Shown here one piece after another: positions 1-64,000 of a stretch of DNA of 64,000 nucleotides. Source of the DNA: Halofilum ochraceum (GTDB taxonomy: Bacteria > Pseudomonadota > Gammaproteobacteria > XJ16 > Halofilaceae); NCBI RefSeq assembly GCF_001614315.2, contig NZ_LVEG02000008.1, positions 124,001-188,000 on the forward strand, read 5' to 3'. Below the pieces are notes generated by a model that had not been told where the DNA came from, ran no database searches, and worked only from the letters and a program-made list of their open reading frames with translations. The translations under genes and the position numbers were made by a program. Within the stretch, counting starts at the first letter, position 1. Each line of letters begins with the position of its first letter.

Positions 1-455
1 TTGCGAAAACACCCGCGCTTTGGGGGCTCGCCCTCGGGCTCGCGCTTGCCGCACCCCTGCAGGCGGCCGAGATCTACAAGTGGGTGGACGAGGAGGGCGT
101 GACCCATTATTCGCAGCAGCCGCCGCCGTCCGGCGATGCCGACCGCGTCGGCGTCGACACCCCGCCGGATGAAGAGATAGCGCGGGAACGCGAGGAGATG
201 GAGGAGACCGGCGAGCGACTCGAGGCCCAGCGCGAACAACGCCGGGAAGCCGAGCAACAGGCACAAGAGAACGCGGCGGAGCGTGAGCGGCGCCAGCAGC
301 GCTGTGCGGACCTGCGCGCATCCCTGCAGAAGCTGACCGAGAACCGGCGCCTGCTCGTCCCGGACGAGGAGGGTAATGTCCGCCGTCTCTCGGAGGAGGA
401 ACGGCAGCAGCGCGTGGCCGAACGCCGCCGCCAGATCGATGAGCAATGCGGGTGA
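1..455 (+). CDS. DUF4124 domain protein, 5' end outside window
   Basis: The reading frame is open from the left edge (codons begin at base 3), so the start codon lies upstream. The visible N terminus is a hydrophobic signal-peptide stretch ending LAAPLQA, followed by AEIYKWVDEEGVTHYSQQPP, the classic DUF4124 pattern of a secreted protein with a WVDxxGxxHYS core. The rest is a long charged coiled-coil-like segment rich in Glu, Arg and Gln, ending with Cys-Gly. Two Cys (in RCADLR and the C-terminal QCG) could form a disulfide. DUF4124 proteins are periplasmic and of unknown function. The gene converges on the DUF2007 gene, with a palindromic repeat element between them. Confidence 0.75.
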   Translation, partial: AKTPALWGLALGLALAAPLQAAEIYKWVDEEGVTHYSQQPPPSGDADRVGVDTPPDEEIAREREEMEETGERLEAQREQRREAEQQAQENAAERERRQQRCADLRASLQKLTENRRLLVPDEEGNVRRLSEEERQQRVAERRRQIDEQCG

Positions 456-475
456 GGCGAAGGGCGTAGGGGCTA

Positions 476-503
476 GGGCCAAGGGCCAAGGGCCAAGGGC
501 CAA
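476..503. repeat. Four tandem copies of the heptamer GGGCCAA
   Basis: GGGCCAA is repeated four times without interruption just after the stop codon of the DUF4124 gene. The unit length is not a multiple of three and the array lies in intergenic DNA, next to the palindromic element at 514-646. It may be a slippage-prone minisatellite. Confidence 0.8.
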
Positions 504-513
504 GGCTACAGAT

Positions 514-646
514 CGTAGGCCGGCCTTGCCCGGCGCTACCGCGCGTTCAGTGTGTGCACCGCCGTCCGCCGCCGGGGAATGCCGGCATTGCGCGGTGATA
601 CCCTCGGCCGATTCCAGCGCACTGGACCGCGTAAGTCCGACCTACG
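514..646. repeat. REP/MITE-like palindromic element between convergent genes
   Basis: The stretch begins with CGTAGGCCGG and ends with CCGACCTACG, an inverted repeat with one mismatch, and holds GC-rich internal inverted pieces. It has no coding potential that I trust. It sits between the 3' ends of the DUF4124 gene and the minus-strand DUF2007 gene. A related element with perfect ends is at 30673-30772, also between convergent genes. Confidence 0.55.
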
Positions 647-671
647 TGTGACGGCGGCAGGCGGCCCCTGG

Positions 672-980
672 TCAGGTCTCGCGATCCCGCCCGCAGGCCC
701 AGCAGATCTCGAACGCCGGCTCGTTGATCTCGCGGCAGTGGCGGCAGATCCACTGTTCCCCCTCCGGGCGGGCCCGCTCGAATTGAGCAATCAGGTCGCG
801 GGCGCGCTCGTAGAGGTCCGGATCCTCGATCCACACCGTCGGCCGGGTGTCCATCGGCAGTTCACCGATCGCCCCGGTCAGCATGTTGCCGTGCACCGTC
901 GCCGTGATCCCCTGGTGTTCCAGGTGGTCACGGATGATCTGCGCGTCGAACGCGTTTTCCGCGCTGTAAACGCGTTTCAA
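672..980 (-). CDS. DUF2007 protein with C-terminal zinc ribbon
   Basis: The 102-residue product starts MKRVYSAENAFDAQIIRDHLEHQGI, the DUF2007 (putative signal-transducing protein) signature of a small ferredoxin-like fold. It ends with two CxxC knuckles (CRHC and CWAC) that form a zinc ribbon around residues 79-97. The start codon is one base downstream of the ygfZ stop codon on the same strand, so the two are co-transcribed. The biochemical role of the family is unknown; regulation or protein interaction is only a guess. Confidence 0.8.
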   Translation of the reverse strand: MKRVYSAENAFDAQIIRDHLEHQGITATVHGNMLTGAIGELPMDTRPTVWIEDPDLYERARDLIAQFERARPEGEQWICRHCREINEPAFEICWACGRDRET

Positions 981-981
981 T

Positions 982-1992
982 TCACGCCGCCTCGTCTTCG
1001 ACGCTGTACGGCAGCGCCCGGCGCTCAGCCGTGTGGCCCTCGATCGTCAGCGGCTCGCCCGCCTCGCGGTGGATGACCGCCAGCAGGAGACTGCCATCCG
1101 CCGGCAATGGTGCGGCCTCGACGACCTCGCCCACCTTTTTGCCATCGTGTTCGACGACCGCACCGGGTTCGGGAGGCGACGTGCCAGCGCCGAGCTGGAG
1201 CAACTGCATGCGGCGTTTGATGCGACCGAGATAGTGTGTGCGCGCGATCACCTCCTGGCCGGGGTAACACCCCTTGCGGAAGTCGACCGCGCCGAGGCGG
1301 TCGAGATTGAGCATCTGGGCGACGAAGTGGCCCGCCGTGGCCTCGTGCACGCTGGGGATGCCCGCCTCGATATCCAGCAATCGCCATTGGGCGCTGTCCA
1401 CTTCGATCGCATGCCCGGCGAGTTGATCCCAGACGGCGTTCACCGCTTCCGGTTCGCCGTGGATCTGCCAGCGCGGACGCGGACCGGCGAGGCACACGAT
1501 GCATGCCCCCGCATCCGTGATCGCGGACTGCCCCGGTTCGGTGGGCAGGGACTCGACCACGGCACCCAGAGCGATGGCCGCGCTGTGACCGGCCACCGCG
1601 CAGTGTGCGAGTGCATCCGAGACATCTTCGATGCGGACATCCGCCCGCAGCACGTACTTGGCGAGTTGCTGACGAACCGCTTCGATCCGGTCGTCGGGGA
1701 TCTCCAGGAGGAAGCGGTCGGGCTCCGCGTAGAGTCGCCCGACCATCAGCAGTCGGCCGCGCGCATCGGAGTATGACGTCAGGCGCGATTCGCCGGCCGT
1801 AAGCCCGAGAACATCCGTGCTCAACTGACCGTGCAGGAATGTCGCGGCGTCGCCGCCCTGGAGCGATAACAGACCCCGATCGTCGAGCCGGCTGCGGATG
1901 CTGCCATCCGTGATCGCCATGCTCTGGTCGTCCCGGTCCTGTCCGCTTTGGGGACCGTGGCCGGGAAGGGGAGTGGAAACCGTCGCGGACAT
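982..1992 (-). CDS. ygfZ: YgfZ, folate-dependent Fe-S assembly/repair factor
   Basis: GcvT-like folate-binding protein that supports assembly or repair of iron-sulfur clusters. The family hallmark KGCYPGQEVIARTHYLGRIK, with its conserved Cys, is present near residue 240, and the N-terminal LHGQLSTDV segment matches the family. I chose the ATG at 1992 because AGGAG lies seven bases upstream; starts at 2064 or 1920 are also open in frame. Length is about 336 residues, normal for the family. It is divergent from the succinate dehydrogenase operon, whose SdhB needs three Fe-S clusters. In Escherichia coli ygfZ, sdhE and ygfX are neighbours; here the sdh operon lies between them. Confidence 0.9.
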   Translation of the reverse strand: MSATVSTPLPGHGPQSGQDRDDQSMAITDGSIRSRLDDRGLLSLQGGDAATFLHGQLSTDVLGLTAGESRLTSYSDARGRLLMVGRLYAEPDRFLLEIPDDRIEAVRQQLAKYVLRADVRIEDVSDALAHCAVAGHSAAIALGAVVESLPTEPGQSAITDAGACIVCLAGPRPRWQIHGEPEAVNAVWDQLAGHAIEVDSAQWRLLDIEAGIPSVHEATAGHFVAQMLNLDRLGAVDFRKGCYPGQEVIARTHYLGRIKRRMQLLQLGAGTSPPEPGAVVEHDGKKVGEVVEAAPLPADGSLLLAVIHREAGEPLTIEGHTAERRALPYSVEDEAA

Positions 1993-2157
1993 CGCTGCAC
2001 TCCTGCATCTGTTTCGGGTAGCGCGTCGATTCGTCTGTACCGTATCCGTGGAAACGGTGGTCAATATCGAATCGAATCGGGATACCCATTGTAGCGTGTC
2101 ATGATCATCTTACGGCGAATGGCCAGCGGGAAACGAATTACCGCTCCAGATGGCTAC

Positions 2158-2187
2158 TTGACCGTCGGAAATTCGTTTAAATATATA
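2158..2187 (+). promoter_or_regulatory. Candidate sigma-70 promoter of the sdh operon
   Basis: TTGACC at 2158-2163 and TATATA at 2182-2187 are separated by 18 bases (17 if ATATAT is used), in AT-rich DNA that contrasts with the surroundings. It is the only good promoter seen before the SDHAF4-sdhCDAB block. The rest of 1993-2294 shows no other feature. Confidence 0.45.
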
Positions 2188-2294
2188 CCGGGCAGATAAT
2201 CATGCTATTTACGGCGGCTTGTAAGGCGGAGTGTTTTGACAAAGGCGATGCAAACGTCAACAATGAACCGCCTACGCGCTCAGGATCCTTTGAC

Positions 2295-2486
2295 GTGACC
2301 GAATCCGAATCCCGCAAACCCGCCGAAAACGATACAAGCCGGTCGCCGGGTACGCCGGACGGTCGTACCGATTCGGGCGACCAGACCGATGGCAGGCGTC
2401 AACCCCGGGAAAGCGGTGGTCCAAAGGGACTGGAGCCGACCCGGTACGGTGACTGGGAGCGTAACGGACGCTGCACGGATTTCTGA
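2295..2486 (+). CDS. DUF1674 / SDHAF4-like succinate dehydrogenase assembly factor
   Basis: The C terminus GGPKGLEPTRYGDWERNGRC followed by TDF is the invariant signature of the DUF1674 family, whose eukaryotic member SDHAF4 (Sdh8) binds flavinylated SdhA and helps it join SdhB. The N-terminal half is polar and low in complexity, as usual for this small soluble factor. I prefer the GTG at 2295, with AGGA nine bases upstream, giving 63 residues. An ATG at 2202 is in frame but falls almost on top of the predicted promoter. The gene is first in the sdh operon, 69 bases before sdhC, which supports the assignment. Confidence 0.75.
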   Translation: MTESESRKPAENDTSRSPGTPDGRTDSGDQTDGRRQPRESGGPKGLEPTRYGDWERNGRCTDF

Positions 2487-2555
2487 AATGTCGCCCATGC
2501 GGCCGCGGAGCGCTCCGACGGTTGCCGGGCCCTTGTCGTGGAAGGGGAACTCAAC

Positions 2556-2948
2556 ATGGCTGGACGCGCAAAACCGCTGTCGCCACACCTGCAGATCTAC
2601 CGCCTGCCGCTCAACGCCATCCTTTCCATTACGCACCGGATCACGGGCGTGGTTCTCGCGCTCGGCGCCGTGCTCGTCGTGGCCTACCTGATCGCGGCCG
2701 CTTCCGGATCACAGGCCTTCGGCGCGATGTACTCGATGGGGGCGCACTGGCTCGGCCAGATCGTCCTGTTCGGGTTCACGCTTGCCCTGTACTACCACAT
2801 GTGCGCCGGTGTCCGGCACCTGTTCTGGGATGCCGGCTACGGATATGAACTGCAGACCGCGCGCCGGACTTCGTACGCGATCATCGTGGTGGCGGTCGTT
2901 CTCACGCTCGTCACCTGGACGGTGGCGTATACGGTCTCCGGAGGTTGA
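2556..2948 (+). CDS. sdhC: Succinate dehydrogenase cytochrome b556 subunit SdhC
   Basis: 130-residue membrane anchor of complex II with three transmembrane helices. It begins MAGRAKPLSPHLQIYRLPLN and contains SITHRITG, the conserved Ser/Arg region near the quinone site, and YYHMCAGVRHLFWD, which carries the heme-ligand His. The ATG at 2556 follows GGAAGGGGAA at good distance; an upstream GTG in frame is less likely. The sdhD start is four bases after the stop. Confidence 0.95.
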   Translation: MAGRAKPLSPHLQIYRLPLNAILSITHRITGVVLALGAVLVVAYLIAAASGSQAFGAMYSMGAHWLGQIVLFGFTLALYYHMCAGVRHLFWDAGYGYELQTARRTSYAIIVVAVVLTLVTWTVAYTVSGG

Positions 2949-2952
2949 TGGC

Positions 2953-3333
2953 ATGAGTCTGCGTACACCGCTTGCCGCCGCGCGCGGACTGGGTTCAGCA
3001 AAAGAGGGCGTCGAACACTGGTGGAAGCAGCGCCTGACCGCGATCGCCCTTGTGCCCCTGCTGCTGTGGTTCGGTTTCTCCGTGGCCCTGCTGGGCACGG
3101 CCGATTACTACACGGTCATGGGCTGGCTGGCGCATCCAGTCAACGCCGGCCTGATGATCCTCGTGCTGTCGGTCGGTCTCTGGCACGGCATGCTCGGCCT
3201 CCAGGTCGTAATCGAAGACTACATCGCCACCGAATGGAAAAAGATCACGGTCCTTCTGCTGGTGCAGTTCGCGTCCGTGATTCTCGCCCTTGCCGGCATA
3301 CTCGCCGTGCTCCGAATCGCCCTGGGAGTCTGA
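2953..3333 (+). CDS. sdhD: Succinate dehydrogenase hydrophobic anchor subunit SdhD
   Basis: 126-residue membrane protein with three predicted helices. [20 protein letters not shown] at residues 17-36 is the typical SdhD entry segment. [15 protein letters not shown] holds the heme-ligand His and the Asp-Tyr pair near the ubiquinone pocket. With SdhC it anchors SdhAB and passes electrons to quinone. The spacing of four bases on each side shows tight co-transcription with sdhC and sdhA. Confidence 0.93.
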
Positions 3334-3337
3334 CTGC

Positions 3338-5128
3338 ATGACCGCCGACTACACCATCGTCGATCACACCTACGATGTCGTCGTTGTGGGCGCCGGCGGC
3401 GCCGGCCTGCGCGCCACGCTCGGCATGGCCGAGAAAGGCCTCAGCACCGCCTGCGTGACCAAGGTCTTCCCCACGCGCAGCCATACGGTCGCCGCACAGG
3501 GCGGCATGTCCGCCGCGCTCGGCAATATGGGCGAGGACAGCTGGCAGTGGCACATGTACGACACCGTCAAGGGATCCGACTGGCTCGGTGACCAGGACGC
3601 CATCGAATACATGTGCCGTGAGGCCGTGCCGGCCGTGATCGAGCTGGAGCATTCCGGTGTGCCGTTCTCGCGCACCGACGAGGGCACGATCTATCAGCGG
3701 CCGTTCGGTGGCATGACCACCCATTTCGGCAAGGGGACCGCCCAGCGAACCTGCGCCGCGGCCGACCGTACCGGCCACGCGATCCTGCATACGCTGTATC
3801 AGCGCTCGCTGGCGGAGAAAGCGGAGTTCTTTATCGAGTACTTCGCGCTCGATCTGATCATGGAGGACGGCGAGTGCCGTGGCATCGTCGCGTGGGAGTT
3901 GGCCACGGGGACGCTGCACCGGTTCCGGGCCCAGCAGGTCGTGCTCGCGACCGGCGGTTACGGGCGCTCGTACTTCTCCTGCACGTCGGCGCATACCTGT
4001 ACCGGCGACGGTAACGGCATGGTGCTGCGCGCGGGCCTGCCGCTGCAGGACATGGAATTCGTCCAGTTCCATCCCACGGGCATCTACGGCGCCGGCTGCC
4101 TGATCACCGAAGGCGTACGCGGTGAGGGCGGCTACCTGACCAACTCCGAGGGTGAGCGTTTCATGGAACGCTACGCACCCAATGCCAAGGATCTCGCATC
4201 GCGTGACGTGGTCAGCCGCGCCATGACGATCGAGATCCGCGAAGGCCGGGGTGTCGGCGCGAACAGCGACCACATCCACCTGAATCTGCAGCACCTCGGG
4301 CCCGAGGTGATCAACGAGCGCCTGCCCGGCATCGCGGAATCGGCACGGATCTTCGCCGGCGTCGACGTCACGAAAGAACCGATCCCCGTGATCCCGACCG
4401 TGCACTACAACATGGGCGGCATCCAGACGAACTACCGGGGCGAGGTCGTGACGCTCGACGGCGACGATCCCGACGCGGTCGTTCCGGGTCTGATGGCCAT
4501 CGGCGAGGCGGCCTGCGTGTCGGTGCACGGTGCCAATCGCCTCGGCTCGAATTCGCTGCTGGACATCGTCGTCTTCGGTCGGGCCGCGGCGATCCGGGCC
4601 GCCGAGTTGATCGAGCCTGGCGCGACGCAGCGGCCACTGCGCGAGGGCTCCAGCGACTGGATCATCGAGCGTTTCGATCGCCTGCGCCATGCCGATGGCG
4701 GCACCTCGACCTCGGAACTGCGCGACCGGATGCAGGCCACGATGCAGGCCAATGCCGCCGTGTTCCGTACCGAGGAACTGCTCGCCGAAGGCAGCGAGAA
4801 GATGAACGAGATCTACCGCGCGTTCGCGGATGTCCGGGTGGCCGATCGGTCCCTGATCTGGAACACGGATCTGGTCGAGACGCTGGAACTGGAAAACCTG
4901 CTCGGGTGTGCCGTGACGACCGTGGATTCCGCCCTCAACCGCAAGGAAAGCCGGGGCGGCCACGCCCGTGAGGACTACGCGGACCGCGATGACGACAACT
5001 GGATGAAGCACACGCTGTGCTGGGTGGATCCCGAAAACGGCGGCACACGAATCGATTATCGACCGGTCCACATGTACACGCTGACCGACGAGGTGGAGAC
5101 CATCCCGCCGAAGCAGCGCGTCTACTGA
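3338..5128 (+). CDS. sdhA: Succinate dehydrogenase flavoprotein subunit SdhA
   Basis: 596-residue catalytic subunit oxidising succinate to fumarate. The N terminus has the dinucleotide-binding [12 protein letters not shown] and the covalent-FAD region [18 protein letters not shown], with its flavinylated His. Downstream are the substrate and active-site segments [20 protein letters not shown] and the HxNxxGG-like stretch [15 protein letters not shown]. The C-terminal MKHTLCWVD and [19 protein letters not shown] match SdhA of other proteobacteria. Full length, with no visible defects. The DUF1674 factor two genes upstream probably assists its assembly, and SdhE encoded downstream its flavinylation. 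Confidence 0.97.
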
Positions 5129-5193
5129 ACGATCGGCACCCGGGCAGCTGACATACGATCAGCGCCCGCTCGACTACTCAAGGGGCATGCACG

Positions 5194-5976
5194 ATGGCGC
5201 AGTTCACGCTTCCCGCGAACAGCAAAATCGAGATGGGCAAGACGTTCCCGGCACCGGAGGGCGCGCAGCGCACGCGGAAATTCCGGATCTATCGCTGGGA
5301 TCCCGATACCGATGACAATCCGCGTATCGATACGTTCGAGATCGATCTCGATCGCACCGGGCCGATGGTGCTCGACGCCATCATCCACATCAAGAACGAG
5401 ATCGACCCGACGCTTACTTTCCGTCGATCTTGCCGTGAGGGGATCTGCGGTTCCTGCTCGATGAACGTGAACGGGCGCAATACGCTCGCCTGTATCAGCT
5501 CGATCGACGACTACAAAGGCGACGTGAATATCTATCCGCTGCCGCACATGGAGGTCCACAAGGATCTCGTGCCGGACATGACGCATTTCTATGCCCAGCA
5601 CGCGTCGGTGGAGCCGTGGATCAAGACGCAGTCACCGACCCCGCCGGATCGTGAGCGGCTGCAGTCGAAGGAGGAGCGTGAAGCGCTCGACGGGCTGTAT
5701 GAGTGCATCCTCTGCGCCTGCTGCTCCACGAGTTGCCCGAGCTACTGGTGGAACCCGGAGAAATACCTCGGCCCCGCCACACTGCTGAACGCCTATCGCT
5801 GGATCGCGGATTCCCGCGACGAGGCGACCGGCGAGCGGCTCGATGCCCTGAACGATCCGTTCAAGCTGTATCGCTGCCACACGATCATGAACTGCGCGGA
5901 CTCGTGTCCCAAGGGCCTCAACCCCGCGAAGGCGATCGGCGAGGTGAAAAAGCTGCTGGTCGAGCGCCGGGGCTGA
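5194..5976 (+). CDS. sdhB: Succinate dehydrogenase iron-sulfur subunit SdhB
   Basis: 260-residue electron-transfer subunit. The plant-type [2Fe-2S] motif is [22 protein letters not shown]. The bacterial-ferredoxin half has [16 protein letters not shown] ([4Fe-4S]) and [17 protein letters not shown] ([3Fe-4S]). The N terminus is about 20 residues longer than in E. coli. It lies 65 bases after sdhA; the ATG follows AAGGGG. It hands electrons from SdhA FAD to the quinone site of SdhCD. Confidence 0.96.
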
Positions 5977-6015
5977 AGCCGGGCTCGCATGGGCCCTGGC
6001 GAGGGGAGCCGCGCC

Positions 6016-6258
6016 ATGAACGGGACGTCGCGTCTGCGCTGGCTGTGCCGTCGGGGGATGAAAGAACTCGACGTGCTCCTGTCCCGGTTCCTCGAGCACG
6101 GGTATCCGGCGCTGGATGAAGCCGGGCAGCGCGGTTTCGCGCGTCTGCTCGAACGCCAGGATCCCGAGATCTACGCCCTGCTGACCGCGCGGGCGGAAAC
6201 CGACGATCCGGAGATCGATTGTGTCGTCCAGCGTATTCGAAGCGACGCTGGCCTTTGA
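6016..6258 (+). CDS. sdhE: SdhE, FAD assembly factor
   Basis: 80-residue helical protein of the SdhE/YgfY (DUF339) family. The signature RLRWLCRRGMKELDVLLSRF contains the RGxxE motif required for covalent attachment of FAD to SdhA, and FARLLERQDPEIYALL is also characteristic. The ATG at 6016 is preceded by GAGGGGAG; an ATG at 5989 is open but lacks support. It overlaps the following ygfX gene by 38 bases, an arrangement often conserved. Confidence 0.92.
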   Translation: MNGTSRLRWLCRRGMKELDVLLSRFLEHGYPALDEAGQRGFARLLERQDPEIYALLTARAETDDPEIDCVVQRIRSDAGL

Positions 6259-6652
6259 GCGCGGTCGCTCGCGGGTTCTGGTAGCCGGAGTGGTCTCCGC
6301 CTGGCTCGCGGGCGCTCTGGGCGTCGTGTTGGCCGTGGACCACCCGCTGACCATCGCGGCGGTGCCGGTCGCGGCCATCGGCTGCTGGGCCGATCTGCGG
6401 CGCCTGAAACCCGGGCTGCGGCTGTGGTGGCGCGGCGAGGGCGACTGGCGCTGCGGTGATCCCGAAGGTCCGGCATGGGCACTGGATCGCTCCACCTGGT
6501 CGACCCCCTGGCTGGTCCTGCTCGTACTGCGCGGCCCCGCCCGCACCGTGCGGATCCCACTCGCACGTGACGCGGTCGATCCGACCGTCTGGCGCCGCCT
6601 GCGGGCCCGTCTGCGCATCAGTGGCGCCGCCCCGGAGGGAGCTGACCCATGA
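6221..6652 (+). CDS. ygfX: YgfX/CptA-like membrane protein
   Basis: 143-residue product with two adjacent hydrophobic helices (about residues 20-60) and a C-terminal soluble part, starting from a GTG inside sdhE. The position directly after sdhE and the architecture match YgfX (CptA), described in E. coli as a toxin that perturbs cytoskeletal proteins with SdhE/CptB as its antitoxin. That toxin role is debated, and it might simply serve the sdh system. The 4-base ATGA overlap with the next gene shows translational coupling. Confidence 0.7.
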   Translation: MSSSVFEATLAFERGRSRVLVAGVVSAWLAGALGVVLAVDHPLTIAAVPVAAIGCWADLRRLKPGLRLWWRGEGDWRCGDPEGPAWALDRSTWSTPWLVLLVLRGPARTVRIPLARDAVDPTVWRRLRARLRISGAAPEGADP

Positions 6653-7242
6653 CCAGGCAAGACGCCCACATCAGTGTCGGACCTATGCGGTCCGTCTTCG
6701 GTGTGCTCCTGATCGCGGCCATGATGGCATTGGCCCCGTCTGGCGCCCGGGCGGATCAGGACGATCCGGCGCTCGATGCGCTGTTCGAGCGGCTTCAGTC
6801 GGTCGAAGAGCAGGCCGAAGGAGAGCGCGTTACCAACCGGATCTGGGAGCTGTGGCGGGAAATCGACGACCCGGGACTGGCGGCCGCCATGGAGCAGGGC
6901 ATCGTCGCCATGCGCTCGGGTCGACACGCCGAGGCGGAGCGCCGTTTCAGCGCGGTGATCGAGGCGCAACCCGACTACGCCGAGGCCTGGAACAAGCGGG
7001 CCACGGCGCGTTATCTGCGTGGTCGGTACGCGGGTGCCGCCGCCGACATCCGCCGCACGCTCGCGCTGGAGCCACGTCATTTCGGCGCCCTGGCCGGTCT
7101 CGGGCTGGTCTACATGCAGCTCGAACGCTACCGTGCGGCGATCGAGTCGTTCCAGCGGGCGCTGGAGATCAACCCCTGGCTCGAGGGGACCCGACGCAAC
7201 GTCGATATCGCGCGCGAGCGGCTGCGGGCAGGGAATACCTGA
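6649..7242 (+). CDS. Secreted TPR repeat protein
   Basis: 197 residues. A signal peptide (positively charged start, hydrophobic core FGVLLIAAMMALAPSGARA, cut near residue 36) is followed by a helical region and about three tetratricopeptide repeats. Motifs such as YAEAWNKRATARYLRGRYAGA and FGALAGLGLVYMQLERYRAA show the TPR pattern. The protein should be periplasmic and mediate protein contacts; no partner is identifiable. The start overlaps the ygfX stop by ATGA and has GGAGGGAG upstream, so it is the last gene of the sdh transcript. Confidence 0.85.
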   Translation: MTRQDAHISVGPMRSVFGVLLIAAMMALAPSGARADQDDPALDALFERLQSVEEQAEGERVTNRIWELWREIDDPGLAAAMEQGIVAMRSGRHAEAERRFSAVIEAQPDYAEAWNKRATARYLRGRYAGAAADIRRTLALEPRHFGALAGLGLVYMQLERYRAAIESFQRALEINPWLEGTRRNVDIARERLRAGNT

Positions 7243-7545
7243 GCCGGGGCGCCGGCGGCCGCCGTCCGCGTCCGCGGATTCCCCGGATCCATGCCGGCTC
7301 GGCTTGAATCCGCGCTCGATCTCCCCCACATCCTGATCAGGCCGGATAATTCGGTTGCGCGCATAGTGTATCCGTGCACGGCCAGCTAGAATGAATACGG
7401 GGGACGGTATTCGAGCCCAGGGTATGGGCACGGATGCACTTTCCCCATTGAATTTATCGTGATCGCGCCCGGGCCGCACAGCGGACCCACACGATACCGG
7501 GCCGCTCGTCGGTAAGGCGTCACGCTTCCAGCGGAGAGTCGCTTC
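7243..7545. other. Intergenic region upstream of hfq
   Basis: About 300 bases without a credible gene. A TAGAAT -10-like hexamer at 7387-7392 lies in the middle, but no convincing -35 box goes with it. The segment probably holds the hfq promoter and the end of the sdh transcript. Confidence 0.4.
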
Positions 7546-7791
7546 ATGGCAAAAGGGCAGTCATTACAAGAACCCTTCCTCAATCAACTCCGGAAAGAAC
7601 GGATCCCGGTGTCGATTTTTCTTGTGAACGGGATCAAATTGCAGGGCCAGGTCGAGTCATTCGACCAGTTCGTGGTGCTGCTCAAGAATTCGGTCAGCCA
7701 GCTCGTCTACAAGCACGCGATCTCAACGATCGTGCCTGCGCGCGCGGTCCGTCTGGATACACCGGGCGACGAAGGCGAGTCCGAGGGTTGA
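7546..7791 (+). CDS. hfq: RNA chaperone Hfq
   Basis: 81-residue Sm-like protein. The N terminus [20 protein letters not shown], the Sm1 segment [20 protein letters not shown] and the Sm2 [14 protein letters not shown] are all intact, including the proximal-face Gln8 and the YKHA motif. The hexamer binds small RNAs and mRNAs. The tail is short and acidic. It is followed by hflX, hflK and hflC, the conserved gammaproteobacterial order. Confidence 0.97.
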
Positions 7792-7827
7792 TCGGCCAGG
7801 CCCCTGGCCTTCGGCCGACACCGTACG

Positions 7828-9141
7828 TTGTTTGAGCGACCCCGCAGCGAGACCGAACGGGCCATCGTGGTCCATATCGGTATTGGCCGCACGTGGTCCG
7901 AAGAGGCGGTGCAGGAATTCCGGGAACTGGCACTCGCCAGCGGCGCCAACGTCGTTGGCGAGATTGTCGGTAGCCGGATGAAGCCGGATCCGAAGTTCTT
8001 CGTCGGTACCGGCAAGGCCGAAGAGATCCGTGAGTACCTGGAGGCCCGGGAAGCCGACCTCGTGCTTGTGGACCATGCCCTGTCGCCGGGGCAGGAACGC
8101 AACCTGGAGCGTGCGCTCGGCTGTCGCGTGCTCGACCGTACGGGCCTGATCCTCGATATCTTTGCTCAGCGCGCACGTTCGTTCGCCGGCAAGCTGCAGG
8201 TGGAACTCGCCCAGTTGACCCACCTGTCCACGCGGCTCGTGCGCGGATGGACCCATCTGGAGCGCCAGAAAGGCGGGATCGGACTGCGCGGTCCCGGCGA
8301 GACGCAGCTCGAGATGGACCGCCGGCTCATCAATGGCCGGATCAAGCAGATCCGCAAGCGCCTTGAACGGGTGCACCGCCAGCGCGAGCAGGGCCGTCAG
8401 GCGCGGCAGGCGGCCGAATCCCCGCAGATCGCACTGGTCGGTTACACCAATGCGGGCAAGTCGACCCTGTTCCGGCGCCTGGCCGAGCCCGATGCCCATG
8501 TGGCCGACAGCCTCTTCGCGACGCTTGATCCGACGCTGCGCAAATTGCCGCTGCCGTTTGGCCATCCCGCGGTACTCGCCGACACGGTCGGTTTCATCCG
8601 TGAACTGCCGCATGAGCTGGTGGAGGCATTCCGCTCGACGCTGGAAGAGACCCGCGATGCGACGCTGCTGCTGCATGTCATCGACGCAGCTGACGAGACG
8701 CGTGAGCGCCGGGTCGCCGATGTGGAGCAGGTGCTCGCGGAAATCGGCGCGGCGGACGTCCCGATTCTCGAGGTGTACAACAAGATCGACCTGGCCGCGG
8801 GCAATGGCCCGGCCATCGAGCGGGATGCCGCGGGTCAGCCGATCCGTGTGCGTGTGTCCGCACACACGGGCGAGGGCATCGAGCGGCTGCTCGAAGCGGT
8901 GGCGGAGCGTCTCAGCGGCGAGCAGTTGCATGGATGGCTGCGGATCGAACCGGATCAGGGGCGACTCCGCGCCCGCCTGTACGCCGAAGGGGCTGTCGTG
9001 ACGGAACAACCCGAACAGGACGGCTCCCTCTGGCTGGAGGTCGCGATCGACCGAACGGACTGGGATCGGATCGCCGCGGGCGAGTCAATCGCGCCGGATG
9101 CGCTGGTGTTTTCGAGTGGCCGAGTTGCGGGGGCGGGATGA
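7828..9141 (+). CDS. hflX: Ribosome-associated GTPase HflX
   Basis: 437 residues. The N-terminal HflX domain carries GSRMKPDPKFFVGTGKAEEI and a Gly-rich GGIGLRGPGETQLEMDRR region. The GTPase domain has G1 GYTNAGKST, G3 DTVGFI and G4 NKID. HflX rescues stalled ribosomes. I accept the TTG at 7828 because the translated start MFERPRSETERAIVVHIG aligns with E. coli HflX; a clear Shine-Dalgarno is not visible, so translation could be weak or coupled to hfq 36 bases upstream. Confidence 0.93.
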   Translation: MFERPRSETERAIVVHIGIGRTWSEEAVQEFRELALASGANVVGEIVGSRMKPDPKFFVGTGKAEEIREYLEAREADLVLVDHALSPGQERNLERALGCRVLDRTGLILDIFAQRARSFAGKLQVELAQLTHLSTRLVRGWTHLERQKGGIGLRGPGETQLEMDRRLINGRIKQIRKRLERVHRQREQGRQARQAAESPQIALVGYTNAGKSTLFRRLAEPDAHVADSLFATLDPTLRKLPLPFGHPAVLADTVGFIRELPHELVEAFRSTLEETRDATLLLHVIDAADETRERRVADVEQVLAEIGAADVPILEVYNKIDLAAGNGPAIERDAAGQPIRVRVSAHTGEGIERLLEAVAERLSGEQLHGWLRIEPDQGRLRARLYAEGAVVTEQPEQDGSLWLEVAIDRTDWDRIAAGESIAPDALVFSSGRVAGAG

Positions 9142-9274
9142 GGTCAATAGAATACCCGCGGTTGCGCTGGTCGGCGGGCGCGGCCGTTCCGATTCCCGCA
9201 CCTCGCGGATTCCCGCACTGGCGTGTTTCCCTTGCAATCATCGACCCACTCTCGCTTTACGGGAGCAGTAAATA

Positions 9275-10462
9275 ATGGCCTGGAATGAGCCCGGCGGTGG
9301 CGGTAACCGCGACCCATGGGGAAATCGCGGTAGTGGCGGTGACGGCGGTCCACCGGACCTCGACGAGGCACTGCGAAAAGTCAAGAACCGTCTGAGCGGA
9401 CTCTTCGGTGGCGGCGGCAACAGTGGCGGCTCCGGCAGCGGCGGTGGTAGCGGCGGCGTCCCGAATATCAGCCCGAAGCTGGCGTGGGGCGTGCTCGGCC
9501 TCGTTTTCCTCGGCTGGCTCGCCTCCGGCTTCTACATCATCCAGGCGGCGGAGCGCGGGATCGTGACCCGCTTTGGTGCCTTCGTAGCCGAAGTCGGTCC
9601 CGGGCCGCACTGGCATCTGCCATGGCCCGTCGAATCCGTCGAGACGGTCAATGTCGCCGAGAACCGTTCCCTGACGCTGCAGCAGCAGGGCATGCTCACG
9701 CGTGACGAGAACGTGGTCGTGGTCGACATGTCGGTGCAGTACGACGTGAAGGACGCCACCGCCTTCCTGTTCGAGGTCCGTGCGCCGGAAGAGACGCTGC
9801 ACCAGGTGATCGAGAGCGTGGTGCGCGAGGTCGTCGGCAAGAACCGCATGGATTTCATCATCACCGAGGGGCGTGGCGAGGTGGCCAATCGTGTGCATGA
9901 GTTGGCCCAGGGGATCGTCGACGAATACTCGACCGGTCTCAATATCCAGGCGGTCAACCTGCGTAACGCGCAGCCGCCGGAGCCGGTTCAGCCCGCATTC
10001 GAAGACGCGATTACCGCGCGCGAGGATCAACAGCGCTTCATCAACGAGGCGCGTGCCGTGCGCAACCGGATCATTCCGGGCGCTCGCGGTGAAGCCGCGC
10101 AGACGATCGAAGAGGCGCGCGCCTACCGTACCCGCGTGGTCGAGTCCGCCGAGGGTGACGTTTCGCGGTTCACTGCGTTGCTCAACGAGTATCAGCAGGA
10201 TCCGCAGGTCACTCGTAAACGCCTCTACATGGACACCATGGAGCGCGTGCTGAGCAACACCGGCAAAGTACTGGTGGACCGTGAGGGAGAAGGCCGCAAC
10301 ATGATTTACCTGCCGCTCGACCGCATGGCAAATCAGCCATCGGGGCAGTCCAGCAGTGGTAACCGGGTCGGCCTGCCGTCGGCGCCGATGAGCAGCGCAG
10401 CCGGTTCAGATGGTGATTCGTCACGGGGCAACCGGCCCGACCGGTCGCGGGAGTCGAACTGA
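9275..10462 (+). CDS. hflK: FtsH-associated membrane protein HflK
   Basis: 395-residue SPFH/band-7 protein. A Gly-rich cytoplasmic N terminus (about residues 1-65) precedes one transmembrane helix (WGVLGLVFLGWLASGFYII). The SPFH domain then begins with ERGIVTRFGAFVAEVGPGPHW. With HflC it forms the large HflKC cage around the FtsH protease in the inner membrane. The C-terminal tail is Ser/Gly-rich. The stop codon shares one base with the hflC ATG (TGATG), so translation is coupled. Confidence 0.94.
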   Translation: MAWNEPGGGGNRDPWGNRGSGGDGGPPDLDEALRKVKNRLSGLFGGGGNSGGSGSGGGSGGVPNISPKLAWGVLGLVFLGWLASGFYIIQAAERGIVTRFGAFVAEVGPGPHWHLPWPVESVETVNVAENRSLTLQQQGMLTRDENVVVVDMSVQYDVKDATAFLFEVRAPEETLHQVIESVVREVVGKNRMDFIITEGRGEVANRVHELAQGIVDEYSTGLNIQAVNLRNAQPPEPVQPAFEDAITAREDQQRFINEARAVRNRIIPGARGEAAQTIEEARAYRTRVVESAEGDVSRFTALLNEYQQDPQVTRKRLYMDTMERVLSNTGKVLVDREGEGRNMIYLPLDRMANQPSGQSSSGNRVGLPSAPMSSAAGSDGDSSRGNRPDRSRESN

Positions 10463-11352
10463 TGAATCGCTTCTACGCATTTGTGACGGCGCTCGCGATC
10501 CTGATCGTCGTGGCGGTGGCCTCGACCTTTCAGGTCCACGTGACCGAACGGGCGATCAAGCTGGAACTGGGCGAGGTGGTCGCGGCCGATTACGAGCCCG
10601 GCATCCACTTCAAGATCCCGTTCTATCAGCGGGTCTACAAGTTCGATGACCGGATCCTGACCATGGATTCGTCCCCGGACCGCTACCTGACGGCCGAGCA
10701 GAAGAACCTGATCGTCGATGCCTTCGTGAAGTGGGAAATCGTCGACACGGTACAGTTCTTCAAGTCCACGGGCGGCGATGAGCAGCGCGCACGCGGGCGT
10801 CTGCATCAGTTCGTGGAGAACCAGCTCAAGGACGAGTTCGGCAAGCGCGCGATCGTCGAAGTGGTCTCCGGTGAGCGTAATGAGATCATGAACGCGGTGC
10901 AGCAGATCGTTGACGACAAGGCCGAGGACCTCGGCATCAACGTGATTGATGTGCGCGTGAAGAAGGTCGATCTGCCCGAGAGCGTCCTGACCTCGGTCTA
11001 CGACCGCATGACGAAGGAACGTGAGGCGGTTGCTCAGCGGTTCCGCGCCGAGGGTCGTGAGGAAGCGCAGCGAATCCGGGCCGAAGCGAACCGCGAGGTC
11101 GAAGAGATCGCGGCCGAGGCGTACCGCGAGGCCCAGGGTATCCGCGGTGAAGGCGATGCGACCGCGGCCAATACCTACGCCCAGGCGTATCGGGAGGACT
11201 CCGAGTTCTATTCGTTCTACCGCAGCCTGTTGGCCTACGAAGAATCCTTCAAGGGCGGGCGTGATGCGCTGGTACTGGAACCCGATTCCGAATTCTTCGA
11301 CTACTTCGGCAACTCCAATGGCCGCAGCGGAGAGAAGGACGACGGCGAGTGA
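10462..11352 (+). CDS. hflC: FtsH-associated membrane protein HflC
   Basis: 296-residue partner of HflK. It has an N-terminal signal-anchor (FVTALAILIVVAVASTFQV), an SPFH domain from VTERAIKLELGEVV, and a long charged helix with repeated RAEANREVEEIAAEAYREAQ-type heptads before the C terminus. These features match HflC of other gammaproteobacteria, of similar length. It shares an overlapping junction with hflK. Confidence 0.94.
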   Translation: MNRFYAFVTALAILIVVAVASTFQVHVTERAIKLELGEVVAADYEPGIHFKIPFYQRVYKFDDRILTMDSSPDRYLTAEQKNLIVDAFVKWEIVDTVQFFKSTGGDEQRARGRLHQFVENQLKDEFGKRAIVEVVSGERNEIMNAVQQIVDDKAEDLGINVIDVRVKKVDLPESVLTSVYDRMTKEREAVAQRFRAEGREEAQRIRAEANREVEEIAAEAYREAQGIRGEGDATAANTYAQAYREDSEFYSFYRSLLAYEESFKGGRDALVLEPDSEFFDYFGNSNGRSGEKDDGE

Positions 11353-11414
11353 CGCCGGTCGTTTCCATGCCGATCGGGGCCGGCCGCAGGGTCGGCCCCG
11401 ATGGATCCTGACCC

Positions 11415-11605
11415 ATGGATATGGCCTGGACTGACCTGGGCGTCGCGATCGCCCTGGTACTGGTGATCGAGGGCGTGATGCCCTTCCTGGCGCCCGCATC
11501 GCTGCGGCGCACCCTGGCGACAATGGCCGCCATGCCCGATCGCTCCCTGCGGGTCGTTGGCGCGGTCAGCATGATGCTCGGTCTGGCCCTGCTGTATTTC
11601 ATCCG

Positions 11606-11609
<4 letters not shown>
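11415..11609 (+). CDS. DUF2065 small membrane protein (YjeT-like)
   Basis: 64 residues with two hydrophobic helices, LGVAIALVLVIEGVMPFLAP and VVGAVSMMLGLALLYF, separated by a short charged loop. This is the DUF2065 family, regularly encoded between hflC and hisZ/purA in gammaproteobacteria. Function is unknown; association with HflKC-FtsH is a guess from synteny. It overlaps hisZ by ATGA. Confidence 0.82.
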
Positions 11610-14118
<2,509 letters not shown>

Positions 14119-14205
14119 GAACGGCGTGGATTCCTGATTGTCGAGAGAACAGGGCCGTCCGCTCCGCCGCGGGCTTAGTGACGGTTACGGATGCGACCGG
14201 AAAGA

Positions 14206-14292
14206 TGGTGCCGAGGAGAGGACTTGAACCTCCACGGGGTTTCCCCCACTAGCACCTGAAGCTAGCGCGTCTACCAATTCCGCCACCTCGGC
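14206..14292 (-). tRNA. tRNA-Leu (CAG)
   Basis: Read on the minus strand, the 87-base sequence starts GCCGAGGTGGCGGAATTGGT and ends with an encoded CCA. The acceptor arm GCCGAGG/CCTCGGC is perfect. The D arm contains the typical AATTGGTAGACGCGCTAG of tRNA-Leu. The anticodon loop TTCAGGT gives CAG, and there is a long variable arm, as in class II tRNAs. The T loop is TTCAAGT. It stands alone between purA and rnr. Confidence 0.97.
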
Positions 14293-14393
14293 ATGGTGGT
14301 GGGCTCGCCGGGCCAACCCGGCGAGCGCGAAAATCTACAAGGCGTAACGGCGCCTGTCAACGAAAACGAGTAATCAACGGAGCGAATCCATTC

Positions 14394-16763
14394 ATGGCGT
14401 CACGCCAAAAGCGCAAAACCCCGAAGGATCCGAACGCGGAGCGTGAAGCCGCCCGCTACAGCCGCCCGATCGCCAGCCGCGAGGCGCTGCTGCGCCTGTT
14501 GCACGACGCGGCCGAGCCGATGTCGTACGACGAGGTGGCGGCGGCGCTGGAATTCACCCACGAAGACGATCTGGAGGCGCTGCGGCGGCGCCTGAAAGCG
14601 ATGGTACGCGACGGTCAGCTCCTGCTGAACCGCCGCGAGGGCTACCTGCCGGTCGATTCGGAAAACCTCGTGCGGGGCCGGATCATCGCGCACCCGGACG
14701 GCTTCGGCTTCCTGGTGCCGGACGAGGGCGGTGGCGATCTGTACATGAATCCGCGCGAAATGCGCGCGCTGATGCATGGCGACCGGATCGTTGCCCGCAT
14801 CACCGGCGTCGACCGGCGGGGCCGGCGCGAGGGCGCGATCGCGGAGATCCTCGAGCGGGCCAACAGCACGGTGGTGGGGCGCATCGCGGTCGAGAGCGGC
14901 GTGACCGTGCTCGTACCGGACAACAAGCGCATCATCCAGGACGTGCTGATCCCGAACGAGTACCTCGAGGGTGCCCGCGACGGGCAGATCGCCGTCGCGG
15001 AGATCACCGATCAGCCGACCTATCGTCGTCAGCCGGTGGGGCGGGTCACGCGCATCCTGGGTGATCGCCTGGCCGCCGGCATGGAGGTCGATGTCGCGAT
15101 CAACTCGCACGGCATCCCGTCCGATTGGCCGGAGGCCGTCGAGCGCGAAACCGCGGCTATCGACGATGAGGTCGCCGCGGCCGACAAGAAGAAGCGCAAG
15201 GATCTGCGCAAGCTGCCGCTGGTCACGATCGATGGGGCCGACTCGAAGGATTTCGATGACGCCGTCTACTGCGAGTCGAAGTGGAACGGCTGGCGCCTGG
15301 TCGTCGCCATCGCCGATGTCGGCGCGTACGTGGAGGAGGATACGGCGCTCGATGCGGAGGCGGAGCGCCGCGGCACATCCGTGTACTTCCCGAACCGGGT
15401 CGTGCCGATGCTGCCCGAGAAACTCTCCAATGGGCTTTGTTCACTCAATCCCGAGGTGGATCGGCTGTGTCTGGCGGCCGATCTTCGCATCGGCAAGGAC
15501 GGTACGGTCGAGCGGATCCGTTTCGTCGAGGGAGTCATGCGCAGCCACGCCCGGCTGACGTATGACGATGTGGCGAACATCCTGCTGCACGGCGATCAGA
15601 ACACGCGCGAGCGATTCCGGAAAGTCGTGCCGCACCTCGAGAACCTGCATGGCCTGTTCAAGACGTTGCTGCAGGCGCGGCGTCGACGCGGCGCGATCGA
15701 ATTCGATTCGACCGAGACCGAGATCCAGTTCGACGATGACGGGCGCATCGACTCGATCGAGCCGGTGGAGCGCAATGACGCCCACCGGATCATCGAGGAA
15801 TGCATGGTGACGGCGAACGTCGCGGCCGCGCGTTATCTGCAGAAGCACAAAATGCCGGCGCTCTACCGCGTCCACAACGGGCCCGAGGGCGACCAGGTCG
15901 ATGAACTGCGGACCTTTCTGTCCGAGCGCGGTCTGCGCCTGGCCGGTGGCAGCGAACCCGGGCCGAAGGATTTCTCCCGCGTGCTGGAGGAGGCCGCCAA
16001 TCGCCCGGATGCCTATCTGATCCAGACGGTCATGCTGCGGTCCATGCAGCGGGCCGTGTACCAGCCCGATTGCACCGGTCACTTCGGTCTCGGGCTGGAT
16101 GAGTACGCGCACTTCACATCCCCCATCCGGCGCTATCCGGATCTGCTCGTGCACCGCGCGATCAAGCATCGGCTCAACGGCGGGAAGCCGCGGAATTACA
16201 GCTATGAGCATGAGGACATGGTGCGCTTCGGCGACCACTGTTCACTTACCGAGCGGCGCGCCGACGAGGCGACCCGCGACGTCGAGGCCGTGCTCAAGTG
16301 CCAGTACATGCAGGAGCACGTCGGTTCGGAGTTCGAGGGGCTGATCACCGGTGTGACCTCGTTTGGCGTCTTCGTGGTCCTGAACTCGATGTACGCCGAG
16401 GGTCTGGTGCACGTTACGTCGCTGCCCAAGGACTACTACCACTTCGACCCGGCTGGCCACAGCCTCACCGGCGAGCGCTCGGGCCGGGTGTATCGACCCG
16501 GCGACCCGATGCGCGTGCGCGTCACGCGGGTCGACATCGACGAGCGCAAGATCGACTTCGATCCAGCCACCGACGGCGACGAGGGCGGCAAGCGCAAAGC
16601 GGATGGGGGCGTCGGGCGCGGCCGGTCGGATCGGAAAACCGCCTCGAAGAAAAAGGCGGCCAGCAAAAAGAAGGCGGCCAGCAAGAAGAAGAGTTCCAGT
16701 CGGCGCAGATCCCGCAAAAAATCGCCGGCGGCCGGCAAGGCTGGGGCCCAGGGCAGTGACTGA
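14394..16763 (+). CDS. rnr: Ribonuclease R
   Basis: 789-residue 3'-5' exoribonuclease. Order: N-terminal winged helix (about 28-90), cold-shock-type OB domains, and the RNB catalytic domain with DGADSKDFDDAVYC (metal-binding aspartates) and FTSPIRRYPDLLVHR. Then come an S1 domain (GLITGVTSFGVFVVLNSMYAEGLVHV) and a Lys-rich tail. The tail contains near-perfect 18-base repeats encoding KKKAAS (16647-16700). RNase R degrades structured RNA and acts in trans-translation and rRNA decay. It probably forms an operon with rlmB. Confidence 0.96.
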   Translation: MASRQKRKTPKDPNAEREAARYSRPIASREALLRLLHDAAEPMSYDEVAAALEFTHEDDLEALRRRLKAMVRDGQLLLNRREGYLPVDSENLVRGRIIAHPDGFGFLVPDEGGGDLYMNPREMRALMHGDRIVARITGVDRRGRREGAIAEILERANSTVVGRIAVESGVTVLVPDNKRIIQDVLIPNEYLEGARDGQIAVAEITDQPTYRRQPVGRVTRILGDRLAAGMEVDVAINSHGIPSDWPEAVERETAAIDDEVAAADKKKRKDLRKLPLVTIDGADSKDFDDAVYCESKWNGWRLVVAIADVGAYVEEDTALDAEAERRGTSVYFPNRVVPMLPEKLSNGLCSLNPEVDRLCLAADLRIGKDGTVERIRFVEGVMRSHARLTYDDVANILLHGDQNTRERFRKVVPHLENLHGLFKTLLQARRRRGAIEFDSTETEIQFDDDGRIDSIEPVERNDAHRIIEECMVTANVAAARYLQKHKMPALYRVHNGPEGDQVDELRTFLSERGLRLAGGSEPGPKDFSRVLEEAANRPDAYLIQTVMLRSMQRAVYQPDCTGHFGLGLDEYAHFTSPIRRYPDLLVHRAIKHRLNGGKPRNYSYEHEDMVRFGDHCSLTERRADEATRDVEAVLKCQYMQEHVGSEFEGLITGVTSFGVFVVLNSMYAEGLVHVTSLPKDYYHFDPAGHSLTGERSGRVYRPGDPMRVRVTRVDIDERKIDFDPATDGDEGGKRKADGGVGRGRSDRKTASKKKAASKKKAASKKKSSSRRRSRKKSPAAGKAGAQGSD
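16647..16700 (+). repeat. Tandem 18-base repeats encoding the KKKAAS tail of RNase R
   Basis: Three consecutive 18-base units, the first two differing only in Lys-codon third positions, encode KKKAAS KKKAAS KKKSSS. Such Lys-rich tails are common in RNase R and help bind RNA, but the tandem structure suggests recent unit duplication. Confidence 0.75.
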
Positions 16764-16790
16764 CCCCGCCGCGCAATCCGCGGGGGCGCC

Positions 16791-17567
16791 ATGAGCGGCC
16801 GCGGACGCTGGATCGGGGGCATCAATCCGGTCGACGCCGCGGTCAGCCAGGGCGCGGGCCGCGTGCGGCGCCTGTGGGTCGACCGCAAGCGCGACGACCG
16901 CCGGCTGCGCACGCTGGTCGAACAGGCCGAGGCGGCCGGCATAGCGGTTGAACGGGTCACGGCGAAGGCGCTGGGCCGGCATCTGCCCGAGCTGCGCCAC
17001 CAGGGCGTCGCGGCCGAAGTGGTGGACGGCGACACCCTGGATGAATCGGCGCTGATCGACCGCCTTCAGGGGCTGGATCACGAGGCGCTCGTGGTGGCCC
17101 TCGACGGTGTGCAGGATCCGCATAATTTCGGGGCCTGCATCCGCTCGGCGGAGGCCGCCGGGGCCGATGCCCTGATCGTGCCGCGCGACGGCGCGGCACG
17201 GCTGACACCGACGGTCGAACGCACCGCGGCCGGCGCGGCCCAGTGGCTCCCGGTGGCCACGGTCAATAACCTCGCCCGCACACTCGCCGAGCTGCGCGAA
17301 CTCGGCCTGTGGGTTGTCGGCACCGCCGGCGATGCGCCGCAGACGCTATGGAGCGCCGATCTGCGCGTTCCGGTGGTGCTCGTCCTCGGGAGCGAGGAGA
17401 AGGGCATGCGTCCGGGCGTGCGCCAGCGCTGCGATGTCGTCGTCCACATCCCGCTGGCGGGACGCACGGATAGCCTCAACGTATCCGTGGCCACGGGTGT
17501 GTGCCTGTTCGAGGCGTTGCGCCAGCGCGCGACAGCGCCGGTCGATCAATCGTCCGGTGGCGGCTGA
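16791..17567 (+). CDS. rlmB: 23S rRNA (guanosine-2'-O-)-methyltransferase RlmB
   Basis: 258-residue SpoU/TrmH-family enzyme. The N-terminal substrate-binding domain (GGINPVDAAVSQ onward) precedes the knotted SPOUT domain. That domain carries ALDGVQDPHNFGACIRSAEA, the SAM-binding LVLGSEEKGM and VHIPLAGRTDSLNVSVATG, the three SpoU motifs. It methylates G2251 of 23S rRNA. It starts 27 bases after rnr. Its 3' end overlaps the convergent carbonic anhydrase gene by 22 bases. Confidence 0.94.
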   Translation: MSGRGRWIGGINPVDAAVSQGAGRVRRLWVDRKRDDRRLRTLVEQAEAAGIAVERVTAKALGRHLPELRHQGVAAEVVDGDTLDESALIDRLQGLDHEALVVALDGVQDPHNFGACIRSAEAAGADALIVPRDGAARLTPTVERTAAGAAQWLPVATVNNLARTLAELRELGLWVVGTAGDAPQTLWSADLRVPVVLVLGSEEKGMRPGVRQRCDVVVHIPLAGRTDSLNVSVATGVCLFEALRQRATAPVDQSSGGG

Positions 17568-18166
17568 TTCGGGCCGGGCGGTTCCACGGTGCAACCGAGG
17601 TCGTAGAGCAGCCCATCCTTGAGTCGGTAGATCAGGCCGTGAATCCGGGTCTCGCGGCCGGCCGCCCAGGCACGCCGCATGATCGGAGTGTCCGCCACGC
17701 GCAGCACACCGCTGCGTACATTGAGTTCCGAGAGGCGGTCGCGCCGGGCCTCCTGGTCCTCGATGGCCTCGAGCTCGGGGGCGTGGCTGCGGGTGAGCCT
17801 GCGGATCGGCTCCAGCCAGTGGTCGGCCAGGCCGTGCAGCTCATCCTCGGTCGCCGCCTTCACGCCGCCACAGCCGTAGTGGCCGCAGACGATGATCTTG
17901 TCGATACCGAGTACATCGACGGCGTACTCGAGTGCGCTGAGCATGCTCATGTCGGTCGAATGGACGACGTTGGCGACGTTGCGGTGGACGAAGACCTCGC
18001 CCGGATCCAGCCCCACGATGACGTTGGCGGGCACGCGGCTGTCGGCGCAGCCGATCCAGAAGTATTCCGGGCGCTGCAGCGCCGCCAGTCGCGGGAAATA
18101 GTCCGGTTCGTTGTGGCGGATCCGTTCCGACCACTCCCGGTTCTGGGCGAGCAGCTTGTCCACCAT
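17546..18166 (-). CDS. can: Beta-class carbonic anhydrase
   Basis: 206-residue enzyme interconverting CO2 and bicarbonate. Zinc ligands are visible: Cys40 in GCADSRVP (with the Asp42-Arg44 dyad), and His96 and Cys99 in CGHYGCGG. VFVHRNVANVV and LEYAVDVLGIDKIIV match the E. coli Can clade. I chose the ATG at 18166, which gives a start aligned with Can and has CGGAGT upstream; an in-frame start at 18259 is possible. It lies next to a LysR regulator and dabBA, so it may supply or use the bicarbonate pool of the DAB system. Confidence 0.93.
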   Translation of the reverse strand: MVDKLLAQNREWSERIRHNEPDYFPRLAALQRPEYFWIGCADSRVPANVIVGLDPGEVFVHRNVANVVHSTDMSMLSALEYAVDVLGIDKIIVCGHYGCGGVKAATEDELHGLADHWLEPIRRLTRSHAPELEAIEDQEARRDRLSELNVRSGVLRVADTPIMRRAWAAGRETRIHGLIYRLKDGLLYDLGCTVEPPGPNQPPPDD

Positions 18167-18270
18167 GAATGGCGTGACTCCGTAGTGAGCGATCCCGGGG
18201 CTGACCCCGGCGGTTTCGTCGAGAAGCCAGCATACAGCCCGCGCGTCGCCCGTGACCATATCGGGGTCAC

Positions 18271-19194
18271 CTATCGCGTTGCGCGGTCGCGGTCTCCGCT
18301 GGAATCCTTCAGCGAATCCGGATTGGCTCCGGCGAGCAGTTCGCGGACCAGTGGATTCGGAAAGCGCCGCGCCACGGTGACCGCGTAGAAGGTTTCCGTG
18401 ACGTCCGGCACGCGGGCCGCTTCCACGAGCATCCCCGATGCCAGCTCGTCCTTGATCACGATCGGCGGGACCAGTGCGAGGCCCAGCCCCTCGCGTGCCA
18501 TCAGGCGGATCATCGCCATGTCGTCGATTTCGGCGGCGATCCGGGGACGTATGCCAAGCCGGTCGACCAGGGCATCGAATGCGACGCGGAGGTTGTTCTC
18601 CGGGGTCGGCAGAATCACGGCGTGCGCGCGCAGCAGCTCCGCGATATCCATCCCCGGGGTCACGGTGTCGGCGGTGCCGACCAGACTGAGAGGCTGTTCC
18701 GCGACCCGGTGGGTGACGAACGGGGTCACGGCATCGGCCTGCGGCGCCTGGTTCACGAGCACCACGTCCAACTGCAGCGATTCCAGCGCCTGCATCAGTT
18801 CACCCGCGCCGCCCGAGCGCAGGATGACTTCGACATCGGAGCGCCCGAGGACCGGTCGCAGGAAGCCGATCTGGAAGTTGCGGGACAGCGTCGACAGCGC
18901 CCCGATGCGCAGCGCACGCCGCACGCCGTCGCTCTGGGCCAGCGTGGCCACGAGTTCATCGCCGGCGGCGAATATCGCGTCGGCATGATCCAGCGCGATC
19001 CTGCCCGCCTCGGTGAGATGGAGCCGCCGGCCGCGGCGCTCGAACAGCGCGTGCCCGAGGCGCTCCTCGAGCTTGCGGATCTGGACCGACAGGACCGACT
19101 GTGACAGGTGCAGGCGCTCGGCCGCGCGGCTCAGGCCGCCTTCATGGGCAACGGCCCAGAAATGGTGCAGGTGCTTGTAATTGATCTCGCGCAT
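18271..19194 (-). CDS. LysR-family regulator divergent from dabBA
   Basis: 307-residue transcription factor. The N-terminal winged HTH (INYKHLHHFWAVAHEGGLSRAAERLHLSQSVLSVQIRKLEERLG) resembles the NhaR/CbbR branch in its N[YH]xHL[HY][HY]FW opening; it is followed by the usual periplasmic-binding-like effector domain. It is transcribed away from dabB and toward the carbonic anhydrase. The short divergent intergenic region contains an inverted repeat of LysR type (19214-19226). It likely controls dabBA and perhaps itself in response to inorganic carbon; this is inference from context. Confidence 0.9.
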   Translation of the reverse strand: MREINYKHLHHFWAVAHEGGLSRAAERLHLSQSVLSVQIRKLEERLGHALFERRGRRLHLTEAGRIALDHADAIFAAGDELVATLAQSDGVRRALRIGALSTLSRNFQIGFLRPVLGRSDVEVILRSGGAGELMQALESLQLDVVLVNQAPQADAVTPFVTHRVAEQPLSLVGTADTVTPGMDIAELLRAHAVILPTPENNLRVAFDALVDRLGIRPRIAAEIDDMAMIRLMAREGLGLALVPPIVIKDELASGMLVEAARVPDVTETFYAVTVARRFPNPLVRELLAGANPDSLKDSSGDRDRATR

Positions 19195-19213
19195 CGTTTC
19201 ATTATGCGTAACG

Positions 19214-19226
19214 GTTTGTTGCAAAC
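19214..19226. promoter_or_regulatory. Candidate LysR operator (GTTTG-N3-CAAAC)
   Basis: A perfect inverted repeat GTTTG TTG CAAAC lies 20 bases from the LysR start codon and 67 bases from dabB, in a locally AT-rich intergenic stretch. It contains the T-N11-A core expected of LysR-type binding sites. Confidence 0.5.
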
Positions 19227-19292
19227 AATAAACTTTTTGATATGAACTGGGGACACTAGGATTGCGCCCCTGGTTCGGTAGCGGGAGTCACC

Positions 19293-20879
19293 ATGGAATC
19301 GGCTTTCCTCATGCTCATTGCGCCGGCGGTCCTGCTGCTGGCGGCGCGCGACGCGTTCCGCACGCCCGGCCGTCGCCCCGGCGGCTGCCTGCGTCGCGCC
19401 GAGCTCGCGGCGCTGGTCGCGCTTGCCGCGGCCGCCGTCGCGGTCGGGCTGCGGATCGGTCTGGGTACGGGCACGGCGGGGCTGCCAACGCCGTTCGGAT
19501 CGATTGCACTGGTCCGCCTCGACTGGATCAGTGTATCCATGCTGGCGCTGGTGGCCTTTGTCGGCTGGGTCGTGCTGCGCTACGCCCGCGTGTATCTCGA
19601 TGGCGAGGACGGGCAGGGTGCATTCACGGGCTGGCTGTGCCTGACGCTGGCCATGGTGCTGCTGTTGGTGCAGGCCGGGCATCTGGCGATTTTCGCCGCC
19701 GCCTGGATCGGCACGAGTCTGTGCCTGCACCACCTGCTCCTGTTTTACCCGAACCGTGCGGCGGCGGTGCGCGGTGCGCGCAAGAAGTTTGTCGTCGCAC
19801 GTGCGGGTGACGCCGCGGTACTGATCGCTTTTGCGCTGCTGATCGGGTCGTTCGGCACGGGCGACATCGCGGCATTGAACGCCGCGGCGGCCGCCGGCAC
19901 CGGGAGCATGGCGATCGTCGGCGCCGCCGGGGCGCTCGCCGTCGCGGCGCTGCTGAAGTCCGCGCAGTTCCCCACGCACGGGTGGCTCACCGAGGTCATG
20001 GAGACGCCGACGCCGGTATCCGCGCTGTTGCACGCCGGCGTGGTCAATGCCGGCGGTTTCCTGTTGATCCGCTTCGCCGACGTCATGCTGCTCGCGCCCG
20101 GGATCCTGGCCGTGCTGGTGATGATCGGCGGGTTCACGGCGTTGTTCGCGTGCCTGGTCATGCTGGCACAGCCCGCGGTGAAGACCTCGCTGGCCTGGTC
20201 CACGATCGGTCAGATGGGGTTCATGATCCTGCAGTGCGGCCTCGCCCTGTTCCCGCTGGCGCTGCTGCACATCCTCGCTCACTCGCTGTACAAGGCGCAC
20301 GCCTTCCTCGCCTCGGGCGGCGCCGTGGAGCGCGTCGCCGCCATTCACCGGCCGGGCCCCGTGGCCGTGCCGAGTGGCGCCGCGGTCGGTCGGGCCTTTC
20401 TCGCCGCGCTCGCGATCTACGCGGGCGTCGGCCTGGTGTTCGGTTTCGACGACAAGTCCCCGCAGGCCATCGTCCTCGGCGGGATCCTTGTGCTGGGCGT
20501 TGCCTATCTGCTCGCACAGGGCCTGGCGGATGCCGCGCCGCGCGCCCTGACGCGACGCACGGCGCTGTACTCGGTGGCTGCCGCGGTCGCCTACTTCGCG
20601 TTGCAGACCGGCGTGACGCAGCTCACCGCGCCCACGCTGCCGCCGACACCGGCGCCGGGCCCGCTCGAGTGGTTCCTGATGGTGCTGACCGTCGTCAGCT
20701 TCGGTGCGGTCGCCGTGGCCCAGGCCATGTTCCCGCTCTGGTCGCACCACCCGGCCGCGGCGGGTCTGCGGGTGCATCTGGCGAATGGTCTCTATGCCAA
20801 CGCGGTCTTCGATCGCCTCCTCGGTGGCTGGTCCACCCGAACGGTTTCCGCAGCGCGGGAGGTCAACAGTGATCGATAA
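19293..20879 (+). CDS. dabB: DabB, proton-translocating membrane subunit of the DIC-accumulating complex
   Basis: 528 residues, about 13 hydrophobic helices, of the NADH-quinone oxidoreductase NuoL/MrpA-like family (Proton_antipo_M). The conserved channel segment [30 protein letters not shown] and the helix with [20 protein letters not shown] carry the Lys, His and Glu residues of such subunits. Paired with a DUF2309 protein it forms DAB, a cation-gradient-powered system that converts CO2 to bicarbonate in the cytosol. The downstream dabA start codon lies inside its last codons. Confidence 0.92.
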
Positions 20880-23292
20880 TCCGCAGCACCCCGCCACGGC
20901 CCCCAGAGAGGTCGTCACCGCGGTCGAGTCGGCCGTGCGCGCGATCCCGCCGGCCTGGCCGCTGTCGGCGACGGTGGCCGTCAATCCATTCCTCGGGCAG
21001 ACGGAGGAGCCGCTGTGGCAGGCACAGGCGCGCTTGCGCCGAGTCGGCGGGAGTCGGGCGACGCCGTCGCGTGACTGGTATGAGGAACGCATCGAGAGCG
21101 GCCGGATCACCGATGCCGATCTGGCGGCTGCGCTCGAGGCGTCGCCGGCGTCGCTGCGCCCGCGTGATGTGGCGGCCCTGAAGGCGGCGGCGGCCACGCC
21201 GGCGGCGCAACCGGTAGCGGTCGCGACCGTGGCGGAGCTTGCGCAGTCGGTCTCGGGCATCGATTGGCCGGGCCTGATCGAAGAGCGGATCGGTGCGTGG
21301 GCGGCCTCCCATTTCGATGAGGGCCAGGCGCTGTGGGTCGCGCCCGCGCATCGAGGCGTGTACGACGCCTGGCGCTGGCACGCTACCCACGATCTGACGC
21401 CCGAGATCCAGGGGCTGCGCGGGTTTGCCCGGCACGTGGCCGATGCGCCGGACACCGCCGATCGTGCGATCGCGCGTGCCGTCGACCGGCTGGGATTGTC
21501 GCCGGATGCACTCGAAACGGCCTTCCACCGGCTGCTGATGACGCTCGGTGGCTGGTCACAGTACGGGCGTTGGCGGCTCTGGCAGGCCGAGTTGCGCGGT
21601 CAGGAGGACGTCACCGCCGCGGAGCTGCTGGCCGTCCGCCTGGTCTGGGAGGAGGCACTGTTCCAGCAGTACGGCGATGCACTGCGCGCCGCCTGGACCG
21701 AGAGCGTCGAGCGTCACGCCGCGCCAGTCGAGGCCGATGCGGATGACGTGATCGATGCCATCCTGCAGGACGCGGCCGAGCGCGCCGAGCAGCGCTCGCT
21801 GGCGGCAGCGCTCGGTGGCGGGGCGGCCGCCGAAACGGACGAACGGCCGGTGCTGCAGGCGGCGTTCTGCATCGATGTCCGCTCCGAAGTCTTTCGCCGG
21901 GCGCTCGAGTCGATCGACGAACGGATCCGCACGCTCGGATTCGCCGGTTTCTTCGGTGTGGCGACCGCGCACCGACGCTTCGCTTCCGACGTCGAGGAGC
22001 CGCGGTTGCCGGTACTGCTCAATCCGGCCGTGCACAGCTGCGCGACCCCGGATCATAAGGTCGATGCGGACCGGCGTTCGCGCATCCTCGCACGGGCGCG
22101 GCGGGCGTGGGGCCGCTTCAAGCTGGCCGCCGTGTCGTCGTTCGCGTTCGTCGAGGCGATGGGCCCGGTCTATGCAGGCAAGCTGGTCCGCGACACGCTT
22201 GGCATGCCGGCGCACCGCCATCGGCACGACCCGGCGCCACGGTTTACGCCGGAACTCGACGACCAGGCCCGGGTGGATGCGGCGGAGCGCGTGCTGCGGG
22301 CGATGTCGCTGACGAGCGGTTTCGCGCGCGTGGTGGTCGTCGCCGGCCACGGTGCCGACGTCGTCAACAACCCCCATGCGAGCGCACTGCAATGCGGCGC
22401 CTGCGGCGGTTATTCGGGCGAGGTCAATGCGCGGCTGCTGGCGGGGCTGCTGAACGACCCGATGGTGCGTGCGGGGATTGCCGAACGCGGTATCACGATC
22501 CCGGAAGATACCCTGTTCGTGGGCGCACTGCACGATACGACCACGGATACCGTCGATCTCTTCGACGCTGACGTCGACACGCACGGGCACGGCGATGACC
22601 TCGCCCGTGTGCGCCGATGGCTCGCTTCGGCGGGCGCCGTCGCACGCGGGGAGCGGATGCTGCGACTGCCGCGCGGCGACGATGGCGGTGTACCACGGCA
22701 CCGGGCGCGGGACTGGTCCGAGATCCGGCCTGAGTGGGGCCTGGCGGGCTGTAATGCGTTCGTCGCGGCGCCGCGGCACCGCACGGCTGGCCGCCAGCTC
22801 GAGGGCAGGGCATTCCTGCACGACTACGACTGGCGCCAGGATGACGGCTATGGCGTGCTGGAACTGATTCTGACCGCGCCCGTGGTCGTGGCCAGCTGGA
22901 TCAGCCTGCAGTACTACGGCTCGACCGTGGTTCCGGAGCACTTCGGCGGCGGCAACAAACTGCTGCACAACGTCACCGGCGGCATCGGCGTTGTCGAGGG
23001 CAACGGCGGCCTGCTGCGCACCGGTCTGCCATGGCAGTCGGTGCACGATGGGGAACGACTGGTCCATGAGCCGTTGCGCCTGACCGTGTGTGTCGAGGCA
23101 CCGACGGATGCCATCGAAGACATTCTGGCACGCCACGAGGGGGTACGACGCCTGTTCGACAACGGCTGGCTCCACCTTTTCGCGCTCGACGAGGAGGGCC
23201 GCATGGCCTGGCGTTATGCAGGCGGACTCCGTTGGCTGCCGGGCACGGAAGTCCGGACGGACGAATTCGCGGCAGGCGGAGCGGCGCACTAG
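20869..23292 (+). CDS. dabA: DabA (DUF2309), zinc-dependent CO2-hydrating subunit
   Basis: 807-residue soluble partner of DabB. The putative carbonic-anhydrase-like zinc site is intact: Cys334 and Asp336 in FCIDVRSE, His494 in [10 protein letters not shown] and Cys509 in LQCGACGG. The order and the 15-residue His-Cys spacing match Halothiobacillus DabA. I chose the GTG at 20869, preceded by GGGAGGTCAACA and overlapping dabB by 11 bases; this yields the expected N terminus with AVNPFLGQ. It should act on the cytosolic face of the inner membrane. Confidence 0.94.
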
Positions 23293-23398
23293 AGAGGTTG
23301 TCTGCCGGCACGCTTGCCGCGGCGGCGCAGGCAGGGGCGCTGCCGCTGTCACCCGCGGGACCGGAGAGTCCGGCACGGTCAATGGAGAGAGAGGGTCA

Positions 23399-24463
23399 AT
23401 GAACGCAAACCGGATTACACTCACGCGGCCGGACGACTGGCACCTGCACCTGCGCGACGGTGCGATCCTCGCCACGGCGCTCCCGGCCACCGCGCGCTGT
23501 TTCGGTCGTGCCATCGTCATGCCCAACCTGCAGCCACCGGTGGCCACGGTGGCGCAGGCCCGGACGTATCGCGACCGGATCATGGCCGCGTTGCCGGCCG
23601 GTGCGGACTTCGAGCCGCTGATGACCCTGTACCTGACGGAGGCCACGTCACCGGCGGAGATCGCCGAGGCCGCGCGCAGCGACCTGGTCCACGCCGTCAA
23701 GTACTACCCGGCCGGCGCCACGACCCACTCCGAGAGCGGCGTTACGGATCTCCGGAATGCGTATCCGGCGCTCGAGGCGATGCAGGAGCACGGGGTGCCG
23801 TTGCTGATGCACGGCGAGGTCACCGATCCTTCGGTCGATGTCTTCGATCGCGAGGCGGTGTTCATCGAGCGTCACCTGGCCCCGCTGCTACAGGATTTCC
23901 CGGCACTGCGGGTCGTGCTCGAGCACGTCACCACCCGCGACGGCGTCGACTTCGTCCGTGCCGCTCCGCCGACGGTGGGCGCGACCATCACCGTGCATCA
24001 CCTGCTGCTGAACCGGAACGCGCTCTTCGACGGCGGTCTGCGCCCGCACCATTATTGCCGTCCGCTGATCAAACGCGAGACCCATCGCCAGGCGCTGGTC
24101 GAGGCCGCCACCAGCGGCCATCCGCGCTTCTTCGCCGGGACCGATTCCGCGCCGCATCACCGGCACGCAAAGGAGTCCGCCTGCGGCTGTGCTGGCGTCT
24201 ACAGCGCGCCGGCGGCGCTGGAGCTGTATGCGGAGGTGTTCGACCGGATGGGGGCACTCGATCGCCTGGAGGCGTTCATGAGCTTCCATGGTGCCGACTT
24301 CTACGGTTTGCCACGCAACCGCGGCCGGGTGGTGCTGGAGCGCGCGGACTGGACCATGCCGGAAGAGATCGCCACGGCGGAGGCGCCCATCGTGCCGCTC
24401 CGGGCGGGGGAGAAGGTAGCGTGGCGGGTGCGCGCCGAGGTCGAGGACCGGCGGGCTTCCTGA
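23399..24463 (+). CDS. pyrC: Dihydroorotase PyrC
   Basis: 354-residue class II dihydroorotase of pyrimidine synthesis. Zinc ligands are visible in DDWHLHLRDG (HxH), KYYPAGATTHSESG (carbamylated Lys), LLMHGEV and LEHVTTRDGVDFV, plus the catalytic Asp of FFAGTDSAPHHRHAKES. The ATG at 23399 follows GGAGAGAGAGGG. The gene stands alone after dabA. Confidence 0.96.
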   Translation: MNANRITLTRPDDWHLHLRDGAILATALPATARCFGRAIVMPNLQPPVATVAQARTYRDRIMAALPAGADFEPLMTLYLTEATSPAEIAEAARSDLVHAVKYYPAGATTHSESGVTDLRNAYPALEAMQEHGVPLLMHGEVTDPSVDVFDREAVFIERHLAPLLQDFPALRVVLEHVTTRDGVDFVRAAPPTVGATITVHHLLLNRNALFDGGLRPHHYCRPLIKRETHRQALVEAATSGHPRFFAGTDSAPHHRHAKESACGCAGVYSAPAALELYAEVFDRMGALDRLEAFMSFHGADFYGLPRNRGRVVLERADWTMPEEIATAEAPIVPLRAGEKVAWRVRAEVEDRRAS

Positions 24464-24489
24464 CGCCCCCGCGATGTGCCGGTATCCGA

Positions 24490-24518
24490 TTGCGCACCGG
24501 TAGACGCACCGGTACACT
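24490..24518 (+). promoter_or_regulatory. Candidate promoter of the S6-S18-L9 operon
   Basis: TTGCGC (24490-24495) and TACACT (24513-24518) are separated by exactly 17 bases and lie about 90 bases before the rpsF start. Confidence 0.5.
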
Positions 24519-24611
24519 ACGCGGCTTGCCGCCAGCTGCCGGCTGGGGGCCTATCTCCTTGCCTCACCGACATTTTCCGGGAGGCTGGCAAACCGAAAGG
24601 AGTTTTTCACC

Positions 24612-25046
24612 TTGCGTCATTACGAAGTCGTGTTCCTGGTCCACCCTGACCAGAGCGAGCAGGTCCCGGCGATGGTCGAGCGCTACCGCCAGATCATCGA
24701 GAACGACGGTGGCACCGTTCATCGTCAGGAAGACTGGGGCCGTCGCCAGCTGGCGTACTCCATCAACCGCGTCCACAAGGCGCACTACGTGCTCATGAAT
24801 GTCGAATGCGGCGCCGAAGCGCGCGACGAACTCGAGAGCGCGTTCCGTTTCAACGACGCCGTCCTGCGCCATATGGTCCTTGCCCGCGAAGAGGCGGTCA
24901 CCGAGCCGTCGCCGCTCGCGCGCAAAGAAGAGAAGCGCGGTGACGACAAGCGTGCCGCCCGCCAGGGCAAAGAGGAAGGCGAGGGCGATTCGTCCGCGGA
25001 TGCCGAACCCTCCGAGACGGCCGATTCGACCGCCTCCGACGCCTGA
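24612..25046 (+). CDS. rpsF: 30S ribosomal protein S6
   Basis: 144 residues. The N terminus [21 protein letters not shown] and [25 protein letters not shown] identify S6. After residue ~100 comes an extended acidic/polar tail ([20 protein letters not shown]), longer than in E. coli, where the tail is the target of RimK glutamylation. The start is TTG at 24612 with AAAGGAG nine bases upstream. It is first in the rpsF-rpsR-DUF2232-rplI operon. Confidence 0.95.
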
Positions 25047-25076
25047 CGTTCAACGGATTCAAGAGGAGTACAAGCC

Positions 25077-25304
25077 ATGGCACGGTTTTTCCGCCGCCGC
25101 AAATTCTGCCGATTCACCGCCGAAGGCGTCGTCGAGATCGATTACAAGGATGTCGAGACGCTGAAGAACTACATCACCGAGACCGGCAAGATCGTTCCCA
25201 GCCGGATCACCGGGACGAACGCCCGCTATCAGCGGCAGCTGTCCACGGCCGTCAAGCGCGCGCGCTACCTGGCCCTGCTGCCGTATACCGACGGCCACGT
25301 CTGA
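25077..25304 (+). CDS. rpsR: 30S ribosomal protein S18
   Basis: 75-residue S18: [40 protein letters not shown] and [20 protein letters not shown] are diagnostic. The Cys in KFCRF fits the zinc-type S18 pattern only in part. Good ribosome site AAGAGGAG upstream. Confidence 0.97.
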
Positions 25305-25353
25305 GTCGACCCGCACGGCTGCGCGATGTGCGGGGCCGTATCGGGAACGCTGC

Positions 25354-26262
25354 GTGAAAGGCATCGCCGAATTCGTCATGCGCGGCCCCGTGAACGCCGG
25401 GGCCGTGGCGGCCGGGACGCTGCTGCTCGGGCTGGTCGTGGCACCGTTTGCCTGGCTCAGTGCGGCCGTGGTGGCCCTGGTGGCGTTGCGCCTCGGTGCG
25501 TTCGCCACCCTGCGGGTCGCCGGGCCGGCGCTGGCCGGGGTGGCGCTCGCCGGGGCGCTGGTGACCGGTCAGGGCGCGGCGATCGCGATCAGCGGCCTGG
25601 TCGCGTGGCTGCCCGCCATGGTCCTGGCGCTCGTTCTGCGTCAGCGGGTGCGGCTGGATGACGCGCTGCTGGTCGCCTGTGCGATCGGCTGGGCCCTGGT
25701 ACTCGGGACGTATCTTTTTGTCGAAGATCCGACCGGGCTGTGGCGGGACCTGCTGCACCGGATCATGCCGCCCGAGACGATGGCGGCGCGGTTCGAGCTG
25801 TCGGCCGAGGGCGTGCGCCAGATGATCGATGCGATGGCCCCGCTCATGACCGGTGTGGTCGCGATGTCGGTGGTCTTCAGCGCGATCACGAGCCTGTTGC
25901 TGGCTCGCTGGTGGCAGTCGCTGCTGTACAACCCCGGCGGGTTCGGCAGCGAGTTCCGGGCGCTGCGGCTGGGACGCACCGCCGCGGCGATCACACTGGG
26001 GATTTCGGCGCTGGCGCTGTTCACGACGCCGGCCTGGATCGACAGCCTGGCCCTGGTCGTGGCCGCGGTGTATGTGTTCCAGGGGCTGGCCGTCGCGCAC
26101 GGCGTGGTCAACGGGCTGGGGCTTGGCCCGGGATGGCTCGTGGCGTTGTATATCGCGCTGGTGCCATTGATGATTTATGTCGTGGTCGGGTTGATGATCG
26201 TCGGTGCGGTGGACGCATGGGCCGATTACCGTCGCCGGGTGCAGCCCGGCGGCAACGGATAA
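25354..26262 (+). CDS. DUF2232 membrane protein (YybS-like)
   Basis: 302 residues with about eight hydrophobic helices. The family is commonly encoded between rpsR and rplI in gammaproteobacteria. FELSAEGVRQMIDAMAPLMTGVVAMSVVFSAI is the typical conserved central segment. The start is a GTG. Function is unknown; membrane location is clear from composition. Confidence 0.82.
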   Translation: MKGIAEFVMRGPVNAGAVAAGTLLLGLVVAPFAWLSAAVVALVALRLGAFATLRVAGPALAGVALAGALVTGQGAAIAISGLVAWLPAMVLALVLRQRVRLDDALLVACAIGWALVLGTYLFVEDPTGLWRDLLHRIMPPETMAARFELSAEGVRQMIDAMAPLMTGVVAMSVVFSAITSLLLARWWQSLLYNPGGFGSEFRALRLGRTAAAITLGISALALFTTPAWIDSLALVVAAVYVFQGLAVAHGVVNGLGLGPGWLVALYIALVPLMIYVVVGLMIVGAVDAWADYRRRVQPGGNG

Positions 26263-26307
26263 GGAAACTGGGCGGGTGAGCGAAGGCGCCCGCGGGAGAG
26301 AGTAACG

Positions 26308-26757
26308 ATGCAGGTCATTCTGGTTGAGAACGTCGACAATCTCGGTCGTCTGGGCGATGTGGTCCAGGTCAAATCCGGTTATGCGCGCAATTATCTGCTG
26401 CCGCAGGGCATCGCGAAGATGGCCACGGCCGATAACGTCAAGGAGATTGAAGCGCGCCGGGCCGAGTTCGAGCGGGCGGAGAAGGAGAAGCACGAGGCCG
26501 CCACGCGCCGTCAGCAGGAACTCGACGGGCGCACGGTCACGATCCGCGCGAAGGTCGGCACCGAGGGCAAGCTGTTCGGTTCCGTCAGCGCCGGCGATAT
26601 CGCCGATGCGGTGACGGCCGATGGTGTCGAGCTCGAGAAGCGCGAAGTCCGCATGCCCATCGGTCCGCTGCGCGAGACCGGCGAGTTCGAGATCGGCGTC
26701 CATCTGTATACCGATGTCGATGCCACCGTGAACGTCGTGGTCGAACCCGAAGCCTGA
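26308..26757 (+). CDS. rplI: 50S ribosomal protein L9
   Basis: 149 residues. MQVILVENVDNLGRLGDVVQVKSGYARNYLLPQGIA is the L9 signature, followed by the long connecting helix and the C-terminal domain with GKLFGSVSAGDIADAV. A strong GC hairpin (26768-26800) follows the stop codon. Confidence 0.97.
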   Translation: MQVILVENVDNLGRLGDVVQVKSGYARNYLLPQGIAKMATADNVKEIEARRAEFERAEKEKHEAATRRQQELDGRTVTIRAKVGTEGKLFGSVSAGDIADAVTADGVELEKREVRMPIGPLRETGEFEIGVHLYTDVDATVNVVVEPEA

Positions 26758-26767
26758 CGGTGGTTGT

Positions 26768-26800
26768 ATCGCGCCCCTCGGGCCGGCCCGGGGGCGCGAT
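26768..26800 (+). terminator. Hairpin after rplI
   Basis: ATCGCGCCCC and GGGGCGCGAT form a perfect 10-bp stem around a 13-base loop that itself is self-complementary. No T-run follows, so termination would be imperfect or Rho-assisted. Confidence 0.55.
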
Positions 26801-26851
26801 CCGGGGTGCGGCGACAGTAGCGGTCGGGCCGGGCGGTCCGCCGCTCCGTTG

Positions 26852-26879
26852 TTTGTCGTGCGGTTGAGCGGGCTATAAT
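26852..26879 (+). promoter_or_regulatory. Candidate dnaB promoter
   Basis: A perfect TATAAT (26874-26879) is preceded, 16 bases upstream, by TTTGTC. The start codon of dnaB lies 54 bases further on, with a leader hairpin between. Confidence 0.5.
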
Positions 26880-26891
26880 CGCTCGACGTTG

Positions 26892-26913
26892 GCACCCGCC
26901 GTCCGGCGGGTGC
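26892..26913 (+). promoter_or_regulatory. Leader hairpin upstream of dnaB
   Basis: GCACCCGCC and GGCGGGTGC form a perfect 9-bp stem with a GTCC loop, ending 19 bases before the dnaB start codon. It would sit in the 5' leader and may affect ribosome access; no T-run follows. Confidence 0.5.
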
Positions 26914-26932
26914 GCGGTTGCGGTGGTCTTGC

Positions 26933-28315
26933 ATGTCCGAAAGCTTTCCTTCACTCAGTGAGGAAGCACGTGCCGTCACGGCGCGTGTGCCGCCGCATTC
27001 CATCGAAGCGGAACAGGCCGTGCTCGGTGGCCTGATGCTGGCCAACGATGCGTGGGATCGGGTCGCCGATCGCGTCTCGGAAGAGGATTTCTACCGCCGC
27101 GAACACCGCCTGTTGTTCCGCGCGCTCGGGGAACTCGCGGACAACGACCAGCCGCGCGATGTGGTGACCGTATCCGAGTGGCTGTCGCAGCACGGCGAAC
27201 TCGATAACGTCGGCAATCTCGCCTATCTCGGCCAACTCGCCGAGGAAACGCCCAGCGCCGCGAATATCACCGCGTATGCGGACATCGTCCGCGAGCGTTC
27301 GGTGGTGCGCCAGCTTATCGCGGTCGGCGAGGACATCGCCCGGGCCGCTTATGAGCCCCAGGGCCGCGACAGCAAAGCCCTGCTGGACCACGCGGAACAG
27401 CAGGTGTTCGCCATTGCCGACCAGGGCAGCCGGCGTCAGCGCGGTTTCCAGCCCATCAACCGGATCCTCACGGCGACCCTGGACCACCTGGATACCCTGC
27501 TGCAGTCCGACTCCCACATCACGGGCGTCGAGACCGGATTCAGCGAGTTCGACGACCTGACCTCGGGGATGCAGCGCTCCGATCTGGTCATCGTTGCCGG
27601 GCGCCCGTCGATGGGCAAGACCAGCTTCGCCATGAACATCGCCGAGCACGTCGCGCTCACCAACGGTGAGCCGGTGGCGGTGTTCAGCATGGAGATGCCG
27701 GCCGAACAGATCGCGACCCGCATGATCTCCTCGCTCGGGCGGGTCGAACTGCAGAAGCTGCGTTCGGGGCGTCTGGAAGAGGCCGACTGGCCGCGGATCA
27801 ACTCGGCCGTGGCCCTGTTGTCGCAACAATCGAAGCTGTTCATCGACGATACCCCCGGTCTGACGCCTTCCGAGCTGCGCGCACGCGCGCGGCGCCTCAA
27901 GCGGGAGCACGGGCTGTCGATGATCCTGGTCGACTATATCCAGTTGATGCAGCTCGCCTCGACGGGGGAGAACCGGGCCACCGAGATCTCCGAGATCTCG
28001 CGCTCGCTCAAGGGACTGGCGAAGGAACTCAACGTCCCGGTGATCGTGCTGTCGCAGCTCAACCGCTCCCTGGAACAGCGTACCGACAAACGTCCGGTGA
28101 TGTCCGATCTGCGCGAATCCGGCGCGATCGAGCAGGACGCGGACGTGATCGTGTTCATCTACCGCGATGAGGTCTACGACGAGGACAGCCCGCACAAGGG
28201 CACGGCCGAGATCCTGATCCGCAAACAGCGAAACGGCCCCACGGGTACCGTGCGGGTCACCTTCCTGGGGCATTACACGCGCTTCGAGAATTTCTCCCCG
28301 GAAGTTTACGGCTGA
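26933..28315 (+). CDS. dnaB: Replicative DNA helicase DnaB
   Basis: 460-residue hexameric helicase. The N-terminal domain begins VPPHSIEAEQAVLGGLML. The RecA-like motor has Walker A GRPSMGKTSFAMNIAEH, Walker B MILVDYIQLM and the C-terminal SDLRESGAIEQDADVIVFIYRDE. I chose the ATG at 26933; a TTG at 26918 is less likely. The ribosome-binding site is weak, and a stable hairpin lies just upstream. Confidence 0.96.
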   Translation: MSESFPSLSEEARAVTARVPPHSIEAEQAVLGGLMLANDAWDRVADRVSEEDFYRREHRLLFRALGELADNDQPRDVVTVSEWLSQHGELDNVGNLAYLGQLAEETPSAANITAYADIVRERSVVRQLIAVGEDIARAAYEPQGRDSKALLDHAEQQVFAIADQGSRRQRGFQPINRILTATLDHLDTLLQSDSHITGVETGFSEFDDLTSGMQRSDLVIVAGRPSMGKTSFAMNIAEHVALTNGEPVAVFSMEMPAEQIATRMISSLGRVELQKLRSGRLEEADWPRINSAVALLSQQSKLFIDDTPGLTPSELRARARRLKREHGLSMILVDYIQLMQLASTGENRATEISEISRSLKGLAKELNVPVIVLSQLNRSLEQRTDKRPVMSDLRESGAIEQDADVIVFIYRDEVYDEDSPHKGTAEILIRKQRNGPTGTVRVTFLGHYTRFENFSPEVYG

Positions 28316-28376
28316 CCGCCCCGGCCGGATGCCACCGCTCCGGCCGACAACCATCCGACCGGGAGTCACGATCGCC

Positions 28377-29459
28377 ATGCTCCGCAGCGCCATTGCCGAT
28401 CTCGACCGCAGCGCGCTCCGCCACAATCTGGCCCGCGCGCGTTCCGCCGCCCCCGGGGCATCGGTCTTCGCCACGCTCAAATCGGCCGGCTACGGTCACG
28501 GTCTGACCTTCGCGGCAGAGGCCTTCGCGGATCACTGCGAGGGGTTCGGCGTGGCCTGCACTGGAGAGGGGGTCGCGCTGCGCGAGGCCGGCTACCGCGA
28601 GCATCGGATCTGCGTCCTCAATGGGCCGGTCGATGCCGAGGAACTCGCCGCCTGTGCGGCGCATGGGCTGGAGCCACTGATCCATCAGGAATGGCAACTG
28701 GATGCGCTGGCTGGTCTTGCGGGCGAGGATCGGTTGCGGGTCTGGCTCAAGATCGATTCCGGTATGGGGCGGATCGGTGTCCCGCCGGATACGGCCGCCG
28801 TCTGGCACGACTGGCTCCGCCGGTCGCGGGTGGTCTCCGGACCGGTCGGGGTGATGACCCACATGGCCTGCGCGGATGACCGCGGCGACGAGTACACGAA
28901 TACCCAGTGGGAGACGTTCACGGCCGCCTGCCGAGGCCTCGAGGGCGAACGCAGCGCGGCGAACTCGGCCTGCGTGCTGGGCTGGCCAGACACACACGCG
29001 GACTGGATTCGCCCGGGCATCATGCTGTATGGCTGTTCCCCGTTTGTCGAAGGCGCGGAACCCGCGCTCGATCTGCGCCCGGCCATGACCCTGCGCACGC
29101 GGCTGATCGCGATCAATCGGCTGCGCGCCGGCGCGCCGATCGGCTACGGGCGCTCGTATCACTGCCCGGAGGACATGCCGGTAGGCGTAGCCGCGATCGG
29201 CTACGGCGACGGCTACCCGCGTCACGCGCCGAACGGCACGCCCGTGCTGGTCGGCGGCCGGCGGGTGCCGATGGTGGGACGCGTGTCGATGGACAAGATC
29301 ACGCTCGATCTGCGCACGGCGCCGGATGCAGCGGTGGGCGACGAGGTCGTGCTCTGGGGCAGGGGACTGCCGATCGAGGAGATCGCCGATGCCGCCGGGA
29401 CCATTGGTTACGAGTTGATGTGCGGCGTCCATGGCCGTGTCGCCACCCGCCTCGTGTGA
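28377..29459 (+). CDS. alr: Alanine racemase
   Basis: 360-residue PLP enzyme supplying D-alanine for peptidoglycan. The TIM barrel begins with the PLP-lysine segment FATLKSAGYGHG. The second domain has IGYGRSYHCPEDMPVGVAAIGYGDGYPRH with the catalytic Tyr region, and GRVSMDKITLDL. The usual motif is KANAYGHG; here the Asn two residues after the PLP Lys is Ala, a modest deviation. Start at 28377 with GGGAG upstream. It follows dnaB, a common order. Confidence 0.93.
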   Translation: MLRSAIADLDRSALRHNLARARSAAPGASVFATLKSAGYGHGLTFAAEAFADHCEGFGVACTGEGVALREAGYREHRICVLNGPVDAEELAACAAHGLEPLIHQEWQLDALAGLAGEDRLRVWLKIDSGMGRIGVPPDTAAVWHDWLRRSRVVSGPVGVMTHMACADDRGDEYTNTQWETFTAACRGLEGERSAANSACVLGWPDTHADWIRPGIMLYGCSPFVEGAEPALDLRPAMTLRTRLIAINRLRAGAPIGYGRSYHCPEDMPVGVAAIGYGDGYPRHAPNGTPVLVGGRRVPMVGRVSMDKITLDLRTAPDAAVGDEVVLWGRGLPIEEIADAAGTIGYELMCGVHGRVATRLV

Positions 29460-29538
29460 GTGGCGGTCGCCTTTCCGGTCCCGGGGCGCCCGTGTATATT
29501 CCGCCGACTACGCGCGACGCTTCCCTGGGGGAGGATCG

Positions 29539-30636
29539 ATGAAGGCGAAACGGATGGCCGCGACGGCCACGCTCGTGCTGGCGGGGCTCTTCACGGGCTG
29601 CGCGTCGACCGAACAGGCGATGTATCGGGGCGGTGCCGGTCACGACGGCGTCTACGCCGGGACGCCGGGTCCGGTCGAGCCCATCGAGACCGCATGGGAA
29701 CGGGAGACCCGCGCGCGCTCGTATTCCTCGCCCACCGTGACCGCCAAACGGGTCTATTTCGGCAACAGCGCCGGCACGCTCACCGCCATCGATCGCGCCA
29801 CTGGCGAGGTCGCGTGGACGCGGGAACTCGGCAGTCCGATCGAGGCCGCGCCGGCGCTCGCCGGCGATCGCATCATCGTCGCGACCTGGGATGGGAGCGT
29901 GCGGGCGGTGAAGGCGGCGGACGGCGCCACGGTGTGGCGCTTCCGGACCGACGGCATGGCCTACTCGGCGCCGACCGTGACGGAAGACCGGGTCTACTTT
30001 GGCAGCGCCGACGGACGCGTGTACGCGCTGGAACGCGACAGCGGCGAACGGGTCTGGTCCTTCCGCGCCGGGGACGGCGTGTATTCCTCGCCGGCGGTCG
30101 CCAACGGACGGGTGTATTTCGGCAGTCTCGATGGCAACGTCTACGCGGTATCCCAGTCCTCGGGCGAGGAAATCTGGCGCTTCGCCACCGACAAACCGGT
30201 ATTCGCAAGCCCCGCCGTTGACGGTCAGGTGGTCGCGATCGGCGGCTATGACCGCGCGATGCATCTGCTGGATGCGGGCAGCGGCGGCGAACTCTGGCGC
30301 TTCCGCACCGGCAACCGGATCTACGCCTCCGCGGCGCTCACGGCGGAGTCCGTGATCTTCGCGAGCACCGATGGCTACATCTACTCGGTCTCACGGGGCA
30401 ACGGGCTCAAGAACTGGGACTACCGCGCCGACGACAAGGTGTATTCCTCACCGGCGGTGGCGAATGGCACCGTTTATGCCGGCAGCCGGGGCGGCATGAT
30501 GCACGCCGTCGATACCACCAGCGGAAAGCGTCGGTGGACGTACGACGCCGAGGATGAGATTTACGCGACACCGACACCGGCCGGCGAACGGATCTTTTTC
30601 GCGACGCTGGACGGGCGCGTCATCGCCCTGGAATGA
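29539..30636 (+). CDS. PQQ-type beta-propeller lipoprotein
   Basis: 365 residues. A lipoprotein signal ends LAGLFTGC with the lipidated Cys21. Eight repeats of about 39 residues follow, each of the form YSSPxVxxxRVYFGSxDGxxYAxxxxxGxxxWxFR, the PQQ-quinoprotein-like WD pattern. The repeat count fits an eight-bladed propeller. It resembles BamB in type, but it lacks the usual hisS/der neighbours, so I do not call it BamB. It is a stand-alone gene with a strong GGGGGAGG ribosome site; likely anchored in the outer membrane. Confidence 0.85.
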   Translation: MKAKRMAATATLVLAGLFTGCASTEQAMYRGGAGHDGVYAGTPGPVEPIETAWERETRARSYSSPTVTAKRVYFGNSAGTLTAIDRATGEVAWTRELGSPIEAAPALAGDRIIVATWDGSVRAVKAADGATVWRFRTDGMAYSAPTVTEDRVYFGSADGRVYALERDSGERVWSFRAGDGVYSSPAVANGRVYFGSLDGNVYAVSQSSGEEIWRFATDKPVFASPAVDGQVVAIGGYDRAMHLLDAGSGGELWRFRTGNRIYASAALTAESVIFASTDGYIYSVSRGNGLKNWDYRADDKVYSSPAVANGTVYAGSRGGMMHAVDTTSGKRRWTYDAEDEIYATPTPAGERIFFATLDGRVIALE

Positions 30637-30672
30637 TTACCTGAGATGGGGCGGCCTTCCTGCCGCTTCTCG

Positions 30673-30772
30673 CGTAGGCCGGCTTTTGCCGAAGGCAACA
30701 GCCGGCGGGTTCTTGCAGAGCGCCGAGACCTCGTACGCCGGCTGGCTCCCTTCGGTCGCAAGCCGGCCTACG
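30673..30772. repeat. MITE/REP-like element with perfect 13-bp terminal inverted repeats
   Basis: CGTAGGCCGGCTT at 30673-30685 and AAGCCGGCCTACG at 30760-30772 are exact inverted repeats bounding a 100-base unit with internal GCCGGC palindromes. It separates the 3' ends of the propeller lipoprotein and fdxA, so it could act as a bidirectional terminator. It is related to the element at 514-646. Confidence 0.7.
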
Positions 30773-30807
30773 TGGCGCTTGTTTTCACGGATACCCGATT
30801 CGGCCCG

Positions 30808-31131
30808 CTACTCCTCGAGATATTGCAGTTTCCCGTCGACGCCTTCCCATTCCTTCGCGTCGTCCGGCGGCTCTTTCATTGCCGTGATCACCGGCCACTT
30901 CTGCGCCAGCCGCTCGTTGATCTCCAGGAAATGCTCCTGATCGGCCGGGAGCTCATCCTCCGAGAAAATGGCGTCCACCGGGCATTCCGGCTCGCAGAGC
31001 GTACAGTCGATGCACTCCTCGGGGTCGATCGCCAGGAAGTTCGGCCCCTCGTGGAAGCAGTCGACCGGGCAAACCTCGACGCAATCCGTGTATTTGCAAC
31101 GAATGCAGTTCTCGGTCACCACGTACGTCAT
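30808..31131 (-). CDS. fdxA: 7Fe-8S ferredoxin FdxA
   Basis: 107 residues. The N terminus [20 protein letters not shown] and the motif [16 protein letters not shown] provide ligands for one [3Fe-4S] and one [4Fe-4S] cluster; [20 protein letters not shown] is the typical FdxA C-terminal extension. Low-potential electron carrier in the cytoplasm. It is divergent from galU. Confidence 0.95.
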
Positions 31132-31170
31132 GGAAGGGCCTCCGTCTGAAAAGGGGGTGGGCTGCGCCGT

Positions 31171-31198
31171 TTCGACCAGCGTGGGATGCCGTTATTAT
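31171..31198 (+). promoter_or_regulatory. Candidate galU promoter
   Basis: TTCGAC (31171-31176) and TATTAT (31193-31198) with a 16-base spacer lie 56 bases before the galU start, in the galU-fdxA divergent region. Confidence 0.45.
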
Positions 31199-31253
31199 GC
31201 GGGCTCGCGCGCGCAGGTTCCAGACGCCCGACACCATTGAGCAGGATGCCGTC

Positions 31254-32138
31254 ATGCAAGCCATGAAGAAAGTCGTATTCCCGGTCGCCGGCATGGGGAC
31301 CCGGTTCCTCCCGGCGACCAAGGCCAACCCGAAAGAGATGCTGCCGGTCGTCGACAAGCCGCTGATCCAGTACGCCGCCGAGGAGGCCGTGGCAGCGGGG
31401 GCCGAGGTGCTCGTGTTCATTACCGGACGCCAGAAGCGCTCGATCCCGGATCATTTCGACACGGCTTATGAGCTGGAGATGGAGCTTGAGGCGAAGGGCA
31501 AGCACGAGATGCTGCGCATCGTGCGCGAGGTGCTGCCCAAGGGTGTCGACTGCGTCTACCTGCGCCAGCCGCAGGCGCTTGGCCTCGGGCATGCCGTTCG
31601 CTGCGCGCGCCCGGTGATCGGCGACGAACCCTTCGGCGTCATCCTTGCCGACGACCTCGTCCAGACCGCCGGTGCGCCGGTTCTCTCCCAGATGCTGGAG
31701 GTCCACCGCGAGCACGAGGCGTCCGTGCTCGGGGTCGAACGGGTGCCCGAGGACGAGACCCACCGCTACGGCGTGGTATCCAGCGAAACGGTGAGTGAGC
31801 GCCTGTCGCGCGTCAACGGCATCATCGAGAAACCGAAGCCGGCCGAGGCACCGTCGAATCTGGCCGTGATTGGTCGCTACATTCTGACCCCGCGCATCTT
31901 CGATCACCTCGCAGAGATCGGAAAGGGCGCTGGCGGCGAGATCCAGCTCACCGACGCGATTGCTCGCCAGCTCGCCGAGGAGACCTTCCTCGCCTGGGAG
32001 TTCGAGGGTCGGCGTTTCGACTGTGGTGACAAGCTCGGTTACCTCGAGGCGACCGTGGAGTACGCCCTCCATCATCCGGAACTGCGCGAGGCGTTCTCGG
32101 CGTACCTTCGCGAACTCGATACCCGGCCGCGCGACTGA
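31254..32138 (+). CDS. galU: UTP-glucose-1-phosphate uridylyltransferase
   Basis: 294-residue nucleotidyltransferase making UDP-glucose. The signature [20 protein letters not shown], the [24 protein letters not shown] segment and the C-terminal [20 protein letters not shown] are complete. I chose the ATG at 31254 (AGGA upstream); a further ATG at 31263 is also possible. Confidence 0.95.
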
Positions 32139-32157
32139 CGCGCCCGCAAATCTGCAG

Positions 32158-32195
32158 GCGGACTCGGAAGTCCGCAGGTCGGGCTTCAGCCCGAC
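32158..32195. repeat. Two consecutive REP-like hairpins after galU
   Basis: GCGGACT-CGGA-AGTCCGC (32158-32175) is followed directly by GTCGGGCT-TC-AGCCCGAC (32178-32195), both perfect stems. The second matches the widespread proteobacterial REP core. The pair may stop galU transcription before tspO. Confidence 0.65.
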
Positions 32196-32369
32196 AGATC
32201 AGCGGCTCCCACATCCCAGTCTGGATTGCGTGCTGCAGACCTCCCCCGGGATCGAGAAACCGTCGGCGGGGCGGGGCCTGGAGCCTCGCTGACTGAATCG
32301 CCCGACCGCCGCCGAACGAACGGGCACGATGGCGACGACGATCGCCGACCATGCAACGGGGCCACGAAC

Positions 32370-32855
32370 ATGACCGCACAGACCCTGCGTCGAAGCGCCG
32401 CCCTCGTGGTCAGCCTGCTCGTGTGTTTCGCGGCGGCAGGCCTGGGCGGACTGGCGACATCGACCTCCGTCGGCGACTGGTACCCGCAGCTGAACAAGCC
32501 GGCGTTCAATCCCCCGGCATGGCTGTTCGCCCCGGTGTGGAATATCCTGTTCGCGCTCATGGCCGTCGCCGCATGGCGCATCTACGACCGGGTACCGGCC
32601 GGGGTCATCCGGCGCGCGGCGCTCACGCTGTTCGGACTGCAGCTCGTCGCCAACATCCTGTGGTCCGTCCTGTTCTTCGGGCTCCGACAGCCTGGCGGGG
32701 CGCTGATCGAGATCCTCGTGCTGGAGGCACTGATCGTCGCGACGACGATCGTATTCTGGCGGCTCGATCGGGTCGCCGGCGCACTGCTGGTGCCCTATAC
32801 GCTCTGGGTGGCATTCGCGATCGCACTCAACGGTGCGATCTGGTGGCTGAACTGA
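32370..32855 (+). CDS. tspO: TspO/MBR family membrane protein
   Basis: 161 residues, five transmembrane helices. The Trp- and Pro-rich WYPQLNKPAFNPPAWLFAPVWNILF is diagnostic of TspO, the tryptophan-rich sensory protein that binds porphyrins; the C terminus YTLWVAFAIALNGAIWWLN is also typical. Start at 32370 with ACGGGG upstream. No operon partner. Confidence 0.92.
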   Translation: MTAQTLRRSAALVVSLLVCFAAAGLGGLATSTSVGDWYPQLNKPAFNPPAWLFAPVWNILFALMAVAAWRIYDRVPAGVIRRAALTLFGLQLVANILWSVLFFGLRQPGGALIEILVLEALIVATTIVFWRLDRVAGALLVPYTLWVAFAIALNGAIWWLN

Positions 32856-32915
32856 GGGGCGCCGCCCGACCCGTCACATCCAAACGACGTACAGCGATTA
32901 ATCAAGGAGACGCGC

Positions 32916-33356
32916 ATGGAATATCTGCACACCATGGTGCGCATCAGCGACATCGAGGCATCGCTCGATTTCTACTGCAACAAACTCGGCATGGTCGAGA
33001 TGAGCCGCACCGAGGTCGAGAAGGGGCGCTTCACGCTGATCTTCCTCGCGGCGCCGGATGACGTCGAGCGCGCCCGGGAGAACAAGGCACCGATGATTGA
33101 ACTGACCTGGAACTGGGATCCGGAGCCGCTCGAAGGCGGGCGCAACTTCGGCCATCTCGCGTACCGGGTCGACGACATCTACGCGCTCTGTCAGCGGCTG
33201 ATGGATGCGGGTGTGACCATCAACCGCCCACCACGCGACGGCCATATGGCCTTCGTGCGCTCGCCGGACGGCATCTCCATCGAACTGCTCCAGAAAGGCG
33301 AGGCGCTGGAACCGCGGGAGCCGTGGGCATCGATGGAGAACACCGGCACCTGGTAA
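32916..33356 (+). CDS. gloA: Lactoylglutathione lyase (glyoxalase I)
   Basis: 146-residue VOC-fold metalloenzyme removing methylglyoxal. The four metal ligands align with E. coli GloA: His5, Glu62 (MIELTWNWD), His80 (FGHLAYRVDD) and Glu123 (ISIELLQ). Slightly longer C terminus than E. coli. Good ribosome site CAAGGAGA. Confidence 0.93.
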   Translation: MEYLHTMVRISDIEASLDFYCNKLGMVEMSRTEVEKGRFTLIFLAAPDDVERARENKAPMIELTWNWDPEPLEGGRNFGHLAYRVDDIYALCQRLMDAGVTINRPPRDGHMAFVRSPDGISIELLQKGEALEPREPWASMENTGTW

Positions 33357-33406
33357 GCGCGGAGAGGCGGGCCGCGCCGGCGCCGTGCGGCGTGGCCGCC
33401 ATCCCG

Positions 33407-33832
33407 ATGCGTCCACGAGCCCGCATGGTTACGCCCGGCGTCCCCGCATTCGCGCTGGGTCTTGCGCTTGCCATTGCTTCAACCCCGGCAGCGGCCCGCG
33501 CGGACGGAGAAATCGCGGTGCAATGCCGATTCTCGTCCGGTCTGTCAGCGATTTACCTGTTCAGCCGCAGTGATGGACGGGTTCGCCGTGTGGATCTCCA
33601 CCAGCCCCGAAGCGGGCGTGTGAAAGTGACGGCCGCCGAATACCGATTCATATTCCGCGAGCAGGAAAGCGCCTTTCGTATCGATGTCATCATCGACCGG
33701 GCAACGGGCAACACGCGGCGCGTGTTCGGCAGCCGGGAAAATATGGAACGAACGCCGCAGCCCGATGACGGCGCGAGCGGGCTGGTGTACGAAGCAGGGC
33801 AGTGCGAGGCGCAGCATGCCGATCTGCGCTGA
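33407..33832 (+). CDS. Small secreted protein of unknown function
   Basis: About 141 residues, or 135 if the ATG at 33425 is used. A signal peptide (FALGLALAIASTPAAARA) is followed by a mature domain with two Cys, at QCRF and GQCEAQ, that could pair. It has beta-rich segments such as GLSAIYLFSRSDGRVRRVDLHQ and ITATG-like DRATGNTRRVFGSREN. I do not recognise a family. It starts 50 bases after gloA. Periplasmic location is inferred. Confidence 0.6.
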   Translation: MRPRARMVTPGVPAFALGLALAIASTPAAARADGEIAVQCRFSSGLSAIYLFSRSDGRVRRVDLHQPRSGRVKVTAAEYRFIFREQESAFRIDVIIDRATGNTRRVFGSRENMERTPQPDDGASGLVYEAGQCEAQHADLR

Positions 33833-33963
33833 TGGCGGGGCATGTACGCGTTCTTCCGATACACGGTGGCCGCCATCGGTAGGCCCGGAAGCCCGCGATT
33901 GCACCCGCCAGGCGCAAGGCAGATGATGGCGCCTGGACGGTCCTGCTTCCTGAGAGGTATTCC

Positions 33964-34305
33964 ATGACGACGACAAACACGGCTGGAGCTGGTCCCGATG
34001 ATGTGCTGGAGCAGGCAGCCGCCTGGCGCGAGGCGGGGCGTGACGTCGCGCTGGCGACGGTCGTCTCGACCTGGGGCTCGGCGCCGCGTCGGCCCGGCGC
34101 GCAGTTGGCGGTCACGGCCGCCGGCGACATGGCCGGTTCGGTAAGCGGTGGCTGTATCGAGGGCGCGGTGATCGCCGAGGCGCGCGAGGTCATGGAAGAG
34201 GGTGAGCCGAAACTGCTCGAGTTCGGCGTGACCAACGACCAGGCCTGGGAGGTCGGGCTCGCCTGTGGCGGCCGGATCGAGGTGTTCGTGGAGCGCTTCG
34301 ACTGA
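33964..34305 (+). CDS. XdhC/CoxI-type protein, N-terminal half
   Basis: 113 residues covering only the XdhC_CoxI N-terminal domain: VALATVVSTWGSAPRRPGAQ and MAGSVSGGCIEGAVIAEA are the family motifs, with the conserved Cys in SGGCIEG. XdhC-type proteins bind molybdenum cofactor and help sulfurate and insert it. Here the usual single protein is split: the Rossmann half is encoded by the next gene, overlapping by one base (TGATG). It heads the operon leading to sufS, sufU and coxG. A hairpin at 33908-33936 lies in its leader. Confidence 0.85.
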   Translation: MTTTNTAGAGPDDVLEQAAAWREAGRDVALATVVSTWGSAPRRPGAQLAVTAAGDMAGSVSGGCIEGAVIAEAREVMEEGEPKLLEFGVTNDQAWEVGLACGGRIEVFVERFD

Positions 34306-34982
34306 TGGAACGCGCGATCCGTGAACAGCTCCTCGCCGACCGCGCCGCCGGTCGGCCGGTCGTGGTCGCCACGGCGCTCGACGATGGCGAGCAACGCCTG
34401 CTCCACCACGACGAAGGAACGGCGGCTTTTGCCGAGGGGGCGGCAGCGACGCTGCGCTTCGATCGCGCCGAGACCCGGGAGATCGACGGCCGGCGCTGGC
34501 TGTTCAACCCCTACAATCCGCCGCTGCGGCTCTACATCATCGGCGCCGTGCACATCGCGCAGTCGCTGGCGCCGCTCGCCGCGCACACCGAGTTCAACGT
34601 GACCGTCATCGATCCCCGGCGGACCTTCGCCACCGCCGAGCGTTTCCCCGGTGTCGCTCTGGATACGGCCTGGCCGGACGAGGCCCTGGCCACGTATACG
34701 CTCGATGGCCGGAGCGCGGTGGTGACGCTGACCCATGATCCGAAACTGGATGATCCGGCGCTGGCGGCGGCGCTCAACAGCGAGGCATTCTATATCGGCG
34801 CACTCGGCAGTCGCCGGACGCATGCCGGGCGCCGTGAGCGCCTGGCCGAGCAGGGCTTTGGTGAGGATCAGATCGACCGCATCCACGCGCCCGTCGGGTT
34901 CTCGATCGGGGCCCGCGGACCGGCGGAGATCGCCATCTCGATCCTTGCCGAGGCGATCTCCGTGCTGCGCACCGGGCAGTAA
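34305..34982 (+). CDS. XdhC-type protein, C-terminal Rossmann half
   Basis: 225 residues. LRLYIIGAVHIAQSLAPLA is the nucleotide-binding start of the XdhC Rossmann domain (PF13478 type); FYIGALGSRRTHAGRRERLAEQG and IHAPVGFSIGARGPAEIAISILAEAI complete it. Together with the preceding gene it makes one XdhC equivalent, presumably as a two-chain complex. Expected role: handling of Moco for the neighbouring molybdenum hydroxylases. Confidence 0.87.
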   Translation: MERAIREQLLADRAAGRPVVVATALDDGEQRLLHHDEGTAAFAEGAAATLRFDRAETREIDGRRWLFNPYNPPLRLYIIGAVHIAQSLAPLAAHTEFNVTVIDPRRTFATAERFPGVALDTAWPDEALATYTLDGRSAVVTLTHDPKLDDPALAAALNSEAFYIGALGSRRTHAGRRERLAEQGFGEDQIDRIHAPVGFSIGARGPAEIAISILAEAISVLRTGQ

Positions 34983-35006
34983 AAAGCCACTGCGAAGAAC
35001 GCCATC

Positions 35007-36233
35007 ATGAGCTTCGATCCGCACGCCGTCCGTGCCGACTTCCCACTCCTGCAGCGCGACCACGAGCCGGCGCTGCACTACCTGGACAACGCGGCTACGG
35101 CACAGGTCGCGGGTCCGGTGCTCGAAGCGATCCACGCTCACGAGACCACGAGTCGGGCGAATGTCCTGCGCGGTGTCCATCGCCTCGCCGAGGCGGCCAC
35201 CGACGCCTATGGCGTTGCCCGCGAGACGGTCGCCCACCACCTCAACGCCGCCGATGCCGATGAGATCGTATTCACCAGCGGCTGCACGGCCGCACTCAAC
35301 CTGGTCGCGCACGCCTTCGGCGCGACGCTGTCAGCGGGCGATGAGATCGTCATCTCGGAACTGGAGCATCACTCCAACATCGTGCCGTGGCAGATGCTGC
35401 GCGATCGCACCGGGATCCGGCTTCGCGTGATCCCGGTAACAGAAGAGGGCCGGCTGGATCTGACGGTCCTGCCCGACATCGTCGGAGCGCGGACAAGGCT
35501 GATCGCCGTGACTCATGCATCCAACGTCACGGGGGCACTGACCGAGGTCGGCCCCATTGTCGATGCGGCCCGGGCCGTCGGCGCGCGGGTGCTGCTCGAC
35601 GGTGCCCAGCAGGTGCCCCACGCGCGGGTGGATGTGCAGGCGCTCGGTGTCGATTTCTACTGTTTCTCGGGGCACAAGGTCTTTGGCCCCAACGGCATCG
35701 GCGTCCTCTGGGGGCGGGGCGAACTGCTCGCCGATCTGCCGCCGTTCCTCGGCGGTGGCGAGATGATCCGCCGCGTCAGGCTGGCGGAGACGACCTGGGC
35801 ACCGCCGCCGCAACGGTTCGAAGCGGGCACGCCGCCCATCGCCCAGGCGGTCGGCCTGGGCGCGGCGCTGCGCTGGCTCGGGGAACACGACCTCGACGCC
35901 GTCGGCCGTCACCTCCAGGCGTTGACCCGACGACTGATCGAGGGCCTGAACACGCTCGGCGAGGAACGTGTGCGCGTCCTCGGTCCCGGCGCCGGGGAAC
36001 CGCGCGGACCGCTGGTCGCCTTCGATGTCCCGGGGGCGCACCCGCACGACATCGCGCAGCTGCTCGACGCCCATGGCGTTGCGGTCCGGGGCGGCCACCA
36101 TTGCGCCCAGCCGCTGATGGACGCCTTCGATCTGGCCGGTACAACTCGCGCCAGCCTGGCGCTCTATAATGATTCGGCCGATGTCGACGCCTGTCTGGAG
36201 GCGCTGGAGACGGCGTTACGGAAACTGCTATGA
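35007..36233 (+). CDS. sufS: SufS-type cysteine desulfurase in the Mo-hydroxylase cluster
   Basis: 408-residue class V PLP aminotransferase of the SufS/CsdA group. The PLP Lys lies in DFYCFSGHKVFGPNGIGVLW and the catalytic Cys in AVRGGHHCAQPLMDAF; ELEHHSNIVPWQML is also typical. It releases sulfur from cysteine as persulfide. Between xdhC genes and sufU/coxG, and far from any suf operon here, it likely provides the terminal sulfur of the Mo centre; in Rhodobacter a NifS-like desulfurase partners with XdhC for this purpose. Overlaps sufU by ATGA. Confidence 0.9.
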   Translation: MSFDPHAVRADFPLLQRDHEPALHYLDNAATAQVAGPVLEAIHAHETTSRANVLRGVHRLAEAATDAYGVARETVAHHLNAADADEIVFTSGCTAALNLVAHAFGATLSAGDEIVISELEHHSNIVPWQMLRDRTGIRLRVIPVTEEGRLDLTVLPDIVGARTRLIAVTHASNVTGALTEVGPIVDAARAVGARVLLDGAQQVPHARVDVQALGVDFYCFSGHKVFGPNGIGVLWGRGELLADLPPFLGGGEMIRRVRLAETTWAPPPQRFEAGTPPIAQAVGLGAALRWLGEHDLDAVGRHLQALTRRLIEGLNTLGEERVRVLGPGAGEPRGPLVAFDVPGAHPHDIAQLLDAHGVAVRGGHHCAQPLMDAFDLAGTTRASLALYNDSADVDACLEALETALRKLL

Positions 36234-36679
36234 GCACGGATCTCTACCAGGAGCGCTTACTCGCGCTCGCCGCCGCGGACCACGACCCGGGTCGGCTCGA
36301 CGCGCCGGATGTCACGCTGACCCGGGATAACCCGCTGTGCGGTGACCGGGTGACGCTCGATCTGCATTGCGACCGGGCGGGACGTATCGCTGGGCTGGGT
36401 CACCATGTCCGTGGCTGCGTCCTCTGTCGCGCGGCCGCGAACCTGCTGGGTCAGCAGGCGATCGGCCAGGACGCCGCTTCGCTGGACACGCTGCACGGCG
36501 CCATCCGGGATGCGCTGCGCGGGCGGCATGCCTGGCCGACGGACGCGCCCTGGCAGGACCTGGTGCTGTTCCAGCCGGCCGCGGCGCACAAGAGCCGCCA
36601 TGAGTGTGTCCTGTTGCCGTTCGAGGCCGTCTTGGAGGCGCTGCGTCAACACGGCGAAGACGCTGCCACGGGGACGTGA
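36230..36679 (+). CDS. sufU: SufU/IscU-like sulfur-transfer or scaffold protein
   Basis: 149 residues. NPLCGDRVTLDL, HVRGCVLCRAAANLLG and SRHECVLLPFEAVLEAL give the three-Cys SufU pattern. SufU activates SufS by accepting persulfide sulfur through a zinc site. Translationally coupled to sufS. In this context it probably relays sulfur to the Mo cofactor rather than building Fe-S clusters, although the cox operons also need [2Fe-2S] clusters. Confidence 0.82.
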   Translation: MSTDLYQERLLALAAADHDPGRLDAPDVTLTRDNPLCGDRVTLDLHCDRAGRIAGLGHHVRGCVLCRAAANLLGQQAIGQDAASLDTLHGAIRDALRGRHAWPTDAPWQDLVLFQPAAAHKSRHECVLLPFEAVLEALRQHGEDAATGT

Positions 36680-36767
36680 TCGGCGACGTCTGGTAGTTTA
36701 TCGATCACGATGTTTCGTGCGTGGGGCACGATTGCCCCCGGTGGAATAACGAACAGGCGGGCTACCT

Positions 36768-37352
36768 ATGGAATTGCAACAGGAACGCCATGTGCCGCTG
36801 CCCCGGGAAACCGTCTGGGAGGCACTCAACGATCCCGACGTCCTGAAGGCCTGTATCCCGGGCTGCGAGTCATTCGAGCGGGTCGACGACGGCGCCTATG
36901 AGGCCGCGGTCAAGGCGAAAGTCGGTCCGGTCAATGCGCGCTTCAAGGGCAACGTGACGCTCACCGACCTCAACCCCCCGACATCCTACTCGATGAGTTT
37001 CAAAGGACAGGGCGGCCAGGCCGGCTTCGTCAAGGGTTCGGCCGACGTCACGCTGACGGAGACCGATGGGGGTTGCACGGTCGGCTACACGGCCAAGGCG
37101 CAACTCGGCGGCAAGCTGGCTCAGCTCGGCAGCCGGTTGGTCGACGGCGCAGCGCGCAAGACGGCCAACGAGTTCTTCGACAACTTCGTCGAGTATATGG
37201 GTGGCAGCGGCGAGGAAGAGGAAGAGGCAAACGCGGGCGCAGCGGCCGCTGAAACCGGCGAGGGCCCCGGCAACGCACCCGCCAGGATCTGGACCTGGGC
37301 GGCGGTGGGCGCCGGGGTCGTGGTGATTGTCCTCGCCTTCGCGCTGCTGTGA
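36768..37352 (+). CDS. coxG: CoxG-like SRPBCC protein with C-terminal membrane anchor
   Basis: 194 residues. The SRPBCC fold occupies about 1-148 (VPLPRETVWEALNDPDVLKACIPGC, VKAKVGPVNARFKGNVTLTD, GGKLAQLGSRLVDGAARK). An acidic, Ala-rich linker follows, then a transmembrane helix IWTWAAVGAGVVVIVLAFAL at the end. CoxG proteins recruit CO dehydrogenase to the membrane and are reported to carry quinone in mycobacteria. It is 88 bases after sufU and ahead of coxS of the form II-type operon. Confidence 0.87.
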   Translation: MELQQERHVPLPRETVWEALNDPDVLKACIPGCESFERVDDGAYEAAVKAKVGPVNARFKGNVTLTDLNPPTSYSMSFKGQGGQAGFVKGSADVTLTETDGGCTVGYTAKAQLGGKLAQLGSRLVDGAARKTANEFFDNFVEYMGGSGEEEEEANAGAAAAETGEGPGNAPARIWTWAAVGAGVVVIVLAFALL

Positions 37353-37489
37353 GCATCGCTGACCGGCGGCTGGAACGCTGATGGGACCGCGCCGTTCGAG
37401 ACGGCCCGTTCCGGCAGGACCGATTGCGGGTCGCTGATCACCGGCAATCGCGGCGCGCCGCCCTGTCCGGCGAGCCGATCGCATACCGC

Positions 37490-37517
37490 TTGATCGTGGC
37501 CGGCATTGGCATACACT
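37490..37517 (+). promoter_or_regulatory. Candidate promoter of the form II-type cox operon
   Basis: TTGATC (37490-37495) and TACACT (37512-37517) are spaced by 16 bases in the 247-base gap between coxG and coxS. No other feature was seen in that gap. Confidence 0.4.
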
Positions 37518-37599
37518 CGGTAGCGGAAAAGCCCTTCTGTAGGCAGCTGGACACCGCTGCCAAAAGGGATACCAGGGACACAACAAGAGGGTGCTGGTT

Positions 37600-38067
37600 A
37601 TGAACGTGTCGATGACCGTCAATGGCCGCTCGGTAACCGCCGATGTCGATCCTCCTACCCTGCTCACCGATTTCCTGCGCGACCATCTCGGCCTCACCGG
37701 CACCCATGTCGGCTGCGACACGGGGCAGTGTGGCGCGTGCACCGTCCACCTCGATGGCCGCGCCGTAAAGGCCTGCTCGGTACTCGCCGCGCAGGCCGAA
37801 AGCGCCGACGTGGTCACCATCGAGGGGTTGTCCGACGGTGACGGCGAACTCCACCCGATGCAGGCGGCCTTCCGCCAGGAACACGGTCTCCAATGCGGTT
37901 TCTGCACGCCAGGCATGGTGATGGCGGCGATCGACCTGGTGAAGACGTATCCGAACGCCTCCGATGCGACCATTCGCGAGAATCTCGAAGGCAATATCTG
38001 CCGCTGCACCGGTTATGAAAATATCGTCCGCGCGGTGAAGTCCGGCGCAGCGGGCATGGGGGGTTAG
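37600..38067 (+). CDS. coxS: Form II-type CO dehydrogenase family small (Fe-S) subunit
   Basis: 155 residues with two [2Fe-2S] clusters: plant-type [21 protein letters not shown] and the helical domain CGFCTPGM ... CRCTGY. It passes electrons from the Mo centre to FAD on CoxM. The ATG at 37600 has AGAGGG upstream; a GTG at 37591 is an alternative. Order coxS-coxL-coxM is that of form II clusters. Confidence 0.93.
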
Positions 38068-38071
38068 AGCG

Positions 38072-40459
38072 ATGGGTGAACCGACAGCGAAGATCGGCGG
38101 CTCGACCAGGCGCTCCGAGGACAAGCGCTTCCTCACCGGTCACGGCCGCTATACCGACGACATCAACATGGCGGGCCAGACGTACGCCTGCTTCGTCCGC
38201 TCCCCGCACGCCCACGCCCGTATCAATTCGATCGACAGCAGCATGGCCCGCGACGCCGAGGGGGTCATCGCCGTGTTCACGGGCGAGGACCTGGCCAACG
38301 ACGGTGTCGGCGGCTTGCCCTGCGGCTGGCAGATCCACGACGTCAGCGGCGAGCCGATGGCCGAACCACCGCACCCGCTGCTGGCGCAGGGCAAGGTGCG
38401 CTATGTCGGCGACCATGTCGCCGTCGTCATTGCCGAGACGAAGCAGCAGGCGCGGGACGCCGCCGAACTGGTGGACGTCGATTACGAGATGCTGGATGCG
38501 GTGGTTTCGCCGGCGAAGGCACTGGAGGCGGGTCAGCCGCTGGTCCACGACGAGGTTCCGGATAACCGCTGCTACACCTGGGAGCTGGGCGACAGCGGGG
38601 CGGCCGACGAGGCCTTCAGGAACGCCCATCACGTCACCAGCCTCGACCTGGTCAACAACCGGCTGATCCCCAACGCGCTGGAGCCCCGCGCGGCCCTGGC
38701 CTGCTACTCCCCGGGCGAGGATCACTACACGCTGTATACCACGTCGCAGAACCCGCACCTGGCGCGGCTGCTGCTGTCCGCGTTCGTGCTCAACCTCCCC
38801 GAACACAAGGTCCGCGTCGTGTCGCCGGATGTCGGCGGCGGGTTCGGCTCGAAGATCTACCCGTACCCGGAAGAGGCGACGCTGACCTGGGCGTCGAAGA
38901 AGATCGGCCGGCCGATCAAGTGGACCGCCGAGCGCGTCGAGTCGTTCCTGAGCGACGCCCACGGGCGCGACCACGTCACCCACGCCGAGATGGCGCTGGA
39001 TGCCGACGGCCGATTCATCGGCATGCGCGTCGACACCAAGGCCAATCTGGGCGCTTATCTGTCCACCTTCGCCTCGGCCGTGCCGACCATCCTGTACGCC
39101 ACGCTGCTCGCGGGGCAGTACACCACGCCGGCGATCCACGCGCGGGTGACCGCGGTGTTCACGCACACTTCGCCGGTCGATGCCTATCGCGGGGCGGGCC
39201 GGCCGGAGGCGACCTATGTGGTCGAGCGCCTGGTGAGCCAGGCCGCCCGTGATACGGGGCTGTCCCAGGGCGAGATCCGGCGGCGCAACTTTATCCCGAC
39301 CGATGCCTTCCCCTACCAGACACCGGTCGCGCTCAACTACGATGTCGGCGACTACAACGCCACCCTGACGCGGGCCGAAGAGCTGGCTGACGTCGCCGGC
39401 TTCGAGAGCCGCCGCGAGGAGGCGCAGAAGCGCGGCAAGTACCGAGGCATCGGCTACTCGACCTACATCGAGGCCTGTGGCCTGGCGCCGTCGAACATCG
39501 CCGGCGCGCTGGGTGCCCGGGCCGGGCTCTACGAGGCCGGCGAGGTCCGGCTGCACCCGACCGGCAAGGTGACCGTATTCACCGGCTCGCACAGCCACGG
39601 CCAGGGCCACGAGACCACGTTCGCCCAGATCGTCTCGGATCGCCTGGGCATCCCGTTCGACGACGTCGACGTGGTCCACGGCGATACCGACCGTAGCGCC
39701 TTCGGCATGGGGACTTACGGCTCGCGCTCGCTGGCCGTGGGCGGCTCGGCCATCGTCAAGGCGATGGACAAGATCATCGACAAGAGCCGCAAGATCGCCG
39801 CCCACATGCTCGAGGCGGCCGAGGCCGACATCGAGTACGACGGCGGCACCTTCCGCGTTGCCGGCACCGACAAGAGCCTGTCGATGGCGGAGGTCGCGTT
39901 CTCCGCCTACGTGCCGCACAACTATCCGCTCGAGCAGCTCGAGCCGGGGCTCGACGAGAGCGCCTTCTACGACCCGACCAACTTCACCTATCCGGCCGGC
40001 AGTCACATCTGCGAGGTCGAGGTGGACGCCGATACGGGCCGGGTCGAGATCGTCAATTTCACCGCGGTCGATGACTTCGGCAACGTCATCAACCCGATGA
40101 TCGTCGAGGGCCAGGTCCATGGCGGGCTGGCCCAGGGCATCGGCCAGGCCCTGCTCGAGGGCGCGGTCTACGATGCGGAGAGCGGCCAGCTCATCACCGG
40201 CACCTACATGGACTACACCATGCCGCGCGCCGACGACCTGCCGAGCTTCAGGGTCGATACCTGCAATACGCCCTGCACGCACAACCCGCTCGGTGTGAAG
40301 GGCTGCGGCGAGGCCGGCGCCATCGGTTCGCCGCCGGCGGTCATCGACGCCATCATCGATGCGCTGCGCCCGCTCGGCGTAACCGATCTGGAGATGCCGG
40401 CGACACCGGTCCGTGTCTGGCAGGCGATCCAGGACGCCCAGGGTCGGCAGGTGGCCTGA
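38072..40459 (+). CDS. coxL: Form II-type CO dehydrogenase family large (molybdenum) subunit
   Basis: 795-residue xanthine-oxidase-family subunit binding Mo-molybdopterin cytosine dinucleotide. The N-terminal half has RSPHAHARI and the [17 protein letters not shown] region. The active-site loop reads [11 protein letters not shown] (residues 371-381), the form II signature lacking the Cys that holds copper in true CO dehydrogenase. The C terminus has the Glu-bearing [20 protein letters not shown]. Substrate is uncertain: form II enzymes may be aldehyde or other hydroxylases. Confidence 0.93.
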
Positions 40460-40472
40460 GGAGGAGCGATCC

Positions 40473-41267
40473 ATGTATGCATTCGGTTATCACCGCCCGA
40501 CGACCATCGACGAAGCGGTCAAGCTGCTGGGGCAGTCCGAGGATGCCAGCGCCATCGCCGGCGGTCAGACGCTGCTGCAGAGCCTCAAGCAGCGCCTTGC
40601 GCAGCCTGCCGATCTGATCGATCTGGGCGCCATCAAGGAGCTGTCGGGTATCACCGTCGACGGTAAGACGGTCGTCATCGGCGCGCTCACCAGGCACAAC
40701 GAGGTCGCCTTGTCGCCCGAGGTCCAGAAGGCGATCCCGGCGCTGGCCGATCTGGCCGGCGCCATCGGCGATCACCAGGTGCGCAATGTCGGCACCATCG
40801 GCGGATCGGTCGCCAACAGCGATCCGGCCGCCGACTACCCGGCGGCCGTGCTCGGCCTCGGCGCGACGATCGAGACCAACCAGCGCCGGATCGCCGCCGA
40901 CGACTTCTTCATCGATCTGTTCGAAACGGCACTGGAGCCGGGGGAACTGATCAAGGCGATCCACTTCCCGGGGCCGAAGCGGGCGGCCTACGTGAAGTTC
41001 CCGCAGCCGGCGTCGCGTTACGCCCTGGTCGGCGTGATGGTGGCCGAGACCGGCGACGGCGTGCGCGTTGCCGTCACTGGCGCCGGCGCCTGTGCCTTCC
41101 GGGTGCCGGCGATGGAACAGGCGCTGGCCGGGGACTTCTCCGCGGACGCGATCAAGGGCGTGCAGGTGGACGCGGACGAACTCAACGATGACATCCACGG
41201 CACGCCCGCATACCGCGCGCACCTGGTGAACGTCCTCGCCCGACGCGCGGTGGAAGCGGCCCGGTAG
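40473..41267 (+). CDS. coxM: Form II-type CO dehydrogenase family medium (FAD) subunit
   Basis: 264-residue FAD protein of the CoxM/CutM family. FAD-binding segments AGGQTLLQSLKQRLAQPADL and VGTIGGSVANSDPAADYPAA are intact; the C-terminal CO_deh_flav_C domain follows. ATG at 40473 with GAGGAG upstream, 13 bases after coxL. Electrons leave the enzyme from this subunit. Confidence 0.92.
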   Translation: MYAFGYHRPTTIDEAVKLLGQSEDASAIAGGQTLLQSLKQRLAQPADLIDLGAIKELSGITVDGKTVVIGALTRHNEVALSPEVQKAIPALADLAGAIGDHQVRNVGTIGGSVANSDPAADYPAAVLGLGATIETNQRRIAADDFFIDLFETALEPGELIKAIHFPGPKRAAYVKFPQPASRYALVGVMVAETGDGVRVAVTGAGACAFRVPAMEQALAGDFSADAIKGVQVDADELNDDIHGTPAYRAHLVNVLARRAVEAAR

Positions 41268-41357
41268 CTGCGCGCGGCTGCGCAGCCGTGCCCAGCCCGC
41301 AGTACGGAAAGGTCCCGCGGATGGGCGCAACGCGCATAGGGCGATTGAGCCTTGCCC

Positions 41358-41396
41358 CTCTCCGCGCTCTGCGTGCTCTGCGCCTCTGCGAGAAAC
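41358..41396. repeat. CTCTGCG-repeat intergenic element
   Basis: CTCTCCGCG is followed by three copies of CTCTGCG (41367, 41376, 41384) in the 218-base gap between coxM and coxD. The sequence resembles the dispersed CTCTGCGxCTCTGCG motif seen between genes in many environmental bacteria; origin unknown. Confidence 0.4.
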
Positions 41397-41485
41397 GAAC
41401 TCCGGCGTGTCTGACATCCGCGTTCGCAGGATTGTTGTTAGCCACGCGTTCACCCGATCCGCCACCCTGCTGAAACGGCCATGCC

Positions 41486-42424
41486 ATGAATGATGAAACG
41501 GTGCGCACGGAATTGCCCGAGTCCATCGACGCCACGGTCGACCTGCTGAACTCGGGCGCGTACGTCGCCGACCGCCGCCTCGCCACGGCGCTTTTCCTCA
41601 GCCTGCGCATGGGGCGACCGCTGTTCCTCGAGGGCGAGGCCGGTGTCGGCAAGACCGAGATCGCCAAGGTCGCCGCGCGCACCCTCGGCCGGCCGCTCGT
41701 GCGGCTGCAGTGCTACGAGGGCCTCGATATCACGGCGGCGGTCTACGAGTGGAACTACCAGCGGCAAATGGTCGAGATCCGTCTGGCCGAGGCCAGCGGC
41801 GAGGTGGACCGCGAACGCCTCGGCCGGGACATCTTCGATCGCCGCTTCCTGACCAAACGCGCGCTCTTGCAGGCACTGGAGCCGGAGGACGGGGTCGCAC
41901 CGGTCCTGCTGATCGACGAGCTCGACCGCACCGACGAGCCCTTCGAGGCCTATCTGCTCGAAGTCCTGTCCGACTTCCAGGTGACCATCCCCGAGATCGG
42001 CACGATCGTCGCCCGTGAGCCGCCCATCGTGGTGGTCACCTCCAACCGCACGCGCGAGATCCACGACGCGGTCAAACGCCGCTGCCTCTACCACTGGGTG
42101 GACTACCCGGACGCCGAGCGCGAGCTGGAGATCCTCCGATTGAAAGCGCCGGACGCACCGGCCGAACTGAGTCGTCAGGTGGTCGCCTTCGTCCAGGAGC
42201 TGCGCCAGATGGATCTCTACAAACTGCCAGGCATCGCCGAGACGATCGATTGGACCAACGCGCTGATCGCCGTTGACAGCCTGTCGCTGGATCCCGCCGT
42301 CATCAACGACACGCTCGGTGCGCTGCTCAAGTACCAGGACGACATCGCCCGGTTCGACTCGCAGCAGGTCAACGACCTGCTGCAGCGCATCAACGCGGGT
42401 GTCGCCGCGAGCAGCAATGCCTGA
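41486..42424 (+). CDS. coxD: CoxD-type MoxR AAA+ ATPase, first copy
   Basis: 312-residue MoxR ATPase. Walker A GEAGVGKTEIAK, Walker B PVLLIDELDRTDEPFEAYLLE, sensor SNRTREIHDAVKRRCLYHW. In Oligotropha CoxD is needed to mature the Mo-Cu cluster, working with the vWA protein CoxE as a chaperone pair. It follows coxM after a 218-base gap and overlaps coxE. Confidence 0.9.
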   Translation: MNDETVRTELPESIDATVDLLNSGAYVADRRLATALFLSLRMGRPLFLEGEAGVGKTEIAKVAARTLGRPLVRLQCYEGLDITAAVYEWNYQRQMVEIRLAEASGEVDRERLGRDIFDRRFLTKRALLQALEPEDGVAPVLLIDELDRTDEPFEAYLLEVLSDFQVTIPEIGTIVAREPPIVVVTSNRTREIHDAVKRRCLYHWVDYPDAERELEILRLKAPDAPAELSRQVVAFVQELRQMDLYKLPGIAETIDWTNALIAVDSLSLDPAVINDTLGALLKYQDDIARFDSQQVNDLLQRINAGVAASSNA

Positions 42425-43622
42425 CGACTACACCGGCGCGGGCGGTGGGCGGCTCGCGGAGAATGTCATGCACTTCGCCCGGGTCCTGCGCACCGCCGGG
42501 CTGCCGATCGGCCCGGACAAGGTGGTCGATGCCCTGCGCGCCCTCCAGGTCGCCGGCGTGCGCCGGCGGGACGACTTCTACTGGACGCTGCACGCCGTGT
42601 TCGTCGACCGGCGCGAGCAGCGCCACCTGTTCGACCAGGCCTTCCAGGTGTTCTGGCGCGATCCCCAGCTGCTCGATCGCATGCTGCAGCTGTTGCTGCC
42701 CCAGGCGGGCGGCAACGCACCCGAGCCGGAGCCGCCGCCCGCGCGCCTGGCCGAGGCGCTCGCCGCCGGTCAGGCGCCGCCCGCAGCGGAAGAGGACGAG
42801 GAAGACGAGACCGAGGTCGAGGCGAGTCTGACCTGGTCGGCCGAGGAGCGGCTGCAGACCGTGGACTTCGAGTCGATGACGGCGGCGGAGCAGGCCGATG
42901 CGCGACGCGCCATCGCGCGCCTGAAGATGCCGGTCAAGCCGCTGGCCACGCGACGGACCCGGCCCGATCCGCGCGGCCGTCAGCCCGACCTGCGGGCCAC
43001 GATGCGCCAGTCGCTGCGCCAGGGCGGGGCGACGATCGATCTGCGCCACCGTGCGCGGGTCCAGCGCACGCCGCCGCTGGTCGTGCTCTGCGACATCTCG
43101 GGGTCGATGGCCCAGTATTCGCGGATGTTCCTCCATTTCCTGCACGCCGTGACCAACGATCGGGATCGCGTCCACGCGTTCGTCTTCGGCACCCGGCTGA
43201 CGAATATCACTCGCCACCTGCGCGTCCGCGATGTCGATGAGGCCCTTGAACGCACGGGGCGCGTGGTGACCGACTGGGCGGGCGGAACACGCATCGGCGC
43301 CTGTCTGCACGAGTTCAACTTCCGCTGGGCCCGGCGGCTGCTCGGCCAGGGCGCCACCGTGCTGCTGGTCACCGACGGCCTTGATCGCGAGGCGGGCGAG
43401 GGCGTCGCCGAGGAGATGGCCCGCCTGCAGCGTTCGGCCCGGCGGCTGATCTGGCTCAACCCGCTGCTGCGCTGGTCGGGCTTCGAGGCGAAGGCCGGTG
43501 GCGCGCGCGCCATGCTGCCCTGGGTCGACGAATTTCGCCCCGTGCACAACATCCGCAGCCTGGTGGAACTGGCCGATGCCCTGGGCGGGCAGGCGCGCGC
43601 GCCCAGGCGGCAGACCGCATGA
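42417..43622 (+). CDS. coxE: CoxE-type vWA domain protein, first copy
   Basis: 401 residues. A helical N-terminal region with an acidic low-complexity stretch (around 120-140) precedes a von Willebrand A domain with the MIDAS motif CDISGSMAQYS and the later TDGLDREAGEG. It partners CoxD. The ATG at 42417 overlaps the coxD stop, and its own stop overlaps mocA (ATGA). Confidence 0.9.
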   Translation: MPDDYTGAGGGRLAENVMHFARVLRTAGLPIGPDKVVDALRALQVAGVRRRDDFYWTLHAVFVDRREQRHLFDQAFQVFWRDPQLLDRMLQLLLPQAGGNAPEPEPPPARLAEALAAGQAPPAAEEDEEDETEVEASLTWSAEERLQTVDFESMTAAEQADARRAIARLKMPVKPLATRRTRPDPRGRQPDLRATMRQSLRQGGATIDLRHRARVQRTPPLVVLCDISGSMAQYSRMFLHFLHAVTNDRDRVHAFVFGTRLTNITRHLRVRDVDEALERTGRVVTDWAGGTRIGACLHEFNFRWARRLLGQGATVLLVTDGLDREAGEGVAEEMARLQRSARRLIWLNPLLRWSGFEAKAGGARAMLPWVDEFRPVHNIRSLVELADALGGQARAPRRQTA

Positions 43623-44197
43623 TCACCGGGGTGCTGTTGGCGGCGGGCCGGGGCGACCGTTTCGGCGGCGACAAGCTGAGCGCGCGCCTGCCCGACGGGC
43701 GCCCGATCGCCGCGGCGGCCGCCGAGGCGATGGTCGCATCGCTGCCGCGCGTGGTGGCGGTGACGCGGCCGGATGACGAAGCGCTCGCCGCCGTTCTGGA
43801 AGGCGCTGGCTGCCATGTCGTGGTCTGCGAGCGGGCGGACGAAGGGATGGGGGCGAGCCTGGCCTGCGGCGTGACCGCCACCCGTGCGGCCACCGGCTGG
43901 GTGATCGCGCTGGCCGATATGCCCGCGATCCGGCCCGCGACCATCGCGGCGATCGCGGCCACCTTGGCCGGCGGCGCGCGCCTGGCGGCGCCGACGTACC
44001 ATGGCCGGCGCGGCCACCCGGTCGGCTTCGCGGGCCATTTCGGCCCCGAACTGGCCGCCCTCGGCGGCGATGAGGGCGCCCGCCATATCCTTGCCGGCCA
44101 CCAGGCGGATCTCGAGTTCGTCGAGGTCGAGGACCCCGGCATACTGTACGACATCGATACGCCCACAGACCTCGCGCGCTCCGCGGACGATCCGTGA
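43619..44197 (+). CDS. mocA: MocA-like molybdopterin cytidylyltransferase
   Basis: 192-residue NTP-transferase: LLAAGRGDRFGGDKL binds the nucleotide, and ALADMPAIRPATIAAI and PTYHGRRGHPVGFAGHFGPEL are typical of MocA. It converts Mo-molybdopterin to the cytosine dinucleotide form that CoxL-type enzymes require. Being the only such gene visible, it could serve both CoxL proteins. It is translationally coupled to coxE. Confidence 0.87.
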   Translation: MITGVLLAAGRGDRFGGDKLSARLPDGRPIAAAAAEAMVASLPRVVAVTRPDDEALAAVLEGAGCHVVVCERADEGMGASLACGVTATRAATGWVIALADMPAIRPATIAAIAATLAGGARLAAPTYHGRRGHPVGFAGHFGPELAALGGDEGARHILAGHQADLEFVEVEDPGILYDIDTPTDLARSADDP

Positions 44198-44228
44198 CGG
44201 TATGCGCGGCGGCGACAGCAGGAACGTG

Positions 44229-45092
44229 ATGACGGTATCAGGCTTCCGGCAGCGGCACGCAATGGATGCGACCGGCTCGCTGTCCGGTGTGATCCCGTCC
44301 CGGTCCGGGGGATGTGTCCGGCGAGGACGGCGATGCCCGGCCCTGCTGGCCGTGGCGCTGGTCGCCGTCGCCTGTGCCCGCATCGGCGAGGCGCGGGCCG
44401 GGGAGGTGCTGATCGCGGTGGCGACCAACTTCGCCGAAGTGATGCCGCCGCTGGTCGAAGAATTCGAGCGCCGGAGCGGTCACGACCTGCGCTATACGAC
44501 GGGTTCGACTGGTCAGCTCTATGCCCAGATCAGCAAGCGTGCGCCGTTCGATGCCTTCCTGGCCGCGGATACCGAGCGCCCGGCTCGGCTGGTCGCCGAG
44601 AACCTGGCGGTCGCGAACAGCCGCTTCACCTATGCCCGTGGTCAACTCGTGTTGTGGAGCCGTGATCCGGGCCGTATCGGTGCCGACGGGGCTGAGACGC
44701 TGCGGGATGCGCCGCCACGGAAACTGGCGATGGCCAATCCCCGCCTCGCCCCCTATGGCGCCGCCGCCCGCGAGACCCTGGAGAATCTCGGTCTGTGGAA
44801 CGAGATCGAGCCGCGGATCGCCATGGCACAGAACGTGGGCCAGGCCTACGCAATGGTCCACATGCGCGCCGCGGAAATGGGTTTTGTCGCGCGGTCGGCC
44901 CTGGTGGCGAAAGACGGAAACCCGCCGGGCAGCCACTGGCTTGTACCCGCGACACTGCATGAGCCGATCCGCCAGGATGCCGTGCTGCTCACCCGGTCCG
45001 AGGACAACGCGGCCGCGCGCGCCTTCCTCGACTTCCTTGCCGGTCCGCATGGCCGTAGGATCATCGCCGACCACGGCTATGAGGTGGAGTAG
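44229..45092 (+). CDS. modA: Molybdate ABC transporter substrate-binding protein
   Basis: About 287 residues. Signal sequence (RRCPALLAVALVAVACARIGEARA) then the ModA fold: EVLIAVATNFAEVMPPLVEEF, TTGSTGQLYAQISKRAPFDAFLAAD and AMAQNVGQAYAMVHMRAAEMGFVA. ATG at 44229 chosen for AGGA six bases upstream; 44202 and 44262 are alternatives. Periplasmic molybdate capture; first of modABC, 31 bases after mocA. Confidence 0.92.
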   Translation: MTVSGFRQRHAMDATGSLSGVIPSRSGGCVRRGRRCPALLAVALVAVACARIGEARAGEVLIAVATNFAEVMPPLVEEFERRSGHDLRYTTGSTGQLYAQISKRAPFDAFLAADTERPARLVAENLAVANSRFTYARGQLVLWSRDPGRIGADGAETLRDAPPRKLAMANPRLAPYGAAARETLENLGLWNEIEPRIAMAQNVGQAYAMVHMRAAEMGFVARSALVAKDGNPPGSHWLVPATLHEPIRQDAVLLTRSEDNAAARAFLDFLAGPHGRRIIADHGYEVE

Positions 45093-45095
45093 CGC

Positions 45096-45773
45096 TTGAG
45101 CCTGCCCGAACTCGGTCCGCTTTGGCTGTCGCTGCAGCTCGCGGGCGTCACGACACTCATCCTGCTGCTCGGCGGAACGCCACTCGCGTGGTGGCTGGCC
45201 CACACCCGCTCGCGTGCCCGGGCGCCGATCGAGGCGGTCACGGCGCTGCCGCTGGTCCTGCCGCCCACCGTGCTCGGCTTCTATCTGCTGCTCGTGCTCA
45301 GTCCGGACTCGTTCCTCGGTGGCCTGTGGTTCAGCGTGACCGATTCGGCGCTTACTTTCTCCTTCAGCGGCCTGGTCATCGCCTCGGTCGTCTACTCGCT
45401 ACCCTTTACCGTGCAACCGCTGCAGGGCGCCTTCGAGGCACTCGGCCGGGGTCCGATGGAGGCGGCCGCCAGCCTGCGCGCGCGGCCGCTGGATGCCTTC
45501 TTTACCGTGGCCACGCCGCTGGCGCTGCGGGGCTATATCACCGCGGCCGTGCTGACCTTCGCCCACACCGTCGGCGAGTTCGGCGTGGTCCTGATGGTGG
45601 GCGGCAACATCCCCGGCGAGACGCGGGTGATATCGATCGCCATCTACGAGCACGTCGAGACGATCGACTATGCGGCGGCGCACAGCCTGTCGATCATCCT
45701 GGTGGTGTTCTCGTTCGTCGTGCTGCTCGGCGTCTATGCCTCGAACCACCGCTTCCCGGTCCGGGCGGGCTGA
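45096..45773 (+). CDS. modB: Molybdate ABC transporter permease
   Basis: 225 residues with about five helices and the permease EAA loop EAAASLRARPLDAFFTVATPLALRG. LPLVLPPTVLGFYLLL and HTVGEFGVVLMVGGNIPGETRV are ModB hallmarks. TTG start three bases after modA stop. Confidence 0.93.
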   Translation: MSLPELGPLWLSLQLAGVTTLILLLGGTPLAWWLAHTRSRARAPIEAVTALPLVLPPTVLGFYLLLVLSPDSFLGGLWFSVTDSALTFSFSGLVIASVVYSLPFTVQPLQGAFEALGRGPMEAAASLRARPLDAFFTVATPLALRGYITAAVLTFAHTVGEFGVVLMVGGNIPGETRVISIAIYEHVETIDYAAAHSLSIILVVFSFVVLLGVYASNHRFPVRAG

Positions 45774-45776
45774 CGC

Positions 45777-46913
<1,137 letters not shown>

Positions 46914-47012
46914 ACCAGCCTGGCACACGCGTCGGTCGCGACGCCTTGTGGCAGGCGATGGGGATGTGCGCGGCAAAAGCCTCGTATCGGAACGCACGAC
47001 CGGTCCGTCGGG

Positions 47013-47089
47013 TATTGTGGGAAGTTCCTACTGTCGGTCGCGCGCTATTGTGGTACAACATTCCGACCCGCGCCGGCCCCTGGCCGGCG
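47013..47089. promoter_or_regulatory. Leader region of the form I cox operon: direct repeats and hairpin
   Basis: TATTGTGG occurs at 47013-47020 and again at 47046-47053, 33 bases apart (about three helical turns). A perfect hairpin CGCCGGCC-CCT-GGCCGGCG follows at 47071-47089. The region lies between modC and coxM. Either TATTGT could be a -10 box; neither has a good -35, which would fit an activator-dependent promoter. Confidence 0.35.
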
Positions 47090-47127
47090 TACGCGCCTGG
47101 CGCGCAACAACAAGGAGGGTGATACGC

Positions 47128-47997
47128 ATGATCCCCGGCCGTTTCGAGTATCACGCCGCGACCGACGTCGACGACGCCGTCCGCCTGCTGGCGGAGCACG
47201 GCGCCGACGGCAAGCTGCTGGCCGGCGGCCACAGCCTGCTGCCCATGATGAAGCTGCGCTTCGCCGAACCCGCCCACATCATCGACATCAACGGCATCGC
47301 CGACCTGCGCGGTATCCGCGAAGAGGGCGACACCCTCGTCATCGGACCGATGACCACCGAGAGCGCCATCATCGATTCCGGGCTCCTCCAGCGGCGCTGC
47401 CCGGTGCTGCCGGAAGCCGCCCGCCTGATCGCCGATCCGCAGGTGCGCAATCGCGGCACGATCGGCGGCGACGCCCTCCACGGCGACCCGGGCAACGACC
47501 ACCCCGCGGTGCTGATGGCCCTGGACGCGGAGTTCGTCATCCACGGGCGCAAGGGCGAGCGCCGCGAGCCGGTCAATGGTTTCTATGTGGGGCCCTATCT
47601 CACCGCCCTCGACGACGGCGAACTGGTGACCGCGATCCGCATCCCGACACCGGCCGCCGGCCATGGCTACGCCTACGCCAAGTTCAAACGCAAGACCGGC
47701 GATTACGCCACGGCCGCCACCTGCTGCCTGCTGGAAATGGACGGCGACACCTGCCGCCGGGTCCGACTGACGCTGACGAACGTGGGGCCGACCCCGCTGC
47801 GCGCGAGCGAAGCGGAGGACTTGCTGACCGGTGCCGAGCCGACGGCCGAGCGCATCGAGCAGGCCGCTCAGGCGGCGATGAGCATCTGCAACCCGGCCGC
47901 GGATCTGCGCGGCAGTCCCGAATACAAAACCCACATGGCCGGTGAGATGACCCGCCGGGCCATCCGCACGGCGCTTGAACGTGCCCGGGGAGGCTGA
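47128..47997 (+). CDS. coxM: CO dehydrogenase form I medium (FAD) subunit
   Basis: 289 residues. FAD motifs [20 protein letters not shown] and [20 protein letters not shown] match CoxM of Oligotropha closely and differ from the paralogue at 40473-41267. The ATG at 47128 has AAGGAGG upstream. It is first in the coxM-S-L-D-E-F order that defines form I clusters. Confidence 0.94.
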
Positions 47998-47998
47998 G

Positions 47999-48493
<495 letters not shown>

Positions 48494-48532
48494 CGCCGGC
48501 GGCCGCCCGTCATCGAATCGAGGAGTCGGGTC

Positions 48533-51639
<3,107 letters not shown>

Positions 51640-51640
<1 letters not shown>

Positions 51641-52518
51641 TGCTGGCACCGGAGGACTACCGGCAGCGGCTGGCCGGGGCGGGCTACGTCGCCGAGCGTT
51701 CGCTGGCGGCGACCCTGTCGCTGGCCGATCGCCTCGGCCGGCCGCTGCTGATCGAAGGCGAGGCGGGCGTCGGCAAGACCGACGTGGCCAAGGCCCTGGC
51801 CGCCGTCCACGACTGCAGCCTGATCCGGCTGCAGTGCTACGAGGGCCTTGACGCACAGACCGCCGTCTACGAGTGGGACTACCAGCGCCAGCTGCTGGCC
51901 ATTCGCCTGCTGGAGGCCGAGGGCCACGCCGGCAGCGAGGCCGAGGCGCGCATCTTCTCCGAGCGCTACCTGTTGCGCCGGCCGCTGCTCGAGGCCATCA
52001 GCCAGCCCATTGCACCGGTGCTGCTGGTCGACGAGATCGATCGTGCCGACGAGGAGTTCGAGGCCTTCCTGCTCGAGGTCCTGGCCGAGTACCAGATCAC
52101 CATCCCCGAGATCGGCACGATCGACGCGGTGACCCGGCCGCGGGTGATCCTGACCTCCAACGCCACCCGCGAACTGTCGGACGCGCTGCGCCGACGCTGC
52201 CTCTATCACTACCTCGAGTACCCGTCGATGGAGAAGGAACTGGCCATTCTCCAGGCGCGGCTGCCGGACATCGACGCCGAGCTGGCCGGCCAGGTGGTGC
52301 GCTTCGTACAGGATCTCCGCCAGGAGGGCCTGCGCAAGGCGCCCGGCATCGCCGAGACCCTGGACTGGGCGGCCGCGGTCAATGGCCTTGGCGTCGAGCG
52401 CCTGGACGCCGACCCGGAGGCCCTGCTCGAGACCCTGTCCTGCCTGGTCAAGACCCGGCCCGACCGGGACAACCTCACGCCGGAGCGCGTCACGGCACTG
52501 GCGGCGGGGGCGCGGTGA
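51640..52518 (+). CDS. coxD: CoxD-type MoxR AAA+ ATPase, second copy
   Basis: 292 residues. Walker A GEAGVGKTDVAKAL, Walker B PVLLVDEIDRADEEFEAFLLE, sensor TSNATRELSDALRRRCLYHY. Clearly paralogous to the copy at 41486. It overlaps coxL by one base (TGATG) and coxE by four, so the maturation pair is translated with the enzyme. Expected to help install the Mo-S-Cu centre. Confidence 0.92.
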
Positions 52519-53648
52519 GCCCCGCGCCCGTCACGCGCGGGCTGCTGGACTTCACGCGCACCCTGCGCGCAAGAGGCTGGCCGGTGGGCATCGACGAACA
52601 GCACGATGCCCTGCGCCTGGCCGCGGAAGTCAGCGTCGCCGACCGCGAGCGCCTGCGTGACGCCCTGCGGGCGCTGTACTGCGGTACCGGGGCGCAGTGG
52701 TCCGAGTTCGACACCGTGTTCGATGACTATTGGTACCCCAAACGCGGCACGCGCACGCGCGCCAGCGGGGCGGGCAGCGGTCTGCAGCCCCAGCCCGGAA
52801 CGGGGATGGGCGAGAACTTCAGTCCACCGGACAAGCCCGGACACGGCAGCGGCGCCGAGGCCGATCCGGGCGGCGCCCACGAGGGCGCCAGCGCGTCCGA
52901 GAGCCTGGCACGGCGCGACTTCCGCCACCTCCACGATCCCGAGGAGCGGCGCACGCTCGATGCCATGCTGGAGCGCATGGCCCGGCACTGGCGCCACCGC
53001 CTGCGGCGGCGCTGGCGCGCCCTGCAGAAGGGCCGCCGCCTCGACCTGCGGCGGACCCTGCGACGCAGCCTGCCGCGCGGCGGCGTGCCAATCGACCCGG
53101 TGTGGCGGAAACCGCGGCAGCGACCACCGAACCTGATCCTGCTGGTCGATGCCAGCCGCTCGATGAGCCTCTACAGCTATCGCTTCCTGCGCTTCGCGGC
53201 GGGCGCGCTGGCGGCGTTCCCGGGTTCCGAGGCCTTCGTCTTCCATACGCGCCTCGTGCGGGTGACGGACGCCCTGCAGGAGCCGTCGGCCGAGCGCGTG
53301 CGGGAAAAGCTGGCGCTGCTATCGTCCGGCTTCGAGGGCGGCACACGGATCGGCGACAGCCTGACGACCTTCAATCACCAATACGGGCAGACCGTCCGGC
53401 GGCGCACTGTCGTCGTCATCCTGAGTGACGGGCTGGACACGGGCGACACCGCCACGCTGATCGATGCCCTTGGCGAGCTTCGCCGCCGCAGCGGGCGTAT
53501 CATCTGGCTGAACCCGTTGATGGGCCGGCGCGGCTACGCCCCCGAGGCCAAGGCCATGAAGGCGGCGCTGCCTTTTATCGACCGCCTTGCGCCGGCGCAC
53601 AACCTCGACAGCCTGCTCGCCCTCGAAACCGATCTGGTGCGGGTTTGA
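52515..53648 (+). CDS. coxE: CoxE-type vWA domain protein, second copy
   Basis: 377 residues from a GTG inside the coxD end. A helical N-terminal part and a Gly-rich linker lead to a vWA domain with MIDAS motif LLVDASRSMSLYS and the downstream LSDGLDTGDTATL. Works with CoxD. The N-terminal half differs markedly from the other CoxE, suggesting enzyme-specific recognition. Confidence 0.9.
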   Translation: MSPAPVTRGLLDFTRTLRARGWPVGIDEQHDALRLAAEVSVADRERLRDALRALYCGTGAQWSEFDTVFDDYWYPKRGTRTRASGAGSGLQPQPGTGMGENFSPPDKPGHGSGAEADPGGAHEGASASESLARRDFRHLHDPEERRTLDAMLERMARHWRHRLRRRWRALQKGRRLDLRRTLRRSLPRGGVPIDPVWRKPRQRPPNLILLVDASRSMSLYSYRFLRFAAGALAAFPGSEAFVFHTRLVRVTDALQEPSAERVREKLALLSSGFEGGTRIGDSLTTFNHQYGQTVRRRTVVVILSDGLDTGDTATLIDALGELRRRSGRIIWLNPLMGRRGYAPEAKAMKAALPFIDRLAPAHNLDSLLALETDLVRV

Positions 53649-53701
53649 GCACTGTGTGAAGGCACGATGCCTGGATCGCGCCTTCTACGGGAGAACCGAT
53701 C

Positions 53702-54544
53702 ATGAGCGAGACCGACGACGCCCTGACCGAACTCGAGCGCCTGCGGGCGGCGGGCACGCCCTGCGCGCTGGTCACCGTGGTCCGGGCCATCGCGCCGACC
53801 TCCGGTAAGCCCGGCCAGAAGGCCGTGGTCACCGCGGACGGTCGGATCCACGGCTGGATCGGCGGCGGTTGCGCCCAGCCGGCCGTCACCAAAAGCGTCG
53901 CTGAGGCCCTGGAGGACGGCGAACCGCGGCTGATCCGCGTCGCCCCGCCGGAGTGCGCCGAGAAGGGGCAACCCGGCGTGGTCGATTTCAATATGGGATG
54001 TGCGAGCCGCGGCACGCTCGACCTGTTCATCGAACCGATGCAGCCAAGGCCCGTGGTACGCATCCACGGCAGCGCGCCGAGCGCCCGCCACATCGCCGAC
54101 CTGGCCGCTCGCGTCGGCTTCGAGGTCCAGGTGCTGGCGCCCGGGACGGAACCGGGCGATTTCCCGAACGTTACGCGTCACGCCGCTCGCTACGACGGAG
54201 GGGAAGACTGGCCGGCGCCGAACTGGGCCGTGGTCGCCACCCAGGGGCAGGGCGACCGCAAGGCACTGACCGCGGCGCTGGAGTCCCCAGCCGCCGCTAT
54301 CGCCTTCATCGCCAGCCGCCGCAAACGCGCTCATCAGGTCGAACACTTCTCCGGCAAGGGCTATGCCGAGGAACGGCTTGCCGCAATCCACGCGCCAGCC
54401 GGCGTCGATATCGGTGCAAAAATTCCAGAGGAAATCGCGCTCTCCGTCGTCGCCCAGCTGGTTGAGTGGCGCCGACGCGGTGCAGGTGCTGTGTCCAGCG
54501 AGGCTTCACCAGCCGCAACGGATCGTGTTGATCACGGCAATTAG
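53702..54544 (+). CDS. coxF: CoxF, XdhC-family Mo-centre maturation protein
   Basis: 280 residues with both XdhC halves in one chain: N-terminal LVTVVRAIAPTSGKPGQKAV and GWIGGGCAQPAVTKSVAEAL, then a Rossmann part from PRPVVRIHGSAPSARHIADL and a C-terminal AAIHAPAGVDIGAKIPEEIALSVVAQL. CoxF in Oligotropha is required for the Mo-Cu centre. Closing gene of the form I operon; GGGAG precedes the ATG. Confidence 0.9.
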   Translation: MSETDDALTELERLRAAGTPCALVTVVRAIAPTSGKPGQKAVVTADGRIHGWIGGGCAQPAVTKSVAEALEDGEPRLIRVAPPECAEKGQPGVVDFNMGCASRGTLDLFIEPMQPRPVVRIHGSAPSARHIADLAARVGFEVQVLAPGTEPGDFPNVTRHAARYDGGEDWPAPNWAVVATQGQGDRKALTAALESPAAAIAFIASRRKRAHQVEHFSGKGYAEERLAAIHAPAGVDIGAKIPEEIALSVVAQLVEWRRRGAGAVSSEASPAATDRVDHGN

Positions 54545-54664
54545 ACTGCGTGTCGTACGAGAACCAGTGACTACATTTTGCGGCCGCGTTGCCGGCGACG
54601 GCTGAAAACGGCGGGTAGTGGAATGCGAGTTTAGGGTTCAGCGGCTGACTCGGCGCCCGGTTGA

Positions 54665-55978
54665 TCAGCCAGTAACGATCGGAAAACTCAGCCGAACCCG
54701 CAGTCCGTGCGGTGTTCGGTTCGTGATATCGATCGCGCCCTCGAAGCGCTCGGCGATCGCGGCTGCAATCGCCAGCCCAAGGCCGCTTCCGCCAGCCACT
54801 CCGTTCCGCCAGAATCGCTCGGTGAGGCGGTCGAGGTCTTCAGGTGCGACACCTGGACCGGTGTCATCGACCTCGAAGCGTACTGCGTTGCCAATCTGGC
54901 GGGTTTCGAGCATCACCGGCGTCCCGGGTTTCGTATGCCGCAACGCATTGGTCACGGCGTTGCCTACGGCGACGCTGAGTAACTCGACGGGCGCCGCGAT
55001 CGTTTCCTGCGAAGCATCACCCCGCACTGTCAGGCGAGCCCGATCTTCGCGCGACAATGAGCCGTTGATACGTTCAATGACCTCTGCGGATGTGGCACGC
55101 TCGGATGTGGCGGAAAGCCGTTCACTGTCCAGGCGCGCAAGCGTCAACAGCTGATCGATCGTTGCGGCCAGCCGGTCAGTCGATTCCACGGCATGCCCCA
55201 GCGCAACGTCCGCCCGCTCGCCCTCGCTGCGGCGAGCGACATCGAGGTTTGTCTTGATGGAGGCGACAGGCGTCCGCAACTCGTGCGCCGCGTCGTCGGT
55301 GAAGCGTCGCTCGCGACGCAATGCACTGTCCATGCGCTTTAGCAGGTCATTGAGGGTACGCCCCAGCGGGGTCAGTTCGGCGGGCAGGCGCTGCGTGTCC
55401 ACGGGGCTCAACGAGTCCGGCTCTCGTGACCCCACGGCGCGCCGAAGTGCCTCCAACGGTGCAAGGCCGCGACGGATACCCCACAGCAGCGCGCCCCCAT
55501 TGGCGATCAGCGCAATCAGGAAAGGAATAGCCGCAACCAGCAGTACATTTTCGATCAGTTGCCGACGCATATCGACACGGTCGGAAGTCGTAATGACGAG
55601 GTCATCCGTGCGGTGCGTGAAGGTACGCCAGCGCGTGCCGTCTTCCGTTTGATATGCGAATCCCGCCGCCGGGGCCGACGCGGATCCATCGCCCGCGTTT
55701 GCCGTGTGCGCGATCACGGTACCTTCGAGTGTACTGATGCGGCATGCGATACCCTCGGCGGCCGGCGCGGACAGGACCGGGCCGTCGAGATCGCTCCATG
55801 CACTCTCCGGGGTCTGCTCGACGAGCGAGGCGACCATTCGAGCCGATGCCGCGAGGCGCTGGTCGAGGGTCTTGCCGAGTTCGCGATCCAGGTCCCGCGC
55901 GAGCCATACGGCCGCGAGCAGCCAAACGATGCACACGCCGGTACCAAGCAGGAGCAGCAGCCGGAGTCGGAGACTCAC
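54665..55978 (-). CDS. dsbS: Sensor histidine kinase, DsbS-like
   Basis: 437 residues. TM helix at 5-27, periplasmic sensor (about 28-145), TM helix (LLVAAIPFLIALIANGGALLW), HAMP, H-box DDAAHELRTPVASIK, N-box NALRH, G1 DDTGPGV and G2 GSGLGLAI. The only Cys in the periplasmic part is Cys79 (EGIACRIS). It is divergent from a dsbD-dsbE-dsbG operon, as in Pseudomonas DsbRS, where, as I recall, a Cys at position 82 binds copper. Its ATG overlaps the regulator stop. Confidence 0.88.
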   Translation of the reverse strand: MSLRLRLLLLLGTGVCIVWLLAAVWLARDLDRELGKTLDQRLAASARMVASLVEQTPESAWSDLDGPVLSAPAAEGIACRISTLEGTVIAHTANAGDGSASAPAAGFAYQTEDGTRWRTFTHRTDDLVITTSDRVDMRRQLIENVLLVAAIPFLIALIANGGALLWGIRRGLAPLEALRRAVGSREPDSLSPVDTQRLPAELTPLGRTLNDLLKRMDSALRRERRFTDDAAHELRTPVASIKTNLDVARRSEGERADVALGHAVESTDRLAATIDQLLTLARLDSERLSATSERATSAEVIERINGSLSREDRARLTVRGDASQETIAAPVELLSVAVGNAVTNALRHTKPGTPVMLETRQIGNAVRFEVDDTGPGVAPEDLDRLTERFWRNGVAGGSGLGLAIAAAIAERFEGAIDITNRTPHGLRVRLSFPIVTG

Positions 55979-56670
55979 GCCGAGTCCCGACCATCATCGG
56001 ACATCGTCTCCGGCGCCGGCCCCAGGCGGTATCCCAGGCCGCGCACCGTTTCGACAATTTCGGGGCCCAGTTTGCGCCGGAGATGGTGCAAGTGAACGTT
56101 CAATGCGTTGCTGCTGACGTCATCGCTGAGTCCGTAAAGGCTGTCCTTGAGCCGGTCGGTGCTCACGATCGTGCCTCGGGCGTGGATCAGCGCGTGGAGC
56201 AACTCGAATTCCCGCCGGGAGAGGTCGACCGGACGGCCATCCAGGAAAACCGTCCGGCGTTGCGGATCGAGCCGCAGTGATCCATGCGAGAGCACCGCGT
56301 CATGCTGGCCGGAGGCGCGACGCAGCAGCGCGTGCAGGCGCGCGACGAGTTCGTCGAGTTCGAACGGTTTGACCAGATAGTCGTCCGCGCCGGCCGTCAG
56401 GCCGGCTACGCGATCGTCGAGGGCGTCGCGTGCCGTCAGTATCAGCACTGGCGTGGGGTCGCCGTTCGAACGCATCTCGCGGAGCACGGCCATGCCATCG
56501 CCGTCGGGAAGCGACAGGTCGAGAACGGCCACATCGGTGTGCGTTGTGGCCAGTGCGGCCCGGGCCCGACCGACCGTATCGACCTGGTCCACGGTCAGGC
56601 CATTGATTTCCAGCCCCGATTGGATGCCGGCGGCCATCCGGGAGTCGTCCTCGATGAGCAGTACGTGCAT
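55975..56670 (-). CDS. dsbR: OmpR-family response regulator, DsbR-like
   Basis: 231 residues. Receiver with IEDD acidic pocket, phosphorylation Asp51 (AVLDLSLPDGDG) and Lys of LVKPF; winged helix with LSRREFELLHALI and SSNALNVHLHHLRRKLG, of the QseB/PmrA subgroup. ATG at 56670 chosen from family alignment. A PmrA/QseB-type direct repeat stands before the divergent dsbD. Confidence 0.9.
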   Translation of the reverse strand: MHVLLIEDDSRMAAGIQSGLEINGLTVDQVDTVGRARAALATTHTDVAVLDLSLPDGDGMAVLREMRSNGDPTPVLILTARDALDDRVAGLTAGADDYLVKPFELDELVARLHALLRRASGQHDAVLSHGSLRLDPQRRTVFLDGRPVDLSRREFELLHALIHARGTIVSTDRLKDSLYGLSDDVSSNALNVHLHHLRRKLGPEIVETVRGLGYRLGPAPETMSDDGRDSA

Positions 56671-56831
56671 GACGTAGCCGGGCGGGTCAACGCAGTGAGG
56701 GCTGGGGTGTGGATACCGGGATGGCGGGCCGCCCCGGGCGCGAACGATTTCATGATACACGGCAACTCCCCGCCGCTTAAGCGGGATCCGGGGATATGCG
56801 GTGCCTGACAAGCGGGAGCCCGCACACCACC

Positions 56832-56848
56832 GTTAATCCGGTCTTAAT
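56832..56848 (+). promoter_or_regulatory. PmrA/QseB-type direct repeat upstream of dsbD
   Basis: GTTAAT-CCGGT-CTTAAT is a two-half-site direct repeat with an 11-base period, matching the YTTAAK-N5-YTTAAK box bound by PmrA/QseB-type regulators. It ends 44 bases before dsbD, where the adjacent response regulator would bind. A separate palindrome CCGCTTAAGCGG at 56773-56784 lies nearer the regulator gene. Confidence 0.6.
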
Positions 56849-56892
56849 CGCGGCGCTCCAGTGTCGCGTGTTCCACCCGCTCCCGTCAGGTA

Positions 56893-58698
56893 ATGATGTT
56901 GGTTGCGAAGCGTTGTTGTCGGTCCCTGCTGTTCGTGCTCTTCCTTCTGCCGTCCGCGGTCGCCGGCCAGGACAACTTTCTCGATCCGGCCGAGGCGTTC
57001 CAGTTGTCGGTCACGGACGCCCCGGACGGCGAGGTCGAACTGCACTGGGATATCGCGCCCGATTATTACCTGTACCGCCACGCTTTCTCCGTGGAGGGCG
57101 AGAAAAGCGCCGTAGCCGATGTAAGTATGCCGAAGGGGCGGACGATCACCGATGAGTATTTCGGGCGCCAGGAGGTCTATTTCGATCAGGTCACGCTGCG
57201 GGTGGATCCGGGCGCAGCGGAGCGACTGAGCGTATCCTGGCAAGGGTGCGCGAAGGCCGGGCTGTGCTATCCCCCGCAGGATATCTCGGTCGCCGTCCCA
57301 GATGGGGCGGATGGCGATGATGGGGCGAGCGGGACTAGCACAGAGAACGCTTCTGCATCGGGCCTGCAGGAGCTGGGCGAGGACCAGCAGGTGGCCGCGG
57401 ATCTCGCCAGCCAGGGAGTCCCGTGGATCATGCTGGCCTTCTTCGGGATGGGGCTGCTCCTGACTTTCACGCCCTGCGTGCTGCCAATGCTGCCGATCCT
57501 GTCGAGCATTGTCGTGGGCGCCCAGGCCGGCCCACGGCGCGGGTTGGTTTTGTCAGCCGCCTTCATCGGACCGATGGCGCTCACCTATGCCGCGCTCGGC
57601 GTCGGGGCCGGCCTGGCCGGAGCCAACCTGCAGGCCGCGTTGCAGGCGCCGCCGGTGTTGATCCCGTTCGCGGTCCTGTTCGTCGTGTTGGCCTTCGCCA
57701 TGTTCGGCGCATTCGAGCTTCAGTTGCCGCAGCCGGTCCGGTCACGCCTGGATGCCGCGCAGCGGGCGCGAACAGGCGGGTCACTTAGCGGTGCGGCCGC
57801 AATGGGGGTCATGTCCGCACTGCTTGTGAGTCCGTGCATGACCGCACCGCTCGCCGGTGCATTGCTCTATCTCGCCGATACCGGGGATGCCATGACCGGC
57901 GGTCTCGCGCTGTTGGCCCTCGGCCTGGGCATGGGGACCCCGCTGCTCGTCGTTGGCACGTTTGGCGCCCGAATTCTGCCGAAGCCCGGTGAGTGGATGA
58001 ACCGGGTCAAGGTCCTGTTCGGATTCATACTACTGGCGATGGCCGTGTGGTTCGTGGCCCGGATCGCGACACCCTGGGTCACGTTGGCCCTCTGGTCCGT
58101 CTGGGTGCTCTCGGCTTCGACCGCTTTGTGGGCGGCACGGACGCGGGCCGATCAGGCTGGCCACACCGTCATCGCCAACAGCGTGCGCGTGGCGGCTATG
58201 GTTACCGGGATCTGGGGCGCGGCGATGCTGCTGGGCGCCGCGGCGGGTAACGACGATCCCTGGTACCCGCTGGCGGGGCTTTCCACTGCGGGCGCGCCAG
58301 TCACCGACGACAATTCGCAGGGATTCATGTCGCGTTTCGAACCGGTCGAGTCTCCCGGGGCGCTTCGCGACCGCATCAACCAGGCGGCGGGCGATGGCCG
58401 CTGGACCGTGGTCGATGTCTACGCCGACTGGTGCACGTCGTGCAAGGTGATCGAGGAGGAGGTGTTCGGCGATCCGGCCGTGCAGCAGGAACTGTCCCGC
58501 ATGCAGTTGCTGCGCCCGGACGTCACGGACAATGACGCGCCGGACCGGCGTCTGCTGTCAGCCCACGACATACTCGGGCCGCCGACTATCATGTTCTTCG
58601 GCCCCGGTGGCCGAGAGCGCCGCGGTCAGCGAATCACGGGTGAAATTTCCGCGGAAGCGTTTCTCGATCGGCTCTCTGACGCAAAAGGGGAAGGCTGA
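56893..58698 (+). CDS. dsbD: Thiol:disulfide interchange protein DsbD
   Basis: 601 residues in the full three-part layout. Periplasmic alpha domain with Cys119/Cys125 (GCAKAGLCYPP), eight-helix membrane domain with Cys195 (TFTPCVLPMLPI) and Cys315 (SPCMTAPLAGAL), and gamma thioredoxin domain with Cys514/Cys517 (DWCTSCK). It moves electrons from cytoplasmic thioredoxin to periplasmic DsbG and DsbE. The second ATG at 56896 is equally possible. Overlaps dsbE by one base. Confidence 0.95.
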   Translation: MMLVAKRCCRSLLFVLFLLPSAVAGQDNFLDPAEAFQLSVTDAPDGEVELHWDIAPDYYLYRHAFSVEGEKSAVADVSMPKGRTITDEYFGRQEVYFDQVTLRVDPGAAERLSVSWQGCAKAGLCYPPQDISVAVPDGADGDDGASGTSTENASASGLQELGEDQQVAADLASQGVPWIMLAFFGMGLLLTFTPCVLPMLPILSSIVVGAQAGPRRGLVLSAAFIGPMALTYAALGVGAGLAGANLQAALQAPPVLIPFAVLFVVLAFAMFGAFELQLPQPVRSRLDAAQRARTGGSLSGAAAMGVMSALLVSPCMTAPLAGALLYLADTGDAMTGGLALLALGLGMGTPLLVVGTFGARILPKPGEWMNRVKVLFGFILLAMAVWFVARIATPWVTLALWSVWVLSASTALWAARTRADQAGHTVIANSVRVAAMVTGIWGAAMLLGAAAGNDDPWYPLAGLSTAGAPVTDDNSQGFMSRFEPVESPGALRDRINQAAGDGRWTVVDVYADWCTSCKVIEEEVFGDPAVQQELSRMQLLRPDVTDNDAPDRRLLSAHDILGPPTIMFFGPGGRERRGQRITGEISAEAFLDRLSDAKGEG

Positions 58699-59510
58699 TG
58701 TTGTCTGCAGCGATTGGCCCGCTGGCACTATCCATGAACCAGCTGCTGGCCCTTGTCGGACTGGGCGTCGCGCTCGCGGCCGGCGCGTTCGCCGCGCGCA
58801 CCCCGGAACAACGCGTGAATCACCTGCTCATGGACGCGGTTCTTGTCGGGCTTGTGGTCGCACGAGTCGTCTTCGTTATCCGCTACTTCCCACAGTATCA
58901 GGGCGACTGGGTTGGCGTCGTGGATATCCGCGATGGCGGGTTCATGGTCGTCCCCGGGCTGCTCGCGGCGGGGGTGTTCCTCATGTGGTGGTTCTGGAAG
59001 GTCCCGTCGCGCCGGCGGTCGCTCTGCGTGGCATTACTGAGCGGGACTCTCGTATGGGGCACAGCCGCCGGCAGTCTGTCGCTCATCGAGGCGACGAGTC
59101 GGCAATTGCCGGATGTGCAGGTCGAAACACTGGAAGGCGCCGCCGCCGGGCTTGATGCCTACCGCGGTGAGCCGATGGTCGTGAACCTCTGGGCGACTTG
59201 GTGCCCTCCATGCCGCCGCGAGATGCCGGTCCTCGAGGAGGCCCAGCAACGGCGCGATCAAGTCCAGTTCCTGTTCGTGAATCAGGGTGAGGGAAATCGA
59301 ACGATACGGAAGTATCTGGAAACGGAGGGGCTGAATCTCGACAACGTCCTGCTCGACCAGCATCGCGCCCTTGGCCAGACCGTCGGTTCGGCCGGGTTGC
59401 CGACAACGCTGTTCTATGACGCCGATGGACGTCTGGTCGATGTCCACACAGGCGAACTCTCGCGCGCCAGCCTGCATCGCGCACTCGAGCATTTCGAGGA
59501 CCCGCAGTAA
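58698..59510 (+). CDS. dsbE: TlpA/DsbE-like thioredoxin with N-terminal membrane domain
   Basis: 270 residues. The N-terminal third has several helices and resembles the prolipoprotein diacylglyceryl transferase-like segment found in some TlpA proteins. The C-terminal domain is a redoxin with Cys169/Cys172 (WATWCPPCRREMPVLEEA) and the cis-Pro loop GSAGLPTTLFYDADGRLV. A membrane-bound periplasmic reductase fed by DsbD. Start codon overlaps the dsbD stop. Confidence 0.88.
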   Translation: MLSAAIGPLALSMNQLLALVGLGVALAAGAFAARTPEQRVNHLLMDAVLVGLVVARVVFVIRYFPQYQGDWVGVVDIRDGGFMVVPGLLAAGVFLMWWFWKVPSRRRSLCVALLSGTLVWGTAAGSLSLIEATSRQLPDVQVETLEGAAAGLDAYRGEPMVVNLWATWCPPCRREMPVLEEAQQRRDQVQFLFVNQGEGNRTIRKYLETEGLNLDNVLLDQHRALGQTVGSAGLPTTLFYDADGRLVDVHTGELSRASLHRALEHFEDPQ

Positions 59511-59550
59511 CCGATTTATACGACCGATTACGATCGAGGGAGATAAGCAA

Positions 59551-60345
59551 ATGCGATCACACGCTGTTCGACACGCACCATGGTCAATCGGGCTCATTGC
59601 CGCCTGCGTGGGCCTGGCTGCGCCGGTGATCCGGGCGCAGGACGCACCGGCTCCGCTCCGGCAACTCGAAGCCCGCGGCGCTGAAGTCGGCGAATCATTC
59701 AAGGCGCCGGGCGGAATGACTGGCTATACGATCGAGATGCAGGGACGGACCATGACCGCCTACGTTCTTCCGGGGGGCGAGCATGCGCTCATCGGGACCC
59801 TGATCGACGCTGACGGCAATAATCTGAGCCGGGCCCACCTCGAAGAGGCGCAGAGTGAGGCGCTGGGGCCGGCGACATGGTCGCAACTCGGCGAAAGCGA
59901 CTGGATCCGCGACGGGGCTCCGGATGCCGAGCGCGTGATCTACGTATTCACCGATCCGAACTGTCCGTTCTGCCATCGTTTCTGGAAATCGGCCCGCCCA
60001 TGGGTCGAGGCGGGTCGCGTCCAACTCCGGCATATCATGGTAGGTATTCTCAAACCGGACAGCGCTCCGAAGTCCGCCACGCTCCTCGCAGCAGAGAATC
60101 CGGTCCAAGCATTGGTCGAGCACGAGCGGAATTATGCCGAGGGCGGCGTGAGTCCGGCCACGGAAATCCCGGACGAGGCGGACAGGGCAGTGCGCCGAAA
60201 CAATGCCCTGATGAAGGAACTGGGGTTCCGTGCGACCCCGACTGTCCTCTACAGGAGGAGCGACGGTGAAGTCGGAAGCAAGCAGGGGCAGCCACGTGGC
60301 AACGAGCTTGAACGGATCATGGGCGGACCCGCGCCCGGCTCCTGA
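59551..60345 (+). CDS. dsbG: Disulfide isomerase DsbG
   Basis: 264 residues. Signal peptide (SIGLIAACVGLAAPVIRAQ), N-terminal dimerisation domain with GGMTGYTIEMQGRTMTAYVLP, and thioredoxin domain with Cys138/Cys141 (FTDPNCPFCHRFWKSAR) and the cis-Pro RATPTVLYR. The CPFC active site differs from the CPYC usual in E. coli DsbG. GAGGGAGATAAGCAA precedes the ATG. Confidence 0.9.
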   Translation: MRSHAVRHAPWSIGLIAACVGLAAPVIRAQDAPAPLRQLEARGAEVGESFKAPGGMTGYTIEMQGRTMTAYVLPGGEHALIGTLIDADGNNLSRAHLEEAQSEALGPATWSQLGESDWIRDGAPDAERVIYVFTDPNCPFCHRFWKSARPWVEAGRVQLRHIMVGILKPDSAPKSATLLAAENPVQALVEHERNYAEGGVSPATEIPDEADRAVRRNNALMKELGFRATPTVLYRRSDGEVGSKQGQPRGNELERIMGGPAPGS

Positions 60346-60701
60346 AGGCCGAAGTGGTATGTATCTGTGACCGCCTTGGGCTCATCAGCATTGTTATGAC
60401 TCCCCGCCGACGATATTTTCGGGACCAAGCTGGTGTTGTAGTAAGTCTGTAATCGGTAGCCCGCCGCGTGACGGTAACTGTATGGAGACACGCGGGCACT
60501 TTCCGGGAAGAGTTGCTCAAACGACCCTTCAGCGATGACGGCGTCGATGTGGTTCGCGGGCACTCGCGCTGACGCCTTGAAACTCAGGCATTACTTGGCA
60601 ATCACGTTGGATTCCAGCGGGCAGTCGGGATAATGTGTACTGGCGTCGTGGATCCCAGAATCAAACCGAGGGGGGTGGATGTCACGTAAGTTCTTGATTT
60701 A
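60346..60701. other. Non-coding junction next to the tRNA-Asn remnant
   Basis: About 350 bases downstream of dsbG with no credible gene and a visibly lower GC content than the rest of the window. Short frames in it lack family signals. Confidence 0.5.
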
Positions 60702-60746
60702 TGGATCCCCGGGACGGATTCGAACCGCCGACCTAGTGATTAACAG
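60702..60746 (-). mobile_element. 3' fragment of tRNA-Asn (GTT): candidate att site
   Basis: On the minus strand the sequence runs from CTGTTAATCACTAGG (anticodon loop with GTT, 3' anticodon stem, variable loop) through the T arm GGCGG-TTCGAAT-CCGTC to CCCGGGGAT and CCA. The 5' half of a tRNA is absent: upstream bases cannot form the anticodon stem. This is the typical scar left by integrases at a tRNA 3' end. By orientation the element lies to the right and the intact tRNA beyond the window. Confidence 0.75.
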
Positions 60747-60872
60747 ACGCCCCCCGCGGGGAAATGGGATCCCTCCAGTCAAGTACTTATAGCATCCGGA
60801 GGAATCGTAAGTTATTGCGGTACCGGGAATTTCGGGCGATCTGAAACGAACTGCGCCAAGAGGCTACGTACC

Positions 60873-61034
60873 TTATCGTTGCAGCGGTTTTGGACCCCAG
60901 ATGGACCCCAGCGATGCCCGTATGCCGACTCGGTGACACCATCTTGTGGCGGCCTGAGCGCGGCGTATCGTCTGGACGGGGCGCCAGTCTGAACTGGACC
61001 AGTGCGGTCGCCGATCGTGATCATTCGGCGGCAT
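60873..61034 (-). CDS. Short ORF with strong ribosome site, unknown
   Basis: 53 codons starting MPPNDHDRRPHWSSSDWRPV, with AGAAGGAGA six bases before the ATG. No family recognised; basic and Trp-rich. Lying beside the att scar, it could be a decayed mobile-element gene. The rest of 60747-61183 shows nothing else convincing. Confidence 0.25.
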   Translation of the reverse strand: MPPNDHDRRPHWSSSDWRPVQTIRRAQAATRWCHRVGIRASLGSIWGPKPLQR

Positions 61035-61183
61035 AAATCTCTCCTTCTGAACCCGTGATCGCGCGCTCCGCACATTTGGGCCGGTCGCACTGCCGAGTCC
61101 GAGTCCCTTTCGGGTCGGTTCCGGCGAGTGTGGCCGGCTGTTCTCGGTAGGTTCTGTGCCCTGTTGTTGGCCAAATCAGGTCA

Positions 61184-61714
61184 CTATTTTACGCGAATAC
61201 TCCCCTTCATCCCGGCTGGATAGTGCCCGGGGATATGACAGGCGAACTGGACCTTGGTCGCCTCCGTGAACCGCCAGGTGATCGAACCAGTCTCGCCGGG
61301 CTGAACGACAATCCCGTTCGGATCGTTATCCATATGACCGGCCATACGGTCCATCGACATTCCCTGCATTTCCTTCTCGTGTTCGCGTTGTTGTGCCGGT
61401 GTGGCGAGCGTGAACGAGTGTTGCAGCTGGCCGACATTTTCGATGACGAATCGGACGGTGCTCCCCTTGCCGATCGACACCGCGTCGGGCGAGAAGACCA
61501 TAGTGTCTCTTGCCGTGACAGTGATGGTCCGATCGGCTTCACTGGCGTCGGCGGGACTGCCGAAGGCGAAGGAGTGACCGCCGCCATTATCATCATGTCC
61601 TCCGCCATGCTCGCCTGCGGCACTCACAGGGCCGGTGGCGGCCAGTGACAGCGCGAAGATTGCGCTCGCGGTGAACGACGGGCGCGTTGACTTGTGCGGG
61701 TCGACGTTGTGCAT
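61184..61714 (-). CDS. Plastocyanin/azurin-like cupredoxin
   Basis: 176 residues: signal peptide (FALSLAATGPVSA), a His/Gly-rich segment (GEHGGGHDDNGGGHS) and a cupredoxin domain. Type 1 copper ligands are His in LQHSF and Cys, His, Met in ACHIPGHYPAGM. A Met-rich loop (EMQGMSMDRMAGHMDND) may bind extra copper. Periplasmic copper protein of the kind found in copper-resistance clusters; ATG at 61714 has GAGGAG upstream. Confidence 0.88.
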   Translation of the reverse strand: MHNVDPHKSTRPSFTASAIFALSLAATGPVSAAGEHGGGHDDNGGGHSFAFGSPADASEADRTITVTARDTMVFSPDAVSIGKGSTVRFVIENVGQLQHSFTLATPAQQREHEKEMQGMSMDRMAGHMDNDPNGIVVQPGETGSITWRFTEATKVQFACHIPGHYPAGMKGSIRVK

Positions 61715-61990
61715 TGAGGTGCTCCTCGAATGATGGAATTGCATGTCGGTTCCTGCCGGCGCGATCAAAAGGTCACGGCCAGCAGAAACACGGATTGTGT
61801 GAGGTACTTCAGGGACGCTGCGGCCGGCTTGGTCGCGTCACACGGCTGTTATCGGTTCGGATTCCGAAAACGGTCGCTCCGTCGGTTGCCACATGGTGCT
61901 GACCGTAGAGCGGATCCGTTTGACGGTCGCGACGAGGCCGGGCGGCGGGTGCCGACCCGGACATCCGGGACGGGCGTCAGCCGGCGATCT

Positions 61991-62314
61991 TCAGGTCACA
62001 CGGTTCGGCGGACGCTCGGGAGGCGCAAACTCTGGAGAGGTATACGGGCCTGACCGGCCCACACGGTACATCCCGTGATCCGGAATCGGGGCTGGAAGAT
62101 CCGAGCCCGCGAGGATCGCGGTCGGGACGCCGCATTGATGAACATGGTCCCCTGACGCTTCACGAGGATCGCCCGCGGTTGTATGGCACAGGACCAGAGT
62201 CGCGGTCTCGTGGGCTTCGGGCTCATGATCTGCTTCCGTCGAGTGCGAATGCACCGACGGTACGCCGGGCGCCGCCAACGCGATCAACAAAAGCAACTGG
62301 AGTAACCGGACCAT
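61991..62314 (-). CDS. Small secreted protein in the copper region
   Basis: 107 residues. Signal peptide MVRLLQLLLLIALAAPGVPS, then His-rich HSHSTEADHEPEAHE, two Cys (LVLCHTT, VHQCGVP) and a C terminus EFAPPERPPNRVT. The end resembles that of the divergent small protein (PPERLFRPPIHLS). No named family; a copper-associated periplasmic role is inferred from His/Cys content and neighbours. Confidence 0.6.
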   Translation of the reverse strand: MVRLLQLLLLIALAAPGVPSVHSHSTEADHEPEAHETATLVLCHTTAGDPREASGDHVHQCGVPTAILAGSDLPAPIPDHGMYRVGRSGPYTSPEFAPPERPPNRVT

Positions 62315-62377
62315 AGCGATAAGTCTTGGGGGAACCTTCGCCTGTGTCAAGTTGCCGGTCCCTCCGCCCGTGGTCGA

Positions 62378-62391
62378 TGAATAATTATTCA
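62378..62391. promoter_or_regulatory. Perfect 14-bp palindrome between divergent copper-region genes
   Basis: TGAATAATTATTCA is an exact palindrome in the 114-base divergent region, standing out from GC-rich DNA. A TAGAAT -10-like box follows at 62416-62421. Possible operator for a copper regulator not encoded in the window. Confidence 0.5.
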
Positions 62392-62428
62392 CTTTCGGGA
62401 CCCGGACGCCGCCTCTAGAATCAAGACT

Positions 62429-62806
62429 ATGCTTCCGCGTGCGCGTTCCAGATCGCTGACCTGTCGCATTTTCGCGATGCTCATGACGCTGGCCCTGTTG
62501 GTAGTCGGTCAGGGCGTGCATCTGCCTGCGGCACAGGCCGACGCGGATGCGGGCACCACCTATGCGATGAGCGGACATTCGCCTGCCGAGCACGGCCCGA
62601 ATACCGGCGATGCAAAACCGCCCGGCGGAGGGATGCAATCGGAGTTGGAATGCGCCGGCACGGAGTGCGGCGGTTGCGTGGCTTCGATACCCTCGTCGAC
62701 ACTTGGCCCACCCCCTTTGAATGAACTACCTACGGACGACGCGGTGGTCGACTCTGCCGTGCGTCCTCCCGAGCGGCTGTTCCGGCCGCCGATACACCTC
62801 TCGTAA
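62429..62806 (+). CDS. Small secreted protein upstream of copA
   Basis: 125 residues: signal region (FAMLMTLALLVVGQGVHLPAAQA), Met/His segment YAMSGHSPAEHGP, a CAGTECGGCVAS cluster of three Cys, and C terminus RPPERLFRPPIHLS. It resembles small DUF2946/CopL-like proteins preceding copA. An internal start at 62477 is possible. Likely periplasmic metal-related function. Confidence 0.6.
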   Translation: MLPRARSRSLTCRIFAMLMTLALLVVGQGVHLPAAQADADAGTTYAMSGHSPAEHGPNTGDAKPPGGGMQSELECAGTECGGCVASIPSSTLGPPPLNELPTDDAVVDSAVRPPERLFRPPIHLS

Positions 62807-62964
62807 CCTCCTCTTAGCGATTCCGGTTCGTCGGGCGATCACGGCCAATGCCGTGCCATCGAGCCGTAATCGAACTGTCCGGTGAGTCCGTTCATCCGCG
62901 CCCTGCGGGGCCAGCGGTAGACATTGCTCCCCGGTCCGACAAAGCGATAATGAAAGGTGAAAAA

Positions 62965-64000
62965 GTGACCGACTATTCGCACGAGAATGGCGGCGTTACG
63001 CGTCGTCGTTTCCTGCAGGGGGCCGCAGCGATGGGGCTGCTGGCCGGTGTAGACAGTCTGGTGCCCGCCTATGCGTGGGCGCGCACCGGCAATCTCGCGG
63101 CGCGACGCGAGGTTGTCGGCAATTCCGATATCTTCAACCTGGTGATCGAGCGCACGCCGCTGGACATCGGTGGGCGCGCCACATCGCAGCCGATCACCAT
63201 CAACGGTTCGATTCCGGCACCGCTGATCCGCCTGCGCGAAGGCCGTGAGGCCGTCCTGCGCGTGACCAATCGCCTGGACGAGTCGACCTCCATTCACTGG
63301 CACGGCATTCTGTTGCCGTATCAGATGGATGGTGTCCCCGGCGTGAGTTTTCCGGGCATCGCTCCGGGGGAAACCTTCGAGTATCGCTACCCGGTGGAGC
63401 AGAGCGGCACCTACTGGTACCACAGCCACTCCGGTCTCCAGGAGCAGCTCGGCCACTATGGACCGCTGGTCGTCGATCCCGCGGAGCCTGACCCGTTCAG
63501 CTACGACCGTGACTACGCGGTCGTGCTGTCGGACTGGACGTTCGACGAGCCGGGCGATGTGCTGCGCAAGCTCAAGGTCGCCGAGGGCTATTACAACTAC
63601 AACCAGCGCACGGTCGGCGATTTCTTCGAGGACGTCGAGCGCATGGGCTGGGATGCCGCGTGGGACAAGGCCGGCATGTGGGGGCACATGCGCATGACGC
63701 CCCGCGATATCCTGGATGTCACCGGCTCGGAGTACACCTACCTGATGAATGGCCGGCCGCCCGGGGGCAACTGGACGGGGCTGTTCTCCCGCGGGGAACG
63801 CATCCGGCTGCGTTTTATCAATGCGTCAGCGATGACTTTTTTCGACGTCCGTATCCCGGGACTGTCGATGACGGTCGTCGCGGCCGATGGTCAGAACGTG
63901 CAGCCGGTCGAAACGGATGAGTTCCGAATCGGCGTCGCGGAAACCTACGATGTAATCGTGCAACCAACGGATCGCGCGCACACGATCTTCGCGCAGTCGC
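62965..64000 (+). CDS. copA: Copper-resistance multicopper oxidase CopA, 3' end outside window
   Basis: At least 345 codons, open to the right edge. Tat signal VTRRRFLQGAAAMGLLAGVD, then cupredoxin domain 1 with copper-ligand motifs SIHWHGILLPYQMDGVPG and GTYWYHSHSGLQEQLGHYGP. YTYLMNGRPPGGNWTGLFSR and the CopA-type DFFEDVERMGW insertion identify the CopA family of periplasmic cuprous oxidases. GTG at 62965 chosen for AGGTG upstream; ATG at 62950 is in frame. Confidence 0.93.
   Translation, partial: MTDYSHENGGVTRRRFLQGAAAMGLLAGVDSLVPAYAWARTGNLAARREVVGNSDIFNLVIERTPLDIGGRATSQPITINGSIPAPLIRLREGREAVLRVTNRLDESTSIHWHGILLPYQMDGVPGVSFPGIAPGETFEYRYPVEQSGTYWYHSHSGLQEQLGHYGPLVVDPAEPDPFSYDRDYAVVLSDWTFDEPGDVLRKLKVAEGYYNYNQRTVGDFFEDVERMGWDAAWDKAGMWGHMRMTPRDILDVTGSEYTYLMNGRPPGGNWTGLFSRGERIRLRFINASAMTFFDVRIPGLSMTVVAADGQNVQPVETDEFRIGVAETYDVIVQPTDRAHTIFAQS

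Follow-up and report, generated by a model that had tools for sequence, protein, structure and literature searches.

Why does Halofilum ochraceum encode a cysteine desulfurase and a SufU-like protein between a pair of xdhC genes and coxG, and to which acceptor would such a pair deliver sulfur? We addressed this question for a window of 64,000 nucleotides (contig NZ_LVEG02000008.1, positions 124,001 to 188,000), to which all coordinates below refer. The observed gene content and order, conservation, residues, predicted fold, phylogeny and co-distribution of this module lead us to consider likely a dedicated relay, running from cysteine via SufS and SufU, that would place the sulfido ligand on XdhC-bound molybdenum cofactor.

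Gene layout of the window

The module and its surroundings comprise the following features, with supporting domain matches:

33964..34305, + strand: XdhC N-terminal (XdhC_CoxI) domain protein, 113 aa; PF02625, 102.3 bits (cut-off 24.3)
34305..34982, + strand: XdhC Rossmann-domain protein (XdhC_C), 225 aa; PF13478, 152.4 bits
35007..36233, + strand: SufS-type (type II) cysteine desulfurase of the module clade, 408 aa; Aminotran_5, 437.2 bits; TIGR01979, 497.8 bits
36230..36679, + strand: SufU-like zinc-type sulfurtransferase of the module clade, 149 aa; PF01592 (NifU_N), 27.7 bits (cut-off 22)
36768..37352, + strand: CoxG, with a hydrophobic C-terminal tail visible in the translation; PF06240 (COXG), 124.5 bits
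37591..38067, + strand: CoxS-like [2Fe-2S] subunit of the form II enzyme; PF01799, PF00111
38072..40459, + strand: CoxL-like Mo subunit, form II by its AYRGAGR motif; PF02738, PF20256
40473..41267, + strand: CoxM-like FAD subunit of the form II enzyme; PF00941
41486..42424, + strand: CoxD-like AAA+ ATPase of the form II set; PF07728 (NF047784 below cut-off)
42417..43622, + strand: CoxE-like VWA protein belonging to the form II set; the start is an estimate; PF05762, 235.7 bits
43619..44197, + strand: MobA/MocA-like nucleotidyltransferase; PF12804
44190..46913, + strand: molybdate-type ABC transporter modA-modB-modC (modA start approximate, end at 45092); PF13531, PF00528, PF00005, PF03459 (TOBE)
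47128..51640, + strand: coxM-coxS-coxL of the form I CO dehydrogenase; CoxL (AYRCSFR) carries a fused CoxG; PF00941, PF02738, PF06240
51658..52512, + strand: coxD of the second maturation set; tblastn with the L054 homologue, 64% identity
52515..53645, + strand: coxE of the second maturation set; tblastn with the L054 homologue, 51% identity; PF05762
53702..54544, + strand: fused XdhC/CoxF-like protein of the second maturation set; tblastn with the L054 homologue, 49%; PF13478, PF02625

The initial annotation had placed the two XdhC halves, SufS, SufU and CoxG consecutively at 33964-37352, and open reading frames with Pfam or NCBIfam matches lie at exactly these coordinates; the xdhC halves overlap by 1 bp, and sufS and sufU by 4 bp. 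It had not mentioned the two complete cox sets, one form II (37591-43622) and one form I (47128-54544). The CoxL adjoining sufSU carries AYRGAGR and not AYxCSFR, and this form II subunit is the likely target of the sulfur relay. The form I CO dehydrogenase starts some 10 kb downstream of sufSU; apart from the form II enzyme, it was the sole Mo hydroxylase found in the genome. No riboswitch or other RNA family reached its gathering score between 33 and 52 kb of the window.

Recurrence and ancestry of the module

A synteny survey covered the 80 best of 458 loci ranked by similarity to SufU, mostly from MAGs. A same-strand xdhC precedes the module-type sufU by no more than 4.5 kb in all 72 loci having at least 4.5 kb of upstream sequence, sufS stands immediately upstream in 74 of the 80 (sufU occurs without sufS in the other six), and neither sufB nor sufD was present in any of them. 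The usual order, coxD-coxE-xdhC_N-xdhC_C-moeA/mobA-sufS-sufU, recurs in Alpha-, Beta- and Gammaproteobacteria. Wherever a coxL motif was recognized in these loci, it was of form II. XdhC is split in 70 of 74 loci and fused in four, so the division of XdhC recognized initially in the window is the usual state. In one locus (L193) the sufS-sufU pair is encoded away from xdhC, with the only Mo hydroxylase of that genome about 29 kb off on the same contig. The inspected matches on Paracoccus and Sinorhizobium plasmids proved to be orphan SufU-like proteins of another type, without neighboring Mo genes. Viewed from XdhC, only 4 of the 66 split-XdhC_N matches listed from a phylum sample of 398 genomes (at least 110 bits) lie within 10 kb of a module-type SufU. 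The sufSU pair is thus an optional addition to a core module that works without it elsewhere. The 20 module loci inspected were not a random draw, the three sufU-bearing ones having been chosen as already known.

Presence of the module was compared with Fe-S machinery in 50 host genomes (those of the best 46 of the 80 loci by rank, plus L120, L121, L125 and L145). No SufB/D match was obtained in 42 of them, and 40 of these 42 have alternative machinery with an IscU-class protein (at least 108 bits). Reyranella massiliensis and Enhydrobacter aerosaccus are module hosts of this kind, and deleting the module there should therefore not disturb general Fe-S assembly. Within the genus, the H. ochraceum genome and G155 each have two Mo hydroxylases and the module SufU, and G266 has neither.

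In phylogenetic reconstructions from which near-identical rows were thinned, the module SufU forms a clade apart from housekeeping SufU (support 100/99), as does the module SufS from housekeeping SufS (100/100) in a tree made without IscS outgroup and without L053; a first SufS tree with a distant IscS outgroup gave the module group weak support (58). On balance, we somewhat favor the view that a distinct SufS-SufU clade was recruited apart from SufBCD to be the dedicated carrier of a zinc-protected persulfide destined for the sulfido ligand of Mo hydroxylases, and that a housekeeping SufU came independently to stand beside a form I cluster (L054).

Residues and predicted fold of SufU and SufS

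The window SufU has the zinc ligands C37, D39, C63 and C126, together with R123; the corresponding ligands of Bacillus subtilis SufU are C41, D43, C66 and C128. They are conserved across 85 aligned rows (including one duplicate, L051 and L067 being one contig), with D39 missing in one and C126 in one, exceptions that match L052, a SufU row of a different type. Four cysteines are near invariant, among them an extra C66 (81 of 85 rows). The resulting CxxC was rejected as a unique mark of the module SufU, as the second cysteine also occurs in 5 of 12 housekeeping SufU, a set that includes the near-identical pair L055 and L056. C63 and C126 are 63 residues apart (62 in B. subtilis SufU), and C126 is preceded by Glu; across the rows this position is mostly Glu, Asp, Gly or Arg, the IscU histidine being absent. 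The window protein also lacks the Lys that typical SufU carry there. A long spacing between the second and third cysteines and the lack of the IscU histidine separate SufU from IscU, according to the available part of PMC10216065. The NCBIfam SufU model TIGR01994 scores the window protein at 62.0 bits, under its cut-off of 92.5, and we therefore assign it to a divergent SufU-like clade rather than to the orthologues of the Fe-S SufU. An AlphaFold model (pLDDT 93.8) resembles B. subtilis SufU carrying a persulfide (6jzw_A; TM 0.84/0.88, E 5.9e-9). These features suggest that the module SufU would be a zinc-type sulfurtransferase able to take persulfide from SufS.

The window SufS exceeds the TIGR01979 cut-off (497.8 vs 475.1 bits). 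A histidine at the position of B. subtilis SufS H342, 19 residues before the catalytic cysteine, is present in all 77 module SufS rows (the same duplicate included) and in 12 of 12 SufS adjoining a housekeeping SufU; this position is Asn in SufS1, the other SufS of the genome, and Tyr in Escherichia coli SufS. The equivalent His354 of Mycobacterium tuberculosis SufS is essential, and E. coli SufE is no substitute for SufU, as far as the available text of PMC10216065 goes. The histidine is thus what would be expected of a SufU-dependent desulfurase, and persulfide transfer from SufS to SufU may be predicted from these residues.

The proposed sulfur relay and its alternatives

In the relay that we consider likely, SufS would desulfurate cysteine and carry the sulfur as a persulfide, and SufU would accept it by the exchange of zinc ligand and SufS histidine known from Fe-S SUF systems. 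The sulfur would then pass to molybdenum cofactor bound by the two XdhC proteins, probably as the cytosine dinucleotide. Once sulfurated, the cofactor would be inserted into the neighboring form II enzyme with the help of CoxD and CoxE, and possibly into the form I CO dehydrogenase as well. That the acceptor after SufU is the XdhC-bound cofactor, and not CoxD or the enzyme directly, is a more tentative part of this proposal than the transfer from SufS.

There is precedent in Rhodobacter capsulatus, where the desulfurase NifS4 sulfurates XdhC-bound Moco before its insertion into a xanthine-oxidase-family enzyme; the accessible portions of the sources (PMC2997495, PMC10609526) describe no SufU-type carrier, and that known XdhC sulfuration requires no additional carrier counts against a SufU relay. 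So do the optional nature of sufSU, the six loci with sufU but no sufS, the L193 pair away from xdhC, the low TIGR01994 score and the selection of the surveyed loci by similarity to SufU, mostly among MAGs. The module also differs in its two-protein XdhC and in the position of the desulfurase gene next to xdhC. With the SUF systems of B. subtilis and M. tuberculosis it shares a type II desulfurase and a zinc SufU, with the same ligands, essential SufS histidine and predicted fold, but those pairs feed SufBCD for Fe-S assembly, whereas the module is without SufB/SufD, as usually is the genome, and both of its proteins fall in clades separate from the SUF-system copies. The coxDEFG genes of Oligotropha carboxidovorans likewise group CoxD, CoxE, an XdhC-type protein and CoxG around a CoxL-type enzyme, but there without sufS or sufU and with a form I enzyme bearing Mo-S-Cu (PMC4240915, in its available part). 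The clusters of selenium-dependent Mo hydroxylases (Haft and Self 2008, PMC2276186) are similar in that XdhC-like proteins occur there with a desulfurase/selenocysteine lyase homologue and with a protein related to sulfurtransferases; they differ, in the text available, in needing SelD, in a SirA-related carrier and in a desulfurase of family TIGR01977.

The initial annotation had envisaged a private relay for the sulfido ligand or the Mo-S-Cu bridge. Its private character is borne out by the tie of SufS-SufU to XdhC in three proteobacterial classes, usually without SufBCD, whereas the bridge fared poorly, and we think it unlikely that the Mo-S-Cu sulfur of form I CO dehydrogenase comes from this relay. 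A form I cluster does lie downstream, a sufU of housekeeping ancestry ends a form I cox cluster in G121 (L054), and the sulfur source of the O. carboxidovorans cluster is stated to be unknown in the accessible text of PMC4240915 and PMC3471820. However, the coxL motifs of the module loci are all form II, the form I enzyme of the window is equipped with its own coxD, coxE and coxF-like gene, and neither sufU nor a module-type sufS was found in the stretch around any of 17 other form I clusters from the 398 genomes, a count that also weakens CO dehydrogenase as a general target.

Somewhat less probable again is a dedicated Fe-S assembly role, in which SufU would be a scaffold for the two [2Fe-2S] clusters of CoxS-type subunits. 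The homology of SufU to IscU, a crystal structure of M. tuberculosis SufU with [2Fe-2S] (9dcl, by its title), the near-invariant cysteines with C66 among them and the [2Fe-2S] flavoprotein nature of the Mo enzymes served are all compatible with a scaffold. This is countered by the missing IscU histidine and the retained 63-residue spacing, the lack of sufB/sufD in module loci and of Fe-S partners in three loci inspected gene by gene by eye, the ISC or SUF systems that host genomes already have, and the cofactor genes (xdhC, mobA) that are the constant neighbors. Delivery to the molybdopterin dithiolene sulfurs at the MoaD/MoeB step appears highly improbable: cysteine desulfurases supply that step too (PMC8300815, in the part available), but the genes linked here are the late-stage xdhC, coxD, coxE and mobA, and no moaD, moaE or moeB was recognized by eye in three loci listed gene by gene. 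Finally, although the module SufU is the only NifU_N protein of its genome, we rejected the pair as the general Fe-S machinery of the cell, a role it can scarcely have, since the genome has a second complete SUF set (sufR-B-C-D-S-T, with SufE), 40 of the 50 hosts have an IscU-class protein without SufB/D, and G266 lacks both the module SufU and a Mo hydroxylase. The initial annotation had held that a genome devoid of other suf or isc systems would speak for that role, which is not the situation here, and it had rightly noted no other Fe-S assembly gene nearby, the housekeeping suf operon being on another contig.

We return to the relay to XdhC-bound cofactor. The suggestion that SufU would be new as a sulfur carrier for Mo enzymes agrees with our literature search, which turned up no paper that assigns SufU this function and no published description of SufS-SufU in a Mo-enzyme module. 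For the CoxD-dependent Mo hydroxylases, the origin of the activating sulfur and its carrier are given as unknown in O. carboxidovorans, and a 'separate sulfur transferase' was left open, in the available part of PMC3471820. The conserved operon names both a candidate desulfurase and a candidate carrier for this sulfur, and the SufS-SufU pair of the module probably provides Mo enzymes, here and in many other bacteria, with their activating sulfur atom. If so, the role of SufU would reach beyond Fe-S biogenesis, and SufU would be the separate sulfurtransferase for which the CoxD literature left room.

A putative sulfur-transfer module beside the form II genes

Two cox sets occupy the molybdenum region of the window, and the first is preceded by five co-directional, tightly packed genes (intergenic gaps of -1, 24, -4 and 88 bp).

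33964-37352: N-terminal half of XdhC, Rossmann half of XdhC, SufS-type cysteine desulfurase, SufU-like protein and CoxG
47128-54544: form I CO dehydrogenase set, including its own coxD, coxE and fused XdhC/CoxF
51658-54544: coxD, coxE and fused XdhC (CoxF-like) of this second set

On the 3' side of coxG follow coxS, coxL, coxM, coxD, coxE, a mobA-like gene and a molybdate-type ABC transporter. A motif search of the window found AYRGAGR, the form II motif, in the CoxL nearest sufS-sufU, and AYRCSFR in the CoxL of the complete set farther downstream (coxM, coxS, coxL, coxD, coxE, fused XdhC); this second CoxL carries CoxG fused at its C-terminus. These are the only two Mo hydroxylases in the genome by PF02738 profile search. 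A TspO/MBR gene lies close to the cox genes both here (32226-32855) and at L054, a comparison locus with a form I cluster (11320-11823, identified by eye). A DabA-type inorganic carbon transporter and a proton-antiporter-type partner (19293-23292), encoded about 10 kb before the Mo region begins, are consistent with an autotroph.

Separation from the general Fe-S machinery

The initial annotation had proposed a private sulfur relay, provided that the genome holds another suf or isc system, and it does: separate sufB, sufD, sufC, SufS and SufE genes on other contigs rule out the SufS-SufU pair as the general Fe-S machinery. A second SufS (47.5% identity to the module SufS) shares another contig with sufB, sufC, sufD, an Rrf2-type regulator and SufT-like and Rieske-like genes (some named by eye), and a third contig carries SufE; an IscS-like desulfurase is also encoded, and the module SufU is the genome's only NifU_N protein. 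Among genomes of the same genus, G155 encodes the module SufU together with two Mo hydroxylases and G266 has neither.

Phylogenetically, one branch parts module SufS from housekeeping SufS (support 100/100), and module and housekeeping SufU are likewise separated (100/99). The L054 SufU groups with the housekeeping proteins (100/99) and, on this placement, was apparently recruited independently. Its gene (L054 9273-9737) ends a form I cox cluster that encodes two XdhC-like proteins and lacks sufS, in a genome with an additional normal SUF SufU (L066). On the module side, the SufU tree also places an orphan alphaproteobacterial SufU-like type in which two zinc ligands have been lost (L167 9001-9447, L169 8983-9417, L168 9001-9462 and L052); this type resembles Brucella structure 5uft and lies near folE or hisI in the records examined. 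On a Microvirga plasmid, an orphan-type sufU sits within a Mo cluster ordered as in the window (sufU-coxG-coxS-coxL-coxM-coxD-coxE).

Numbered by PDB alignments, the B. subtilis SufU residues C41, D43, C66 and C128 correspond to C37, D39, C63 and C126 in the window protein, with C37 and C63 present in 85/85 SufU rows and D39 and C126 in 84/85 each, the exceptional pattern being that of L052. The predicted SufU structure (pLDDT 93.8) resembles persulfurated B. subtilis SufU. A histidine 19 residues before the SufS catalytic cysteine (B. subtilis H342 and C361) is found in 77/77 module SufS and in 12/12 SufS adjoining housekeeping SufU; the genome's other SufS has Asn at this position, and E. 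coli SufS, which is partnered by SufE, has Tyr. The matching His354 of M. tuberculosis SufS is essential, and E. coli SufE fails to activate that enzyme (PMC10216065). Taken together, the conserved histidine and these data argue that the functional partner of module SufS would be SufU.

Recurrence of the module and of sufS-sufU

Using the window SufU as query, 110 of 274 genomes in a class survey matched; 12 of the 16 loci fetched were housekeeping SufU inside suf operons, the remainder being module copies L051 and L053, the cox-cluster copy L054 and the short contig L052. A scan of a collection of 84,980 species genomes, with four cox-linked SufU as queries, retrieved 458 relatives, and among the best 80 of these tblastn identified mobA at 76 loci, sufS at 74, both xdhC halves at 74, coxE at 57 and coxD at 50. 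Neither sufB nor sufD was detected by tblastn at any of these 80, with weak sufC-like ABC matches at one locus and a weak sufR match at one. The Rossmann half, xdhC_C, lies on the same strand no more than 4.5 kb upstream of sufU in each of the 72 loci whose upstream sequence extends to 4.5 kb or more, and in two of the eight with less, the other six holding under 3 kb. The usual order is coxD-coxE-xdhC_N-xdhC_C-(moeA-like+mobA)-sufS-sufU. Hosts of the 80 loci include Reyranella, Enhydrobacter, Thiothrix, Sulfuritalea and Rhodocyclales; read gene by gene, the Reyranella locus L081 is a solitary module with no adjoining structural genes. The mobA domain is fused behind another domain in L081 (7135-8787) and L053 (11271-12857); that preceding domain matches molybdopterin-binding PF00994 below cut-off in L081 (20.2 bits) and not in L053. 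At L109, L122, L128, L135, L145 and L146, sufU directly follows mobA or xdhC with no sufS, which suggests that SufU can accept sulfur from a different desulfurase.

Profile searches of 50 of the 80 host genomes found NifU_N in all 50 and SufB/D in eight; module SufS-SufU is therefore usually without a SufBCD to serve. An IscU-class match of at least 108 bits was present in 40 of the 42 genomes lacking SufB/D, the drafts G295 and G305 having none, and the module SufU is the sole NifU_N protein in G274, G290, G296 and G298, four of the eight genomes that do have SufB/D.

The sufS-sufU pair is an add-on to the module. In a phylum sample of 398 genomes, module-type SufU lay within 10 kb of 4 of the 66 split-XdhC_N matches listed (threshold 110 bits), namely in our genome, G329, G450 and G590, which also gave the only SufU matches of at least 167 bits among those listed. 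At the loci retrieved, sufS and sufU are both present in G450, G329 and G590 have sufU only, and the other core-module loci have neither. Form I CO dehydrogenase matched in 18 of the 398 genomes, ours included, and sufU was found in none of the other 17 clusters within the stretch available (3.6 kb for L163; a few others incomplete). A module-type sufS-sufU pair with no adjoining xdhC occurs at L193 (9500-11139), among genes resembling sulfur assimilation and metal transport (by eye); that genome's single Mo hydroxylase is 29 kb off on the same contig.

A proposed sulfur relay to the molybdenum cofactor

A search of mainly open-access literature found no paper joining SufU, XdhC and molybdenum, and related searches, judged by title and the opening of the abstract, none that describes such a role for SufU. 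The best reading is that SufS would take cysteine sulfur as a persulfide and hand it to SufU, a step proposed because of the residue, fold and gene-pair evidence. SufU would then deliver it to XdhC-bound Moco, as suggested by gene linkage and by the precedent of R. capsulatus NifS4-XdhC (PMC2997495, PMC10609526), and the sulfurated Moco would be inserted with the aid of CoxD/CoxE. The main target of this relay is likely the form II enzyme.
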